In this document: positions 1 through 64,000 of the stretch, in pieces | Layout of the letters: each line of letters starts with the position of its first letter | How positions within the stretch are numbered: position 1 is the first letter of the stretch | Source: Armatimonadota bacterium | GTDB lineage: Bacteria; Armatimonadota; Chthonomonadetes; Chthonomonadales; Chthonomonadaceae | Direction of reading: 5' to 3' | Length of the DNA stretch: 64,000 nucleotides | Assembly: GCA_028871815.1 (NCBI GenBank) | Contig: JAGWMJ010000002.1 | Location: 310,001 to 374,000, forward strand | Notes under the pieces: generated by a model | Databases searched by the model: none | What the model was told of the DNA's origin: nothing | The model's input: only the letters and a program-made list of their open reading frames with translations | Made by a program: the position numbers and the translations under genes

Positions 1-1754
1 CGGATAGTTGCGCTGGGAGTTGCATCCGTAATGCTCACGCTCACCGGTCCGGTAAAGTTTCCGCTTCCGGGGGTGATCACCGGCGCGATGGCAAAGCGGG
101 CAGGCCCGTATACCCCTACGGCGAATTGGGCCGGTACATATACCTTTCCGTTTGCAACCGTAGGCACCGCAAACTTCACATAACCGCCGGGATCGTCGCG
201 GCCGCTTGTGGCGCCGGAGTTGTACAGTTCGTTAGTCAGATTCGTGGCATCATACGCGTGCAGGTTGACGTCGCCATTGCTGCCGTTTTCCAGCGCCCAC
301 ACGATGCCATTGGTGTTGCCCCATGCCGACACAACGGGTGTCGCGCCGGGATACTGGTACGCCTCGGGCGAATAGGACGTGGGTGTGGCGCTGATCTGCG
401 CTGCGCTCAGGCTGAACGCCTTCACCAGGTCGCCTGCGCCGCAGTAGTACAGGTTGCCGTTCCAGTAACTCGGGCCGCTCCAGGTTCCGGCAATCTGATA
501 CGGGACGGTTTGCACAATCTGGCTGTCGCTGCCGCCGGTGTTGTAGTGGCCCATCGCATCCCGATTCACCAGGTAGATCTTGCCTTCCTTACCGCAGCCG
601 ACCATCAGGTGTGGGTAGGTGGCGCTTCCGGCGGCATCCGGAAGCACCAGGCAGCCGCCCGATCCAAGGTCCGAATCGGAGCGGTTCAGGCCGTCCTGGT
701 CGTACGGAGTGAAGTAGTCCGTGGCGGATAGGATGCCGGCGCCGGGTGTCAGCTTGACCATGCTGTCGCCGTAGTCGATGCCGCTTCCCAGCGAACTGTC
801 CACATCAAACGTCCCGTTCCCGGTGAGGAAGTAGATACTCCCGTGGGGTCCGGACGCCAGGCCGTCGCCGCTCTGCCAGATTCCGCCGCCGCCGATCGGA
901 TACCCGCTGGGATCGGTCAGGCCGTTTGGTGTGGTGCAGAAGATCGACGTTTGCGCCAGCGTCGATTCGTTGTAACCCACCACCCAACCATGGTACGGCG
1001 TGTTGTCTCCGTGCGAAGCGAAGCCGATGTACACCACGCCGTTATCCAGCAGCAGCGCGGGCCGGTTGTGGTGGCGCAGCGGGTCGAGGCTCACCATCCC
1101 TCCGCTGCTGCCGTCGCCGATGCCGGGAACCTGGGCAGTGATGACCACTGGGCTCCCGGGCCGCTCCTGGCCCGTCAGAATGTTCAGGGCGTGCAGCCGC
1201 TGCACGTAGGTGGTGACGCCGCCGCTGGTCTCTTTGGTCTTCGCCTCAACATAGATCGTACCGGTGCTTGTGTCGATCACCGGCGTGCTGGTTATACCGA
1301 TCTCGGGAACCAGATCGCCACTGCCGGTATCGCCACTGGGAACGGTTGTGACATTGGGCGGATTGATGAAACTTGTGCTCCAGAGGGGCTGTGAGTTCGA
1401 TCCGATCCGCTTGTCGGCATCGAAGCAGTAGACGCTGTCGTGCTCGGTCGCAACGAAAATACAATTGTGATAAGCCCCATTTACAGTGAGGCCCGACATA
1501 TAGAGTGGTTGGGCATAGACATACCCATCCACCGGCAATGTGAACACCAGACCAAAGCTGTTCGCCGTGACGTTTGCCGGCGTCAGCTTCTTCTCGTGGG
1601 TGTTGGCGCCGGTGCGCTGGTTGTTGCCCATTCCGGTCGAGACGTAGATCTGGGCCCGCGCGCTGCGCGGCACAGCCGATAAAGCGCAGATGGCGGCGAA
1701 CACGATCGCCGATTGCGCAAGCGCGCAAATAGGCCCGCGGTGGATTTGACTCAT
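1..1754 (-). CDS. Secreted PQQ/quinoprotein-like beta-propeller protein (3' end outside window)
   Basis: An uninterrupted minus-strand frame runs from the ATG at 1754 off the left edge, so only the N-terminal 584 residues are present. A GGAG ribosome site sits about 8 bases upstream of the ATG. The product begins with a signal peptide ending near the motif SARA. It continues with repeated propeller-like strands rich in GxVY, YVxxR and WALE-type segments, such as GNGTFDV, GKIYLVNRDA and GIVWALENG. The last visible stretch (VITPGSGNFTGPVSVSITD) resembles the chitobiase-C/Fn3-associated beta-sandwich found at the C-terminus of secreted proteins. Quinoprotein-like propellers act as dehydrogenases or as binding scaffolds outside the membrane. 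I see no evidence here that separates these roles, so no substrate is assigned. Confidence 0.8.
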   Translation of the reverse strand, partial: MSQIHRGPICALAQSAIVFAAICALSAVPRSARAQIYVSTGMGNNQRTGANTHEKKLTPANVTANSFGLVFTLPVDGYVYAQPLYMSGLTVNGAYHNCIFVATEHDSVYCFDADKRIGSNSQPLWSTSFINPPNVTTVPSGDTGSGDLVPEIGITSTPVIDTSTGTIYVEAKTKETSGGVTTYVQRLHALNILTGQERPGSPVVITAQVPGIGDGSSGGMVSLDPLRHHNRPALLLDNGVVYIGFASHGDNTPYHGWVVGYNESTLAQTSIFCTTPNGLTDPSGYPIGGGGIWQSGDGLASGPHGSIYFLTGNGTFDVDSSLGSGIDYGDSMVKLTPGAGILSATDYFTPYDQDGLNRSDSDLGSGGCLVLPDAAGSATYPHLMVGCGKEGKIYLVNRDAMGHYNTGGSDSQIVQTVPYQIAGTWSGPSYWNGNLYYCGAGDLVKAFSLSAAQISATPTSYSPEAYQYPGATPVVSAWGNTNGIVWALENGSNGDVNLHAYDATNLTNELYNSGATSGRDDPGGYVKFAVPTVANGKVYVPAQFAVGVYGPARFAIAPVITPGSGNFTGPVSVSITDATPSATI

Positions 1755-1843
1755 AGTTGTCGCTCCAGAATCAGGCGGCGCCTTTGTGGGGGTGAGCGCG
1801 CGCCGGCCGCCCTGGGAGGCCGCCCCGCGGTCGCCCACAATCG

Positions 1844-1871
1844 CCGGCAGCTGCCGGGTCAGGCAGCTGCC
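1844..1871. promoter_or_regulatory. Twin GGCAGCTGCC palindromes
   Basis: The 10-bp palindrome GGCAGCTGCC occurs twice, at 1846-1855 and 1862-1871. The first copy extends to a 14-bp palindrome (CCGG...CCGG). The centres are 16 bp apart. They lie in the 217-bp gap between the DUF302 gene and the start of the propeller gene, both on the minus strand. They could be a two-site operator or simply a small hairpin. No regulator is identified. Confidence 0.3.
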
Positions 1872-1971
1872 ACTCCTACGGTATGGACGTGGTGAAAAGC
1901 ACGAAGCGCACAGGCAATATCGGTATACGCTTCAGGCGCCGCGCACTTACGACGCGCCCGATACCAGTTCC

Positions 1972-2358
1972 TCACCGGGCCTCTTCAACGATGCGGATCA
2001 CGGCCGCTTCAACCGCCTGTGCGGTCTCCTCGATCCCCGCGCGTGGAAACAGCGACGTCAGTGCCGAGGGCAGCATCGTGCCGATGTGCGTCCGGCCGTT
2101 CTCCGCGTAGATGCTGATGGGGCAAGGAAGCATTAGCGCAAGGCGCACATCTTTTGCCAGTACTTCACTGGCGTACTTCGCGTTGCAGATTTCCACGACA
2201 GTAAGCGGCTCACGTGGGAATCCCTTTTCGGCAAGCGTGGCGGCAAAGTCGTGCGTGTGCAGAACCCGAAAGCCGTTTGCTGCCGCTGCGCGCTCCACCG
2301 ACGCTACCGCATCGTCGAAGCCCCTGTCCGTCGGCACGGTGTAGTCCAGTGCATCCAT
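1972..2358 (-). CDS. DUF302 domain protein
   Basis: A 128-residue soluble protein that fits the DUF302 family. It has an alpha/beta sequence with the family-like segments GFRVLHTHDF, VVEICNAKYA and LMLPCPISIY. The last holds the conserved cysteine-proline and matches the typical P-C-x-(I/V)-x-(I/V)-Y strand. I chose the ATG at 2358 because it has GAAGGGA about 9 bases upstream. A TTG six codons further upstream, at 2376, is possible but lies inside that ribosome site. DUF302 proteins are small and widespread; suggested roles involve metal or redox stress, but no activity is established. The gene stands alone, and the next gene downstream is 217 bp away. Confidence 0.8.
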   Translation of the reverse strand: MDALDYTVPTDRGFDDAVASVERAAAANGFRVLHTHDFAATLAEKGFPREPLTVVEICNAKYASEVLAKDVRLALMLPCPISIYAENGRTHIGTMLPSALTSLFPRAGIEETAQAVEAAVIRIVEEAR

Positions 2359-2667
2359 GGTTTCGCATCCCTTCAACGGTCACTCTATCAGCAACGGCGT
2401 TGTCAACCTACAGACGGTCATTTCAATCTACGGCTGAGCCAGCGAGGACGTTGCCGTCGGCGCCCCTTATTCGCCAACATACCCTCACGGCTCCATTCTG
2501 CCACGCGCCGTATCGACCCGGTACGTGAAGCGGACCGCCTAAGCGCCGGCGGGCACCGCGCATGGCCGGTGCCGGTACACTGATTGCGGGCCACTGTGGC
2601 CGGGCCGGCAGCTCGTCGCCGGCGCCAGCCGCGCCCCGGCGCGCGCACGCTCTGAAAGGCTCATGCG
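2359..2667. other. Intergenic region between DUF302 and GH127 genes
   Basis: A 309-bp divergent gap. On the minus strand a perfect TTGACA sits at 2401-2406, but no good -10 box lies at the normal spacing toward the DUF302 gene. A GAAAGG ribosome site precedes the glycosidase ATG. I see no small ORF or hairpin that stands out from the GC-rich background. Confidence 0.5.
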
Positions 2668-4488
2668 ATGCAAACCCTGCGCAAACTCTCGCTGTTGGCG
2701 CTCTTCATCGTCCTTCTTCTCCCGTCGCAGAGCCCGCCCGCGGCGAACAAAGGGAATCTGAGCACCGAACCTCACCCGCGGTCCGGAATGCTGCAACCGT
2801 TCCGATATCCGGATGTCATGCTCACCGGCGGCCCACTGGATGGGCAGGCAAGCGGGGCAAAAAGTCTCTATCTCGGCCTGTCGAACGACAGCCTGCTGAA
2901 AGGCTTCCGCCAAAGGGCCGGATTACCTGCACCGGGACGCAACATGGGCGGCTGGTACGACCCTGGTGGCTTCGCCGCGGGCCACTCGTTCGGACAGTAC
3001 CTCTCCGCGCTGGCGCGGTACTACGCCAATACCCATGACAGCAGATTCAAGGCGAAGGTGACGGAACTGGTTCACGGCTTCGACCAGACGATAGCACCGG
3101 ACGGCTTCTTTTACGCAACACAGCAGGTGGCGCGCGACTGGCCGGACTACGTGTACGATAAGAACTGCACCGGGATGCGCGACGCCTGGAACCTCACCGG
3201 CGATGGCGAGGCGCTGGTGGTGCTGAAGAAGATGACCGATTGGGCGTGGACGAACCTGCCGCGCCGGCACGATGAGTGGTATACGCTACCGGAAAACCTG
3301 TACAAGTGCTATGCGCTGACCAGAGATCCGCGGTACCTCACCATGGCGCGCCAGTTTGACTACAGTGCCGATTTCTACCAGCCGCTTGCCAACGGCATCA
3401 ACGCGTTTACACCCAACCGGCACGCCTACAGCCACGTGAACACGCTGGCTTCCGCCGCCCGGGCGTACCAGGTTACGGGCGACGAGACCTACTTCAGGGC
3501 GATTCAGAACGCGTGGACTTTCCTCACCACAACCCAGATGGTTGCATCCGGTGGATGGGGACCCAACGAGCGGTTCGTAACTCCCGGCGCGGGCAAGCTG
3601 GCCGCATCGGTCACCGCGACCGGCGCCGCTTTCGAAACGCCGTGTGGCTCGTACGCCACGGTGAACCTCGATCGGTACCTGCTGCGCTTTACCGGCGATG
3701 CAAAGTACGGCGACAACATGGAGCGCGTGCTCCTCAACGGAATGCTTGCCGCGCTGCCGGAACAGCCGAGCGGACGAACCTTCTACTACTCCGATTACCG
3801 ACCCGGCACAAAGAAGGCCTACTACCGCGACGCGTGGCCGTGCTGTTCCGGCACGTACGCCGAAATCACCGCCGACTATCCGCTGGATGTCTACTTTCAC
3901 ACCGCCGCCGGCCTCACCGTAAACCTGTTCACGCCGTCAACGGTTCAGTGGCGTGTGCGGGGATCCAGTGTGTCCGTATCCCAGGCCACGAGTTTTCCCA
4001 CGTCCAACCGTGCCGGCTTTACCGTTCGGTGCCGGCGACCCACCCGGTTCGCCCTGCAGATCCGGGTGCCGCAGTGGGTTTCCGGCCCGGTCACAGCGAG
4101 ATTGAACAGCCGCCTGATCCATCCAAAGGCAGTTCCAGGAGCCTTTCTGGAGGTTAACCGCCTATGGCACGACCGTGATACGCTCACAGTTACCCTCCCG
4201 ATGGCGCTTCGACTGGAACCCATCGCGCCCGAAACTCCACAGCTCGCTGCCCTGATGTACGGACCGGTGCTGCTGGTTGCTATCTCGCGCGGCGCGGTTG
4301 TTCTGCCGGTTTCCGGTGCCGGGTCTGTTACCATGTTGAAGCGCGTGCCTGCCGCGCCGCTAACATTCCAGACGGCAGATGGTTCACTCACCTTCCGTCC
4401 CTTGTACCAGGTGCGCAGCGCGCACTACACCACGTACCTGAACGTTCAGCCCGGCCAGCGTGTGCGGCTCCGTCCGAAGTCATCTTGA
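2668..4488 (+). CDS. Secreted GH127-like glycoside hydrolase (DUF1680, beta-L-arabinofuranosidase type)
   Basis: A 606-residue protein with an N-terminal signal peptide (residues 1-25, LLALFIVLLLP core) and then an (alpha/alpha)6-barrel-type sequence typical of DUF1680/GH127. Family enzymes such as the bifidobacterial HypBA1 remove terminal beta-L-arabinofuranose. They use a zinc-held cysteine nucleophile with an upstream Glu-x-Cys and a Cys-Cys pair. Here the corresponding residues are probably E323/C326 (ETPCGS) and C392-C393 (PCCSGTYAEI). The glutamate-cysteine spacing is one residue longer than in the type enzyme. The C-terminus, from about residue 420, is a beta-sandwich. The ribosome site is GAAAGG, 6-7 bases before the ATG. 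The gene stands alone. The enzyme is likely exported for plant polysaccharide breakdown; the sugar specificity is an inference from the family. Confidence 0.87.
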   Translation: MQTLRKLSLLALFIVLLLPSQSPPAANKGNLSTEPHPRSGMLQPFRYPDVMLTGGPLDGQASGAKSLYLGLSNDSLLKGFRQRAGLPAPGRNMGGWYDPGGFAAGHSFGQYLSALARYYANTHDSRFKAKVTELVHGFDQTIAPDGFFYATQQVARDWPDYVYDKNCTGMRDAWNLTGDGEALVVLKKMTDWAWTNLPRRHDEWYTLPENLYKCYALTRDPRYLTMARQFDYSADFYQPLANGINAFTPNRHAYSHVNTLASAARAYQVTGDETYFRAIQNAWTFLTTTQMVASGGWGPNERFVTPGAGKLAASVTATGAAFETPCGSYATVNLDRYLLRFTGDAKYGDNMERVLLNGMLAALPEQPSGRTFYYSDYRPGTKKAYYRDAWPCCSGTYAEITADYPLDVYFHTAAGLTVNLFTPSTVQWRVRGSSVSVSQATSFPTSNRAGFTVRCRRPTRFALQIRVPQWVSGPVTARLNSRLIHPKAVPGAFLEVNRLWHDRDTLTVTLPMALRLEPIAPETPQLAALMYGPVLLVAISRGAVVLPVSGAGSVTMLKRVPAAPLTFQTADGSLTFRPLYQVRSAHYTTYLNVQPGQRVRLRPKSS

Positions 4489-4542
4489 CGGCCGCCGTCG
4501 ACCTGTAGGCCACCCGGCGGTCACACCTAACAAATCCCCAGA

Positions 4543-5175
4543 ATGCGCACGTCTAACGCTGTAGTACGCTTACGGCGCCCAATGGAAACCACCTTACAAA
4601 CCCCGGCCCGGGTAACACGGATGCACGAAACCTCGGATGTACCGAAGTCGGAATCCGGCGAAATCGAACGGGCGCGAAATGGCGATGAGCTCGCCATAGC
4701 CGTGCTGGTGGACCGCTATAGAGCCAGGGCGCTTCGGTTGGCCGCTGCAATCCTGCGCTCCAATGATGAGGCGCAGGATGTGGTGCAGGTTGCCTTTCTG
4801 CGGGCATTCGGCACGTTAGGCACATACCGTGGCGATGGCGCCTTCTTTACGTGGCTCTACCCGATAATCGTACGCACTGCGCTGGATCGGCGGCGGACAG
4901 CGTGGTGGCGTCGCCGGGCGGCGCCGCTTCAGGAACGCGACGCAGCCGCGAGTTTCGAGAATGCTTCCGATGCGCGAATTCTCGTGGAACAACTGCTCGA
5001 CGCCCTTGACGCACCGATGCGCGCGGTATTGGTTCTGCGAGAACTGGAAGGGCTGGAGTACGAGGAGATCGCCATCGCGCTCCGGATCCCGGTTGGTCGT
5101 GTAAAGTGGCGCCTGCACCGGGCTCGAGCGCTATTCCGCGAGCTCTATATGAAGGAAGTGGGTGGACCGGCATGA
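4543..5175 (+). CDS. RNA polymerase sigma factor, ECF subfamily
   Basis: A 210-residue sigma-70 family protein. Region 2 spans about residues 55-120 (VDRYRARALRLAAAIL, then EAQDVVQVAFLRAF, then FFTWLYPIIVRTALDRRR). Region 4 spans about 148-200 (LDAPMRAVLVLRELEGLEY, then a helix-turn-helix around AIALRIPVGRVKWRLHRAR). No region 1.1 or region 3 is present, which is characteristic of ECF factors. The start is uncertain: in-frame ATGs at 4543, 4582 and 4621 all lack a clear ribosome site, and the longest form is given. Its TGA overlaps the ATG of the next gene (ATGA at 5172-5175). Translational coupling with a membrane protein of suitable size suggests a sigma/anti-sigma pair. Confidence 0.9.
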   Translation: MRTSNAVVRLRRPMETTLQTPARVTRMHETSDVPKSESGEIERARNGDELAIAVLVDRYRARALRLAAAILRSNDEAQDVVQVAFLRAFGTLGTYRGDGAFFTWLYPIIVRTALDRRRTAWWRRRAAPLQERDAAASFENASDARILVEQLLDALDAPMRAVLVLRELEGLEYEEIAIALRIPVGRVKWRLHRARALFRELYMKEVGGPA

Positions 5176-5708
5176 ATCAACAGGAAGAAGAGCAGAATCT
5201 GCTCAGGATGCTGCGGGAGGGTTTGCGCGAAGTCCCTCCGCCCGATGTCGGCCGCAGAATGGCGGCGGATGTCGTCGCGGCCCTGGCAGCACAATCATCA
5301 CGCCATCGGAGCGTCGACCGGCGAACGCTCCGACCGGTTCTTCAGTCGGGCCTGATCGCCGCAGCGCTCAGCCTGGCGGTGACCCGTGCGTGTATCCCCG
5401 GACTCCTTGCTGCGCCGCCTATCGCGCTGCCACCGATATCGGTCGGATCCGGTGGCTTGACCGGAACTGCGATTGCCGAGCAGGAACGCCTGCCGGGTGA
5501 GGCGTTCCAGGTAAACAGCTTTGTGTACGCGACGAGCCTCTTTCCAGAATCGGCCCAGGCTGCCGGCCCCGTGCTGACTTTACAATCGCCGGCGCGCAAG
5601 TCGCCGTCTGGCCAGCCGGCGCCGGAGCCGCCGCACATGAAGAACCACCGGCGTGGCTATGGCATGACCGTGCCGCATGCAAGCGGCGAACCGCAAAGGG
5701 AGAGCTGA
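5172..5708 (+). CDS. Putative anti-sigma factor (single-span membrane protein)
   Basis: A 178-residue protein whose ATG overlaps the stop codon of the ECF sigma gene. Residues 1-55 form a charged, helical cytoplasmic segment. One hydrophobic span follows (about residues 60-82, LQSGLIAAALSLAVTRACIPGLL), and a proline- and glycine-rich region follows the membrane. No zinc anti-sigma HxxxCxxC motif is present. The anti-sigma role therefore rests on gene order, overlap and topology and not on a recognised domain. The next gene begins 1 base after its stop, so the three genes look like one operon. Confidence 0.6.
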   Translation: MNQQEEEQNLLRMLREGLREVPPPDVGRRMAADVVAALAAQSSRHRSVDRRTLRPVLQSGLIAAALSLAVTRACIPGLLAAPPIALPPISVGSGGLTGTAIAEQERLPGEAFQVNSFVYATSLFPESAQAAGPVLTLQSPARKSPSGQPAPEPPHMKNHRRGYGMTVPHASGEPQRES

Positions 5709-5709
5709 A

Positions 5710-7575
5710 ATGAACCTGGATACTGAAACCACCGCACGCAGCCGCCGACGCCGCGCCATTCTGCCCGGCATCACCGCCGGCGTGCTGCTTGCAATCGTCA
5801 GCTATCCTGCCGGCAGGACGGTCATTACGGAGCAGCTCTTGAGCCTCACGCCCTGGACTGCGTGCTATTCGCAGTGGAGCAGTGTCCCGGGCCACGGCTC
5901 GGCAGGTCTGGACCGGGCGCTCGAGCAGACGGCTGCGCGCCATCCGTCGGATGCACGGCTGCAGGTCGGTGCGCTGCTCGCCGCGCACCAGATGTCGTTC
6001 CCGAGCCTTGTGCCGGCATTGCGCGTATTGGAAGCTGCGCACCCCGGCAGCGTCCTTGCCACAGCCGCGGCACTTAACTATGAAGTAGGCGCGCTCAACG
6101 CCACGCGGACCACAAACGCTGCCGTCACTGCGGACGAGTCTGCGCCAGCGCACGCCGGCCGAGCACCGGCTGTTGCTCCTGAAACGCTCCTGGCAGACGC
6201 CACCCGCGGAGCTGCTCTCGAGCCGGATAACGGCTACTTCCCATTTGTACAGGCGATCGCCCTGTTGCAGATGTATCGTGATGCCGACGCCTTCCGGGCG
6301 CTGGCGACTGCCGCTGCGGCGCCTAACTTCAATGACCACCTTCTGGACGCGATCGCGGCCACGGACGCGGCTGCCCTCCGCGCCGAGCCTGACTTACTTG
6401 GAATCTCGCGCGCCGTTATCGCGGAAGCAGCTCTGTTCCCCCAGTTTGCCCAGTGGCGTGGCGCGGCAAGGCTCATCCGCGTACGCATTAACCAACTCGA
6501 CTCTCACGGAGATTTCGTCCACGCCATGGCGCTGCGTATGGAGCTGCTGCATCTCGCGGCAGCGATGCGCATCCACTCGACCACGATGATCGGTGGATTG
6601 GTGGCCATAGCGATTTCAGGTATCACAGAGCAGGCGCCAACGGCGTACTTGCCGCCCAACTATCACCAGCTTGACACCAAAGCCCGACTGGAGGCTCAAA
6701 CTTCCGCCATCAGGAAGTATTTCGGCCTGCACGCAACTCCGGCCGATGCGGCGTGGATCGCGCAAGACCGCGCAGACTGCACGGCATACCGGTTGGCGTG
6801 CCAGAAAACACTTGAGCCGGGAAGCGTTACTCAGCGCGAGGAGACCCAGGTGCTGACGTTACTGGTCATTGGTGATCTGCTGATGCTGGCGGCCCTGCTG
6901 CTGGCTGGAGCAGCCGCCCTCGCCGCCGCTTTGTTACCCGCCGTCAACCGGGGCGCGCGTTGGGGTCTTGGTCCGGTAACGAGGTACGCGCTTACCGGCG
7001 GCTTCAGCCTGGGCGCGCTAGTCGCGCTCGCCTCGCAAGCCGGCAGCTACCAGGTTTTCTGGTGGGCGGCAGTCGCCACCGTGCTTGCCGCCGCGCTGGC
7101 GCTTCCAGTGATGTCGTTCCGGAATCGGCTGAGTGCGCTGAAGGTGGCGTTAATCCCTGGGATCGCTACGGCGCTGGTTGGCACGTTCCTGGCCAACATT
7201 GCCGGACGCGGTTCCCTGCTGGCCGGTTTCGCCGACATTTACGGCAGCGATGGGCAAGCGGCAGCCCATTGGACCGCCATCGAGGTCGCAGTTGCGGCTG
7301 GCCCGCTCCTCCTGGTGCTCGCCGTGGTTGCGGCGGTCACGTTCTGGTGCCGCGTGCCGCTCACTCTCGGCGTCGTTCGCGGCGTGCGCGGTGTCGCGCC
7401 CGTGGTCTGCTGCGCCACGCTGCTGCTGTTCGCAGTCGAGACGGTGATGACGCTGCAGAGTAATCAGAGACTGAATCAGTCGATCAGCCATAACCTCTAT
7501 CATCCCACTACCATCGCGCAGCTCCGGGCCAAAGGCATCCGACCGGGTACGGTTCCAAGAGACCCGTATCTCTAA
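5710..7575 (+). CDS. Multi-spanning membrane protein of unknown function
   Basis: A 621-residue protein starting at the ATG after an AAGGGAGAG ribosome site; an in-frame ATG 33 bases upstream lies inside the previous gene. It has one N-terminal membrane span (about residues 17-36) and a long alanine-rich helical extracytoplasmic region (about 40-390) with a TPR-like feel. The region mentions 'ALEQTAARHPSDARLQ' and 'ALEPDNGYFPFVQ'. Five or six spans follow between about 390 and 590. I do not recognise a family. Its place directly after the sigma/anti-sigma pair suggests it belongs to the same envelope-response operon, perhaps as the sensor or as a target. Confidence 0.7.
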   Translation: MNLDTETTARSRRRRAILPGITAGVLLAIVSYPAGRTVITEQLLSLTPWTACYSQWSSVPGHGSAGLDRALEQTAARHPSDARLQVGALLAAHQMSFPSLVPALRVLEAAHPGSVLATAAALNYEVGALNATRTTNAAVTADESAPAHAGRAPAVAPETLLADATRGAALEPDNGYFPFVQAIALLQMYRDADAFRALATAAAAPNFNDHLLDAIAATDAAALRAEPDLLGISRAVIAEAALFPQFAQWRGAARLIRVRINQLDSHGDFVHAMALRMELLHLAAAMRIHSTTMIGGLVAIAISGITEQAPTAYLPPNYHQLDTKARLEAQTSAIRKYFGLHATPADAAWIAQDRADCTAYRLACQKTLEPGSVTQREETQVLTLLVIGDLLMLAALLLAGAAALAAALLPAVNRGARWGLGPVTRYALTGGFSLGALVALASQAGSYQVFWWAAVATVLAAALALPVMSFRNRLSALKVALIPGIATALVGTFLANIAGRGSLLAGFADIYGSDGQAAAHWTAIEVAVAAGPLLLVLAVVAAVTFWCRVPLTLGVVRGVRGVAPVVCCATLLLFAVETVMTLQSNQRLNQSISHNLYHPTTIAQLRAKGIRPGTVPRDPYL

Positions 7576-7591
7576 CGGGCCGTGCGAATAG

Positions 7592-7617
7592 CCGCGGCCG
7601 GCATGGATCGGCCGCGG
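7592..7617 (+). terminator. GC-rich hairpin after the membrane protein gene
   Basis: A perfect 9-bp inverted repeat, CCGCGGCCG (7592-7600) and CGGCCGCGG (7609-7617), with an 8-base loop, begins 17 bp after the stop codon. No T-run follows, so it is either a weak or factor-assisted terminator or an mRNA 3'-end stabiliser. Confidence 0.4.
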
Positions 7618-7683
7618 AATAACGAGCGAGCCGGGTCGGGAATGGGGCAGGAGTAACCGACGGCAGTATCGCAACTACCGATC

Positions 7684-7702
7684 GTGAACACCCCGTGTTC
7701 AC
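7684..7702. promoter_or_regulatory. GTGAACAC-CCC-GTGTTCAC inverted repeat (operator candidate)
   Basis: A perfect 8-bp inverted repeat with a 3-bp centre ends 21 bp before the GTG start of the nucleoside hydrolase gene. The 19-bp symmetrical form is typical of a dimeric repressor site. A short hairpin is the alternative. Confidence 0.4.
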
Positions 7703-7723
7703 TGCCGGGGGTACCTTCAAGAA

Positions 7724-10697
<2,974 letters not shown>

Positions 10698-10838
10698 ACG
10701 GGCGGAAGCGGTTCTGCGGCTCGAACAGTTTGTTTGGATTTCACGTCAGGCTCCGGTCTGCTGCTGCCGCGCAGCCGGACTGAACGCGCGTCGGGCCGCT
10801 AATCGCAAAAGCGTAGCGAGTCAGCCGTCATCCGGCGT

Positions 10839-10876
10839 GTACCAGACCAATCCGGCAAACCGGCTTGGTCTGGTAC
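10839..10876. terminator. Bidirectional terminator hairpin between convergent genes
   Basis: A perfect 12-bp stem, GTACCAGACCAA (10839-10850) with TTGGTCTGGTAC (10865-10876), encloses a further CCGG-CAAA-CCGG mini-stem. It lies in the 219-bp gap between the stop codons of ligA (plus) and the small lipoprotein gene (minus), the expected place for a shared terminator. Confidence 0.7.
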
Positions 10877-10916
10877 GTGCGCATGGCAGCAGGACGAACC
10901 CCGATCCGCTGTCGCC

Positions 10917-11507
10917 TTACGGCAGTACGCGAATGGTGATCGGATTGGCGTACAGCGTGGTCTGCAGAGCGGCCGCGGGTGGGTTCAGCCCCGGCACATC
11001 CGTCGAGGTTGCCGTCGACCACGCACTGAGAGTGTAGGTGCCGGGCGCCGGCGCCGTGGCGTCGTTTTCGAACCCATGGGTAGCGCCCTCAATTATCAGG
11101 AACGAAGTAATATCTGGCGGACAATAACCTGGCGGTCCGTCGGGACCGCCTTCGCCGATTCCCGGCGGAGTCGGTGGTACCAACGTCTGCCCGCCCCGAG
11201 TGTCTGTCAACACCCACCGTACAGGCTGGTAATCAAACCCGTTCTCGAACGTAACGGCAATACTGGCGTTGGCGGCTTGCGACTGGGCAAGGTAGTAGAC
11301 GAACCGCAGATGCATCACCTGGCCGGTCCGGTACGTGGCATGATCGGCCTCCTGAAGGAACGTCACACCGAATACCGACCTCGGCGTCGATTCCACCATC
11401 ATATTCTGCGCCGTCTGGACGGCGCCCGAACCTCCGCCGTTCCCGCCGCATCCCGAGCCGAACAACATGGCTGCAAGGATCGCAGCCGCAAGATAGGGCC
11501 TCTTCAT
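10917..11507 (-). CDS. Small secreted, probable lipoprotein
   Basis: A 196-residue protein with a signal peptide (MKRPYLAAAILAAMLFGSGC). A cysteine at position 20 is followed by a glycine-rich linker, so it is probably a lipoprotein, although the lipobox is not a perfect match. The mature part looks like one or two beta-sandwich domains (VFGVTFLQEADHATYRTGQ..., then a proline-rich loop, then GTYTLSAWSTAT). It recalls small envelope beta-domains of the BsuPI type, but I do not claim that family. The ribosome site is AAGGAAAG. Its ATG overlaps the TGA of the small upstream ORF (ATGA), so the two are probably translated together. Function unknown. Confidence 0.7.
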   Translation of the reverse strand: MKRPYLAAAILAAMLFGSGCGGNGGGSGAVQTAQNMMVESTPRSVFGVTFLQEADHATYRTGQVMHLRFVYYLAQSQAANASIAVTFENGFDYQPVRWVLTDTRGGQTLVPPTPPGIGEGGPDGPPGYCPPDITSFLIIEGATHGFENDATAPAPGTYTLSAWSTATSTDVPGLNPPAAALQTTLYANPITIRVLP

Positions 11508-11794
11508 CGCTTTCTTTCCTTTTGGGGGATGAGTGGGGGTTTGTCAGTATCCGAAGTGGAATGGATAGAAGATGGCAGCCGCAGACGCATGAAGTGCAGG
11601 TCCGGGATTCGCATGTCGATGCGGCCCACTGCCGAGAGGCGCACAACCTCGGAGTCGGTGTCATGCGCGGCGTCTACAAGAACGAGCGCGGTATCGGGGG
11701 AGTAATCTGCGGTCACCTGCGCGTGGCAGATGCGTCCGGACGCGGAAAAGCCTATGAGGGGAAACGCAATGCAGAGGTGCGACCACAAACGCAC
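11504..11794 (-). CDS. Short exported hypothetical protein
   Basis: A 96-residue frame starting at GTG, with a signal-peptide-like N-terminus (residues 1-25, hydrophobic IAFPLIGFSASG ending ICHA-Q). The rest contains no recognised domain. It is supported mainly by the ATGA overlap with the next gene and by the export signal. No ribosome site is visible before the GTG, so the true start may differ. Confidence 0.4.
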   Translation of the reverse strand: MRLWSHLCIAFPLIGFSASGRICHAQVTADYSPDTALVLVDAAHDTDSEVVRLSAVGRIDMRIPDLHFMRLRLPSSIHSTSDTDKPPLIPQKERKR

Positions 11795-12009
11795 CGAACA
11801 GGCGCGGATTCAGTCAGAGAGAGAGCTGAATTGCCCGCCCGGTTGGTTACGCCGTTCACGATCGATCGCTCACTGTCTGCGCATGGCTGTCACTGGGCGT
11901 CTTGATTCCATTCTACCACGTTTTGCCGGCGTTTGCCGCATGGCCGGCGCTCGACCTGCGCACATTCGGCCCGCCGACGTAACGCACACGGGCCAACTTA
12001 TGCAACCAC

Positions 12010-12038
12010 TTGATTTCGGTGCACGTACTTGGTATAAT
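12010..12038 (+). promoter_or_regulatory. Sigma-70 promoter for the MpsC/DUF2294 gene
   Basis: TTGATT at 12010-12015 and a perfect TATAAT at 12033-12038, separated by 17 bp. Transcription should start near 12045, giving an mRNA leader of about 127 bases. Confidence 0.75.
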
Positions 12039-12044
12039 TAGCGA

Positions 12045-12171
12045 ACAAGCTTCTGGTTGACGAGAGCAAGGGGCCGCCCCGCGGTCCGGTGCATTTGTAG
12101 GCCAGCATCCTGCGGAACCGCGCGAGCGCGTTCGGCATCGATGCTGGCTTATATGCGTTTGAGGCGCAAGA
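12045..12171 (+). ncRNA. Structured 5' leader of the MpsC/DUF2294 gene
   Basis: The leader contains a 9-bp stem, GCCAGCATC (12101-12109) with GATGCTGGC (12140-12148). It encloses a second GC-rich stem around CGCGAGCG. Single-stranded GGGGCCGCCCC-type segments lie upstream. The ribosome site (GAGGCGCAAGA) begins just after the structure, so the fold could affect initiation. No known riboswitch class was recognised. Confidence 0.35.
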
Positions 12172-12540
12172 ATGAACCGCCAGACCAAGGGCAGCATCGA
12201 GGCAGAGGTCGGCAATGCCGTGGTGAAGTTCCAGCGTGAGCAGCAGGGCCGCGGTCCCGCGCAGGTTGAGGTGCATCTGCATCGTGATCTGCTGCTGGTG
12301 CGCTGCAGCGGCGTCTTCACAGCCACGGAGACACGCCTTGCATCAACGCCGGAGGGAAAAAAGCTGATACGCAGCGCGAGACACGAGCTCCGCGTGATCA
12401 GTCGCGCTGAGATCGAGGCAGAGATCGCCGGCATTGTGGGCTGCCCGGTGCTTCGCAGTTACGGTGAGATCGATACGGATGTGGCCGAACTCATCGAGGT
12501 CTATGTGCTCGATGAGGATGTGGAGAAGCGCCTGGCTTAG
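12172..12540 (+). CDS. DUF2294 / MpsC family protein
   Basis: A 122-residue soluble protein matching the DUF2294 (Na+-translocating membrane-potential system MpsC) family. It has the opening KGSIEAEVGNAVVKFQREQQGRGP, the segment VEVHLHRDLLLVRCSGVFTATE, and the helix EGKKLIRSARHELR. The length is normal for the family. In staphylococci, MpsC-type proteins are linked to a cation/bicarbonate system, but no enzymatic role is proven. It lies just upstream of the kdp operon with its own promoter, which fits a role in cation homeostasis (inference). Confidence 0.75.
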   Translation: MNRQTKGSIEAEVGNAVVKFQREQQGRGPAQVEVHLHRDLLLVRCSGVFTATETRLASTPEGKKLIRSARHELRVISRAEIEAEIAGIVGCPVLRSYGEIDTDVAELIEVYVLDEDVEKRLA

Positions 12541-12555
12541 GTCGGCAGAGCGGGA

Positions 12556-12702
12556 GCAACACGTTATCGGGGTGTGAACCGACGGGATAGAGGTTGCCAT
12601 GCAGAGGGGCCGACGCAAGTCGGCCAGTCTGCAGGGAGGCCGCACGGTTTGGGGCCGCGCCGGGTAAGGAACCCGGCGCAGCGCCGAATCATGCGGCCTT
12701 TT
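12556..12702 (+). ncRNA. Structured RNA leader upstream of kdp (riboswitch candidate)
   Basis: Four nested or adjacent helices are visible in order. GCAAC (12556-12560) pairs with GTTGC (12593-12597). GCAGA (12601-12605) pairs with TCTGC (12628-12632), extended through a GG/AG internal loop by GGCCGAC/GTCGGCC capped with a GCAA tetraloop (12608-12625). AGGCCGCA (12637-12644) pairs with TGCGGCCT (12692-12699). Inside that, CGCCGGGT/ACCCGGCG has an AAGGA loop (12658-12678). A short T-run follows at 12699-12702. The block ends 42 bases before the first kdp-cluster ORF. It lacks the GCTAAC-type and GGGTGAAT-type conserved segments of the c-di-AMP (ydaO) switch, so the class is unknown. Confidence 0.5.
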
Positions 12703-12744
12703 GTCGTTTGCCGGGCGCCGCGGCCCTGGCTGAGGAGGCATGTG

Positions 12745-12828
12745 ATGGCCGATTTGCTCTGCATTCTTCTAACACTACTCTTCTTTGCGATCTGCGTCGC
12801 CTACGTGGGCGCGTGCAACCGGCTGTAA
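12745..12828 (+). CDS. 27-residue membrane peptide preceding kdpF
   Basis: A short ORF with a strong ribosome site (GAGGAGG, 7 bases before the ATG) encodes a single hydrophobic helix (LLCILLTLLFFAICVAYVGA) ending CNRL. Its stop is 10 bp before kdpF. Very short ORFs ending in a YVxxCxRL-like tail occur ahead of kdpF in other bacteria, from memory and not checked. It is probably an accessory peptide of the Kdp complex, but no function is established. Confidence 0.6.
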   Translation: MADLLCILLTLLFFAICVAYVGACNRL

Positions 12829-12838
12829 GGAGTTCGCT

Positions 12839-12928
12839 GTGGACCTTGAGCTGATATCGGCGGCGATCGCCGCGCTGCTGCTGATGATCTGGCTGGTCTA
12901 TGCGCTGCTCCGTCCGGAACGCTTTTAG
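12839..12928 (+). CDS. kdpF: KdpF, small stabilising subunit of the K+-transporting ATPase
   Basis: A 29-residue peptide starting at GTG after AAGGAG. It is a single membrane helix (ISAAIAALLLMIWLVYALL) ending in the KdpF hallmark RPERF. KdpF packs against KdpA and stabilises the KdpFABC complex in the inner membrane. It lies 12 bp before kdpA in the usual kdpFABC order. Confidence 0.9.
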   Translation: MDLELISAAIAALLLMIWLVYALLRPERF

Positions 12929-12940
12929 GGGGACCCCGGA

Positions 12941-14803
12941 ATGACCGTGAATGCCGTTTTTCAAATCGTCCTGTTTCTGGCCGTGGTGCTGCTCTGCGCG
13001 CGCCCAATGGGCAGTTACATGGCCCGCGCCTGCTCCGGTGAACGAACCCTCCTTTCACCGCTGCTCGGTCGGTTTGAACAGGTTGTCTATCGCGCATGCG
13101 GCGTCGATCCCAACCACGACATGGTCTGGCACGAGTACGCGTTCGCACTCCTGGCCTTCAGCGCAGTTGGCATGATTCTGACCTATGTGATGCTTCGCCT
13201 GCAGGGTTTGCTGCCGTTCAATCCGCAGCGCCTTGGTGCCGCGCAAATGCCGCCGGACCTTGCCTTCAACACAGCCGCATCGTTTACCACTAATACAAAC
13301 TGGCAGGCGTATGTTCCGGAGACATCCGTCTCACAATTCTCCAACATGGCCGGACTGGCTGTGCATAACTGGACCTCGGCCGCCTCAGGCGTGGCTGTGG
13401 CCCTGGCGCTCATTCGTGGCATCTGCCGCCGTCGCGCGCAAACTGCAAATGGTGTGCCCGAAACCTCGGCTCCAGGCAGCTCAACGGCATCGGCCGCCGG
13501 CGGGATCGGAAACTTCTGGGCCGATATTGTGCGCGTGTCAATCTACGTGCTTCTGCCGACATGTGCCGTCTACGCTTTCGTATTGGTGTGGCAGGGTGTA
13601 CCGCAAAACCTGTCTCCCTACACGCAGGCAACCACGCTGCAGGGCGCGCGCCAGGTGATCGCGCAAGGGCCGGTGGCGTCGCAGGAAGCCATCAAAATGC
13701 TGGGCACCAATGGCGGCGGATTCTTCAACGCCAACAGCTCGCACCCGTACGAAAACCCAACACCCCTGACGAACGCCCTCCAGTTGGTCAGCATTTTCCT
13801 GATTCCGGCCGGTCTGCCGCTCACGTTCGGCAAAATGGCAGGTTCGCTCCGGCAGGGTTGGGCGATCCTGGCGGCCATGTCGGTACTGTTCCTGATAGGC
13901 GCTTTTGCCTGCTGCGCCGCCGAGCAGTCCGGCAATCCGAATCTGGCGAAACTTGGCGTGATGACGCGGGCCTCCGGCGCGCAGCCGGGAGGAAACATGG
14001 AGGGCAAGGAGACGCGATTTGGCATAACCGGTTCGGCCCTCTTCGCGGTTGTAACCACAGATGCCAGTTGTGGCGCGGTGAATGCCATGCACGACAGCTT
14101 CACGCCGCTCGGCGGTCTTGTGCTACTCGCCAACATCCTCTCCGGCGAGGTGATCTTCGGCGGCGTTGGCGCCGGCCTCTACGGCATGCTCATGTTTGCC
14201 ATCCTGGCTGTGTTTATCGGCGGCCTGATGGTGGGCCGCACGCCCGAGTACATCGGCAAGAAGATCGAGCAGTTCGAGGTCAAGATGGCTATGCTGGCCG
14301 TCCTGGTTCCGGCCGCGTCGATTCTGGGGTTTACAGCCATCTCGGCAAACCTCAAACTTCCGGCGGCGTCCGGCCGTGCTCCTGCCTCGTGGAACCGCGC
14401 GGATGGCGGCGGTGCGCGTCTGGGAGCGACCTGGAACAATGCTGCCAACGCCGGGCCGCACGGCTTTACCGAAATCCTGTACGCATACGCCTCTGCCACG
14501 GGCAACAATGGCTCCGCCTTTGCCGGCCTTACGGCGAACACGCCCTGGTACAACGGCACCATCGCGCTGGCCGCGCTGATCGGCAGGTTCCTGATGATCA
14601 TTCCGCTGCTTGCGATCGCAGGCAGCCTGGCTCGCAAAACGCGGGTGCCCGCAACCGCAGGAACATTTCCAACCGACAGCCTGACATTTGTGGCGCTGTT
14701 GGTTGGCGTGGTGGTGCTCGTCGGAGCATTGACGTTTTTCCCCGCCGTGGCGCTTGGCCCGATCGTTGAGCATCTCCAGATGACCGGCGGACGACTGTGG
14801 TAG
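12941..14803 (+). CDS. kdpA: Potassium-transporting ATPase subunit A
   Basis: A 620-residue channel-like subunit that binds and conducts K+ into the KdpFABC pump. It has the expected repeated pore architecture with about ten membrane spans. Recognisable selectivity or signature segments are [33 protein letters not shown] and [20 protein letters not shown], plus the conserved [35 protein letters not shown] region near the middle. The length is slightly above the E. coli protein (557), with a longer loop near residues 160-185. The ribosome site is AGGGGG. Its stop abuts or overlaps the kdpB start. Confidence 0.97.
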
Positions 14804-14823
14804 GGAAGCGAAGGGAGACGGAA

Positions 14824-16950
14824 TTGCCCGCAGCTGAACCAGGTATTCCGGAGCGGATTGAGCAGCCCGGCCAGGGCATTCCGCCACGGCCGCACCACGC
14901 GCCGCGATCTCTGCTCGATCCCGAAATCGTTCGGCGCGCCGTTGGCGACGCCATACGTAAGCTCGATCCCCGTGCCGTGGCCAAAAACCCGGTAATGATG
15001 GTTGTAGAGGTCGGGAGCGCACTGACAGCCTCGTACTGGCTGTACGACCTGTTCAGCAGGAATCCGGACGCCCTGTTCACCGGTCAGATTACGTTGTGGC
15101 TCTGGTTCACGGTTCTCTTCGCCAACTTTGCTGAGGCGATGGCGGAGGGACGCGGAAAGGCACAGGCCGACTCTTTGCGCCGGACCCGTACCGAAACGAC
15201 GGCCCGCAAACTGGTGAACGGAAGCGAACTCGCAGCCCCGGCCAGCGACCTGCGCAAGGGAGACCTGGTGGTGTGCGAGGCGGGCGACGTGATACCCGGT
15301 GACGGCGAAGTTGTTGAAGGCATCGCCAGCGTAGACGAGTCGGCTATCACCGGTGAGTCGGCGCCGGTGATTCGCGAGAGCGGAGGCGACCGCAGCGCCG
15401 TAACCGGAGGCACGCGGGTGCTCTCAGATCGCATCGTCATCAAAATCACCTCCAACCCGGGCAGCACGTTCATCGACAGGATGATTGCGCTGGTCGAGGG
15501 CGCCAGCCGGCAGAAAACACCCAACGAGATAGCGCTCTCCATCCTGCTCGCCGGACTGACGATCGTCTTCATGCTGGCGGTGATCACCCTGCTGCCGTTT
15601 GCTGAGTACAGCGTCCGCGCCGCCCGGGCCGGTACGGCGCCGTCCGTTACCGTGCTGGTCGCGCTGTTGGTTTGTCTCATCCCCACCACCATCGGCGGCC
15701 TGTTGTCGGCGATCGGTATCGCGGGCATGGACCGCGTGATGCAGCACAACGTCCTGGCCACTTCCGGCAAGGCTGTGGAAGCAGCCGGCGACGTCACGAC
15801 GCTGCTGCTGGATAAGACCGGAACCATCACTCTCGGTAACCGGCAGGCCGTGGCATTGATCCCACTTGCAGGAGTGGACGAGGCGGAGTTGGCGGACGCT
15901 GCGCAGCTCGCATCGCTAGCCGATGAGACGCCGGAAGGGCGCAGCATTGTGGTGCTGGCAAAGGAGCAGTACGGCCTCCGGGAGCGCGAACTCAGCGACG
16001 ACGTGGAGTTTGTACGGTTTACAGCCCAAACCAGGATGAGCGGTGTGAATATCGGCGGCCACCGCGTACGAAAGGGCGCGGCCGCCAGTATCAAGGCCTT
16101 CGCAGGAGAACCTGCGTCCGACCTACCGACCGAACTGGATGCCATCGCAAACCGCATTTCGCAAATGGGCGGCACACCGCTTGCCGTCGCGCGCGACCAG
16201 CGCATCCTGGGAGTGATCCACCTCAAGGATGTTGTGAAAGGCGGCATGCGGGAACGCTTTGCCGCGCTGCGACGAATGGGCATCAAAACCGTGATGATCA
16301 CCGGCGACAATCCGCTGACTGCCCAGGCAATTGCGGACGAAGCCGGAGTGGACGATTTTCTGGCTGAGGCAACGCCGGAACAGAAGATGGCGCTGATACG
16401 GCGCGAGCAGGCTGGTGGCAAGCTGGTCGCGATGACCGGTGACGGGACCAACGACGCACCGGCGCTGGCGCAGGCGGACGTCGGGGTCGCGATGAACACC
16501 GGAACCCAAGCTGCGCGGGAAGCCGGAAACATGGTCGATCTCGACAGTAACCCAACCAAGCTGATTGAAGTGGTGGAGATCGGAAAGCAGCTGCTGATCA
16601 CGCGCGGCGCGCTCACTACATTCAGCATAGCGAATGATGTGAGCAAATACTTCGCCATCATTCCGGCCATGTTCGCCAGAACGTGGCCCGCGCTTGCGGC
16701 TCTCAGCTTCCTGAAGCTTTCCAACCCACAATCGACGCCGGAGTCCGCCATACTTGCGTGCGTCATCTTCAATGCGGTCATTATCATCGCGCTCATTCCG
16801 ATGGCGCTGCGCGGCGTTGCGTACCGGCCAATGAGCGCTGCAGCGGTTCTGCGCCGAAACATGCTCAAGTTCGGCCTCGCCGGCATACTCCTGCCGTTTC
16901 CCTGCATCATGGCGTTGGACTGGCTGCTGACCCACCTCCGCCTGGCCTAG
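14824..16950 (+). CDS. kdpB: Potassium-transporting P-type ATPase subunit B
   Basis: The catalytic P-type ATPase subunit (708 residues from this start). It carries the actuator TGES loop, the phosphorylation motif DKTGT with D330 as the phospho-acceptor, the nucleotide-binding KGAA segment, and the hinge [20 protein letters not shown]. Membrane spans lie on both sides of the catalytic domains. I prefer the TTG at 14824 because AGGGAG sits about 6 bases upstream. A GTG at 14797, overlapping the kdpA stop, would add nine residues but has no clear ribosome site. The residues before about 40 are not conserved. Confidence 0.96.
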
Positions 16951-16991
16951 CGCCTTCGGCCGAGTGTCCCAACTGCGAGAGGAGACCCAAA

Positions 16992-17615
16992 ATGCTCAAA
17001 CAGATCCGACCAGCCGTTATGTCGGTGGTGCTCTTCACCGTTTTCGCGGGCCTGCTCTTTCCGCTGGCGATCACGCTCGCAGCGCAGGCGCTCTTTCGGT
17101 GGCAGGCAAACGGAAGCCTCATCCGGCGCGGCGGTACCGTCATCGGCTCGCGGCTCATCGGCCAGCAGTTCGACTTGCCAGGTTATTTCCATCCCCGGCC
17201 ATCCTCTGCCGGCGCCGGTTATGATGCCACCGACTCGGGAGGATCCAACCTTGGACCCACCAGTGCAAAGCTGATCAACGGCGTCCATTCCAGCGCGAAT
17301 CGATCGGATAGTTTTGCCGGTGTGGCCGATCTCGCGGCTGCATATCGGCGTGAAAATGGCCTCGCGCCGAACGTACCGATTCCGGCCGATGCCGTTACGC
17401 GATCGGCCAGCGGACTGGATCCCGACATCAGCCCTGCCAACGCCAACCTTCAGGCCGCGCGCGTAGCGCAGGCGCGTCGGCTGCCGCTGGGCGAGGTACG
17501 CTCGATCATCGCTGCCTGCAGCAGCGGCCGCACCCTCGGTTTTCTAGGTGAGCCGCGGGTGAATGTACTGGAGATGAATCTGCGGCTGGATCGCGCCGGC
17601 CACCGTGGCGGGTAA
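16992..17615 (+). CDS. kdpC: Potassium-transporting ATPase subunit C
   Basis: A 207-residue KdpC. One N-terminal membrane helix (about residues 9-32, VMSVVLFTVFAGLLFPLAITLAAQ) is followed by the periplasmic domain. That domain has the family motifs GSRLIGQQFDLPGYFHPRPSSAG, SGGSNLGPTS and a DAVTRSASGLDPDISPANA segment. KdpC stabilises the complex and aids K+ binding. The ATG has AGAGGAGA upstream. It is the fourth gene of the operon, 41 bp after kdpB. Confidence 0.95.
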   Translation: MLKQIRPAVMSVVLFTVFAGLLFPLAITLAAQALFRWQANGSLIRRGGTVIGSRLIGQQFDLPGYFHPRPSSAGAGYDATDSGGSNLGPTSAKLINGVHSSANRSDSFAGVADLAAAYRRENGLAPNVPIPADAVTRSASGLDPDISPANANLQAARVAQARRLPLGEVRSIIAACSSGRTLGFLGEPRVNVLEMNLRLDRAGHRGG

Positions 17616-17629
17616 ATCGGGCAAACATC

Positions 17630-19498
17630 ATGCGCAACCTCCGAACGCGGCTCCTCACCAGTCATCTCGTGCTTGTGGCCATTATGGGCGTGGTTATGAC
17701 GGGCGCGGTCGTCAACTTCTTCCGGCTCGGGAGGTCCATCGACCGCATTCTGCGCAACAACTACAAGTCGGTGGTCGCCGCGCAGGATATGAAACAGGCA
17801 CTCGAGCGGCAGGACAGCGCCGCAACCTTTCTTCTTGCAGGGCAGCCGGCGCAGGCGCGCCTGCAGTTTCAGACGTACGCTGCCCGGTTCGAAGCGGCAT
17901 ATCAGGTCGAGGCGCATAACATCACGGAGCCTGGCGAGCAGCAGATGGCCGATGACATCCAGAGGCAGTTCGCCACCTACCACCGCGAACTTGCCGCCTT
18001 TCTTTACGCGGCGCCGCCGCTGCCGGCAGTGACCGCTCGGGCCATCTACTTCTCGCGGCTTGAGCCGGGGTTTGTCCGTTTGACGCAGAGGGCACAGGAT
18101 GTACTGGATCTGAATCAAGCCGCGATTGTGCGCGCCGACGAACGGGCGAAGCGTGATGCGCGAAGCGTATCGCTTACCGCCGTAGCCGTGACGCTGGCCG
18201 CGTTCACCCTGGCGCTCTGCCTGGCAGCGGTAACGGTGCGCGCCTCGCTGGCGCCATTGCGCTCGCTGGCGCTGCAGGCCGAGGAGATCGGCGCGGGCCG
18301 GCTGAACCAGCGAATCGAACTGCAGCGGACCGATGAAATCGGCGCGCTCGCGGAGTCTTTCAACCACATGGCGGAACGGCTGCGGCAAGCCCGGAAGCTG
18401 GAAGGCGAGCGCCTGCGGCGAGCCGAGCGCATGTCGGACGCGGCGCTTGAGAGCCTGTACGACCCGGTGCTGGTTACCGATTCCGAGGCGCAGATCGTCT
18501 ACCTGAATCCCGCGGCGGAGGGCCTGTTTGGCTCAGCGGATGCGCTCAAGACCCAGGAGCCGGCCCGCGCGCTCGGCGATCCTCGGATCTCTGAGGCTAT
18601 CGCTCGTGCGATTCACCAGGAGCACGTTACGGCGGCCGAGGATGAAGCCGGATTGGTCACTTTCCGAGCCGGTGAGGCCACGCGCACGTACCGCCTCCGC
18701 GTGAGCCCAATGCGCGATGAGGAGGGGGGCATTCTGGGCGCCGCGGCCGTACTCGAGGATATCACACACCTCCGCGAACTGGATAGATTGAAGACCGAGT
18801 TCATTGCCGTGGCGTCGCACGAGCTGCGAACGCCGGTGACCAGCCTGCTGCTCTCGGTTCAGCTCATGGAGGCGGGAGCGGTCGGCCGGTTGACGCCGGA
18901 GCAGGCTGAGCTGGTGCGCGTTCAACGGGACGACGTTGAGCGCCTGGATCGGATGATGCGTGAACTGCTGGAGATGACGCGTCTTGAAGCGGGTGTGACG
19001 CCGCCACGGTTCGAGATCACGAAACCGGCAGCGCTGGTATCCGCGGCAATTGCTGCCCTGGGTGCCGAGCGAGCTGGTTGCGGCGTGCCCCTGCTGACCG
19101 CCGTGCCGGACGATCTCCCGATGGTACGAGCCGATCCCGAGCAGGCCGAGCGCGTGCTGGTGAATCTGCTTACCAATGCCCTGAGGCATACCCCGGCGAG
19201 TGGGCGCGTGGAGGTAACCGCGGTCACCCAGCCCGGCTGCGTCAGGTTTGAGGTTCGCGACACCGGCGCGGGGATACCACCGGAATACCTGGCGCGCATC
19301 TTCGAGCGGTTTGTGCAGGTTCCCGGCGCCACACGCGGTGGCACGGGCTTGGGGCTCTCCATCGCACGGATGATCGTCCGCGCGCATCACGGAGAAATCA
19401 GCGCCACCAGCACGCCTGGTGAAGGCTCGGTGTTCAGCTTCACACTGCCGGTTGCCGAGACGAAGGGAGTGAATGATGGCCCGTATACTGCTGGTTGA
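17630..19498 (+). CDS. Membrane sensor histidine kinase (HAMP-PAS-HisKA-HATPase)
   Basis: A 622-residue kinase 14 bp after kdpC. A first membrane span (about residues 9-29) is followed by an extracytoplasmic helical sensor of about 150 residues and a second span (about 182-205). Then come HAMP (about 206-258), PAS (about 270-375, DPVLVTDSEAQIVYLNPAAEGLFG), HisKA with the H-box SHELRTP (H397), and HATPase_c with N (NLLTNALRHTP) and G (DTGAGIPPEY, GGTGLGLSI) boxes. It sits where the catalytic half of KdpD would normally be encoded. It therefore probably supplies the kinase activity for kdp control through the response regulator gene that overlaps its 3' end by 23 bp. Confidence 0.92.
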   Translation: MRNLRTRLLTSHLVLVAIMGVVMTGAVVNFFRLGRSIDRILRNNYKSVVAAQDMKQALERQDSAATFLLAGQPAQARLQFQTYAARFEAAYQVEAHNITEPGEQQMADDIQRQFATYHRELAAFLYAAPPLPAVTARAIYFSRLEPGFVRLTQRAQDVLDLNQAAIVRADERAKRDARSVSLTAVAVTLAAFTLALCLAAVTVRASLAPLRSLALQAEEIGAGRLNQRIELQRTDEIGALAESFNHMAERLRQARKLEGERLRRAERMSDAALESLYDPVLVTDSEAQIVYLNPAAEGLFGSADALKTQEPARALGDPRISEAIARAIHQEHVTAAEDEAGLVTFRAGEATRTYRLRVSPMRDEEGGILGAAAVLEDITHLRELDRLKTEFIAVASHELRTPVTSLLLSVQLMEAGAVGRLTPEQAELVRVQRDDVERLDRMMRELLEMTRLEAGVTPPRFEITKPAALVSAAIAALGAERAGCGVPLLTAVPDDLPMVRADPEQAERVLVNLLTNALRHTPASGRVEVTAVTQPGCVRFEVRDTGAGIPPEYLARIFERFVQVPGATRGGTGLGLSIARMIVRAHHGEISATSTPGEGSVFSFTLPVAETKGVNDGPYTAG

Positions 19499-20204
19499 TG
19501 ACGAGACCAACATCCGGACGATGGTCCGGCTGGCCCTGATCCACGCCGGCCACATGGTAGAGACCGCGGCGGACGGAGACGAAGGTCTCAAGCGGTTTGG
19601 AGATGGTTCCGGCGTCGATCTGGTCCTCCTGGATCAGCGGATGCCGGGCATGAATGGGCTGGAGGTACTGCGCGAAATGCGGCGCCGCAATCCCGCCGCG
19701 CGCGTGATCATGGCTACGGCGTTCGGCACCATCGATCTCGCCGTGGATGCCATGAAGGCCGGAGCAACCGACTTTGTCCGCAAACCGTTCACCAACGAAA
19801 CCCTGCAGAGTGCCGTTTCGGCCGCCCTTACCAGCTCACCGCAGCCGGGCGGCGGCGGAGTGACCTTTGGCTCAACCACGATCAACGGCTTCCGTATCCA
19901 GTTCGACCCCTCCACTTCACGGCACGATACCACCGGCTACCGGCAGCAGTTTCAGGTACGCTCCCCGGATGGCGTCGATGCCGGGTGTCTGGTGGTGCTG
20001 CCGTCGTATTTGATCGAGTTGGTCAAGGCCCGTACCGATCGCGAGACGCTGCCTGGTGGCGATCGATTCTGGCAGGCGCTGTGCGAGGAGGCGTTGGCCA
20101 ACTACATCTGGCAGCATGCCGAGCCACCGGTCGGCGGCCGGCTCCGCGTGGAGGAGCTTAGCTCCGGCTTGCGGCGCTTTGTTGACGCAGTACTGGCGCC
20201 ATGA
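19476..20204 (+). CDS. Response regulator with an unrecognised output domain
   Basis: A 242-residue protein. Residues 1-120 are a standard receiver: DDE at the N-terminus, phospho-acceptor D53 in LLDQRMPGMNG, T in MATAFGT and K in RKPFTN. After a short glycine-rich linker, residues about 130-242 form an alpha/beta region (FRIQFDPST..., GCLVVLPSYLIELVKART, FWQALCEEALANYIWQHA). It is not the winged helix expected of KdpE, nor an AAA+, HTH, GGDEF or other output domain I recognise. The start used follows GGGAG at 19465-19469; an ATG one codon upstream also fits. The 5' end overlaps the kinase gene, and the stop overlaps the next gene (ATGA). Confidence 0.85.
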   Translation: MARILLVDDETNIRTMVRLALIHAGHMVETAADGDEGLKRFGDGSGVDLVLLDQRMPGMNGLEVLREMRRRNPAARVIMATAFGTIDLAVDAMKAGATDFVRKPFTNETLQSAVSAALTSSPQPGGGGVTFGSTTINGFRIQFDPSTSRHDTTGYRQQFQVRSPDGVDAGCLVVLPSYLIELVKARTDRETLPGGDRFWQALCEEALANYIWQHAEPPVGGRLRVEELSSGLRRFVDAVLAP

Positions 20205-21349
20205 ACGGGCCGTCAGGGCCAACCGGCGAAACAGACGGCGAAAAACGGTCCCCGATGGAATCCGGAGCCGGCCGCTCGCGCGGTCGCTTGAAGGTGTTTC
20301 TGGGCTTTGCGGCCGGGGTTGGCAAAACCTTTGAGATGCTGAATGAAGCCAACCGGCGGGTTCAGCGTGGACAGGACGTGGTGATCGGCTTCGTCGAGAC
20401 GCACGCCCGCGCCGGAACTGCGGCGCAGATCGGCGACCTGGAAACCGTGCCCAGGCGTCGCATAGAATACCGGGGCGCAACGTTTGAAGAAATGGATGCC
20501 TTAGCGCTGCTGCAGCGCCGTCCACAATGGGCGCTGGTAGACGAGTTGGCGCACACAAATGCACCGGGCAGCCTGCGCGAAAAGCGCTGGCAGGACGTGG
20601 GAGCGCTGCTGCAGGCGGGCATCAATGTGGCGACCACGTTGAACGTTCAACACCTGGAGAGTTTGAATGACACGGTTTTTGATATAACGGGCATCCGTGT
20701 TCGGGAAACCGTGCCCGACGACGTGGTGCGCCAGGCCACCGAGATCAAATTGGTGGACATCACCCCACGAGCGCTAATTCACCGGCTGGAGCGAGGTGAC
20801 ATCTACGCCGGCGACAGGGTGCATAACGCGCTGAATAACTGGTTCCGCGAGGGAAACCTGAACGCACTGCGCGAAATTGCGCTCCGCGAGGTTGCACACG
20901 AGGTGGATGATGAGGTGGAGGCGTGGCGACACGCCAGGAACCTCACGGAAACCTGGGCGACGCACGACCGCGTCCTGGTCTGTATCGATCCCGATCGACC
21001 CTCGCTGCGGCTGCTGCGGCGGGGCTGGAAGATCGCGCAGCGGCTGCACGGCGAGATCACGGCGGTTTTCGTTGAGCGTACCCAGCCCTCGACACGCCAG
21101 CTGGAGATACTGAAGAGCGATTTCGCTTTGGCCGACAGGCTCAACGTGCCGGTGGTGACCCTGTACGGTGATGTGGCCGCCGAAATTGTCCGTTATGCGC
21201 GAGAGCACCAGATTACGCAGGTGGTTCTCGGCCAACCCGAGCCTCAACGCTTTACACTGCGTGCACACGGAACGGTTGCCGCCAGAGTCGCACGGGACCT
21301 CCAGGGCGTGGATATTCTGCTGGTGGGGTCTGCCGAAACCGGCGCCTAA
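20201..21349 (+). CDS. kdpD: KdpD sensor half only (KdpD N-terminal domain plus Usp)
   Basis: A 382-residue protein equivalent to the cytoplasmic sensor half of KdpD. The KdpD domain covers about residues 28-235, with a Walker A-like GFAAGVGKT (35-43) and Walker B-like VDELAHTN. A universal-stress-protein domain covers about 250-375 (RVLVCIDPDRPS, ending VDILLVGS). The four membrane helices, GAF-like part and histidine kinase domain of full KdpD are absent. This is a known short form in some phyla; here it follows a separate kinase and regulator. It overlaps the response regulator by 4 bp and ends the kdp operon. Confidence 0.92.
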   Translation: MNGPSGPTGETDGEKRSPMESGAGRSRGRLKVFLGFAAGVGKTFEMLNEANRRVQRGQDVVIGFVETHARAGTAAQIGDLETVPRRRIEYRGATFEEMDALALLQRRPQWALVDELAHTNAPGSLREKRWQDVGALLQAGINVATTLNVQHLESLNDTVFDITGIRVRETVPDDVVRQATEIKLVDITPRALIHRLERGDIYAGDRVHNALNNWFREGNLNALREIALREVAHEVDDEVEAWRHARNLTETWATHDRVLVCIDPDRPSLRLLRRGWKIAQRLHGEITAVFVERTQPSTRQLEILKSDFALADRLNVPVVTLYGDVAAEIVRYAREHQITQVVLGQPEPQRFTLRAHGTVAARVARDLQGVDILLVGSAETGA

Positions 21350-22779
21350 ACCTGGGCAAGCACCTCCATGATCGGCTTGCCGGTCCCATCCTTGGTGATG
21401 AAGAACGGTCGCTTTTCAATGGTATAGGCGGTTGTGGGCGCTATGCCCAGAGTGTGGTAGATGGTTGCCTGCAGGTCGGGAATCTGGAACGGCTTGTCGA
21501 CCGCAACGCATGGACGCTCGTCGTTGGTGGCGCCGTAGATTGAGCCGGCGCGAACGCCGCCCCCGAACAGCAGCACCGATCCGGCGGCCGTAAAGTGCCG
21601 GTGCATACCGTAGTATTTGGTTTCGTGGATGAACGGCGGCACTACCACCTGATCTTTCACTCTATTGTCGGGCTTGCCTTCGCACAGCATATCCCTGCTG
21701 AACTCACTGGCCACAACAACCAGCGTGCGATCGAGCAGGCCACGCTCATGCAAATCACGAATCAACTGCGCTACCGGCGAGTCGATCTGCTGCTTCAGCA
21801 CGGCCGTACGGGTGTTGCCGTTGTCGTGAGTATCCCAGTACTTGAACGGTATGTACTCGGTTGTAACTTCTATGAATCTTGCGCCCGCTTCCAGCAGGCG
21901 GCGAGCAAGCAGGCAGCCGTGCCCGAAGCGGCCGGTGTCGTACTTCGCAAACGACGCGGCCGGCTCAAGGCTCAAATCAAACGCCTTTGCCGCCGGTGAG
22001 TGGAGCAGCCGGTAGGCGCTGTCCATCGAGCGCAGCATCGACTCTTTCTGAAAGTCGCTGCCATGCATGGTGATCGGACTGTCGGCCACCAGCTGCCTGT
22101 AAAACCGCTCGCGGTTTGCAAACCGCGACGGGCTCATTCCTTGCGGCGGGCGTACGGCCCCCATAGCGGCATCCGGCAGTGGAATAATGAACGGACCGTA
22201 CTCGCTGCCGAGGAAACCGGCAGTATGGAACGCTTTCAGCTCTTCGCCTTCGCCGACGTCAAACCGCTGGCCAATATCAACAAATGCCGGAACCGCGTCG
22301 TTCTTTGGTCCAAGCGCGCGCGCTACTACCGCCCCGATGTGAGGCGCGGCCACGGTTTGCGGCGGAGCATAACCGGTGTGCCACTGGTACTGGTGGCGAG
22401 AGTGCAGGATGAAGCCCAGATCGCCGGCCACGTACGAGCGCATCGCCACACCACGATCCATCACGGAGCCGATCTGCTCCAGCCCCTTTGAAAAGTGCAG
22501 TCCGTCCACTACGGTCGGGCTGGATGGAAATGTACTGAGGATCCCCTGCGACGACATGCCGGGGGTGTACGGTGTGTATCGCTTCGGGTCGAACGTCTCG
22601 GTGTGCGCCATTCCTCCGGCCATCCAGAGCAGTATGACCGCATCCGCCGTCGGCTTGATGACCGGGGGCGCGGCAGCGTGTGCACACACTTCCGGAGCGC
22701 CGGCAGACAGGGCGCCGAGCGTTGCGGCCGATGCCGTCTTCAGGAAATCCCTGCGCGAATACTCAGCCTGCTTCGACAT
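21346..22779 (-). CDS. DUF1501 (sulfatase-fold) Tat-exported protein
   Basis: A 477-residue protein with a twin-arginine signal (SRRDFLKTASAATLGALSAG, residues 8-27). It matches DUF1501: ILLWMAGGMAHTETFDPKR near the start, GHGCLLARRLLEAGARFIEVT in the middle, and VVVASEFSRD late. The fold is related to alkaline phosphatases and sulfatases. Family members are nearly always encoded beside DUF1549/DUF1553 proteins, as here, where the partner gene ends 3 bp upstream. The pair is abundant in Planctomycetota and Verrucomicrobiota and probably acts outside the cytoplasm on complex carbohydrates. The function is not demonstrated. Its stop overlaps the end of the convergent kdpD gene. Confidence 0.9.
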   Translation of the reverse strand: MSKQAEYSRRDFLKTASAATLGALSAGAPEVCAHAAAPPVIKPTADAVILLWMAGGMAHTETFDPKRYTPYTPGMSSQGILSTFPSSPTVVDGLHFSKGLEQIGSVMDRGVAMRSYVAGDLGFILHSRHQYQWHTGYAPPQTVAAPHIGAVVARALGPKNDAVPAFVDIGQRFDVGEGEELKAFHTAGFLGSEYGPFIIPLPDAAMGAVRPPQGMSPSRFANRERFYRQLVADSPITMHGSDFQKESMLRSMDSAYRLLHSPAAKAFDLSLEPAASFAKYDTGRFGHGCLLARRLLEAGARFIEVTTEYIPFKYWDTHDNGNTRTAVLKQQIDSPVAQLIRDLHERGLLDRTLVVVASEFSRDMLCEGKPDNRVKDQVVVPPFIHETKYYGMHRHFTAAGSVLLFGGGVRAGSIYGATNDERPCVAVDKPFQIPDLQATIYHTLGIAPTTAYTIEKRPFFITKDGTGKPIMEVLAQV

Positions 22780-22782
22780 TTC

Positions 22783-25203
22783 TCAATACTCCAGTTGAAA
22801 CTCGGGCAGCATCATCACCGCCCATAACAGATCCTGTACGCCAGCGGGCGAAGCCGGGTTGCCCGTCATTCCCAGCGCAGCAGCGCCTTCCCGGGCGGTT
22901 GGCCGACGGCCAAGCGCCACCTCCCATAACCGGTTCACCAGGTCGTGGGGGTTTGGGTAAGCGGCCATCATGCGCCGCGCTCCCTGCTCTATCATCCCAT
23001 TCAGCGTTTCGCCGTTGGTCAACTCCATCGCCTGAAGGGTACTCGCATCGGCCGCCCGTGCGGTGACCACCTGGTCGCGATTTGGCCTGCCCAGGGCCGT
23101 CGTCAGTGGGTCTGCGGCGGCAAGCGCAGCGCGAACGCCGCTCAAGCGCGAGCCTCCAACCGCAATGAACAGCCGTATGGCCGTTACGCCCTTGCCTTGC
23201 GCAACGCCTGCTGCATCCGGCCCAGCGGTTACCAGAAGCTCGGTTGCATGCGCCGGCAGCCTATAAAGAATGATCGAATCCGCATGCGTTCCGATTCCGT
23301 TCGTCCAGGTTTTTCCGCCCAGGTTTAGCGGACCATTGACGATGTTTGACCCGGTATGCGCCTCTCCATAGCCGGAGCTGGCGTAACTCCATCGCAGGCT
23401 GGTGAGCGGCACCGACCCGGCGGTCGTCTCCACGGTCGGTTCTACCCAGTCGGCCCAGTCGTCTGTTACGGTCGGTCCGGTTGCGGTCGCGATCAGCGCC
23501 ACTGTGGCGGCGCCGGTCAACGGCACACGGATGGCGACCGAGCCGGAACGCAGTACGGGCGAGGCATAGGCCAGCCGCGCGCCGGCCGGCAAAACCGGCG
23601 CACCGCCCTGTATGGCGAATGGAGCGTCTGCCGGACTGGACCAGACCCCCGTGATGGTGGAGACGCCATCTACAAACTGCTCCGCCGTCATCCGCTTCAC
23701 CTGCGGCCCGTGGAACACGTATGCCGGCGATACATCCGGCGCGCCTCCGACCGATGCCGAGGCATACGCCCTTGAAGTGGCAATCTGGGTGAGCAGGCGC
23801 CGCACGTTGTAGCCATGCGCGGCAAAGTCGGTGGCGAGCCAGTCGAGGAGGTCCGCGTCCCACGGCTGCTGATCCATATCGTCCTGTGGTTCCACCAGCG
23901 CCCGGCCCATCAGGCGGCCCCAGATGCGATTCACAAAGGTCCGCGTCAGTCTGCCATCACGCGGCGACGTGATGATCGCGGCTAGCTGCCGCATACGCTC
24001 CGCTTTGGAAGCATGCGCATCGATAGACCCGAGCTGCGGATACATGAACCGGACGGGCGCCACCACGCCCAGCGGTCTGTCGCACCGGTACATCTCCAGT
24101 GGTCCATCGGCGTAGATACCGGCCATACCGTACGAATCGGTGAGCTTCCAGGTACTGATGAAACTGTCGTGGCACGACGCGCACTTGAGGTTTACGCCCA
24201 GAAACACTTGCGCGATGTTCTGTGCCGCCTGCATCTGCGGCGTTTGACTGGCATTAACCACGCCGCGCCACTCAATGCCCTTGATAAATCCACTGCTGGC
24301 CGGTATCGGATTGACCAGCTGCGCTACAAACTGGTTGTACGGCATGTTGCCGGCCAGCGCATCGTAGAGCCAGCCCGTAATCTGCGTCCGTCCGCCATCG
24401 ATGTAACCCGTACCGGTGTAGTCGTTCCGCAGCATGTCGTTCCAGAAGCTGATCCAGTGCGTGGCGTAATCTGCGTTGTCACTCAGCAGGCTTTGAACCA
24501 GCATCGCTCGCTTATCGGGAACGCGGCTGCGGAGAAACGCCTTCAGCGCTGCCGGCGGCGGCAGCAGCCCGATGAGGTCCAGCCAGACACGACGGGCGTA
24601 GACCCGATCGCTCACCAGAGTCGACGCCGCGATGTGGTGGCTGATATCGTAGGCGCGAACAAGCCGGTCGATTGGGTTGGTCAAGCCGGGCGCAGCCGGT
24701 GGCAGCTTCACGTTCCGTGGAAACAGCAGCGGCGTCCAGTCGGCGCCGCTGCCGGCCTTGTCGAACGGAGCGCCTTCGTCGATCCACACCTTGAGCACGC
24801 CGATATCGTGGACCGAGAGGCGTGGACCGCGGGCCGGCATCACCATGCCGGGTACCAGGCCGGAGACCAGCTGGATCAGCTTGCTCTTGTTCGGGTGGCC
24901 GAGCACCACAGCCGCACCGTCGACTCCACCGTGGAGCAGACCCGCACGGGTTGCCAGCGAAAGCCCTCCCAGGCGCATACCATCGGCATGGCAGCCGTAG
25001 CAGCTGCGGACCAGAATCGGCTTCACATCGGTGGCATAGTCCAGCCGGCGCCCGGCCGCGGTCTTGATCCCAACCGAACTCCCGGCCGAACTATGTTTCG
25101 CCTGCCTGGGCCAGGCGGTTTTCCCGGGGTGTTGTGGCCACGCCATGGCTGCAGCCGCCAAAAGCAGCAGCATTGAGGCGGGATACCATTTCAAAATGCA
25201 CAT
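22783..25203 (-). CDS. PSCyt1-DUF1549-DUF1553 protein with an NPCBM-like insertion
   Basis: An 806-residue exported protein beginning with a signal peptide (MLLLLAAAAMAWPQ core). Domain order: a planctomycete-type cytochrome c segment with a CYGCH haem motif near residue 75 (from the ATG used), DUF1549 (about 175-390, YARRVWLDLIGLLPPP), and a further CASCH motif near 345. DUF1553 follows, with TRTFVNRIWGRLMGRALVEP. An inserted carbohydrate-binding NPCBM-like domain covers about 585-690 (GGKTWTNGIGTHADSIILY). The C-terminus has the PSD1-type NPHDLVNRLWEVALGRRPT. The start is uncertain: the ATG at 25203 places the signal peptide correctly, while a TTG at 25263 would overlap the ROK kinase stop. 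It is probably one operon with ROK and DUF1501. Confidence 0.87.
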   Translation of the reverse strand: MCILKWYPASMLLLLAAAAMAWPQHPGKTAWPRQAKHSSAGSSVGIKTAAGRRLDYATDVKPILVRSCYGCHADGMRLGGLSLATRAGLLHGGVDGAAVVLGHPNKSKLIQLVSGLVPGMVMPARGPRLSVHDIGVLKVWIDEGAPFDKAGSGADWTPLLFPRNVKLPPAAPGLTNPIDRLVRAYDISHHIAASTLVSDRVYARRVWLDLIGLLPPPAALKAFLRSRVPDKRAMLVQSLLSDNADYATHWISFWNDMLRNDYTGTGYIDGGRTQITGWLYDALAGNMPYNQFVAQLVNPIPASSGFIKGIEWRGVVNASQTPQMQAAQNIAQVFLGVNLKCASCHDSFISTWKLTDSYGMAGIYADGPLEMYRCDRPLGVVAPVRFMYPQLGSIDAHASKAERMRQLAAIITSPRDGRLTRTFVNRIWGRLMGRALVEPQDDMDQQPWDADLLDWLATDFAAHGYNVRRLLTQIATSRAYASASVGGAPDVSPAYVFHGPQVKRMTAEQFVDGVSTITGVWSSPADAPFAIQGGAPVLPAGARLAYASPVLRSGSVAIRVPLTGAATVALIATATGPTVTDDWADWVEPTVETTAGSVPLTSLRWSYASSGYGEAHTGSNIVNGPLNLGGKTWTNGIGTHADSIILYRLPAHATELLVTAGPDAAGVAQGKGVTAIRLFIAVGGSRLSGVRAALAAADPLTTALGRPNRDQVVTARAADASTLQAMELTNGETLNGMIEQGARRMMAAYPNPHDLVNRLWEVALGRRPTAREGAAALGMTGNPASPAGVQDLLWAVMMLPEFQLEY

Positions 25204-25259
25204 CACCCGGGTATTCGCGGTCGGCTGCCGCGGAACCTGCCCCGCCTGCTCTCCGCGCT

Positions 25260-26228
25260 TCAAAGCGGCGCCATGACCAGCGCGATCGCCGCCATGTCCT
25301 GCGCTCGATCACCGAGCCCGGCCGGCACGATTTCGCAGCCGGTGGCCGCGCGCGCCCAGGCGTGCGCGAAGACCGAAGCGCGAATCGGATCGAGTATCAG
25401 TTCCTGGGCGTGGACGGCAATCGTGCCCAGGATGATTCGCTCGGGATTGAGCGCCTGAATCGCGTTCGCCAGGCCGATGCCCATGTAGTGACCCGCTTCG
25501 CTCAAGACGTCCTGGGAGAAGGCGTCGTCGCTCCGCGCCGCCTCAATTACGTGCTGAGCCGTAATAGCGGCCGCCACGCCGCCCGCACGCTGCAGCAAGA
25601 GCCGGCCGCGGCCGTACGCCAGTCGATCCACGGCAAGCCTCGCAATCGCCGGTCCCGAAGCCAGCGCCTCCAGACAGCCGCGTTTGCCGCATCGGCAGAG
25701 CGGGCCATCCGGGAGGATGGTGGTATGGCCAAGTTCACCGGCCATGCCGCTCACGCCGCGCAGCAGCTTGCCATCCACGATAATGCCGGCTCCGATACCC
25801 GTGCCCATGGTGACATAGATCAACTGCCGGCAGCCCCGACCGGCGCCAAGCCGAAACTCGGCCAGGGCGGCGGCGTTTGCGTCACGTTCTACCACCACCG
25901 GAGCATCGAACGCTTCTTCCAGGAGCCGTTTTACCGGTACTGCCGTCCATGAGGGTAGGTTCGGCGGAGCCATGATGATGCCTGAGTCTGCGTCCAACGG
26001 CCCTCCGCACGAAACGCCAATGCCTGCCGGCCGCGCTCCGGCGCCGGCCGCATTCAGCAGGCCTTTGCCTGCCGTTGCAAGTGCGGCCAGCGTTTGCCCC
26101 GGCGAGCGGATACCTTCCTCTGTCGGTTCCTCGTGGCGGCCGATGATCGTTCCATCCGGCTCGGCCAGCGAAACGGCGCACTTGGTACCACCGATATCAA
26201 CACCCAACAGCAAGCCACTCGTGGTCAT
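25260..26228 (-). CDS. ROK family sugar kinase (glucokinase-like)
   Basis: A 322-residue ROK protein with an ASKHA fold. The N-terminal phosphate loop is LGVDIGGTKCAVSL. The substrate and catalytic region is VERDANAAALAEFRLG, with the catalytic Asp in ERDAN. A GTGIGAGIIVDGKLLRG loop is present, as is the ROK zinc motif CRCGKRGCLE. No N-terminal helix-turn-helix is present, so it is a kinase and not a ROK repressor. It likely phosphorylates glucose or a related hexose at the 6-position; the specificity is inferred from the family. The ribosome site is GGAGG, 4 bases before the ATG. It is the first gene of a minus-strand operon with DUF1549 and DUF1501 genes. Confidence 0.9.
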   Translation of the reverse strand: MTTSGLLLGVDIGGTKCAVSLAEPDGTIIGRHEEPTEEGIRSPGQTLAALATAGKGLLNAAGAGARPAGIGVSCGGPLDADSGIIMAPPNLPSWTAVPVKRLLEEAFDAPVVVERDANAAALAEFRLGAGRGCRQLIYVTMGTGIGAGIIVDGKLLRGVSGMAGELGHTTILPDGPLCRCGKRGCLEALASGPAIARLAVDRLAYGRGRLLLQRAGGVAAAITAQHVIEAARSDDAFSQDVLSEAGHYMGIGLANAIQALNPERIILGTIAVHAQELILDPIRASVFAHAWARAATGCEIVPAGLGDRAQDMAAIALVMAPL

Positions 26229-26255
26229 TCATCCTCCATCGTCGCCAGAAGCCGG

Positions 26256-26283
26256 TTAAAGCCGCGCGCGGGCACAGTATAAT
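26256..26283 (+). promoter_or_regulatory. Sigma-70 promoter of murJ, probably leaderless
   Basis: TTAAAG at 26256-26261 and a perfect TATAAT at 26278-26283, with a 16-bp spacer. The expected start of transcription (about 26290) coincides with the ATG at 26291, so murJ mRNA may have no leader. Confidence 0.6.
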
Positions 26284-26290
26284 GCCACCT

Positions 26291-27973
26291 ATGCAGATGA
26301 CCCCGCCCGACTCCTCCGACCCAAAGGGCAGCGGATCCGCAACAGGCAGGCCGCTCGTGCGCCGCAGCATCGCCGGGGCAACGGCGATTATGATGGCCGG
26401 CATCCTGGGAAGCCGGATCCTGGCGCTGATCCGCGATAGGGTTATTGCACATCAGTTTGGCCAGGGCTTTGCCACCGATACGTACAACGGCGCCTTCACG
26501 GTGCCGGACCTCATCTTCTTCCTGATTGCCGGTGGGGCATTCTCCAGCGCGTTCATACCGGTGTTTTCCGAGTACGTGGAGAAGGGCAAAGAGCGCGAGG
26601 CGTGGCAGATATTCAGCGTCGTCGCCTCCATCATGGGCATTGTTGTAGCGGGCTTTATTGTACTGGGTGAGGTGTACGCGCGTCGGCTCGTGATATTGAC
26701 CAACCCGGGCTACGTGGCCGTCCCCGGCAAGGTTGAGGCCACCGTAGCATTAACACGTATCCTGCTGCCGGCGCAAATCTGCTTCTTCCTGGGCGGCCTG
26801 ATGATGGGCACGCTGCAGGTAAAGCATCGGTTTGGGCCTACGGTGCTGGGCCCCCTCATCTACAACACCGGCATCATCTGCGGCGGCCTGTTCCTGGCTC
26901 ACCGGTTTGGCGTGGCGGGCCTCTGTATCGGCGCCGTTACGGGCGCCGTGCTGGGGAACCTGCTGCTCCAATGGCTCATGGTGCGGCGCATGGGCGGCTA
27001 CTTTCTGTTTGGCGCGCTTCGCCGGCACTGGCGTCACCCGGGCGTGCGGCAAGTGGGAATCCTGATGCTGCCGGTGATCTTCGGCCTGGCGCTGCCGCAG
27101 GTGAGCACCATCATCGGCAAGATATTCGCCAGCCGGCTCGGTGATGGCCCGCAGTCCGCTCTGATGAACGCCAACCGCCTCATGCACATGCCGCTTGGCA
27201 TTTTCGCGCAGTCCACGGCTCAGGCGGCATTCCCCACGATGGCCGCACAGGCTGCGCGCGGCGAGCTCTCCGCGCTCCGGGGCACCGTGAACTATGCCCT
27301 CAGGCGGGTGCTGTTCCTCACCGTTCCTTCGTCGGTTCTTCTCTATGTACTGGCTCTGCCGGCCGTACAGACGATCTTGCAAACCGGCGCATTCGGGCTG
27401 CAGAACTCACAGATGGCTGCTGCATGTCTTCGCTTGTTTGCCGTTGGGCTGTTCGCCTGGTCGGGTCATGCAATCGTGACGCGCGGATTCTACGCGCTCA
27501 AAGACAGTGTCACGCCGGTGGTGGTGGGCACGGTGGTTACCGCCATTTTCATACCCATGAACTTCGTGGTTCTGGCGGTAATCGGCACCGCCGCCGGCAA
27601 ACACACGCAGGCGGTTGCCGCGCTCGCCGGCGTTACGTCGATTGCCGCGATGCTCCACATGCTTACCATGTTGGCGCTTCTTCGCCGCCGGCTTGGCGGC
27701 ATCGAAGGTGGCCGGCTGCTGGCATCCGTTAGCCGGATCGTTTTGGCCTCTGCCGGCGCCGGCCTTGTCTGCACCGGGATACGGAATGCGCTGCAGCGCC
27801 CGCTGATGGCCGGCCGCGGCAGCGTGACGCTGCATGCGCTGGCGCTGCTCGTCGCCTGCAGCGGCGCCGCCATCGCCGTATATGCAGGCCTGGCATTCGC
27901 GTTCAGGATGGAGGAGACGGAAGTCATTCGCCGGATTGGCGCGAAGCTGCTGCGGCGCAGGCCGGCGGACTAA
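26291..27973 (+). CDS. murJ: Lipid II flippase MurJ (MviN family)
   Basis: A 560-residue integral membrane protein with about 14 predicted spans. Family signatures are AGILGSRILALIRDRVIAHQFG near the N-terminus, FTVPDLIFFLIAGGAFSSAFIPVFSEY, and MHMPLGIFAQSTAQAAFPTMA. It flips undecaprenyl-linked peptidoglycan precursor across the inner membrane. I chose the second ATG because the first (26282) lies inside the -10 box. Its stop codon overlaps the stop of the convergent aroF gene by 4 bp. The length is within the usual 500-560 range. Confidence 0.95.
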   Translation: MQMTPPDSSDPKGSGSATGRPLVRRSIAGATAIMMAGILGSRILALIRDRVIAHQFGQGFATDTYNGAFTVPDLIFFLIAGGAFSSAFIPVFSEYVEKGKEREAWQIFSVVASIMGIVVAGFIVLGEVYARRLVILTNPGYVAVPGKVEATVALTRILLPAQICFFLGGLMMGTLQVKHRFGPTVLGPLIYNTGIICGGLFLAHRFGVAGLCIGAVTGAVLGNLLLQWLMVRRMGGYFLFGALRRHWRHPGVRQVGILMLPVIFGLALPQVSTIIGKIFASRLGDGPQSALMNANRLMHMPLGIFAQSTAQAAFPTMAAQAARGELSALRGTVNYALRRVLFLTVPSSVLLYVLALPAVQTILQTGAFGLQNSQMAAACLRLFAVGLFAWSGHAIVTRGFYALKDSVTPVVVGTVVTAIFIPMNFVVLAVIGTAAGKHTQAVAALAGVTSIAAMLHMLTMLALLRRRLGGIEGGRLLASVSRIVLASAGAGLVCTGIRNALQRPLMAGRGSVTLHALALLVACSGAAIAVYAGLAFAFRMEETEVIRRIGAKLLRRRPAD

Positions 27974-29025
27974 CCCGCGCCTTCGTATTCCGGAAGCATC
28001 GGCTCCATCGTTCGACCCATGGCGGACGCGATCGGCTGCAGGCTGCGCGCCAGATCCCGGAAGTCGGCCGGGAACATCGACTGCGCGCCGTCCTTGAGCG
28101 CTCGGTCGGGATGCGGATGCACCTCTACCAGCAGCCCGTCGGCCCCCGCGGCCAGGGCGGCCCGGCACATCGCGGGAACCAGCGCGCGGCGGCCGGTTCC
28201 CTGGCTGGGATCGACGATCACGGGCAGGTGCGACAGCTCTTTGACCGCCGGCACGGCCGAGACATCGAGCGTGTTCCGTGTGTAAGTTTCAAAAGTTCGG
28301 ATACCGCGCTCGCAGAGCATCACGTTGGGATTGCCGCCCAAAAGGAGATACTCGGCGGCCTGCAGCCACTCGTCCAGTTTCGCCCACATGCCGCGCTTCA
28401 GCATCACCGGCGTCGAGCATCGTCCTGCCTCCCGCAGCAGGTCGTAGTTCTGCATGTTCCTTGTGCCGATCTGCAGGATGTCAGCATATCGCGCCACCAG
28501 CTCAACATTGCGCGGATCCATCACTTCCGTAATGGCCCGCATACCTACCTCATCGGCCACGTCACGCAGGATCTTCAGCCCATCTTCGCCGTGCCCCTGA
28601 AAAGAGTAGGGCGACGTGCTGGGCTTGTAGGCGCCGCCGCGCAGTATCCGCGCGCCGGCTGCGTAACAGGCGCGCGCCGATGCCAGCGTCTGCTCATGCG
28701 TTTCAACGGTGCACGGGCCGGCCATCAGGCAAAACTGCTCACCGCCAACCTGAACGCCCTTTATATCCACCACCGTGCCGTCGGGATGAAACTCGCGGCT
28801 TGCAAACTTGTAAGGCCGGAGAATGGCGATCACGCGCTCAATACACGAGAGCGCCTCAAGGCTCTCGGAATAGCGCGCCTTGTCGTCCTCCGGCACGCCG
28901 ACGGCTCCGATCACGGTTCGCTCCGCGCCGTATATTGGGTGGGTTTCGTAGCCCCAATCGCGGATGCGCTGCTCCACGTCGCGCACTTCTTCCGGCGTGG
29001 CGTGGGCTTTCATTACAACAATCAT
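27970..29025 (-). CDS. aroF: 3-deoxy-7-phosphoheptulonate (DAHP) synthase
   Basis: A 351-residue enzyme for the first step of the shikimate pathway (phosphoenolpyruvate plus erythrose 4-phosphate). Residues 1-70 are the ferredoxin-like regulatory domain typical of type I-beta enzymes (MIVVMKAHATPEEV). The TIM barrel follows, with the metal and substrate motifs MAGPCTVET, RGGAYKPSTSPYSFQG, LQIGTRNMQN, LKRGM and VIVDPSQGTGRR. AAGGA-type bases lie about 12 positions before the ATG. It is transcribed away from the small protein at 29215. Confidence 0.95.
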   Translation of the reverse strand: MIVVMKAHATPEEVRDVEQRIRDWGYETHPIYGAERTVIGAVGVPEDDKARYSESLEALSCIERVIAILRPYKFASREFHPDGTVVDIKGVQVGGEQFCLMAGPCTVETHEQTLASARACYAAGARILRGGAYKPSTSPYSFQGHGEDGLKILRDVADEVGMRAITEVMDPRNVELVARYADILQIGTRNMQNYDLLREAGRCSTPVMLKRGMWAKLDEWLQAAEYLLLGGNPNVMLCERGIRTFETYTRNTLDVSAVPAVKELSHLPVIVDPSQGTGRRALVPAMCRAALAAGADGLLVEVHPHPDRALKDGAQSMFPADFRDLARSLQPIASAMGRTMEPMLPEYEGAG

Positions 29026-29214
29026 GCGGTTTCCAACATCCTTTCAAGCTCCGAAAAGTTCTCGTTATCTCCAACGAGTCTACCAGAGCGGATGTGGCCG
29101 AACCGACCGCGATAGCGCGGAACGGAGGGTAAAAGCCCGGCGAATGCGGTAAACCAGAGATAGCCGGCGTGCAGGTCCGCCCGGGCGCCGGCGCCGAAAA
29201 GGGAGGAAGTTGCG

Positions 29215-29688
29215 ATGACGGTTGATTTGCCGGCGGATGTGGCCGCTGCGTGCGCGCCGCTGTTCGAGCTACTGCCGATCACGCGGGCCATGGGGACATT
29301 GCTATCCGGCGCCGAGCAGTGTACCGACGTGGTGCGGCAGGTTATTGCCGAGCCGGCGGTCGCGCCCAATCCGGCGCTCGTCGCAGGATTATGGCTGTTC
29401 GTGGATGACCTCACACGGAGCCACACGGTGAGTCAGGGAATCGAGGGACCAACCGGCGCGTGGTGGCATGGCATCATGCACCGCCGGGAAGGCGATTTCA
29501 ACAACAGTCTCTACTGGATGGCCCGGGCGTCAGGTCACCCACTGCTGGCTGAGCAGCCGCAGCTGGCGCCCGCGGCCCTTGTTACAGCCGCAGGGGCCAC
29601 CGGCGCCGCCAATCCGCCCGATCTTGTGAGGCGCCAGCGGGAAGAGTGGGTGGCGCTCTTCAGCTGGTGTGCGCGGAACAGGGCCTGA
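29215..29688 (+). CDS. Conserved-looking hypothetical protein, 157 aa
   Basis: A soluble, helical 157-residue protein with a strong GGGAGGA ribosome site. Distinct segments are WLFVDDLTRSHTVSQGIEGPTGAWWHGIMHRREGDFNNSLYWM. The WHGIMHRREGD stretch, with two histidines and acidic residues, could bind a metal. I do not recognise the family. It is divergent from aroF, and the next gene on the same strand starts 179 bp later with its own promoter. Confidence 0.7.
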   Translation: MTVDLPADVAAACAPLFELLPITRAMGTLLSGAEQCTDVVRQVIAEPAVAPNPALVAGLWLFVDDLTRSHTVSQGIEGPTGAWWHGIMHRREGDFNNSLYWMARASGHPLLAEQPQLAPAALVTAAGATGAANPPDLVRRQREEWVALFSWCARNRA

Positions 29689-29841
29689 GTTTCAACGGCG
29701 AGCGGCGGCGGCGCCGCGCGTGGGCTTCGCAGGCAGTTCAACCGCAAACCGCCCGCTCAGCGCAGATTCTCCCGATCATATTGGCCGAGCGCAGTCTTTA
29801 TCTTATGGAAGAGCCGGAGCAGGCCCGGAACCTGCCTGTAG

Positions 29842-29850
29842 TGGTACAAT
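29842..29850 (+). promoter_or_regulatory. Extended -10 promoter of the caspase-FGE locus
   Basis: TGGTACAAT (extended -10 TGnTACAAT) is placed so that transcription would begin about 10 bases before the ATG at 29868. No -35 box is recognisable at the normal distance. Confidence 0.4.
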
Positions 29851-29867
29851 CGCGCACGATACCGACT

Positions 29868-30731
29868 ATGAAACCTTTTACCAAAGTATTCGCCTTGATC
29901 GCGCTGGCGGCAGTCGGTTCCGCGCCGGCGGCCGCTTCCGGCCATCGCTGGGCGCTGGTGGTTGGCGTGGAGCACTACAAGAACTCCGATATCGAGCCCC
30001 TCCGCTACGCGGAGGCGGATGCCACTTCGGTGGCCTCCGCCCTGGAGAAGAGCCTCGGTTTCAACGCCAGGCGCGTGCGGGTGATGACCAGCGCGGTGTC
30101 GGACACCACCCAGCCGGATTGTCCTACCAACGTGCACGTCATCGACGCGCTCAACGCCATGGCAAACAGCGTCGGGCCGGACGATACGTTTGTATTCTAC
30201 TTGTCCGGCCATGGCTTCAGCCGCGGTGACGAAAGCTTTCTGGGCACCATAGAGACGGACGCCACATCCATCGATACGCTGCGGCTCAGTACAATCCCGC
30301 TCTCGATGCTGCAGAATGTGATGAAGCGGGTAAAGGCCCGGCAGGTGGTCTTCATGATCGATGCCTGCCGCAATGATCCGGAGCGCGACAAGGGCGGCGG
30401 CGAGAACGTTCGCACGGCCGGCTTCAGCAAGAGCCTGGAAGTAGCGGCCCGGCCCGCTGCCGCGCTGGGGGGCGGCAGCGCGGTGTTGTTTGCCTGCGCG
30501 GATGGGCAGCGCGGTTACGAGGATCCATCGCTGGCCCACGGCGCGTTCACCTACTACCTGGTCAGCGCGCTTAAGGGGGCCGCCGCGCTGGCGGGAGAGC
30601 CGCTTTCCGCGGCGCAGGTGGCCGGTTACGTGCTCGAAAAGGTGACCGCCTGGGCCCGACAGCACAGCCGACAGCCATCCTACTGGCCAACAGCGTGGCC
30701 GGCACGCAGCTGCCCCAGGGCTGCGCAGTGA
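29868..30731 (+). CDS. Caspase-like (peptidase C14) protease, probably the 5' part of a broken fusion gene
   Basis: A 287-residue product with a signal-peptide-like N-terminus (FALIALAAVGSAPAAASG) and then a caspase/metacaspase fold. The catalytic dyad is H115 (FYLSGHGFS) and C167 (FMIDACRND). The start of the fold is RWALVVGVEHYKN, and the segment HGAFTYYLVSALKG is typical. From about residue 264 the frame no longer resembles the family. A -1 shift near 30668 gives a sensible continuation (PTAILLANSVAGTQL) into the next ORF, so caspase, PEGA and FGE units were probably one polypeptide. The frameshift could be a real mutation, recoding or a sequence error. The next ORF overlaps by 37 bp. Confidence 0.85.
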   Translation: MKPFTKVFALIALAAVGSAPAAASGHRWALVVGVEHYKNSDIEPLRYAEADATSVASALEKSLGFNARRVRVMTSAVSDTTQPDCPTNVHVIDALNAMANSVGPDDTFVFYLSGHGFSRGDESFLGTIETDATSIDTLRLSTIPLSMLQNVMKRVKARQVVFMIDACRNDPERDKGGGENVRTAGFSKSLEVAARPAAALGGGSAVLFACADGQRGYEDPSLAHGAFTYYLVSALKGAAALAGEPLSAAQVAGYVLEKVTAWARQHSRQPSYWPTAWPARSCPRAAQ

Positions 30732-33700
30732 AGCAGATGGATACGAGCGTGCGCGTCTCGGTAGTCACCGAGCCGCCCGGGGCTGCCGTCTCGTTGGATG
30801 GCGTGCCCGCAGGCGTGACTCCGGCAGAGATTCCCGTGGAGCTCGGGCTGCACGCAACGTGGCAGGCGCAGGTGGCCGTCACGCTTTTCGGATTCCAGCC
30901 CGTTCTCTACCGTGTTACGCTGGCGCGCGGTCACTCTACGATCATTCCGCCGGATGTGCTGCACGAAGAGACCGGCGCGCAGCCCGGGTTGCCAGCGGGC
31001 CGCGCCGGTGGGCCGCCAGTCGAGGACAGCGGCCTGGCGGCAGGCGCGGTCCGGACCAACCCGAAAGACGGCGCGGAGATGGTCTGGATACCGCCGGGTC
31101 CCTTCCAGATGGGTGACAGCGATCAATATGGCAACCAGCCACATACGGTGACGCTCAGCGGTTTCTGGATGTACAGAAACAATGTGACGGTCACGGAGTA
31201 CCGCACCTTCTGCGATGCTGCGGGCCGGCGGATGCCGCCCGCGCCGCAGTTCGACCCGACCTGGAGCCAGGGCGATCACCCGATCGTCAACGTGACGTGG
31301 GACGACGCTGCAGCTTACGCGAAGTGGGCAGGCTGCGAGCTGCCGACGGAGGCGCAGGGGGAAAAGGCCGCGCGCGGCACGGACGGGCGGAAATACCCGT
31401 GGGGCAGCGATTGGGACAGCTCGAAACTCTGGTGCAGCAAGTCCCGGTTTGGCGACGCGGGCGGCACGACGGCCGTTGGCCATTACGGCGTGAGCCCCTA
31501 CGGCTGCAGCGACATGGCCGGCAACGTGTTTGACTGGTGCCGGGACTGGTACCACGAAGCTTTCTGGAGCGGTCGTGCCGGCGAGCAGCCGGACCCCGTG
31601 GACCTTGCGCCGGGGCAGGAGCGGGTTATTCGCGGCGGCACGTGGAAGATGAACGATCCGGTGGGCTTCCGCGCGTCGTACCGGTACATCAGCGCCCCGG
31701 CGCTCAGCTTCGACTACATCGGTTTTCGTTGTGCTTTGCGCGCCGGCTCGCCCTTGGATACGGGCGTGCGCCTCTCGGTAGTCACCGAGCCGCCTGGGGC
31801 TGCCATCTCGTTGGATGACGTGCATGCCGGCGTGACTCCGGCAGAGATTCCCGTGGACCTCGCGGTGCAGGCAACGCGGCAGGCGCAGGTGGCCATAACG
31901 CTTCCCGGATTCCAGCGCGTGCTATACCGTGTCACGCTGGAGCGCGGCCACTCCACGATCATTCCGCCGGTTGCGCTGCGCCGAGAGACCGGCGCGCAGC
32001 CCGGGTCGCCGGCGGCCGGCGGCGGTTCGCCATCCGTCGAGGTCCACGGCCTGGCGAAAGGCGCGGTCCGGTCCAACCCGAAAGACGGCGCGGAGATGGT
32101 CTGGATACCGCCGGGGCCCTTCCAGATGGGTGACAGCGATATTGCTGACAACTCGCCGCATTCGGTGACGCTCAGCGGTTTCTGGATGTACAAAAACGAC
32201 GTGACGGTGCAGGAGTACCGCGGCTTCTGCCGGGCAACCGGTCGGCAGATGCCGCCCGCACCGTCCTTCGACCCGAACTGGAGCCAGGGCGATCACCCGA
32301 TCGTCAACCTGACGTGGGACGACGCCGCAGCTTACGCGATGTGGGCAGGCTGCGAACTGCCGACGGAGGCGCAGTGGGAGAAGGCCGTGCGCGGCACAGA
32401 TGGGCGGAGATACCCCTGGGGCAACGATTGGGACATCTCGAAACTCTGGTGCAGCAAGTTCCAGGGTGGCGACGCGGGCGGCACGACCGCCGTGGGGGAC
32501 TACGGCGTGAGCCCCTACGGCTGCAGCGACATGGCCGGCAACGTATTGGACTGGTGCCGGGACTGGTACCACGAAGCCTTCTGGAGCGGTCGCGCCGGCA
32601 AGGAGCCGGACCCCGTGGACCTTGCGCCGGGGCAGTACCGGGTTCTGCGCGGCGGCTCGTGGGACCTCAACGAACGAGTGAGCTTCCGCGCCTCGGTCCG
32701 GAACGGCAATTGCCCGGCGAACGGAAACAACTGCACTGGCTTCCGTTGTGCTTTGCGCGCGGGCTCGCCTTTGGATACGAGCGTGCGCCTCTCGGCAGTC
32801 ACCGAGCCGCCCGGGGCTGCCGTCTCGTTGGATCGCGTGCCCACCGGAGTGACGCCGGCAGAGATTCCCGTGGACCTCGGGCGGCAGGCAACTCGGCAGG
32901 CGCAGGTGGCCATCAATCTTACCGGATTCCAGCCCGTTCTCTACCCTGTGACGCTGGAGCGCGGCCACTCTACGATCATTCCGCCGGTTATGCTGCGCGA
33001 TGAGGCCCGGGCGCGACCCGGGTCGCCGACGGGCGGCGGCGGTGGGCCGCCAGTCGAGGGCAGTGGCCTGGCGGCGGGCAAGGTCCGGACCAACCCGAAA
33101 GACGGCGCGGAGATGGTCTGGATACCGGCTGGGCCCTTCCAGATGGGTGACAGCGGCCAGCGTGACAACCCGCCGCATACGGTGACGCTCAGCGGTTTCT
33201 GGATGTACAGAAACGATGTGACGGTGACGGAGTACCGCACCTTCTGCGATGCTGCGGGCCGGCGGATGCCGCCCGCGCCGTACTTCGACCCGACCTGGAG
33301 CCAGGGCGATCACCCGATCGTGAACGTGACGTGGGACGACGCCGCAGCTTATGCCAGGTGGGCAGGCTGCGAACTGCCGACGGAGGCGCAGTGGGAGAAG
33401 GCCGCTCGCGGCACGGACGGGCGGAAATACCCGTGGGGCAGCGATTTTGACAGCTCGAAACTCTGGTGTTCCAGGCGCGGCACGACCGCCGTGGGCCACT
33501 ACGGCATGAGCCCGTACGGCTGCAGCGACATGGCCGGCAACGTGGCTGACTGGTGCCGGGACTGGTACCACCAAGCTTTCTGGAGCGGTCGCGCCGGCGA
33601 GCAGCCGGACCCCGTGGACCTTGCGCCGGGGTGGGGCCGGGTTGTGCGCGGCGGCTCGTGGGGCAGCGGCGCACCATTGTACTTCCGCGCGGCGCACCGG

Positions 33701-33772
33701 AACGGCAACGGCCCGGCGTACAGCAACGCCAGCATCGGCTTCCGTTGTGCTTTGCGCGCGGGCTCGCCTTGA
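30695..33772 (+). CDS. Triple PEGA-FGE protein carrying three DGR-type variable regions
   Basis: A frame of 1025 residues made of three near-identical units of about 335 residues. Each unit has a PEGA domain (VVTEPPGAAVSLD..GVTPAEIPV, about residues 18-90, 355-430 and 695-770). An FGE-sulfatase/C-type-lectin domain follows (start MVWIPPGPFQMGDS; core DDAAAYAKWAGCELPTEAQ; CSDMAGNV.DWCRDWYH). Each ends in a hypervariable segment of about 42 residues (308-349, 647-688, 980-1021) between RVxRGG and GFRCALR. FGE-fold proteins are classical DGR targets, where the fold displays the variable residues as a binding surface. Formylglycine synthesis itself is unlikely. Unit 1 has AQGEK where the others have AQWEK. 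The GTG at 30695 or ATG at 30737 lack a good ribosome site, consistent with frameshift from the caspase gene. Confidence 0.85.
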   Translation: MAGTQLPQGCAVKQMDTSVRVSVVTEPPGAAVSLDGVPAGVTPAEIPVELGLHATWQAQVAVTLFGFQPVLYRVTLARGHSTIIPPDVLHEETGAQPGLPAGRAGGPPVEDSGLAAGAVRTNPKDGAEMVWIPPGPFQMGDSDQYGNQPHTVTLSGFWMYRNNVTVTEYRTFCDAAGRRMPPAPQFDPTWSQGDHPIVNVTWDDAAAYAKWAGCELPTEAQGEKAARGTDGRKYPWGSDWDSSKLWCSKSRFGDAGGTTAVGHYGVSPYGCSDMAGNVFDWCRDWYHEAFWSGRAGEQPDPVDLAPGQERVIRGGTWKMNDPVGFRASYRYISAPALSFDYIGFRCALRAGSPLDTGVRLSVVTEPPGAAISLDDVHAGVTPAEIPVDLAVQATRQAQVAITLPGFQRVLYRVTLERGHSTIIPPVALRRETGAQPGSPAAGGGSPSVEVHGLAKGAVRSNPKDGAEMVWIPPGPFQMGDSDIADNSPHSVTLSGFWMYKNDVTVQEYRGFCRATGRQMPPAPSFDPNWSQGDHPIVNLTWDDAAAYAMWAGCELPTEAQWEKAVRGTDGRRYPWGNDWDISKLWCSKFQGGDAGGTTAVGDYGVSPYGCSDMAGNVLDWCRDWYHEAFWSGRAGKEPDPVDLAPGQYRVLRGGSWDLNERVSFRASVRNGNCPANGNNCTGFRCALRAGSPLDTSVRLSAVTEPPGAAVSLDRVPTGVTPAEIPVDLGRQATRQAQVAINLTGFQPVLYPVTLERGHSTIIPPVMLRDEARARPGSPTGGGGGPPVEGSGLAAGKVRTNPKDGAEMVWIPAGPFQMGDSGQRDNPPHTVTLSGFWMYRNDVTVTEYRTFCDAAGRRMPPAPYFDPTWSQGDHPIVNVTWDDAAAYARWAGCELPTEAQWEKAARGTDGRKYPWGSDFDSSKLWCSRRGTTAVGHYGMSPYGCSDMAGNVADWCRDWYHQAFWSGRAGEQPDPVDLAPGWGRVVRGGSWGSGAPLYFRAAHRNGNGPAYSNASIGFRCALRAGSP
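31616..31740 (+). repeat. Variable region 1 (DGR-type)
   Basis: A 125-bp segment from the codon before xxCRGG to TGTGCTTTGCG. Compared with the other five copies, about 20 codons differ, mostly in bases 1-2. Fixed codons give TW, F, R, PA and GFRCALR. This copy is internal, followed by a second PEGA domain, and reads AAG-ATG-AAC after the fixed TGG. Confidence 0.75.
32633..32757 (+). repeat. Variable region 2 (DGR-type)
   Basis: The same 125-bp frame as copy 1. It reads GAC-CTC-AAC after the fixed TGG and AAC-GGC-AAT-TGC after the fixed CGG. It retains many A-containing codons (AAC, AAT), so it may be close to the inferred template. It is internal, followed by a third PEGA domain. Confidence 0.75.
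33632..33756 (+). repeat. Variable region 3 (DGR-type)
   Basis: A 125-bp copy at the 3' end of the triple-unit gene. It reads GGC-AGC-GGC after TGG and AAC-GGC-AAC-GGC after CGG. It is followed by the GC-rich tract GCGCGGGCTCGCC and the stop codon. Confidence 0.75.
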
Positions 33773-33865
33773 CTCTGCACTTTGACTCCTTTCCGTTTTA
33801 CCGGTGCCGGAGGGCGGTTCATCAGCATCGCGATTTGCCGAGAAACGGCCGACGAGGAGCGCAAC
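33757..33865 (+). promoter_or_regulatory. Conserved variable-region flank and duplicated 5' leader, copy 1
   Basis: A GC-rich tract is followed by CTCTGCACTTTGACTCCTTT and then a 50-bp block (GCATCGCGATTTGCCGAGAA and GAGGAGCGCAAC) with the ribosome site GAGGAG. The block recurs at 34837-34945 before the next gene. The first part (through CTCTGCACTTTGACTC) recurs a third time at 36727. The GC-rich tract could serve as the initiation-of-mutagenic-homing sequence; the rest looks like a duplicated promoter/leader. Confidence 0.5.
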
Positions 33866-34852
33866 ATGGAATGGCTATCTGCGAGCAGAGTAAGATCGAT
33901 GAGCGCCGGAGCGCCACCCCGCCGGCGAGGCGCTCGCGTGCGCGTGTCGCTGCGTAGATGGGCCGCACGACGGTGCGTAGGGCCGGCCGCAACGGCTGCG
34001 GCGCTCTGCTGCGCCGCAGGGTCCTGGACCGTGGTCGGCGGTACTGCGCGGCCGCAGAAGCGGCCGGGCACGCGGGTGACCTATGCCGTGCGTGGCACTG
34101 CGGATGCAGGCGGCAGCCCGGCGCCGGTCGTACTGCGCACGAAGCAGCGGCGCAACCCGAAAGACGGCGCGGAGATGGTCTGGATACCGCCAGGCTCCTT
34201 CCAGATGGGTGACAGCGACCAGTCTGACAACCCGCCGCATCGGGTGACGCTGAGCGGGTACTGGATGTACAGGAACGACGTGACGGTGCAGGAGTATCGC
34301 AGCTTCTGCCGGGCAACCGGTCGGCGGATGCCGCCCGCGCCGTCCTTCGACCCGACCTGGAGCCAGGGCGATCACCCGATCGTCGACGTGACATGGGACG
34401 ACGCCGCAGCTTACGCGAAGTGGGCAGGCTGCGACCTGCCGACGGAGGCGCAGTGGGAGAAGGCCGCCCGCGGCACCGACGGGCGGAAATACCCGTGGGG
34501 CAGCGATTGGGACATCTCGAAACTCTGGTGCAGCAAGTCCTTGTATGGCGATGCGGGCGGCACGACCGCCGTTGGCCATTATGGCGTGAGCCCGTACGGC
34601 TGCAGCGACATGGCCGGCAATGTGTGGGACTGGTGCCGGGACTGGTACCACAAAGCCTTCTGGAGCGGTCGCGCCGGCGAGCAGCCAGACCCCGTGGACC
34701 TTGCGCCGGGGCAGAACCGGGTTGTGCGCGGCGGCTCGTGGAAGCTCTACCTACCAGTGAACTTCCGCACGTCGAACCGGGGCAGCGGCAATCCGGCGAA
34801 CTACAACTACGACGGCGGCTTCCGTTGTGCTTTGCGCGCGGGCTCGCCTTAA
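33866..34852 (+). CDS. Single-FGE protein with one DGR-type variable region
   Basis: A 328-residue protein starting MEWLSASRV after GAGGAGCGCAAC. It has an alanine-rich, probably membrane-targeting segment (about residues 34-58, AATAAALCCAAGSW), a linker, and one FGE-sulfatase/C-type-lectin domain (about 98-328). It lacks the PEGA domain of the preceding protein. The domain is almost identical to the other five except in the C-terminal variable segment (residues 283-324). GFRCALRAGSP ends the protein. It is closely related, including its leader, to the following gene, pointing to recent tandem duplication. Confidence 0.85.
   Translation: MEWLSASRVRSMSAGAPPRRRGARVRVSLRRWAARRCVGPAATAAALCCAAGSWTVVGGTARPQKRPGTRVTYAVRGTADAGGSPAPVVLRTKQRRNPKDGAEMVWIPPGSFQMGDSDQSDNPPHRVTLSGYWMYRNDVTVQEYRSFCRATGRRMPPAPSFDPTWSQGDHPIVDVTWDDAAAYAKWAGCDLPTEAQWEKAARGTDGRKYPWGSDWDISKLWCSKSLYGDAGGTTAVGHYGVSPYGCSDMAGNVWDWCRDWYHKAFWSGRAGEQPDPVDLAPGQNRVVRGGSWKLYLPVNFRTSNRGSGNPANYNYDGGFRCALRAGSP
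34712..34836 (+). repeat. Variable region 4 (DGR-type)
   Basis: A 125-bp copy. It reads AAG-CTC-TAC after TGG, AAC before the fixed TTC, and GGC-AGC-GGC-AAT after CGG. After the fixed CCG-GCG it has five NNC codons. It is terminal to its gene. Confidence 0.75.
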
Positions 34853-34945
34853 CTCTGCACTTTGACTCTTTTCCCTTTTCCCGCCGCCGGAGGGCAATTC
34901 ATTGGCATCGCGATTTGCCGAGAAACGGCCGACGAGGAGCGCAAC
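34837..34945 (+). promoter_or_regulatory. Conserved variable-region flank and duplicated 5' leader, copy 2
   Basis: The same arrangement as copy 1: a GC-rich tract, CTCTGCACTTTGACTCTTTT, then the block through GAGGAGCGCAAC. The last 50 bp are identical to copy 1 up to the ATG and into the first seven codons. Confidence 0.5.
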
Positions 34946-36730
34946 ATGGAATGGCTATCTGCTGGCGGAGTAAGAGGGATGAGATCCGGCGCGCCAACCC
35001 GCTGGCCAGGCGCTCACGTGCGCCCGCCCCTGGGTAGCTGGACCGCAGCGGCTGCGGCGCTCTGCTGTGCCGCAGGGTCCTGGGCGGCGGTCGGCGGTAC
35101 TGCGCAGCCGCAGAAGCGGCCGGGCAAGTCGGTGACATACACCGTGCGCGGCACTGCGGATGCAGCCGGCAGCCGGGCGCCAGTCGTACTGCACGCGAAG
35201 CAGCGGACCAACCCGAAAGACGGCGCGGAGATGGTCTGGATACCGCCGGGGCCGTTCCAGATGGGTGACAGCGACCAGTCTGACAACCCGCCGCGTCGGG
35301 TGACGCTGAGCGGATTCTGGATGTACAAAAACGATGTGACGGTGACGGAGTATCGCCGGTTCTGCGATGCTACGGGTTGGCGGATGCCGCCCGCGCCGTC
35401 CTTCGACCCGACCTGGAGCCAGAGCGATCACCCGATCGTCTGGGTGACATGGGACGACGCTGCCGCTTACGCGAAGTGGGCAGGCTGCGAACTGCCGACG
35501 GAGGCGCAGTGGGAAAAGGCCGCTCGCGGCACGGACGGGCGGAAATACCCCTGGGGCAGCGATTGGGACATCTCCAAACTCTGGTGCAGCAACTCCCAGT
35601 ATGGCGACGCTGGTGGCACGACCGCCGTTGGCCATTACGGCATGAGCCCCTACGGCTGCAGCGACATGGCCGGCAATGTGTGGGACTGGTGCCGCGACTG
35701 GTACCACAGAGCTTTCTGGAGCGGCCGCGCCGGCGAGCAGCCGGACCCCGTGGACCTTGCGCCGGGGCTGTACCGGGTTGTGCGCGGCGGGTCGTGGCTC
35801 TACGACTTACCGACGGCCTTCAGCGCGTCGTACCGGTACTACGATAGCCCGGCGAACTGCGACGGCTACAACGGTTTCCGTTGTGCTTTGCGCGCGCGTC
35901 CCGTTCCGGCTCTGGCCGCGCCGACCACAGCTGTTGCCGTCGCGGCGCCGCCGAGCGAAGCCGGGATCGGCGTACAGCCGCCCCGGCCGGCAGCGCAGGC
36001 GGACGTTCCCGCGAAAGGCGCGGTCCGAAAGAACCCGAAAGACGGCGCGGAGATGGTCTGGATACCGCCGGGTCCGTTCCAGATGGGTGACAGCGATCAG
36101 GAAGACAACCCGCCGCATAGGGTGATTCTGAGCGGTTTCTGGATGTACAAAAACGATGTGACGGTGACGGAGTATCGCCGGTTCTGCGATGCTACGGGTC
36201 GGCACATGCCGTCCGTGCCGATATTCGACTTGACCTGGAGCCAGGGCGATCACCCGATCGTCAACGTGACATGGGACGACGCTGCAGCTTACGCGAAGTG
36301 GGCAGGCTGCGAACTGCCGACGGAGGCGCAGTGGGAGAAGGCCGCGCGCGGCACGGACGGTCGTAAATACCCGTGGGGCAGCGATTGGGACATCTCGAAA
36401 CTCTGGTGCAGCAAGTCCTTGTATGGCGACGCGGGCGGCACGACGGCGGTGGGCCACTACGGCATGAGCCCGTACGGCTGCAGCGACATGGCCGGCAATG
36501 TGTGGGACTGGTGCCGCGACTGGTACCACAGACCTTTCTGGAGCGGCCGCGCCGGCGAGCAGCCGGACCCCGTGGACCTTGCGCCGGGGCAGCTCCGGGT
36601 TATTCGCGGCGGATCGTGGTACGAGGGCAAGCCAGGGGTCTTCCGCTCGCCGTACCGGTGGGACCGCTTCCCGGCGGACAAGGACTCCACCTTCGGCTTC
36701 CGTTGTGCTTTGCGCGCGGGCTCGCCTTAA
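34946..36730 (+). CDS. Double-FGE protein with two DGR-type variable regions
   Basis: A 594-residue paralogue of the preceding protein: the same leader, the MEWLSA start and an alanine-rich segment near residues 34-58. Two FGE-sulfatase domains follow (about 92-316 and 365-594) joined by a 45-residue proline/alanine linker instead of a PEGA domain. The variable segments are residues 275-316 and 549-590. In the first, the end reads GFRCALRARPVPA, so the downstream GC tract is modified and the copy is internal. The linker may act as an extended spacer displaying two lectin heads. Confidence 0.85.
   Translation: MEWLSAGGVRGMRSGAPTRWPGAHVRPPLGSWTAAAAALCCAAGSWAAVGGTAQPQKRPGKSVTYTVRGTADAAGSRAPVVLHAKQRTNPKDGAEMVWIPPGPFQMGDSDQSDNPPRRVTLSGFWMYKNDVTVTEYRRFCDATGWRMPPAPSFDPTWSQSDHPIVWVTWDDAAAYAKWAGCELPTEAQWEKAARGTDGRKYPWGSDWDISKLWCSNSQYGDAGGTTAVGHYGMSPYGCSDMAGNVWDWCRDWYHRAFWSGRAGEQPDPVDLAPGLYRVVRGGSWLYDLPTAFSASYRYYDSPANCDGYNGFRCALRARPVPALAAPTTAVAVAAPPSEAGIGVQPPRPAAQADVPAKGAVRKNPKDGAEMVWIPPGPFQMGDSDQEDNPPHRVILSGFWMYKNDVTVTEYRRFCDATGRHMPSVPIFDLTWSQGDHPIVNVTWDDAAAYAKWAGCELPTEAQWEKAARGTDGRKYPWGSDWDISKLWCSKSLYGDAGGTTAVGHYGMSPYGCSDMAGNVWDWCRDWYHRPFWSGRAGEQPDPVDLAPGQLRVIRGGSWYEGKPGVFRSPYRWDRFPADKDSTFGFRCALRAGSP
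35768..35892 (+). repeat. Variable region 5 (DGR-type)
   Basis: A 125-bp copy. It reads CTC-TAC-GAC after TGG and TAC-TAC-GAT-AGC after CGG. It has an AGC in place of the otherwise fixed CGC after TTC. The 3' GC tract is altered (GCGCGCGTCCCG instead of GCGCGGGCTCGCC). Confidence 0.7.
36590..36714 (+). repeat. Variable region 6 (DGR-type)
   Basis: A 125-bp copy at the 3' end of the locus. It reads TAC-GAG-GGC after TGG and TGG-GAC-CGC-TTC after CGG. It is followed by the intact GC tract and the stop codon. Confidence 0.75.
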
Positions 36731-36915
36731 CTCTGCACTTTGACTCTTTTCGCTTTTTCCCGGCGTCGGAGGGCGGTCGAAAAGTCTGTCAGAGGTGGTC
36801 GCTGTGCGCTGTGAGCGCTCCTTCGATTCGCGCGCCCGCACGGGGTTAAGCTGATCGTAGTACCAGCAAGACCCGGCACGCGCATACCGCAGTGAGCGAC
36901 TCTTGTAGGGCCATG

Positions 36916-37695
36916 CTAGGGCGCCCATTCAAAACGCAAGCACTCGGCCATGGGGCCTTGCATGGCCGCTGCGCCGCTGTAACCCGGGGCAAGGTCGCCA
37001 CACGCCACCGTCCAGAGGCCGCCGATGCCGTCAGCTTCGGAGGTCAGGTCGAGTTCAAAGCGGCTCAACGGGTCCAGCGGAACATCAAACGCTTTCAAAT
37101 CCAGATAGAGGCCGGCGCCAACCGCCTTGATCATCGCCTCTTTGCGGGTCCAGCAGTCGAAAAATGCCCGCTCGTGCTCGGCTCGCGGCAGCGCGGTTAG
37201 AATCGCAACTTCGGCCGGGGAGAAGAAGGCATCGGCCACGGTCAGGTAGTCGTCGGTCAGGGCGTTACGCTCCACGTCCACGCCAACGCGCCCGCCGGCT
37301 GCAATGGCGAAGGCGCACCAATCGCCGCTGCGTGATGCGTTGAATTGCAATCCGCTCTGTTCGGCGCTGCCGGCAAGGTGGGGCTTGCCGAGCGCGCCGG
37401 TGCGAAACTCAATCTCTCCCGGCGGCATACCGAGGTAGTCGCCCAGTACGCGACGGAGAATGCCGTGCATGGCAACAAAGCGGTCACGATCAACCGGCTG
37501 CACGAACGCGGCTGCGCGGGCAAGCTCCTCGTCGTTGAGCACGCCGGCATCCGCTTCGCGAACACGCCACCACGCGTCGGTCCGGGCGCGCCATACATGC
37601 AATACGTGTGGGGCGGGACCTTCGACGCGACTCGATACGGCGGTCCACTCCGTTACTGCTGGTCCCGCGCTCCCTCGCGATTTCGCTGCAGACAC
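36916..37695 (-). CDS. 4'-phosphopantetheinyl transferase (Sfp type)
   Basis: A 259-residue Sfp-type enzyme that transfers the 4'-phosphopantetheine arm of CoA to carrier domains. The magnesium- and CoA-binding motif is GVDVE (D140, E142), and the second motif is WTRKEAMIKAVG (W182, K185, E186, K190). FNASRSGDW is the usual histidine/serine region, with asparagine-alanine-serine in place of the common S-H-S. The length fits the longer Sfp group. Its 5' end overlaps the 3' end of the downstream-most synthetase gene by 43 bp, with no later start codon that preserves the fold. It is therefore translationally linked and almost certainly activates those synthetases. Confidence 0.93.
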   Translation of the reverse strand: MSAAKSRGSAGPAVTEWTAVSSRVEGPAPHVLHVWRARTDAWWRVREADAGVLNDEELARAAAFVQPVDRDRFVAMHGILRRVLGDYLGMPPGEIEFRTGALGKPHLAGSAEQSGLQFNASRSGDWCAFAIAAGGRVGVDVERNALTDDYLTVADAFFSPAEVAILTALPRAEHERAFFDCWTRKEAMIKAVGAGLYLDLKAFDVPLDPLSRFELDLTSEADGIGGLWTVACGDLAPGYSGAAAMQGPMAECLRFEWAP

Positions 37696-40600
37696 GCCTT
37701 CAGCCTCTCTGCCAGAAATCGTACACGGGGCTCGGCCATGATCGCGCCATGATATCCCGGCACCACATGTACTTCGATGCCGCCCTCAGCCAGTCCTGCC
37801 CAGCCTAAATTCGGGTCCTCTACGACGCCGGTTGGCTGGCGGCTGCCGTTGAACAGGGTGATCCGGCCGGCATACGTTGACGGCCGATAGGCAGCGGCTG
37901 CACGGCGCACGTAGTGCGGTTTTGCCTCCAGCTCCGGCGGTACCGGCCGGCCCGCGGCGCGGCGCAATCGCCGGGCCGCAGCCTTCATGTGGCCCTCAAT
38001 GGCCCACTGCGCCTCCAGGCGGGCCCGCCGCGTTTTGTCCCGTACGTATGCCGCCCGTCGACCTGGCGGCAGCAGCCGGAGGCTGCCGATGTGGTGCTCC
38101 ACAACCCGGGCCATGTTGCCCAGTTTTTGACGGAGTTTGCCGAAGCCCTTGCGGAATACCGGGTAGTCGGGATGGAACGCGTCAAACATCGCCACGATTC
38201 CCAGCGTCTGGCCGGCGGCCGCCAACTGCCTTGCCATCTCAAAAGCAATCATGCCGCCTAGTGACGAGCCGCCGATGTAGTACGGGCCTTCCGCCTGGAT
38301 CATCCGGATTTCGCGCACGTAGTCGGCGGCCATCGCCTCCACGCTTTCGTGCGGCGGAAGCTTTCCGCCGACATGCCGCGCCTGAAGCGCATAGAATGGC
38401 TGGTCGGCGCCCAGCCGGTTCGCCAGATCGCGGTACCACAGAACTTCCGATCCGGCAGCGTGTACGCAGAAGAACGGTGGCAGCGAGCCTTCGGTTTGAA
38501 TCGCCACCAGCGAAGCAAACCCGGCCTCGGGGTGGCCGCTCTCGATTACGGTTGCAAGCTCGCGCACTGTTGGGTACCGGAACAGCGTGGCCAGCGGCAG
38601 CCGCTCGCCAAACACCTTTTCAATCTGCGCGAACAGACGCACCGCCGTGAGGGAGTGACCGCCCAGCGCAAAGAAGTTGTCCAGCGCGCCAACCGTGCGA
38701 ACGCCGATCACGTTCTCCCACAGCCGTGCCAACTGCCGCTCCACACGAGTTTGCGGCTCCGACCCGGCAGCGCCGGCGGGCGCCGGGTCCATTTCCGGGT
38801 TAGGTAGCTGCTTTCGATCCGCCTTACCGCTGCTATTGGTTGGAATGCGTTCAACCCGCTGGAACACCGCCGGCGCCATGTAGTCCGGCAGCGTGGTGAG
38901 CAGGTGCTGCCGCAACGCGCCCGGCTCCAGTTCGTGCTCGGCGGTGTACCACGCCACAAGGCGCTCGTCTCCATTCGTATCGCTCCGCACACCAACGGCA
39001 CACGCGCCAATGCCGGCAAAAGCGCCGAGCGCGCTCTCGACTTCGCCCAGCTCAATTCGAAATCCGCGCAGCTTAATCTGGTCGTCGAGGCGGCCCAGAA
39101 AGTCCAGTTCGCCATCTGCCCGCATCCGCGCGGCATCGCCGGTCCGGTATAGTCGCCGGCCGCCGAGTCCGGGAAATGGATTCTCCACAAACTGTTCGGC
39201 CGTTCGCTCCGGCTGATTGACGTACCCTTCGGCCAACCCTTCGCCGCCGATGTACAGTTCGCCGGGAATCCCCACCGGCATAAGCTGCATGCCGCCATCC
39301 AGGACGACCAGCCGGACGTGCGGCAGTGGGGCGCCAATACAGACGGCGGCCGTGAGGGCATCATCGGCGGTTACCCGGCGTCGAGATGCCCAGATGGTTG
39401 CCTCCGTTGGGCCGTAGACGTTCCACACCGGCACGCCCAGCGCGAGCGCAGCCGGAACCAGCGAGCCGGGAAAGGCTTCGCCTCCTACGCTGAGCATCCG
39501 AAGCGCTGGTGCGCGCTCAGCGCCGGGCGCCAACGCCGCGCCACAGAGCAGCTGCAGCGCGGATGGCGTGATCTGCACCACGCTCACGCCGGCGTCAACG
39601 ATCAACTTCCAGAGCGCATCACCATCCATCGCCGTGTTTGCCGGCGCCAGCACAAGCCGGGCGCCGCTGCTGAGTGCGTTCCAGATTTCCCATCCGCTCA
39701 CGTCAAAGCCAACGCTGTGGATCCCGGAGAAGACGTCTTCGGAAGAGAAACCGAACGGTGCGCGGCAGCTCTGGATGCGGCCCGCAAGGCTGCGGTGCGA
39801 AATCGCCACTCCCTTCGGACGGCCGGTGGACCCAGAGGTGAACAGAATATAGGCCGCATCGTCGGGCCGGCACTCCCGGTGGCGACAAGATGCGGCCGGC
39901 ACGCTGCCGGCATCGTCGGGCGTCAACACAGCTCCGGCATAGCCGGCCTGTGCCGGAATCTGGCGGTCCGCCGTGATAAACGCCTTCGGCGCTGCGTCTT
40001 CCAGCATCTCGTGGATCCGCGCCGCAGGAAGAGTAGGCTCCATCGGCACGTACGCGGCGCCGGCTTTCCATGCGCCGATCAGCGCCGCGATTATATCGGT
40101 CGATCGCGGCAGACAGACGGCCACGGCGTCTCCGGGCTGCACCCCGGCCTGCTGCAGGACGGCGCCGAATTGCCGCGCGCGATCGTCCAGTTCACCATGG
40201 CTGAGGCGACTCGAGCCGAACCGGAGCGCCTCGGCGGCGCCGCGCGTATGCGCCCACTCGGCAAGCACCGCCGGCAGCAGCGGTGGCGGCAGCAATTCGG
40301 GGGTATCGCGCGACCATCCGGCCTCCAACTGCCGGTTTTCGTCGCCAGTGAGGAGCGGCAGCGAGCCTATTTCGCTGTCGGCTTGCCGGATTCCACCGCG
40401 CAAGAGGGTGCAGTAGTGGCCAAGCAGGCGGTCGATGAAATCCGGGTCAAACAGGTCGGTGCAGAACTCGCACGTTGCGGACCAGCCATCCGCGCTGCGG
40501 GCAACCTGCAGCGTGAGATCGCACTTCGCGCTTCCGTTGTCGGTCTCCACGTATCGCAGCGAAGCCGCGCCCATCGGTATCGGCTCCTCCGGTAAGTCGA

Positions 40601-43600
40601 TCGTCTGAAACATCACGGAGAATATCGGCGATCGGCTCATGTCGCGCGGCAGCAGCAGCCCATCCACCAGGCTCTCAAGAGCCGCCTCCTGCCGCTCCAT
40701 CGCAAACCGCGTGCTTTCCGCCGATTCGCGGACCAGCGCGTTGAACCGCTGCGATGCCGCGGCGTGGATGCGGAGCGGTACGGTATTGGCCACATAGCCC
40801 ACCAGCGATTCGCACTCCGGCGTCACGCGATTGGACATTGGAGTGCCGATCGTGATGGAACCGCGCTGCGTGGTGCGGAACAGCAATGCTGCAAACGCGG
40901 CCAATGCCGTTGCGAACGGCGTAACACCATGTGCGCGGCTGAACGCTTCCAGCTCGTGGTCCAGGTCCTGTCCGAGCGGGAGAGTCCGCTTCGCTCCCCG
41001 GTAGGTAAAGATGCCGGGACGCGGTCGCTGCGCAGGAAGCTCAAACGGCTCCAGGTCCTCCTTGAGCCACTCCTGCAGCTCCAACCGGGCGCGGCATACC
41101 GGTTCGGATGCCAGCCGCTGATCCAGCCAGATGGCATAGTCGCCGTACTGGGTCGCGTGCACTTCGGGTGGTTGGCCGCCGCGGCTGAGAGCGCCGTAGT
41201 TGGCCGCCAGTTCCTGCAAGAGCAGGCGAAACGATGCCGCGTCGGTCACCGCGTGGTGAAGCGTCCACAAGAGGCGATGTTCCTCATCGCCCAATCGCAG
41301 CAGCCTCCATCGGGTAAGCGGGCCGGTCTCCAGGCAGAACGGCCGGCGGCTCTCCTCGTACGTGATGGCTTTGGCCGTCGCCTCGCGCTCGTCCGGGTCC
41401 AGTTCCCGGAGGTCGGTCACCGGTAACGGAGAAAACTCCCAGGTGGCGAACTGCTGGGCAGGCTCGCCATCCGTTGCCGGCAGCAGGAGCCGTAGCGCTT
41501 CGTGCCGCTTCACGATGGCGTTCAGCGAGGCCGCAAGCGCTTCGTGATCCAGCGGGCCATCCAGGCGCAGGTCCAGCAGTTGAACATACGCGGCACCGTC
41601 GGGCTGCCACCGGTCGAGGAACCATACTCTCTTCTGCGGAGGCGTACACGGCACAGCGGTATCGCCAGGCGGGCGAGGTCGGATCGCGGTCGCGGGCTGC
41701 GCCTCGGCTTCGAGCGCGGCGGCCATGTCGGTCAGGACAGGATGTGTGAAGGCAATGGTTGCGGGTACCTGACGTCCGCATGCTTCGCCAATCCGCGCCG
41801 CAACGCGAGCCGCCTTCAGTGAGGTGCCGCCCAGTGCGAAGAAGTGCGCGCTGCGCCCCGGCGGCGGGATGTTCAGTACGGCCTGCCACGCTGCGGCAAC
41901 CATGCGCTCTGCATCGGTCTCGGGTTCATCTCCATCACCGACGGCTGCATCAATCTGCACGGTGCGGTTGACGTATTTACCCGTCTGCCACTGCTGCCGC
42001 AGTGTCGCGCGAGCTATTTTGCCGATCCCGGTGCGCGGAAACTCGTCCGGCTCGAGCAGTACCAGAACGGAAATCTGCGCGCCCGTCAATGCGCCCACCC
42101 GAGCCCGGATCTCCGCGCAGATCCGGTCACGGTCCGCGGCATCGCCCTTCGTGGAGACGAACACTGCCAGGGAGTCGGTATCGGAATCTGCCAGGCGCAC
42201 CGCGCAGGCGGCCGCATGTGATGGAACGACGCCGGCGACAACCTCAACGGCCGCCTCGATTTCGTGGCATCCAAAGTTGCGGCCATTGACAATCACAACA
42301 TCCTTGTTGCGGCCGGCAAGGGTCAGCCGGCCATGTCGAAGTATGCCGAGGTCCCCTGTGCGAAACCAGCCGTCCGCCGTGAATGCCTCGGCGTTAAGCG
42401 CTGGGTCGTGGTAATAGCCGTCGGTTACCGTATCGCCACGAACTTCGAGGCTGCCGGTCTCGCCGTCTGCCGCCTCCGATCCATCCTCTCGCAGAACCCG
42501 AAACTGAACGCCGGGGAACGGCGGGCCGACTTCAACCGGGCTGTCATCATCCGGTCTGCCCGCACGAAATGCCGTTGAAACGGCCACCGCGGAGGAGGTC
42601 TCCGACATGCCCCAGGCCGGATGCATGGCGGTTTCCGAAAGTCCCGATGCCGCCAATCGCTGCATGAAGCCGCTGGCGGTGCGGCGCACAACCGTCTCAC
42701 CGCCATTGAGGATTACACGCAGCGCCGAGAGATCCCACCTGCGGTCCGGCGCGGCATCGAGCGCTTCGTTGGCGAGACCAAAGGCGAAGTTTGGCGCCCA
42801 CGTCACGGTGACCCGATAGCGCTCCAGCCAGTCCAGCCAGAGCAGGGGATCCTGCAGCACAGGCGCCGATGTGCCGTGGGCCTGCGTGGCGCCGAGCACC
42901 ACGTCGCGCAGGTGGAACATCACCAACCCCACAACGTGATCGAGCGGAAGCCAGTTCAGGGTTGTGTCGGCGCCGTCTATTGCGCAGACGGCGGCTTCCG
43001 CCAGCGACCGGGCAGCGATGTTGGCGTGCGAAAGAGGAACCAGTTTCGGAGTCCCGGTGCTGCCCGAAGTGAGCAGCATCAGAGCCGCTGAGGCTGGAAG
43101 AGGCATCTCAGTGCGGCCGGGCGGTGAACCCCTGCGCAGCTCGGATACCGAAGCAGTTCGCCACGCGGCGCGTTCCGCCGGATTCATGGCGGCCGGTTCA
43201 TTGTCGGATGGCGCGTCGCGGATCAGCAGCGGACGATCGAGCGCATCCCAGGCCGACCGTATTCGCGAGGCGATCGTTGTGCCGACCGCTGCATCGCCCG
43301 GTGTTCGCACCGGCACCGGTACAACGCCGGCGCAAAAGCAGCCCCACAGTGCCTCAAAGAACGCCTCAGGCGCTCGAATATCCAGGAGCGCAACGTCACC
43401 GGACCGACAGCCAAGCTCCCGCAGACCGCCGTGGATGCATCGCGCTGTCTCAAGGAGTTCGGCATACGAAACCGGGTGCGGGCTGTCGCGGCCGTTGAGG
43501 TGCAGTATGCCGCGGTCGCTATTGTTTGCCGCTCTTGCGAGATATTCGGGAAGCGCGAACCGGCTGCCGGCCGTTTCCACTTCGGCCGCATCCGTGCCGC

Positions 43601-43622
43601 ATCGGTAGAATGTTTGTGTCAC
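37653..43622 (-). CDS. NRPS: acyl-AMP ligase-PCP-C-A-PCP-TE
   Basis: A 1989-residue synthetase. In order: an AMP-ligase of the fatty-acyl/loading type (about 20-570; TSGSTGTPKLVPLSHAN, GMSETSSA, GWFRTGDLG), and a carrier (FFALGGTSLKA, near 597). Next comes a condensation domain (PCTPPQKRVWF; active HHAVTDA near 789). An adenylation domain (about 1100-1570; LFTSGSTGRPKG, FDVSGWEIW, NVYGPTEATIW), a second carrier (FFALGGHSLTA, near 1654) and a thioesterase (CVHAAGSEVLWY; GxSxG as GGSSLGG near 1786) follow. The expected logic is to load an acyl or aryl acid, join it to one amino acid and release. The start is uncertain: the GTG used follows AGGGA, and an upstream GTG (43679) or TTG (43688) would add 19-22 residues. 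The amino-acid specificity code (roughly D-V-W-Q-L-V-V-I-W) matches none I can assign. Confidence 0.9.
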   Translation of the reverse strand: MTQTFYRCGTDAAEVETAGSRFALPEYLARAANNSDRGILHLNGRDSPHPVSYAELLETARCIHGGLRELGCRSGDVALLDIRAPEAFFEALWGCFCAGVVPVPVRTPGDAAVGTTIASRIRSAWDALDRPLLIRDAPSDNEPAAMNPAERAAWRTASVSELRRGSPPGRTEMPLPASAALMLLTSGSTGTPKLVPLSHANIAARSLAEAAVCAIDGADTTLNWLPLDHVVGLVMFHLRDVVLGATQAHGTSAPVLQDPLLWLDWLERYRVTVTWAPNFAFGLANEALDAAPDRRWDLSALRVILNGGETVVRRTASGFMQRLAASGLSETAMHPAWGMSETSSAVAVSTAFRAGRPDDDSPVEVGPPFPGVQFRVLREDGSEAADGETGSLEVRGDTVTDGYYHDPALNAEAFTADGWFRTGDLGILRHGRLTLAGRNKDVVIVNGRNFGCHEIEAAVEVVAGVVPSHAAACAVRLADSDTDSLAVFVSTKGDAADRDRICAEIRARVGALTGAQISVLVLLEPDEFPRTGIGKIARATLRQQWQTGKYVNRTVQIDAAVGDGDEPETDAERMVAAAWQAVLNIPPPGRSAHFFALGGTSLKAARVAARIGEACGRQVPATIAFTHPVLTDMAAALEAEAQPATAIRPRPPGDTAVPCTPPQKRVWFLDRWQPDGAAYVQLLDLRLDGPLDHEALAASLNAIVKRHEALRLLLPATDGEPAQQFATWEFSPLPVTDLRELDPDEREATAKAITYEESRRPFCLETGPLTRWRLLRLGDEEHRLLWTLHHAVTDAASFRLLLQELAANYGALSRGGQPPEVHATQYGDYAIWLDQRLASEPVCRARLELQEWLKEDLEPFELPAQRPRPGIFTYRGAKRTLPLGQDLDHELEAFSRAHGVTPFATALAAFAALLFRTTQRGSITIGTPMSNRVTPECESLVGYVANTVPLRIHAAASQRFNALVRESAESTRFAMERQEAALESLVDGLLLPRDMSRSPIFSVMFQTIDLPEEPIPMGAASLRYVETDNGSAKCDLTLQVARSADGWSATCEFCTDLFDPDFIDRLLGHYCTLLRGGIRQADSEIGSLPLLTGDENRQLEAGWSRDTPELLPPPLLPAVLAEWAHTRGAAEALRFGSSRLSHGELDDRARQFGAVLQQAGVQPGDAVAVCLPRSTDIIAALIGAWKAGAAYVPMEPTLPAARIHEMLEDAAPKAFITADRQIPAQAGYAGAVLTPDDAGSVPAASCRHRECRPDDAAYILFTSGSTGRPKGVAISHRSLAGRIQSCRAPFGFSSEDVFSGIHSVGFDVSGWEIWNALSSGARLVLAPANTAMDGDALWKLIVDAGVSVVQITPSALQLLCGAALAPGAERAPALRMLSVGGEAFPGSLVPAALALGVPVWNVYGPTEATIWASRRRVTADDALTAAVCIGAPLPHVRLVVLDGGMQLMPVGIPGELYIGGEGLAEGYVNQPERTAEQFVENPFPGLGGRRLYRTGDAARMRADGELDFLGRLDDQIKLRGFRIELGEVESALGAFAGIGACAVGVRSDTNGDERLVAWYTAEHELEPGALRQHLLTTLPDYMAPAVFQRVERIPTNSSGKADRKQLPNPEMDPAPAGAAGSEPQTRVERQLARLWENVIGVRTVGALDNFFALGGHSLTAVRLFAQIEKVFGERLPLATLFRYPTVRELATVIESGHPEAGFASLVAIQTEGSLPPFFCVHAAGSEVLWYRDLANRLGADQPFYALQARHVGGKLPPHESVEAMAADYVREIRMIQAEGPYYIGGSSLGGMIAFEMARQLAAAGQTLGIVAMFDAFHPDYPVFRKGFGKLRQKLGNMARVVEHHIGSLRLLPPGRRAAYVRDKTRRARLEAQWAIEGHMKAAARRLRRAAGRPVPPELEAKPHYVRRAAAAYRPSTYAGRITLFNGSRQPTGVVEDPNLGWAGLAEGGIEVHVVPGYHGAIMAEPRVRFLAERLKACLQRNREGARDQQ

Positions 43623-43729
43623 ACAGTCCCTGTGCTGCCGGCCATCGTCAGCCGTGTGCGGCGCGCGCGCACGCTTCACGCCTCGCAAAGTGACGCCGAC
43701 AGGGTGTAAATCGTTCCGTTCCGGATGGA

Positions 43730-46700
43730 TTATGCGCGCGCACTTACGGCGCGTGCAACCTGCGGCTCCGGCAGGTCAACAGCCGCCTCGGTCCTGCGCT
43801 CTTCCCGCGGCTGCAGTCGTCGCTTGAGCTCCTCGGCGAGAACGCGAACTCTGGGCTCGGCCACGATTGCTGCATGAAAGCCGGGTACGTCCACGATTTC
43901 GATGCCGCCCAGCGCCAGCCCGCGCCAGCCGAGCGTATCGTCGCGGTAAACGCCTAATGGCTGGTGCTTCGCGCGGAAGATGGTGATCGTACCGGCGTAG
44001 GGATCGGGCCGGTAGTTGGCCGCCGCCAGCCGCACATAGTGTGGCTTCGGCCGCAGGTGAGCCGGAATCTCGCGCCTCAGCAGCCGGTATGCGCGCGTTT
44101 TCCAGCCTCGCACCGCTCCCTGCACGCTCCACCGCAATTCGTCCCACGCGCGAAGCGCCTTGTCGCGCACGTAGGCCCGTCGATGTCCCGGCTGGAGCAT
44201 TGCCAGGCTGCCGCCGTGATGCTGAATCACGCGCCAGGTGTTCATCGCTTTACGAACGATCCCGCGCGCCCAGGGCCGATAGTGGGGATAATCCGTGTGG
44301 AAGGTGTCGAAGAGCGCCACGATTTGCGTTCGCTGGCCCGCGGCCTCCAGCTGTCTGGCCATCTCAAAGGCCACCAGGCCGCCGAGCGACGCGCCGCCGA
44401 TCGCGTACGGACCCTCCGGCTGCATGAGCCGTATCTCCGCCAGGTAGTCGCAAGCCATCTCTTCCACGGATCGGTGTGGGGCGCGCTGGCCGCCCACATG
44501 GCGGGCCTGGAGTGCGTAGAACGGCTGGTCACTACCGAGACGGTTGGCCAGGTCTCGGTAAAACAGCACCTCGGCGCCGGCCGCGTGCACGCAAAAGAAT
44601 GGTGGCAGAGAACCTTCAGGCTGAATTGGCACCAGTGAGGCGAAACGGCCGGCAGCCGCGCCACCATCCACAGCGGCCGCCAGCGCCTCGATCGTCGGCG
44701 CCTGAAAGAGCGTTGCCAGTGGCAACTTGACGCCGAACTGCTTCTCGATGGCTGCAAACAGGCGCACAGCCGTGAGCGAGTGGCCGCCCAGAGCGAAGAA
44801 GTCGTCGGTTCTGGCCACCGCCGGCACTCCGAGCAGACGCTCCCATATCCTGCCGATGGCCAACTCGGTGTCGGAAGCGACGCGTGGCAGATGGTCGATC
44901 TGCGCGACTTCTGCCGGAGGCGCATCCGGCAGCGCTTTGCGGTTTACCTTGCCGCTGGCGTTCAGCGGCAGGGTCTCTACCGTCACAAACACTGCCGGCG
45001 CCATGTAGGCCGGCAGGAACTGCAGCAGGTGCGCCCGCAGCCGTTCCGGCTGCAGAGCTTCGCCCGAAGATACTACCCACGCAACAAGACGGTCGTCGCC
45101 GGCGGAGTCCTTCCGGATGCCCGCTGCGCAAGCTCGCACGCTGGGGTGCTGGACCAGCACGCTTTCTACCTCTCCCAACTCCAATCGGAAGCCGTGCAGC
45201 TTTACCTGGTCGTCGGTTCGGCCGGCAAACTCCAGCGTGCCGTCTGCGCGCCAGCGAGCAAGATCGCCGCTCCGGTATGCCGGCGCGTCGCCGGATGCCC
45301 ATCGGTTGGCCACAAAGCGTTCCGCCGTCTGTTCGGGCCGCGCCAGATACCCATCCGCGATACCCGCGCCACCCAAACAGAGCTCTCCTACACATCCCGC
45401 CGGCATCAACTCACCTTGCTGATCCAGAACCATCAACCGGCTTCCGGGTAGTGGCGTTCCCATGCTCACCACACGGTCCCGGGCATCGGCCGCCGTAATG
45501 TGGTGCGCCGAGACCCAAACGGTTGCTTCTGTGGGCCCATAGAGATTCCACACCTCCGCGCCCCATGCCAGCAGCGCGGGGACTAATTCGCCCGGAAGCG
45601 CCTCGCCGCCAACGCCTACGAATCGGAGTGAACCCGCCGCCATACGCTGCGGCGGCACAGAATCGGCCAACAGCCGGGCTGCGGATGGCGTGAGGTGCAT
45701 CACGGTCACGCGCTCCTGCTCTACCAGGCGCGCTGTGGCGTCACCATCCAGGGCCAACCCGCGCGGCGCAAGAACCAGCCGTGCCCCACACGCCAGAGGG
45801 TGCCAGATTTCCCAAACCGAGAGATCGAAGGCTGCGCTATGCAGACAGCTCCAGACGTCGTCGCCGGTGAATCCGAAGTGAGCGCGCGTGCTGTGGATGC
45901 GCCACGCAAGGCTGCGTTGTGAAATCGATACGCCTTTGGGACGGCCGGTGGTGCCGGACGTGAAGATCGCGTACGCGGGTCCCCGGTCGGAAACCCGCAC
46001 CGAGGCCATTACCCGGTCCGGCATGGCGTCGGCCGTCACCGGCGTTATCACCGGCGCGGGCGCGTCCGCCAACCAGCCGGCGGTCTCAGCGATGATCGCC
46101 GCGGGGCATGCGTCGGCGCAAATCTCGTGGATCCGCGCCGGAGGCGTATCGGCTTCCACGGGAACCCACGCAGCGCCCACCTTCCAAACGCCAAGCATCG
46201 CCGCAATCAGATCGGCATTTCTCGGCAGGCTCACCAGAACATGCGTACCCGGCCTTACGCCGGCGGCGAGCAGTGCGGCGGCGAACCGGCAGGCACGCCT
46301 GTTGAGGTCGCCGTAGGTCCACGTTCGTCCCTCAGCCGTCAGAGCCGGGCGGTTGGGCTGGCCGTCGGCGGTTCGGTCAAAGCTATCCAGCACGGTCGGG
46401 TATTCGCCACCGGTGGTTACTCCGGCGCCGGCATCCATCATCCAGCCGATTTCATCATCGGCCAGCATCGGCAGGCCGTTGAGGGAAGCGCCGGGAACGC
46501 ACAGCGCAGCCTCCAGCAGGCGCAGGTAGTGGTCGAGCAGCCGCTGGATGCTGGCCTCCATGAAGAGTGCGGTGCTGTACTCGCACGATACGCTCCAGCC
46601 CTTGCTGTCCTTCGCCAGCTGAACGGTGACATCCAGCTTCGCCGAACCATTGTGCAGCTCGTGAAACTCTGCTTCAATACCGCCCCAGTTCTCCGAAGAA

Positions 46701-49700
46701 GTGGGCAGCTCAATGGTCTGGAACATAACCGTGAATAGCGGCGACCGGCTGGCGTCGCGCGGCAGCGGAAGCGCGGCCACCAATTCCTCCAGCGGAACAT
46801 CCTGCCGCTCCACGGCAAATCGCAGCGCCGCGTGCACCTTTCCAACCAGTCCGCGAAAGTCCATCGTGGCAGGTACATCCACGCTCACGGGCAAGGTGTT
46901 GGTCACATAGCCAAAGGCGGTATCGGCGCCGGGCATATCGCGGTTGGCAAGCGGCGTACCGATCGTAAGCGCATCACGATCGAGGCAGCGGCGCATCACG
47001 GCGAACATTGCGGCCATACCGGCGATGTATGGTGTTACGCCCTGTTCCCGGCAGAACCGCTCCAGTTGATCGCCGACGGCGGGCTCGAGCGCCTGCCGCA
47101 GCACGGCGCCTTCGTAGCGGAATGTGGCCGGCCTCGCGAAGTCGGCCGGCATGTCGCACGGTTCCAGTCGATCCTCGAGTTGCCGCCGCCACTCCGCCAT
47201 GGTCCGGTTTTGACGAGCCGGGTCCGTGTGACGTTGGCTGGCGGTTACCCACTGCGAAAACGGCCGCGCCGCCTCCAGCTCCGGCGTCTCGCCTGCCGTG
47301 GTCAAACTGTAGAGTTCGCCGAGGTCATGCCAGAGCATTCCAAAAGCATGGGCATCCAGAACCAGGTGGTGCGCGCAGAGAACAAGCCGGTGCTCGTCAG
47401 GTGTCAGGCGGATGAGGCGCCACCGGACGAGTGGACCGGATTCGAGCTCAAACGGCGTCGCTGCCACTTCCGCCACGATCCGATTACACTCGTTGTCACG
47501 CGCCGCAGAATCCAGGTGTGAGAGGTCATCCACCGGCAAGCCGAGCATGGCAATTCCATCGGGAACGAGCCGGGGCTCTCCGTCTACCGCAAGAACGCAG
47601 CTCCGCAGCATCTCATGCCTGCGGCGCAGGCCGTTGAGCGCCTCCTCCAGCGCCGCGACTTCCAACGGACCGCTCAGCCGGATATCCAGCGGCTGGAGGT
47701 ATGCGCCACCGTCCGGCGCAACCTGCTCGATAAACCAGGCCCGTCGTTGTGCGGGCGTAAGGGGAAACGCTGGAAGCTCCTCCATCTCCACCGGGGCTGT
47801 GAAGGTGGCATCCGGCAGTGCGTCGATGGCCGCCGCCAGATCGCGCAGCCGCGATTGCGTGTAGATGAGGTGCGCGGGAATCGGTTTATTCAGCCGCTGC
47901 CTCAGCTCCGCCGTAGCCCGGATCGCCAGCAGCGATGTGCCGCCCGCGGCAAAGAACTCCCCCACCCCTGCGGATGATCCCAACACACGGTTCCAAACGG
48001 CCGTGACGGTCGCTTCCGTCGCGGTTTGCGGTGGCGCCGCGGATGATGGCTGCCGGAGCGCGACGATCCGGCTGCCGGCGTACTCGCCCGCCTGGTACCG
48101 CTGTACCAGCGTAGAGCGTGAGATTTTGCCGACTGAAGTCTTTGGGAACGCATCTGTGGACAGAGCAACCAGATCTGTGACGCGTGCACCGGTCCGTCGC
48201 GGAACCTCGGTGCGGATTGAGGCGGCCACGGCGTCCGGATCGGCTCCGGCATCGTGCGCAAAGAAGACGGCGAGTTCGTCGGTCTGGCTTTCCAGGTTCC
48301 TTACGGCACACGCAGCGGCAAAGGAGGGCAGAACACCGGCTACAGCCTCAACAGCCGATTCTATTTCGTGGCTGTAGTAGTTGAGACCGTTGATAATAAT
48401 GACGTCCTTCTCCCGGCCGGTAATGGTGAGGCGTCCGGACGTGACTCGCGCGAGGTCTCCCGTGCGAAGCCAGCCGTCCAAAGTGAACGCCTCGGCATTC
48501 AGCGCGTCCGCCCGAAAGTAACCGGGCGTCACGCACGCGCCGCTTACAAGAAGGCGGCCCTCAACCCCTTCAGCGGCATCAACACCGTGCGCGTCCTGGA
48601 TGCGAAAGGCGATACACGGCAGTGGCGCGCCTACCTCTACAAACGGGTCATCATCGCGGGTGGTATCCAGCCGGAACCGCTCAGAATAGGCGGCCGCGGC
48701 GCCGGTCTCAGACATGCCCCACGTGGGTACCATTGCCGACTCGGCGAGTCGACATGGCGCCAGCAGTTCCAGAAACCTCCGCGCGGTGCGGGTCACAATC
48801 GGCTCGGCGCCATTGACGATCGTGCGCAGGCGACTCAGGTCCCAGTCGCGCCGTTCCGTATCGGCCAGCGCGTCGTTGACAAGTGCGAAGGCAAAGTTGG
48901 GCGCCCAGGTGTAGGCGGCGCCGTATTCATGCAGCCAGTCCAGCCAGCGGAGTGGCTGCTCAACGATCAGCTCTTTGGGGGCGTGAACCTGGCGGCAGCC
49001 GAGCAGGACGTCGCGCAGATGACACATCGAAAGGCCACCAACGTGGGATAACGGCAGCCAGTTAAGGGTGGTGTCTCCCGGACCCAGCCCGCAGACTTCG
49101 GCTTCGGCTGTGGCATGGGCCAGAATGTTCCGGTGCGTGAGTTGAACGCCTTTGGGCATGCCGGTGCTTCCCGATGTAAGCAGCAGCAGCGCCGTGGAGT
49201 CCGCGGAGACATCCGCGTGGTCGGTATCGCCGGTGCAGCCGGCAACCTCGCTCCGTGTCAGCCGTTGCGGCAGATCGCGGGTCCCGGCGATCTCGGCGGC
49301 GATCCTCACAGATGCAGCGATCAAGCCGGGGTCGGCAGCGCGGCATGCTGCCGTCAGGCGAGAAAGCCCCGCGGCTTCTTTCTCATAGCTGCCCTCTGTA
49401 GGCGCCGGAACGGGAACAAAGCCGCCGAGAAGGCAGCCCCACAGAGCCGGCAAGAACTCGGCGGCCTCCTCAATCTGAAGCACCACCCGATCGCCCATCT
49501 GTAAACCGGCGCGCCGCAGGGCGCCCAGCCACTGCTCCGCCTGCTGTAACAGAAGGCTGTACGCCGTTTCATGCGGGATGCCATCGGAATCGATGCAGAC
49601 GACTCCACGGGACGTTGCCGGGTGCGCTGCCTCACGCAGCGCCTGTGGCAGAGATGCCACCGTGGCGCGCTGCTCTATGAACCGCTTTAGCTCTTCGCGG

Positions 49701-49822
49701 GCTTCGTGTCCGCGAGATCGCTCCTGGGCGCCCACTTGTGCCGGGATGACGTGCGAACGCGGACGGCGGCGCGCCGCCGGGGCCGACTTGATGCGGCTCG
49801 GCTCGGTAGGTCGAATGGGCAT
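43730..49822 (-). CDS. NRPS: acyl-AMP ligase-PCP-C-A-PCP-TE (paralogue)
   Basis: A 2030-residue synthetase with the same six-domain order as the following gene: AMP-ligase (about 60-600; LTSGSTGMPKGVQLTHRN, GMSETGAA), carrier (FFAAGGTSLLA near 627), and condensation (PLTPAQRRAWF; active HHLVLDA near 821). Adenylation (FTSGTTGRPKG near 1287; FDLSVWEIW; NLYGPTEATVW), carrier (FFALGGHSLTA near 1677) and thioesterase (GGASLGG near 1812) complete it. The approximate specificity code (D-L-W-H-V-V-L-V-W) differs from the paralogue at about half the positions. The two therefore probably use different amino acids. It is the first gene of a minus-strand operon; the second synthetase begins about 108 bp downstream. 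The first 50 residues are not conserved and no ribosome site is visible. Confidence 0.92.
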   Translation of the reverse strand: MPIRPTEPSRIKSAPAARRRPRSHVIPAQVGAQERSRGHEAREELKRFIEQRATVASLPQALREAAHPATSRGVVCIDSDGIPHETAYSLLLQQAEQWLGALRRAGLQMGDRVVLQIEEAAEFLPALWGCLLGGFVPVPAPTEGSYEKEAAGLSRLTAACRAADPGLIAASVRIAAEIAGTRDLPQRLTRSEVAGCTGDTDHADVSADSTALLLLTSGSTGMPKGVQLTHRNILAHATAEAEVCGLGPGDTTLNWLPLSHVGGLSMCHLRDVLLGCRQVHAPKELIVEQPLRWLDWLHEYGAAYTWAPNFAFALVNDALADTERRDWDLSRLRTIVNGAEPIVTRTARRFLELLAPCRLAESAMVPTWGMSETGAAAAYSERFRLDTTRDDDPFVEVGAPLPCIAFRIQDAHGVDAAEGVEGRLLVSGACVTPGYFRADALNAEAFTLDGWLRTGDLARVTSGRLTITGREKDVIIINGLNYYSHEIESAVEAVAGVLPSFAAACAVRNLESQTDELAVFFAHDAGADPDAVAASIRTEVPRRTGARVTDLVALSTDAFPKTSVGKISRSTLVQRYQAGEYAGSRIVALRQPSSAAPPQTATEATVTAVWNRVLGSSAGVGEFFAAGGTSLLAIRATAELRQRLNKPIPAHLIYTQSRLRDLAAAIDALPDATFTAPVEMEELPAFPLTPAQRRAWFIEQVAPDGGAYLQPLDIRLSGPLEVAALEEALNGLRRRHEMLRSCVLAVDGEPRLVPDGIAMLGLPVDDLSHLDSAARDNECNRIVAEVAATPFELESGPLVRWRLIRLTPDEHRLVLCAHHLVLDAHAFGMLWHDLGELYSLTTAGETPELEAARPFSQWVTASQRHTDPARQNRTMAEWRRQLEDRLEPCDMPADFARPATFRYEGAVLRQALEPAVGDQLERFCREQGVTPYIAGMAAMFAVMRRCLDRDALTIGTPLANRDMPGADTAFGYVTNTLPVSVDVPATMDFRGLVGKVHAALRFAVERQDVPLEELVAALPLPRDASRSPLFTVMFQTIELPTSSENWGGIEAEFHELHNGSAKLDVTVQLAKDSKGWSVSCEYSTALFMEASIQRLLDHYLRLLEAALCVPGASLNGLPMLADDEIGWMMDAGAGVTTGGEYPTVLDSFDRTADGQPNRPALTAEGRTWTYGDLNRRACRFAAALLAAGVRPGTHVLVSLPRNADLIAAMLGVWKVGAAWVPVEADTPPARIHEICADACPAAIIAETAGWLADAPAPVITPVTADAMPDRVMASVRVSDRGPAYAIFTSGTTGRPKGVSISQRSLAWRIHSTRAHFGFTGDDVWSCLHSAAFDLSVWEIWHPLACGARLVLAPRGLALDGDATARLVEQERVTVMHLTPSAARLLADSVPPQRMAAGSLRFVGVGGEALPGELVPALLAWGAEVWNLYGPTEATVWVSAHHITAADARDRVVSMGTPLPGSRLMVLDQQGELMPAGCVGELCLGGAGIADGYLARPEQTAERFVANRWASGDAPAYRSGDLARWRADGTLEFAGRTDDQVKLHGFRLELGEVESVLVQHPSVRACAAGIRKDSAGDDRLVAWVVSSGEALQPERLRAHLLQFLPAYMAPAVFVTVETLPLNASGKVNRKALPDAPPAEVAQIDHLPRVASDTELAIGRIWERLLGVPAVARTDDFFALGGHSLTAVRLFAAIEKQFGVKLPLATLFQAPTIEALAAAVDGGAAAGRFASLVPIQPEGSLPPFFCVHAAGAEVLFYRDLANRLGSDQPFYALQARHVGGQRAPHRSVEEMACDYLAEIRLMQPEGPYAIGGASLGGLVAFEMARQLEAAGQRTQIVALFDTFHTDYPHYRPWARGIVRKAMNTWRVIQHHGGSLAMLQPGHRRAYVRDKALRAWDELRWSVQGAVRGWKTRAYRLLRREIPAHLRPKPHYVRLAAANYRPDPYAGTITIFRAKHQPLGVYRDDTLGWRGLALGGIEIVDVPGFHAAIVAEPRVRVLAEELKRRLQPREERRTEAAVDLPEPQVARAVSARA

Positions 49823-50007
49823 AGACGGGTACTGCGGCGCGGAAAAGGCGAGGCTGCAGAAGCGGACTGCGGGGTCGAGCAGCGGTTTCCGCAGGCAAAG
49901 GGAGGCTTGATGCTACATGGCTTGTGCCCATGTCGGCGTGATGCGTGCAACGCAGGCAAGGCGGGGCACGCAGGGTTGGGGTCCGTGCGCGGCGAGGCAG
50001 GGTCGGG

Positions 50008-51237
50008 CTAGGGCAGCAGCTGCTGGTCGGCCGGCTCCGGAACGGTGTGGATACGTACAAGCCCGGATGCTCTGGTGGTGGGGCGGAAGTAGCCAAACGT
50101 AAGTCCTACACCCGCACCGGCGCCGGCAACTGCCGATTCGAGGTCGAGCGGTTCATCCAGAATGCGGCCATCCACGGAGAGCAGGATATCTCCAGGCTCA
50201 ACACCGGCCAAAGCGGCCGGGCTGCCGGGCAGAACTTCGGCAATACGGATTCCACGCGCCCGTTTCAAACCATAGGAGGTCATCGCGGCGGCATCCAGCC
50301 GCTCCATGCGGATTCCGATCCACGCGACGGCGCCCGCGCCTTTCACGTTTGGATGCGCGATCAGCAGGCGCGCAACACGCCGCACCGTATTCACGGGGAT
50401 GGCGAAACCCAGACCGATGCTGCCGCCATCCGGACCGGAACTGAGGATCGCCGTGTTGATGCCCACCAGTTGGCCGTCGATGTTCGCCAGCGCACCGCCC
50501 GAGTTGCCCCGGTTGATCGGCGCGTCGGTCTGAATCGCTCCATCCAGCGCACCGGACTCGCTCACCTGCAAGTGGCGCCGGTGCAGCGCGGAGATCACAC
50601 CCACTGTGGTGGTTGAGCCGAGACCGAGCGGATTGCCAACGGCAATCGACCAGTCGCCGACTTCAAGGCGACTTGAATCTCCCAATACGGCGGTTGGCAG
50701 GCGCACCGCCGATACCTTCAGTACAGCCAGGTCGTCCGCCGGATCCCGACCGACAGGTCGAGCGGCATAGTGCGTGCCATCGCTGAGCGTAACGCGGATC
50801 GAGGTTGCGCCATCGATAACGTGGTCGTTGGTGATGATGTATCCGTCGGGCGTGAGGATCACGCCCGATCCCTTGCCGCGGATCGCGCCGTCAAAGCCGT
50901 CGTGCTGGCTGGTCGGCTCACCCGGCAGCGAGATCGTATCGATATTGACCACCGCCGGCTCAATCCGTCTCACTGCCCCAACAAACGGACTTACGGTATC
51001 GCCGGATGGGGGAGCGGGGCGGTCGAGAATGGCGAGAGCGGCACGTTGTGACGCGCTTTTCGGTTCCTGGGCCGAACGCCACATGGAGAGTGCGACAAAC
51101 GCTGTAACTATGCCCAACACGAATGCGCTGAGCGGCACCGCGGCTCGCCGCCACAGCGGGCGTACCGGTGGCTCGATCGGCAGGGCTGGAACCGTGGGTC
51201 CGTTCTTCGTCTCGGGTGGCATGCTTTCACCGGTCAC
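50008..51237 (-). CDS. HtrA/DegP-like serine protease with one PDZ domain
   Basis: A 409-residue S1C protease for periplasmic or envelope protein quality control. An N-terminal membrane anchor (about residues 33-53) is followed by a trypsin-fold domain with catalytic H139 (TNDHVIDG), D169 (DPADDLAVLKV) and S246 (INRGNSGGAL). One PDZ domain covers about 310-395 (GIRIAEVLPGSPAALAGVEPGDILLSVDG). It is a DegS/HhoA-like layout, not DegP-like, because there is a single PDZ and a membrane anchor. The GTG start has GAGG 7 bases upstream. It follows ribH by 10 bp on the same strand, so it may be co-transcribed with the riboflavin genes. Confidence 0.93.
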   Translation of the reverse strand: MTGESMPPETKNGPTVPALPIEPPVRPLWRRAAVPLSAFVLGIVTAFVALSMWRSAQEPKSASQRAALAILDRPAPPSGDTVSPFVGAVRRIEPAVVNIDTISLPGEPTSQHDGFDGAIRGKGSGVILTPDGYIITNDHVIDGATSIRVTLSDGTHYAARPVGRDPADDLAVLKVSAVRLPTAVLGDSSRLEVGDWSIAVGNPLGLGSTTTVGVISALHRRHLQVSESGALDGAIQTDAPINRGNSGGALANIDGQLVGINTAILSSGPDGGSIGLGFAIPVNTVRRVARLLIAHPNVKGAGAVAWIGIRMERLDAAAMTSYGLKRARGIRIAEVLPGSPAALAGVEPGDILLSVDGRILDEPLDLESAVAGAGAGVGLTFGYFRPTTRASGLVRIHTVPEPADQQLLP

Positions 51238-51247
51238 AGAGGGCGCC

Positions 51248-51715
51248 TCAAACCGCGCCCGCGCGGATGCTGGTCAGTAGACTCAGCATCTCAATCGCAG
51301 CGTGCGCGGCATCCGCGCCGCGATTCCCGTTGGCTCCTCCTGCGCGTGCTGCCGCCTGTTCCATGGTCTCGGCGGTGACCACGCCGAGCGCGATCGGTTT
51401 GCTTGTCTCCAGCGAAAGCGTTGTGAGGGCCGAAAACACCGCGTTCGCAATGTGAGTATTGTGCGTTGTTTCACCTCGCACAATGCACCCGAGCGCGATG
51501 ACGGTGCAAAACTCCCGGCGGCGAGCGAACTCGGCGCACGCCAGCGGCAGCTCAAAGCTGCCGGGAACACGCGCCACTACGACGCACTCTTGCGGCACGT
51601 GGGCGTTAACCAGGGTTTCGACGGCGCCACGAACCAATCCGTTCATTATCTCCTCATGCCACCGGCTGGCCACCACGGCAACGTTTCCGAATCTCCACGC
51701 CGGCGCCGTCCCCAT
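51248..51715 (-). CDS. ribH: 6,7-dimethyl-8-ribityllumazine synthase
   Basis: A 155-residue lumazine synthase, the penultimate enzyme of riboflavin biosynthesis. It has the family core VVASRWHEEIMNGLVRGAV, VPGSFELPLA and the catalytic-histidine segment GCIVRGETTHNTHIANAV. The first ATG with a conserved N-terminus lies 8 bp after ribBA; the longer frame starts inside ribBA. It forms an operon with ribBA and the HtrA-like gene. Confidence 0.94.
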   Translation of the reverse strand: MGTAPAWRFGNVAVVASRWHEEIMNGLVRGAVETLVNAHVPQECVVVARVPGSFELPLACAEFARRREFCTVIALGCIVRGETTHNTHIANAVFSALTTLSLETSKPIALGVVTAETMEQAAARAGGANGNRGADAAHAAIEMLSLLTSIRAGAV

Positions 51716-51723
51716 TTCGCCGG

Positions 51724-52998
51724 TCAAACCGCGCCGCCCTGGTCGGCCGGCGCAGCCTCCGGCAGCAGCGACGCGCGCCCCTCCGGCGTCAGATCGCACG
51801 GCTCAAACACATGGCCCATCTTCGCCGCCTTGGTTTTCAGGTAGCGCTGATTGTGCTCGTTCGGCGGCGCGGTGATCGGAACCCACTCCACAATCTCAAG
51901 ACCGTAGCCCTCCAGGCCGGCCACCTTCATTGGGTTGTTGGTCATAAAGCGGATCTTTTTGACGCCGAGGTCGGTCATCACCTGGGCTCCAATGCCGTAA
52001 TCGCGCAGATCCGGCTTGAAACCGAGCATTTCGTTCGCTTGAACCGTGTCGGCGCCTTGCTCCTGCAGCTGGTACGCGCGCAGTTTGTTGATCAACCCGA
52101 TTCCGCGGCCTTCCTGCTCCAGATAGATCAGCAGTCCGCTCCCAGCCTCGGCGATGCGGGCCAACGCCAGCTGCAGTTGGCTGCCGCAGTCGCACTTCAG
52201 CGAATCCAGCAGGTCACCCGTCACGCAAGAGGAGTGGACGCGCACCAGAACCGGCTCAGCTCCACGTATATCGCCCTTCACCAGTGCCATCGCCCCAAAC
52301 GGAGGCACGGTGGCTTCGTAGGCGTGCACGGTCCAGTCTCCGTATTCTCCGGTGGGCAGCCTGGTGGTGGCAACGCGGGTCACCAGGCGTTCGGTCCGGC
52401 GTCGGTACTCGATGAGAGCCGCTGTGGTGATGATGTGCAGGTCAAACCGGCTCGCCAGCGCCTCCAGCTCGGGGAGTCGCGCCATCGACCCGTCGTCGCC
52501 AACGATCTCGCACAGGATGCCGCAGGGCTGCAGCCCTGCGAGGCGACAGAGATCGACCGTTGCTTCCGTGTGGCCGGCTCGCTTGAGCACGCCGCCCTCG
52601 GTCGCCCGCAGTGGGATTACGTGTCCGGGCCGGGCCAGGTCCTCCGGCACAGCGTTGGGATCCACGAACACGCGCACTGTAACTGCGCGGTCAAATGCCG
52701 AAATCCCCGTGGTAGTGCCATTCAGCGCGTCCACGGTTTCGCCCATCGCGGTACCAAGTCGGGCGGTATTGTTCTTTACCATCATCGGTATCCGCAGAGC
52801 TTCCAACCGCTCCGGCGTCGCCGGAACGCACGGTATTCCGCGGCCGTACCGGATCATAAAGTTCATTGCGTCGGGCGTGACCATCTCGGCGGCCATAATA
52901 AAGTCACCCTCGTTCTCACGGTCCTCATCGTCTACCACAATGACGATGCGACCGGCTCGGATATCCTCAATGGCGGTTTCTACAGTGCTGAATGGCAT
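51724..52998 (-). CDS. ribBA: Bifunctional DHBP synthase / GTP cyclohydrolase II
   Basis: A 424-residue fusion enzyme that supplies both precursors of riboflavin. Residues 1-205 are 3,4-dihydroxy-2-butanone-4-phosphate synthase, with the metal and substrate motif DDEDRENEGDF and GHTEATVDL. Residues about 206-400 are GTP cyclohydrolase II, with the zinc cysteines in SSCVTGDLLDSLKCDCG and the catalytic segment YLEQEGRGIGL. The start MPFSTVE is the usual family N-terminus; an ATG 48 bp upstream would add 16 residues. No FMN riboswitch was recognised upstream. It is divergent from aat. Confidence 0.96.
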   Translation of the reverse strand: MPFSTVETAIEDIRAGRIVIVVDDEDRENEGDFIMAAEMVTPDAMNFMIRYGRGIPCVPATPERLEALRIPMMVKNNTARLGTAMGETVDALNGTTTGISAFDRAVTVRVFVDPNAVPEDLARPGHVIPLRATEGGVLKRAGHTEATVDLCRLAGLQPCGILCEIVGDDGSMARLPELEALASRFDLHIITTAALIEYRRRTERLVTRVATTRLPTGEYGDWTVHAYEATVPPFGAMALVKGDIRGAEPVLVRVHSSCVTGDLLDSLKCDCGSQLQLALARIAEAGSGLLIYLEQEGRGIGLINKLRAYQLQEQGADTVQANEMLGFKPDLRDYGIGAQVMTDLGVKKIRFMTNNPMKVAGLEGYGLEIVEWVPITAPPNEHNQRYLKTKAAKMGHVFEPCDLTPEGRASLLPEAAPADQGGAV

Positions 52999-53073
52999 CT
53001 CGGCAATCTCAATGAAGGCGCTGACGGGCCGCCTTGTGTGGAGCATAGTCTACCCAATCGCCGGCCGGCCCCT

Positions 53074-53676
53074 GTGAGACTGCGCACGGTGCTTCAGCCC
53101 GACGAAGTGTTGTACGCCTACGTGCGCGCATGGTTCCCGATGTGGGTGCACGAGGAGGGCGGCATCGCGTGGTTTCATCCGGATCCTCGCGCCATCATAC
53201 CGTTGGACGCGCTCCACCTGTCGCGGTCGATGCGCAAAACCCTCCGTCAGGGAAGGTTTACCGTGGAGTGGAACCGGCAGTTCGCCAGCGTGATGCAGGG
53301 CTGCGCCGATCGCCCGGAGGGAACCTGGATAGCCGGTACGGTGATCGATGCCTACACTGCGTTGGCTGAGGCGGGTTACGCGCATAGCGTGGAGGTGATG
53401 CGCGACGGCCGGCTTGCAGGCGGACTCTACGGCGTGGCGATCGGTGGCGCTTTCATGGCGGAGAGCATGTTCCATCGCGAAACCGATGCCTCCAAGGTGG
53501 CCCTTGCAGCACTGGTCGAGCGGCTGAACGATTGCGCATTCCAGCTGTTGGATGTGCAGTACCTCACGCCACACCTGATCAGCATGGGAGCTGTCGAAAT
53601 CAGCGCAGCCGAGTACGGTCGGCGCCTCGGGCGCGCCATTCGTGCCCGGCCTCTTCCGTTGCCGGCTGGCGCCTGA
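53074..53676 (+). CDS. aat: Leucyl/phenylalanyl-tRNA-protein transferase
   Basis: A 200-residue Aat, which adds Leu or Phe to N-terminal Arg or Lys of proteins and so marks them for ClpAP degradation (N-end rule). Diagnostic segments are FPMWVHEEGGIAWFHPDPRAIIPLD, the ALAEAGYAHSVEVM helix and GVAIGGAFMAESMFHRETDASKVAL. The start is a GTG, and an in-frame GTG 15 bases later is also possible. The ribosome site is weak. It is divergent from ribBA with a 75-bp gap. Confidence 0.95.
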   Translation: MRLRTVLQPDEVLYAYVRAWFPMWVHEEGGIAWFHPDPRAIIPLDALHLSRSMRKTLRQGRFTVEWNRQFASVMQGCADRPEGTWIAGTVIDAYTALAEAGYAHSVEVMRDGRLAGGLYGVAIGGAFMAESMFHRETDASKVALAALVERLNDCAFQLLDVQYLTPHLISMGAVEISAAEYGRRLGRAIRARPLPLPAGA

Positions 53677-53933
53677 CGCGCGCCTGGCGCCGGCAGCGCT
53701 GCCCTGCGCAGCGCCACCACCGGCTCGCACGCAGGCGCGCACCGCCTCGCCATTCAAAGCCACCGCTCTGTCACGCTGAACACGAAGCGAGCCTGCGATC
53801 ATCGTGGACGAGCATCAATGCTTCTGCCTGCGGTTCCCGCAGCGTGGTCGTCGCCGCACCAGGCAACCGGTCAAAAACGCGACGAAACCGATGCAGGAAT
53901 CCTGCGCGGCGCAGGGAAACTGCCTTGCATCGC
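53677..53933. other. Gap between aat and the Rhs remnant
   Basis: A stretch of about 257 bp with no recognised gene. Short frames cross it but none has a ribosome site or a recognisable domain. It may contain decayed coding sequence linked to the following Rhs fragment. Confidence 0.4.
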
Positions 53934-54272
53934 TCGCGCATCGTGTTCGATGGACGGGGGCAACAGGCACTGAGGTCGCAATCGTGGCAGGCGCAGTACA
54001 CCAACAACCCGGGCATCTGGGGCGGGCTCGCCTCCCAGCGGCGCAGCGGCGTCTCCTCCTTCTTCGGCCCGGACCAGCAGGGCAGTGCACGGATCCTGGT
54101 TTCGCAGGCGGGGCTTGTCACGGATAACTACAGCCACAAAGCCTTCGGCGTGGAGCTGCAGAGCGGAAGCGGAACCGTGAACCCGTACCGGTATGAGGGG
54201 CTTTTCGGCTACTACCGCGATGCGGCAGACTGGATGTATGTGCGGGCACGGTGGCTGGATGCTGTGAGATGA
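53934..54272 (+). pseudogene. Rhs/YD-repeat protein remnant (C-terminal core fragment)
   Basis: About 110 residues in one frame match the end of an Rhs core: RIVFDGRGQQ, AQYTNN, LASQRRSGVSSFFGPDQQGSARIL, and YEGLFGYYRDAADWMYVRARWLD. Full Rhs proteins are over 1000 residues and continue after the RARWLD segment into a variable toxin tip. Here the frame ends three residues later. There is no start codon or upstream core, so it is a truncated relic or an orphan cassette, possibly exchanged by recombination. Confidence 0.65.
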
Positions 54273-54369
54273 GGGTGGGTGGCGGTGGATCCGATGTGGC
54301 CGGATGAGGCAAGGTACGGACATGCCGGGAGCGCGAGTTCAACGACGCGGTGATTCCAACTAGCAGCCA

Positions 54370-54540
54370 ATGAGTCACCGCTACCACTGGATCTGGCCTG
54401 CCGTCGGCGCTATATTTCTGGCTGCCGCCATCGTACGCTTTGTTCGGCGGCTCGTAAAGCCACCGGACTGGCGCGATTTTGAAGGCACCGACGAACCGCT
54501 GGATTGGTTATGGCATCGCAGGTGGTGGTGGTGGTGGTGA
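54370..54540 (+). CDS. Small membrane protein ORF ending in a tryptophan run
   Basis: A 56-residue frame: one hydrophobic helix (about residues 8-24, IWPAVGAIFLAAAIVRF), a basic stretch, an acidic stretch (PDWRDFEGTDEPLDW), then a tail of five tryptophans. The tail is encoded by a short GGT/GTG trinucleotide run. No clear ribosome site. It lies about 100 bp after the Rhs remnant, where orphan immunity genes often sit, but that is only positional. It may not be expressed. Confidence 0.3.
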   Translation: MSHRYHWIWPAVGAIFLAAAIVRFVRRLVKPPDWRDFEGTDEPLDWLWHRRWWWWW

Positions 54541-54584
54541 CCGGCGGTGCAGAACCTGCACCGCCGGTAAAGCCGGCCGACACA

Positions 54585-55970
54585 CTATGCCGTCCCGGCT
54601 CCGATACCGCTCTTTCGCGTGCCGATATGCCGCACTGCCGTGGCCGTCACTGCGTTCTCAAGTGCCGTTACCAGTATCATGAGGCCAGCCTCCAGGGCGT
54701 CATCCGCAATGTTCAGCGGCGGCACCAGGCGGAGGCACGCATTGTCTACAGCGGGTGAACCAATTCGGGCGCCACAGCTCAGGATCAGCAGGCCGTGCTC
54801 TCGCGCATGCTCCTTCACCGCGTTGACGCGCGCATAGTCCGGCGCGCCGTGCTCATCCCGCAGTTCAATGCCGAGCATAAGGCCAAAACCCCGCACATCC
54901 ACGATGCCGTGCGATCCCACCATCGGCTCCAGAGCCGCGCGAATTCGCCCGGCGACGGCGTTGGCGCGCTCCAGCAGCCTGTCACGCTCAATCACCTGCA
55001 GCGCGGCGTAGCCTGCGGCGCACGCCAACGGGTTGCCGCCGAACGTGGTGCCGTGCTCGCCCGGCTGCCAGGCGTCCATGACCGGTCGCCGCGCTGCAAC
55101 GCCCGCCAGTGGCAAGCCGCCGCCGATCGCCTTGCCGAACGCCACAATGTCGGGCTCCAACCCAACATGCTCAAAGCCGAACCATCGTCCGGTGCGGCCA
55201 AATCCACACTGTATCTCATCGGCGATCAGCAGCGCTTCGTGGCGGCGCACCGCCGCTGCCAGCCGGTCGGCGGCGGCGCGCGGCATCGGCACGTATCCAC
55301 CTTCGCCCTGCTGAGCCTCGAAGAACACGGCGGCCGTCGCGTCGCCGTTTGCGGCGAGAATGCGCTCCACGCCCTCCATACAGCTGCCATCGCATCGCGT
55401 CAGGTGCTCGGAAGGCCGCATGCCGGCACACCGGGGCGCCGGGGCGTGCGATATGTCGGAACGGAGCGCAGCGAGGAACGGCTCGTAAGCGGCCCAGTGC
55501 ACCCGGTTGGAGCGTGACAGCGCTGTGGCGAAGATCGTCCTGCCGTGGAACGCCCCTTCAAACGCCACGAGCTTTCTACGCCCTGTGGCCCTGAGAGCCA
55601 GCTTTGCGCAGGCATCAATGGCCTCACTCCCGCCATTCAGGAAGAGCACCGACCACGGATCGCCGGGTACGGCGGCATGAAGAAGATCGGTGATCTTCTT
55701 GCCCAACTCCAGCTGCGGCACATGACGCATCGTGTCGGAGGTGTGCGTCAGCTGTTGAGCCTGCTCCACGATTGCCGCTACCACCTCAGGACAGCTGTGC
55801 CCGCACGCGTGCACGGCGATGCCTCCGGAGAAGTCGATAAGCCGGTCGCCGGTGTAGGTCTCGATGCGCGCACCAGCGGCCTGGCGGGCCACATAACGCG
55901 TCTCAAATCCAACCACCTCCGACAGGAAACTGTCGGCGCTCAGCTCTTGTATCGTCTTCTCGCGATTCAA
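54585..55970 (-). CDS. Class III (acetylornithine/GABA-type) aminotransferase
   Basis: A 461-residue PLP-dependent aminotransferase of the ornithine/GABA/lysine class. It has the GGSEAIDACAKLA and EGAFHGRTIFATALS regions, the aspartate motif ADEIQCGFGRTG and the PLP-binding lysine in DIVAFGKAIGGGLP. I chose the TTG at 55970 because AAAGGAAGGGA lies directly upstream and it follows the aldehyde dehydrogenase stop. The longer frame overlaps that gene. It acts on a terminal amino group, so likely donors are GABA, ornithine or lysine. It is the last gene of the three-gene operon. Confidence 0.92.
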   Translation of the reverse strand: MNREKTIQELSADSFLSEVVGFETRYVARQAAGARIETYTGDRLIDFSGGIAVHACGHSCPEVVAAIVEQAQQLTHTSDTMRHVPQLELGKKITDLLHAAVPGDPWSVLFLNGGSEAIDACAKLALRATGRRKLVAFEGAFHGRTIFATALSRSNRVHWAAYEPFLAALRSDISHAPAPRCAGMRPSEHLTRCDGSCMEGVERILAANGDATAAVFFEAQQGEGGYVPMPRAAADRLAAAVRRHEALLIADEIQCGFGRTGRWFGFEHVGLEPDIVAFGKAIGGGLPLAGVAARRPVMDAWQPGEHGTTFGGNPLACAAGYAALQVIERDRLLERANAVAGRIRAALEPMVGSHGIVDVRGFGLMLGIELRDEHGAPDYARVNAVKEHAREHGLLILSCGARIGSPAVDNACLRLVPPLNIADDALEAGLMILVTALENAVTATAVRHIGTRKSGIGAGTA

Positions 55971-55984
55971 TCGTCCCTTCCTTT

Positions 55985-57481
55985 CTATCCGCCCTGTGTG
56001 TCGATTTGCGCACGTACCAGATCGCTCGATTCGCTGTAGTTGATGTACACCGATTTCCACTCCGTACAACTGTCCGCGGCCATCCATCCCGCCTCACGGT
56101 GACCGTTGCCCGTCTGCTTAACGCCTCCGAAAGGCAGTTGGATCTCGGCGCCGCTCGTCGGCAGGTTTACGTACACGATGCCCGACTGAAGTTCGTCGAT
56201 TGCATGAAACGCGCGACTCACGTCGCGCGTGTAGATCGACAGTGAAAGGCCGTAAGCGGTGCCGTTGGCAACCTCCAACGCCTCCTGCATTGAGGCAACC
56301 GGCATGACGCCGGTTACCGGTCCAAATATCTCCTCTTGTGCAATCCGCATCTCTGGCTTCATCTGCCCAAAGACCGTCGGCGAGTAGAAGTAACCATCGC
56401 CCAGTTCACCCTCCTTGAGGAGCGTGCCTCCTGTGAGCAACTCCGCGCCTTCGGACTGCCCGATCCGCACATATCCATCGATACGCTCAAGCTGTGCCCG
56501 GTTCACGACGGGACCGACCTCGGTGGCGGGATCTGCGCCACCGCCGAGCCGCAACCTGCGTGTGCGCTCAACCAGCAGTTCCGTGAACTGCGGCGCCACA
56601 CTGCGCTCCACAATCAGGCGGCTGGCGGCCGTGCATCGCTGCCCGGCCGTACCAAATGCGCTCCACAGCGCTCCCTTTACGGCAAGATCCACGTCTGCGT
56701 CGGCAAGCACGAGGATCGCGTTCTTGCCGCCCAGTTCGCAGCTGACGCGTTTCATCAACTCCCCGCATCTCCCGGCAATCCGTCGTCCAGTGTCGGTGCT
56801 GCCGGTAAATGAGATGGCATCCACTTCGGGCGACTCCACCAGTGCCGCGCCGGCCTCTTCGCCGAATCCCGTGACCAGATTGACGACGCCGGCCGGCAGT
56901 CCGGCCTCTTCAAGCGCCTGAACGAACAACACGGCCTGGCCGGGCGTGTCCTCCGCAGGTTTGAACACAATGGTGTTACCGGCCAACAGGGCGGGCAGCA
57001 TCTTCCAACTTGGGATCGCGATGGGAAAGTTCCATGGCGTTATCAGCCCGATGACGCCCATCGGCACGCGGCGTGCGTAGCAAAAGATGTCGCTGCGCTC
57101 CGATGGCGTCACGCTGCCGTCCGGCAGGCGGCCCTGACCGGCGATGTACCAGGCCATATCGATGGCTTCCTGAACATCGCCACGCGCCTCTACCAGCACC
57201 TTTCCCATCTCGCGAGTCATCTCGATGGCAATCGCCTCTTTGCGGCTCTCGAGGATCCGGGCAAGCTTTGCGATGATCGCCGCTCGCGCGGGTTTGGGAG
57301 TGCGGCGCCACGCGGGAAAAGCGGACCTGGCCGCTTGCGCCGCCATTGCCACGTCGGCGGCGGCCGACCGGGCGTATTCCCCCAGCACATCGCTGATGCG
57401 AGCCGGATTGCAGGACTCAAAAGTGGCGCCGCCGGCCGCGGGCTGCCAGGTACCGCCGATCAGGTTACCGGTTGGCTTCAT
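55985..57481 (-). CDS. NAD(P)+-dependent aldehyde dehydrogenase
   Basis: A 498-residue ALDH-superfamily enzyme starting [10 protein letters not shown], with GGAGG 8 bases upstream. The ATG overlaps the stop of the preceding gene (ATGA). Catalytic features are [11 protein letters not shown] (cofactor), the [11 protein letters not shown] loop, the general-base Glu in SCELGGKN, the nucleophile Cys in [12 protein letters not shown], and the C-terminal [13 protein letters not shown]. The substrate is probably an omega-semialdehyde produced by the aminotransferase encoded 14 bp downstream. Succinic semialdehyde, alpha-ketoglutaric semialdehyde or aminoadipate semialdehyde all fit. Confidence 0.93.
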
Positions 57482-58830
57482 ACCCCGGCCCTCCGCGCAT
57501 CGGTCGCCAGGATAATGGCGCTCACGCCGGTCTTGTTGAATCCCTTGAAACCACTCCACCGCTGCAGGATCTCCAGGTGGCTGCCCGGCGCACCGCGCTC
57601 ACCGAAACGCGCCGCCTCGTCGGCCGTGATCATCCCGGATTCGCGCAGCCTGCCGATCCGTTCGCTTGCGATTGGCCAGATTTCGGGCTCGGTGAACAGC
57701 TGCTTCAACATTGGCAGATCCGTGAACGGCGCCATCAGCCCGAATCCGGCGTTTCGCAGCACAGCGGAAGCCGCCTCAAAGTCGTACTCCGCCTCCAGGT
57801 GGTGCATGCCGGCAGCGGCGATGCTTGAGGCGTGCATGGCGCACCAGAGCCCGATCGTGCCGAGAACGTTTCGCTCCGGCAAATCCTGGTTGGCGAAGTC
57901 GAGGTCAAGTTCATCCGGAGCTACATCCACATCGCTGAAGATCACCACGCGGCTCACCGGATGCTCCAGCACTTGTGCGCCCCAGCCGGCTTCTGCGCCG
58001 GCATAAAACCGCTCGCGGGGCTGAAAGCCCATCTCGATCCACAACCGCTGCAGCGCACGGAATGCCGCCCGTGACGAGCGGTAGGTGTGATGATCGTGAT
58101 TAGCCCATTCAAACCCCAGCTCGCGCTGCCGGTCATACATCCAGCGCGCAGCGGCGTTCCGCCGCATATAACACCGGCGCTCCGAGGCAAAAAACTCGTC
58201 AACAGCGCGGGCCAGCCCAATGCGCCCGGCTGCGATGGTGAACAGAGCGCCGGCCGCCTGAATAACGTCCGTTTCATCGCCGCCACGCTCGCGAGCGTCG
58301 AACGCCTGGGCCGCAGCCTCAATCGCCTCCCGCCGCGCGTGCGACAGGTGCTGGCTTCGGAATCCGGCGTACCCACGGCGCGCAGCCACGCCAAGGCCTT
58401 CATGCTCGCCGCCAAACCAGGCTTCTTCATAATCGGCGCCCGGGTCGCCGCCGCGTTTCCGCACCTCCATGGCGTTGGCAGTCAGCCAGGTATCGAGGCT
58501 TTCAACCGAAAGGCACAGACACGGATGCGGAACTTCGGCGTCCAGGCGGACGCGCGCTACGCGTCCCCCAGGCGCCAACCAGAAGCTATCTCCATCCACC
58601 GTTGCCCGCTCCACAAATCCGGCCGCCGTCAGCGCGTCGCGGCTCTCGGCTGTCTCCGGCAGCGTCAGGTGGTCAATCAGGTTCACAATCCGTACTCCGC
58701 ATCGCTGCAGTATGCGGTCCGCCAGCAGGCCGATAGCCGGCGCTCGCTGTATCATGCCGTGCAACTGCTCGTCCACCCAGTCCGTGGCCTGCGGGCACAG
58801 AGGCCAGTCAAATCGATCTTCCTTCACCAC
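57478..58830 (-). CDS. Protein with two VOC-like halves, unknown function
   Basis: A protein of about 450 residues with no confident family. Two segments look like vicinal-oxygen-chelate modules: IVNLIDHLTLPETAESRDALTAAGF near residue 50, and FEWANHDHHTYRSSRAAFRALQRLW near 250, ending RVVIFSDVDV. That layout resembles DUF1338/HglS 2-oxoadipate dioxygenases or similar metal-dependent VOC enzymes, but the similarity is weak and was judged by eye. The GTG used has GGGAGG 6 bases upstream; an earlier GTG at 58902 has none. The start of the operon has a TATAAT on the minus strand at 58955-58960. Its stop overlaps the aldehyde dehydrogenase start. Confidence 0.6.
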   Translation of the reverse strand: MVKEDRFDWPLCPQATDWVDEQLHGMIQRAPAIGLLADRILQRCGVRIVNLIDHLTLPETAESRDALTAAGFVERATVDGDSFWLAPGGRVARVRLDAEVPHPCLCLSVESLDTWLTANAMEVRKRGGDPGADYEEAWFGGEHEGLGVAARRGYAGFRSQHLSHARREAIEAAAQAFDARERGGDETDVIQAAGALFTIAAGRIGLARAVDEFFASERRCYMRRNAAARWMYDRQRELGFEWANHDHHTYRSSRAAFRALQRLWIEMGFQPRERFYAGAEAGWGAQVLEHPVSRVVIFSDVDVAPDELDLDFANQDLPERNVLGTIGLWCAMHASSIAAAGMHHLEAEYDFEAASAVLRNAGFGLMAPFTDLPMLKQLFTEPEIWPIASERIGRLRESGMITADEAARFGERGAPGSHLEILQRWSGFKGFNKTGVSAIILATDARRAGV

Positions 58831-58954
58831 AATTCGCCTCCCGCGCGCTTCGCTGCGCGCCGTCAAACCGCTGAGATTCAGGTAATAAATAAGCGCAGGC
58901 ACTGCTGCCCGCGCGTTGGCTCTCGAAGCATATTCTGCCGGTGGTTCAATCCGA

Positions 58955-58960
58955 ATTATA
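58955..58960 (-). promoter_or_regulatory. Minus-strand -10 box of the aminotransferase/ALDH operon
   Basis: GGTATAAT reads on the minus strand at 58955-58962. No good -35 is seen at 17-18 bp. It lies about 125 bp from the likely GTG start, leaving a long leader. Confidence 0.45.
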
Positions 58961-59108
58961 CCTTCCGTGACGTTCCGTGCGTCCGTCGTGTGGCAAAGCT
59001 AACAGACGCACGCGCAGCCCGCGGCTTGCCATCAGTTACCAACCGCTACGCGCTCAAACTCGCTCTCGTGCACCACCGCTAAAGGGAAAGGCAGGGACCT
59101 GCTCAGCC

Positions 59109-61067
59109 ATGATTCGTATTGCACAACATCGCCACGCACCGCCATTTCTCACGGCGCTGTTGGTTGCACTGGCCTGCCCGTCGGTGCTCGCTCAGGGCAC
59201 TGCCCCCGCTCACCCGCTGGAGTTCGTGGGTGGGCAGGGCACGCCGCTCATTCCAATGGCGGTGGTCCGGCTTGCCAGCCGTGCGGCGATGCTGGCGAAC
59301 CAGCACAATCTCGCGGGATTCACGGCGCTGTCCGGCAGCGCTTCCGCAGGCGGCTTCGGCTGGGTGCAGTTCGACAAGACGAGCGTCTGGCACGGCGATC
59401 CGCTTGCGATTCCACCCGCAACCGGCCCGCTGCTGGGCCATGTACCGAATGATCTGGTAGTGGTGCACGCATGGCACGGATGCGAGAGTGACGGTGATCA
59501 CGTCTACTACGCGGTGCGTGGCGCCGGTGGCTGGCATCTGGGCGCGGAGATTCCCGAGACCGATCCGTTCGGCATTCGCGTAACCGCGCACGACCTTGAC
59601 GTAACCATCAACCCAACGGCGGGAACGGTCGAAATCAACGATGTGGCTACCGTACATCGGATACCCGGTGGCTCACCAAAGTTCGGAATACTGCGCCTTT
59701 CACCCGACTTTCCGGTCACCACATTCGCCCTCGTACACGCCAATGGCAGCGAGACCCCGGTGCGCTTCGCGCAGACCGCCGGCATAATCGCCTTCGTTCC
59801 GCCGGCCGGCACTCTGTGGCGTTTCCACATGCACTACGCCGGCAAGGTGAACCACTCTGGTGGCGACTATATCCTTCCCACTGAAGCCACGCTCAACAGC
59901 TACTGGTATCCAGATACCGCTCGGCTGCCCGCAACAAGCATCGTCAAGGTGACGGTACCCGCTGACTGGACGCCTCTGGCGCAGGGAGAGGAGCTCTCGT
60001 TCCGGCGCACGGCAACCTCCACGACCGCCGTGTTCCGCAACAACGTGGCCAACTGCTATTTTACCGTCGACGCCGCGCCGTACAGCATTACGGAGCAGGC
60101 TCACCATGGTGTCAAGCTCTACTGCTACCTTCTCCATCCCAACCCAAAGCTCGCCGCCAGCTGCCTCGACCTGCTTGGCCGCGCCATGGATTTCTACCAG
60201 GCACACTACTCCAGGTATCCGTACAGCCGCTACACCGTGGTGGAGACGGCCGGCAACTTCGCCGGAGCGCTGGAAGCCTACTCGTTCGCGACATTTCAGA
60301 GCGTAACACTGCCCGAGACGATTCCACACGAGCTTTCGCACACGTGGTTCGGAGGCATCGTTCCCTGCACCTATACCACCTCGATGTGGAACGAATCGTT
60401 CGCGAATTACTCGGATGACCTCTTCCGGCGCGATACGGGGTTACACAGCACGACCTTTAGCCGCGCGATGCGCACGGATGGTTTCGGAGGCTTCACACTG
60501 GCAGATGCGAGCGATACGAGCGACCCTGATCAATCTGCCGTGGGATATGGCAAAGGGTCGATGGTGCTGCGCGCACTGGAGGATCAACTCGGCCAGCCCG
60601 CCATGCTGAAAGCCATTCGGGAGTACATCTCGGATCACAAACCGGGGGAAGCTGGAAGTTGGAGAGAGTTTCAGAAGGCGGTGGAGCGCTCCACCGGCGC
60701 ACCGCTTGGTTGGTTCTTCGATGAATGGGTGCACCGGGTCGGGATGCCGTCGCTACAGATCGAGCATGTGGTGAAATCCGGGCCGCCGGGCCGGCAAACC
60801 GTGGAGTTTGACGTCGTGCAAGACGCAAACCCCTATCGCATGGACCTCGGCGTGGGATTGGTGCATCCGGATGGCTCATCCACCATAAGCCATGTTTGGG
60901 TGGGTAAACGAGAAAGCCACGTTCGATTGAGCGTGGGAGATGCCGTCTCAATCCGCCTGAACCCCGATGCCATGATACCGATGGCTGCTCCGGCCGGAAC
61001 ACCGGCTGGAACCGACCCGTATACCATCGAGATCGGCAAGATTGGGGCGCCGCAAGCCACAGAGTGA
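59109..61067 (+). CDS. Secreted M1-like zinc metallopeptidase
   Basis: A 652-residue exported protein with a signal peptide (MIRIAQ..., FLTALLVALACPSVLAQ). An N-terminal beta domain (about 30-290) is followed by a thermolysin-like catalytic domain. The zinc motif is HELSH (H407, E408, H411), with the third ligand E429 in MWNESFANYSDDLF. The spacing is one residue shorter than the usual HEXXH-X18-E of M1. The exopeptidase GAMEN motif is replaced by GALEAYS, so cleavage of free N-termini is uncertain. The start used follows the secretion signal; the longer frame lacks one. It is followed 112 bp later by a paralogue. Confidence 0.88.
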   Translation: MIRIAQHRHAPPFLTALLVALACPSVLAQGTAPAHPLEFVGGQGTPLIPMAVVRLASRAAMLANQHNLAGFTALSGSASAGGFGWVQFDKTSVWHGDPLAIPPATGPLLGHVPNDLVVVHAWHGCESDGDHVYYAVRGAGGWHLGAEIPETDPFGIRVTAHDLDVTINPTAGTVEINDVATVHRIPGGSPKFGILRLSPDFPVTTFALVHANGSETPVRFAQTAGIIAFVPPAGTLWRFHMHYAGKVNHSGGDYILPTEATLNSYWYPDTARLPATSIVKVTVPADWTPLAQGEELSFRRTATSTTAVFRNNVANCYFTVDAAPYSITEQAHHGVKLYCYLLHPNPKLAASCLDLLGRAMDFYQAHYSRYPYSRYTVVETAGNFAGALEAYSFATFQSVTLPETIPHELSHTWFGGIVPCTYTTSMWNESFANYSDDLFRRDTGLHSTTFSRAMRTDGFGGFTLADASDTSDPDQSAVGYGKGSMVLRALEDQLGQPAMLKAIREYISDHKPGEAGSWREFQKAVERSTGAPLGWFFDEWVHRVGMPSLQIEHVVKSGPPGRQTVEFDVVQDANPYRMDLGVGLVHPDGSSTISHVWVGKRESHVRLSVGDAVSIRLNPDAMIPMAAPAGTPAGTDPYTIEIGKIGAPQATE

Positions 61068-61179
61068 TCTTCACCGTCTGGCGACTGCCAGCGGCGGCCG
61101 GTGTTACCAGAGCTTCGGCGCTCGCTGCCTCAACACCAGCCCGCATCCGGATTGAAACACGAGATAGAAGGATTGCCAT

Positions 61180-63648
61180 ATGAAATCGCACATTAAGTCT
61201 CTTGCTACCGCCGCCGCGCTGTTGGCCGCATTTGCCGCCTGCTGTACGCGCGCTTCCGCGGCGAACCGGCAGGCTTCCCTGCCGCGGTTTCTGGACGAGC
61301 TCGCGGCTATCGCGAATGCGCGGAACGCTCCGGCGCTGCAGCGGCTGTCGGCGCCCGGCATCCAACAAGATACGTCCTGGATGTTGGGGCAGTCCGCAGT
61401 GCCACCCTCTGCCATGGGCAAGAACGTGGCATGGTCCGCACGAGTCATCACGCTGGATAACGGTTCGCAGGATCCGCCGAGGTTGGTTGTCGTTACGGAG
61501 TACCATCCGTGCGAAACGCAGGGAGACCACGTGTGGCTGCTCGACGCCACGCCTGCCGGTTTTCGCCTCGGCCATGAGTTTCTTGAGGGAGATCGCACCG
61601 GATACCGATTGATCCATCACAGCATGGCCATTACCATCAATCCGGACGCAGCGTCGCTCAAAGCTGACGATACCGTGGATGTGGTGGCGAACAAGCCGGT
61701 AACACCGCTGCCGCTGGACGGCCTGGTGCTGATGCACATTCAGGATGGCTACAACGTGGATTCGGCGGGCCAGAACGGAAAGCCGATCTGGTTTGCACAG
61801 GCCGGCGGGGTTCTTGTCGTTCGTCTTGCGGCGCCGCCGCCCGCCTCCGTGGCCGCACCGAACGACCGGCCGACAGCGCAGATTCAGCTCACGTGGGAGG
61901 GGCGCGCGATCCAGAATCGGCTCGACTTCATTCACCCCGACGAAGCGTGCATCAGTGGCTACTGGATGCCGCAGGTGGGCCGACTGCCGGTGACGGCAGA
62001 TGTGACGGTAAATGTGCCGGCAGGCTACAGTGCGCTGACGCAGGGGGTTCTGACGCGCAAAGTCGCCACCAATGGCGGTGAGGCGTTCTACTTTGAAAAC
62101 CACCTGCCGGTATCCGTCTACAGCCTGGATGTGGCGCGCTACCTGCGAATAACTGCGCCACCGGCAGCGGGCCGGCCCTTTACGGTGAATGTGGACTATC
62201 TGCATGCCGGTGACCGGGCGCTCGCCGAGCGTAGTCTTCAGACCGCCATCCATGCGCTCACCTTCTACAACGCCAATTTCGCGCCATTTCCATACCCGGC
62301 CTATAGTGTGGTGATCAGCGACCGTTTTGCCGAGTCGCTTGAGGGCTACTCGATGACGACCGTTGGCCGGGGTGACGCGCCCACCGTGCTGCCGCATGAG
62401 ATTTCGCACACATGGTGGGGCGGAATCGTGCCCTGCACCTATCTGCACGACATCTGGAATGAGGCGATGGCCACCTACTCGGATGGCCTGTTCGAGCGCA
62501 TGAACCACTCTACGGAGGGGATGCAGCAGCAGACTGAGCCATCCATATTGGGAAGCGGCATGCTGGAGAATACGGGCAGCGTTGCGCTCGGCAACTCGCA
62601 CGATCCGCTGGACGTGACGCAGGATATTGTCGGCTACTTCAAAGGCGCCGCTGTGATGGAGACGCTGGAAGGAATGATCGGCCAACCGGCAGCAATCCGG
62701 GTACTGCAGCAGATCGTGAAGCAGCACGTACCGTACGAGGCCGCAACGTGGCAGAACGTGGTACAGGCTACGGCAACGGTTGCCGGTCAGCAGTGGCGCA
62801 GCTTCTTTGGAGCGTGGCTCAGTGGTAATACGCTGCCGCAATTGAGGCTTGCTGACGTCAAGGTGGAGCGGAATGCCGACGGTTCGGCCACGGTGAACGC
62901 CGCGGTGGTGCAGAGCTCCGACCCGCCATACTGGCTCAAGACGCCGGTCCAGCTCCGGACGAGCAGCGCCACGTTGACGGCCAACGCCATGGTGAAATCC
63001 GGGTCCACGCCGGTGACGTTCAGCCTGCCACCGGGCGCCACGCCGATATCGCTGACGATCGACCCGAACCACGTTGCGCTGCATGGAGGCGCATCCGGCG
63101 CGCCGCTCCCATCGGTCACGGAGTTTCTTGCCGATACCGGCACACTGTGGGCGGTGTACGGCACGCACGGCACTCCGCAAGAGAATGCGGCGATGCGCGC
63201 CGCGGCAACAGCAGCATCCGAAGTGTTTCTGGAGGCCCGGGTACGACCGATATCTGACGAGGCAATGTTGGCCCAGCGACATGCCTCCGGGAATATCCTG
63301 CTGATCGGCGGACCCACCGACAATGCTCTGGTCCGCGTCGCAGCCACCGTGTTCAGCGTGCGATTCCATCTCGGCGTACCGCCGTCCCTCATCGTTGGCG
63401 AAAGCGTGAGCTCCGACCCGGCCGCCTGGTGCTTCACCACCGGGCCAACCGGCCCGTTCGGCGCAGGTCGCCAGGCAGCGCTGTTTGCTGCCCTCTCACC
63501 AGCCGGCTACGAAAGCATTGGCGCCATCCGCGCGCTGCCCGGAGCAGCGTCGACGTACCTGGCCAAAGGCGCGGGCCCGCTGAAGCTTTTGGCCGCGGTA
63601 TCGCGGCAAAGCGGCAATACCGGTACCTACCGGTTCGCCCATCCGTAG
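61180..63648 (+). CDS. Secreted M1-like zinc metallopeptidase, larger paralogue
   Basis: An 822-residue paralogue of the preceding protein with an AAGGA ribosome site and a signal peptide (residues 1-27, ATAAALLAAFAACCTRASA). The catalytic domain has HEISH (H406, E407, H410) and the third ligand in IWNEAMATYSDGLFE, with the same shortened spacing. The GAMEN position reads SLEGYS. A C-terminal extension (about 620-822) has beta-sandwich-like strands and then a Rossmann-like region (GTLWAVYGTHGTPQENAAMR, GNILLIGGPTDNALV) not present in the shorter paralogue. This extension resembles the ligand-binding appendix seen in some secreted hydrolases, but the family was not identified. The pair probably forms one operon. 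Confidence 0.88.
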   Translation: MKSHIKSLATAAALLAAFAACCTRASAANRQASLPRFLDELAAIANARNAPALQRLSAPGIQQDTSWMLGQSAVPPSAMGKNVAWSARVITLDNGSQDPPRLVVVTEYHPCETQGDHVWLLDATPAGFRLGHEFLEGDRTGYRLIHHSMAITINPDAASLKADDTVDVVANKPVTPLPLDGLVLMHIQDGYNVDSAGQNGKPIWFAQAGGVLVVRLAAPPPASVAAPNDRPTAQIQLTWEGRAIQNRLDFIHPDEACISGYWMPQVGRLPVTADVTVNVPAGYSALTQGVLTRKVATNGGEAFYFENHLPVSVYSLDVARYLRITAPPAAGRPFTVNVDYLHAGDRALAERSLQTAIHALTFYNANFAPFPYPAYSVVISDRFAESLEGYSMTTVGRGDAPTVLPHEISHTWWGGIVPCTYLHDIWNEAMATYSDGLFERMNHSTEGMQQQTEPSILGSGMLENTGSVALGNSHDPLDVTQDIVGYFKGAAVMETLEGMIGQPAAIRVLQQIVKQHVPYEAATWQNVVQATATVAGQQWRSFFGAWLSGNTLPQLRLADVKVERNADGSATVNAAVVQSSDPPYWLKTPVQLRTSSATLTANAMVKSGSTPVTFSLPPGATPISLTIDPNHVALHGGASGAPLPSVTEFLADTGTLWAVYGTHGTPQENAAMRAAATAASEVFLEARVRPISDEAMLAQRHASGNILLIGGPTDNALVRVAATVFSVRFHLGVPPSLIVGESVSSDPAAWCFTTGPTGPFGAGRQAALFAALSPAGYESIGAIRALPGAASTYLAKGAGPLKLLAAVSRQSGNTGTYRFAHP

Positions 63649-64000
63649 GCTGCCGGCAGCGCACGCCGTGCTTCACACAGGAATCTGACTTTCGCAAGGT
63701 CTGAAAGTCGTGCTCCCCGGCTGATGTGCCAGCGCGCCAGCCATTCATAGCGCGCACGGGTCGCCGCCGGTTCTGCTCGTCTCGACTACGCTACGCGCGA
63801 ACAACTGAAATGCGGAGTCAGTGTCTACCGCTGTATATCGGCCGTGTTGAGCGCGATGCGCTTTTCGTCTGGCGCTTCACAATCCTCCTCCGAGAGCATG
63901 CCCGCTGCAATCTGCAGTTCGTATGGCGCGGCTGCCCGCCGTTGATTACCGTCACGGTTCAGAAGTAGTCCGTGGGACCGGGTGATTGCTCCCGAAAGCC
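63649..64000. other. Region after the last peptidase gene
   Basis: The stretch to the right edge has no frame I can support as a gene. Short frames on both strands lack ribosome sites. On the minus strand a TGA at 63959-63961 could end a gene that lies beyond the window, but only about 12 codons are visible. Confidence 0.4.

What the first reader, a model, noticed from the sequence alone, without database searches (positions are those of the whole stretch)
30695..36730. Six DGR-type variable regions in tandem FGE/C-type-lectin domains
I aligned the six 125-bp segments by eye. Invariant codons (TGG, TTC, CGG, CCG-GCG, GGY-TTY-CGT-TGT-GCT-TTG) alternate with about 20 variable codons. At most variable columns the third base is C in nearly all copies while bases 1 and 2 take any value (e.g. 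AAC/TAC/GGC/GAC/CTC/AGC). This fits adenine-directed mutagenesis of AAC-type template codons, as in known DGR variable repeats of FGE-sulfatase targets. The rest of each FGE domain is nearly identical between copies. Six target sites in three ORFs, three of them internal to a polypeptide, is unusual. Exceptions exist: unit 5 has CGC changed to AGC, and several variable columns have a non-C third base in one or two copies.
Basis: partly seen in the sequence, partly recalled or inferred. Interest (0 to 1): 0.93.

Follow-up and report, generated by a model that had tools for sequence, protein, structure and literature searches.

The report
DGR-mutated lectin domains, machinery missing
Six (in the whole genome eight) copies of a secreted sensor-like protein domain carry the clear fingerprint of a known bacterial "targeted mutation" machine (a diversity-generating retroelement), but the machine itself, its reverse transcriptase and its template, is nowhere in the available genome, so it was lost, works from DNA outside the assembly, or was missed.

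Summary
Six FGE-sulfatase (PF03781) domains in three ORFs (30695-36730) each end in a ~125-bp hypervariable stretch; two more copies of the same type lie on another contig. Variable codons are mostly NNC beyond codon bias (112 of 152, expected 75.7, z=6.75). Variation is saturated between copies whose flanks differ by only 6-8%, and is unrelated to flank divergence. Base frequencies at variable positions match eight TR-to-VR pairs found in relatives (p=0.68) and differ from background (p~1e-20). Variable columns coincide with the relatives' template AAC codons. This is the imprint of adenine-directed mutagenic retrohoming.

What fails is the complete system: this draft (98.3% complete, 22 contigs) has no RT by three searches and no template. 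Four genomes of a sister genus also lack an RT; two of them keep an intact template beside a VR that differs between species while its surroundings hardly do. So the RT is lost, or acts from unbinned or unassembled DNA. Tandem, remote and trans-acting DGR targets, and caspase links, are already published (Thiohalocapsa, cyanobacteria). Verdict: DGR-diversified targets, orphaned in this assembly; a new member of a known kind. The recurrent missing RT is the most interesting open point.

The parts
29646..30731 (+). caspase-family (C14) ORF with a signal peptide visible by eye; probable partner of the FGE ORFs
   Evidence: PF00656 E 1.8e-20; NCBIfam caspase EACC1-associated below its cut-off; PADLOC caspase
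30695..33772 (+). ORF 1: three PEGA-FGE units
   Evidence: PF03781 x3, PF08308
33782..34852 (+). ORF 2: one FGE domain; likely true start ATG near 33866
   Evidence: PF03781; start judged from the sequence
34862..36730 (+). ORF 3: two FGE domains; likely true start ATG near 34946
   Evidence: PF03781 x2
31616..31741 (+). variable repeat 1 (internal)
   Evidence: codon alignment
32633..32758 (+). variable repeat 2 (internal)
   Evidence: codon alignment
33632..33757 (+). variable repeat 3 (terminal in ORF 1)
   Evidence: codon alignment
34712..34837 (+). variable repeat 4 (terminal in ORF 2)
   Evidence: codon alignment
35768..35893 (+). variable repeat 5 (internal)
   Evidence: codon alignment
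36590..36715 (+). variable repeat 6 (terminal in ORF 3)
   Evidence: codon alignment

Best explanation
The six segments are variable repeats (VRs) written by a diversity-generating retroelement (DGR). A DGR reverse transcriptase copies a template repeat (TR) rich in AAC codons, puts random bases opposite its adenines, and the cDNA replaces the 3' end of each FGE/C-type-lectin domain. Shown: the mutational imprint in the VRs, its match to RT-TR-VR loci in the same phylum, and that the mutagenesis came after (or independently of) the domain duplications. Shown: no RT and no TR in this draft genome. Inferred: the DGR acted in this lineage and was since lost, or it still acts in trans from a replicon or contig that is not in the assembly. 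Inferred: the domains are exported ligand-binding receptors without FGE enzyme activity (variable codons overlie the FGE active-site cysteine region), possibly linked to the adjacent exported caspase.
For: NNC excess z=6.75 with columns picked by amino-acid diversity alone; Leu 8/8 CTC in the NNC columns against 22% elsewhere. Bases at 256 first and second positions (A 44, G 26, T 23, C 7%) match eight TR-to-VR pairs of the phylum (p=0.68 with retained A) and differ from background NNC codons (p~1e-20). 12 of 17 variable columns are template-N columns in relatives, 0 of 8 fixed ones (p=0.0016). Variable-site divergence is saturated and uncorrelated with flank divergence (r=-0.05; pairs 7/8, 1/3, 5/6 p<1e-13). 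Relatives: G013 (same family) has an RT with IGALTSQ motif, a TR and an FGE VR whose core mismatches are at adenine except one; further RT-TR-VR loci of the phylum target FGE domains. The DGR target TvpA (2y3c) is matched by sequence (E 4.4e-16).
Against: No RT, TR or bAvd found in the assembly (the bAvd search had no positive control). Fixed VR codons are not homogenised over all eight copies (synonymous variation equals that of the flank); only copies 2, 3 and 4 are identical there (p=0.04). Third-base exceptions are 16 of 128. No hairpin behind the terminal VRs. The 16-column NNC set was chosen partly by its third base, so only one search is an unbiased third-base test.
Confidence: 0.88

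Rival explanations
1. Sub-hypothesis A: the DGR is intact but outside the assembly. RT and TR lie on an unbinned plasmid, prophage or short contig and act in trans on eight remote targets.
For: In the sister genus, G003 and G012 carry a TR with AAC at all or nearly all variable codons beside a VR; between these two species most of the locus is 90-100% identical, the TR has one difference and the VR 25, and in G003 all 19 TR/VR differences over 117 bases are at adenines. Yet no RT is found in G003, G012, G015 or G016. Recent diversification with an RT missing from every bin suggests RTs that escape binning. Trans action is published (PMC10907252). Copies 2, 3, 4 are identical at fixed VR sites.
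Against: No TR in G000 either. G000 assembled well: 22 contigs, full-length 16S, six tandem FGE copies resolved. No match in viral contigs.
Confidence: 0.45
2. Sub-hypothesis B, relic: the DGR diversified these domains after their duplication and was then lost; the VRs now evolve by ordinary mutation and selection.
For: No RT, no TR. Fixed VR codons show as much synonymous variation between copies as the flank, as if no common template refreshes them; copies 1, 5, 7 and 8 carry private non-A changes.
Against: Copies 2, 3, 4 are identical at fixed VR sites although their flanks differ by 9-11% (p=0.04). Different copies may have had different templates.
Confidence: 0.43
3. No DGR: diversifying selection on a binding face in a GC-rich genome whose codon bias favours NNC.
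For: GC is 64% and NNC codons are common; the FGE/CLec face is a plausible target of selection.
Against: NNC excess remains after correction for codon use; CTC for every leucine in NNC columns; C is 7% at positions 1-2 against 25% in background NNC codons, and the spectrum equals that of real DGR pairs; saturation between near-identical copies.
Confidence: 0.04
4. Gene conversion among FGE paralogues shuffles a fixed set of variants.
For: Eight paralogues exist in one genome.
Against: Conversion would move blocks; variable codons differ singly, are near saturation in every pair, and fixed codons between them stay put. Block sharing was judged by eye, not tested formally.
Confidence: 0.03

Closest known systems
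Thiohalocapsa PB-PSB1 DGR 4 and DGR 5 (Dore et al. 2024, PMC10907252)
   Same: One target polypeptide with three tandem CLec domains, VR-bearing; loci without full machinery of their own, diversified in trans; peptidase partners.
   Different: There the RT and TR exist elsewhere in a closed genome and the target has a vWA domain and MoxR/VMAP partners; here no RT or TR is found and the repeats are PEGA-FGE.
Cyanobacterial remote variable proteins (PMC7517822)
   Same: VR-bearing CLec paralogues dispersed away from the RT; orthocaspase-like peptidase domains among the targets.
   Different: Those genomes contain a DGR RT; the caspase is in the same polypeptide, here it is a separate or frameshifted upstream ORF.
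Treponema denticola TvpA (PDB 2y3c), DGR target of FGE-like fold
   Same: Sequence match E 4.4e-16; known from the literature as a DGR target with a C-type-lectin/FGE fold.
   Different: Tandem domains and no RT/TR detected here; a different phylum.
DGR of G013:C398, same GTDB family
   Same: FGE target, TR with AAC codons, core mismatches at adenine.
   Different: Has RT and TR next to its VR target.

Membership tests
Diversity-generating retroelement (complete system) | DGR-type reverse transcriptase in the genome | tested here: not met
   RVT_1, the G013 RT protein, and a 7-member DGR-RT profile find nothing in G000; the same profile finds G013 at 1.7e-137. Draft genome, 98.3% complete.
Diversity-generating retroelement (complete system) | Template repeat | tested here: not met
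   blastn with an inferred TR finds only coding FGE copies and short chance hits; TGGAAYAAYAAY finds two unrelated sites.
Diversity-generating retroelement (complete system) | Accessory protein Avd | tested here: inconclusive
   PF22296 not found, but the search had no positive control.
DGR-diversified variable repeat (target) | Hypervariation limited to adenine-derivable positions, mainly codon positions 1 and 2 | tested here: met
DGR-diversified variable repeat (target) | VR at the 3' end of a C-type-lectin/FGE domain | tested here: met
   PF03781 hits and TvpA match; variable columns agree with template-N columns of relatives.
DGR-diversified variable repeat (target) | Differences between strains confined to the VR | not testable with these tools
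   No second genome of this genus and no reads; shown for the sister genus only.
Formylglycine-generating enzyme | Active-site cysteine pair | tested here: not met
   The alignment to solved FGEs puts their LCHESYC segment on the variable codons; none of the eight copies has the pair.
Known ternary or STAND conflict systems | MoxR/vWA/VMAP or STAND NTPase partners | tested here: inconclusive
   Genes scanned around the cluster show only a caspase-like protein; not every gene of the window was scanned.

The most novel reading that the evidence does not exclude
In this family of (by inference) Armatimonadota, DGR targets and templates are served in trans by a reverse transcriptase that lives outside the binned chromosome (a plasmid, phage or neighbour's element) or is too divergent for known RT profiles, so that a genome keeps many tandem hypervariable receptors without owning the mutator.
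Probability: 0.2. Interest if true: 0.75.

Novelty: new member of a known kind. Interest (0 to 1): 0.47.

Why it matters
It adds a lineage (by inference Armatimonadota) with tandem, multi-VR, caspase-adjacent, probably exported DGR targets. It also shows that the mutational fingerprint can be recognised statistically when RT and TR are missing; the large metagenome survey of DGRs states that it would not detect remote targets (PMC8144416). If the RT acts from outside the chromosome, hypermutation of receptors could be shared between replicons or cells, which would be new.

Tried and rejected
TR candidates at C1:676207 (a decayed FGE remnant), C1:244371 and C8:29524 (unrelated coding sequence) were rejected. 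Search for VR DNA and for the domain in viral contigs: nothing usable. The plasmid search gives FGE-type proteins nearly all below 60% identity. A weak RT-like match in G012 was a chance frame overlapping an unrelated gene. The AlphaFold model of unit 4 had mean pLDDT 39, so it is used for no claim and no fold search was run. Hairpins behind the terminal VRs: none. A third-base 'clock' to date the last homing was inconclusive.

Full report
Observation. The six domains, their coordinates and the ungapped ~42-codon variable stretch are real. ORF 30695-33772 has three PEGA-FGE units, ORF 33782-34852 one FGE domain, ORF 34862-36730 two. The same type occurs twice more at G000:C1:455399-456658, in two genes with signal peptides visible by eye, and once diverged at C1:676483. 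The window is G000:C2:310001-374000 of a 3.68-Mb, 22-contig genome, 98.3% complete. The phylum is by inference Armatimonadota: G224, listed as same phylum, has the same size, contig number and E-value for the RT query as the genome of locus L059, titled Armatimonadetes bacterium WAS_Bin_18; the same holds for G228 and L061.

Statistics. With 8 copies, the 19 columns with at least four amino acids give 112 NNC codons of 152; 75.7 are expected from codon use in 13,211 codons of the window (z=6.75). In the 16 NNC columns leucine is CTC 8 of 8. There, positions 1 and 2 differ in 74% and 62% of copy-pair comparisons and position 3 in 21%; the upstream domain differs in 8%, 8% and 16%. Variable-site distance does not follow flank distance (r=-0.05). 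The closest pairs by flank (7/8, 1/3, 5/6; 6-8% different) differ at 66-72% of variable positions. So the diversification came after, or independently of, the duplications.

Relatives supply the mechanism. In G013 of the same family a 338-aa RT with the DGR-type motif IGALTSQ and VRFMDD lies between an FGE target and a TR; 19 TR/VR mismatches are at A, one core mismatch is at C, and three lie at the 3' edge. Loci L105, L106, L107, L109, L110 and L111 of the phylum also combine an RT match with a TR and an FGE-type VR, with templates such as GGSWNNNNPNNFRCAYRNNNNLNNSNNNVGFR. Over eight clean TR/VR pairs, 151 of 252 adenines and 13 of 686 other bases differ. The resulting bases (G 68, T 59, C 24, A kept 101) are indistinguishable from those at the window's variable positions (G 66, T 59, C 18, A 113; p=0.68), while ordinary NNC codons of the window's genes differ strongly (p~1e-20). 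L111 was left out of the pooled counts because its two matched pieces are offset.

What is missing. RVT_1, the G013 RT and a seven-RT profile find nothing in G000; the positive controls ring. An inferred template finds only the coding copies and short chance matches, and a TGG-AAY-AAY-AAY scan finds two unrelated places. In the sister genus g4 the puzzle repeats with a twist: G003:C311 and G012:C196 have a TR about 160 bp behind the target. Between the two species the neighbourhood is mostly 90-100% identical, the TR differs at one base and the VR at 25. In G003 the VR differs from the TR only at adenines within the 117 aligned bases. Yet no RT is found on those contigs or in those genomes. 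Either RTs of this family are systematically lost in binning, or they act from other DNA, or they were lost very recently, or they are unrecognised. My data do not decide between these.

Function (inference). The nearest solved structures are FGE enzymes, and the DGR target TvpA is also matched. The segment holding the FGE active-site cysteines falls on the variable codons, so enzyme activity is unlikely. Signal peptides are visible by eye in the C1 copies, in the caspase ORF and probably in ORFs 2 and 3 from internal ATGs near 33866 and 34946 (no predictor was run). The gene upstream is a caspase-family protein (PF00656; NCBIfam caspase EACC1-associated, below its curated cut-off). Its ORF overlaps the first FGE ORF in another frame, and that ORF has no evident signal peptide of its own, so the two may be one frameshifted protein. 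Published work ties DGR-diversified CLec domains to caspase-like and other peptidases in presumed antigen sensing (PMC10907252, PMC7517822). That role is a proposal there and here.

Comparison. Tandem VR domains in one target, remote targets, trans action and degenerate loci are all known from Thiohalocapsa, and remote targets and orthocaspase-like targets from cyanobacteria. This locus is therefore a new member of a known kind. A full-text search for DGRs together with Armatimonad- found one paper, not devoted to them. The unusual part is the absence of machinery.

Noticed in passing
L097:7687-7819 (G003:C311) and L098:2199-2288 (G012:C196): DGR template repeats beside FGE targets in two sister-genus species, VR hypervariable between the species, with no reverse transcriptase found in either genome.
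   Followed up: partly
window 29646-30731 and 30695-33772: Exported caspase-like ORF overlaps the first PEGA-FGE ORF in a different frame; possibly one frameshifted caspase-(PEGA-FGE)x3 protein.
   Followed up: partly
G000:C1:676190-676470 (minus strand), in L065: Decayed remnant of an FGE gene just downstream of a diverged FGE copy.
   Followed up: partly
window 36916-49822 (minus strand): Two ~2000-aa NRPS ORFs (AMP-binding, condensation, carrier, thioesterase) and a phosphopantetheinyl transferase, directly next to the FGE cluster.
   Followed up: partly
window 33740-33870 and 34820-34950: The gene unit including its leader is tandemly duplicated; likely true starts are internal ATGs near 33866 and 34946 rather than the listed TTG codons.
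   Followed up: no
G063 and G065 (loci L105, L109): Single genomes of the phylum with several DGR-RT-like matches each (7 and 9 matched pieces).
   Followed up: no
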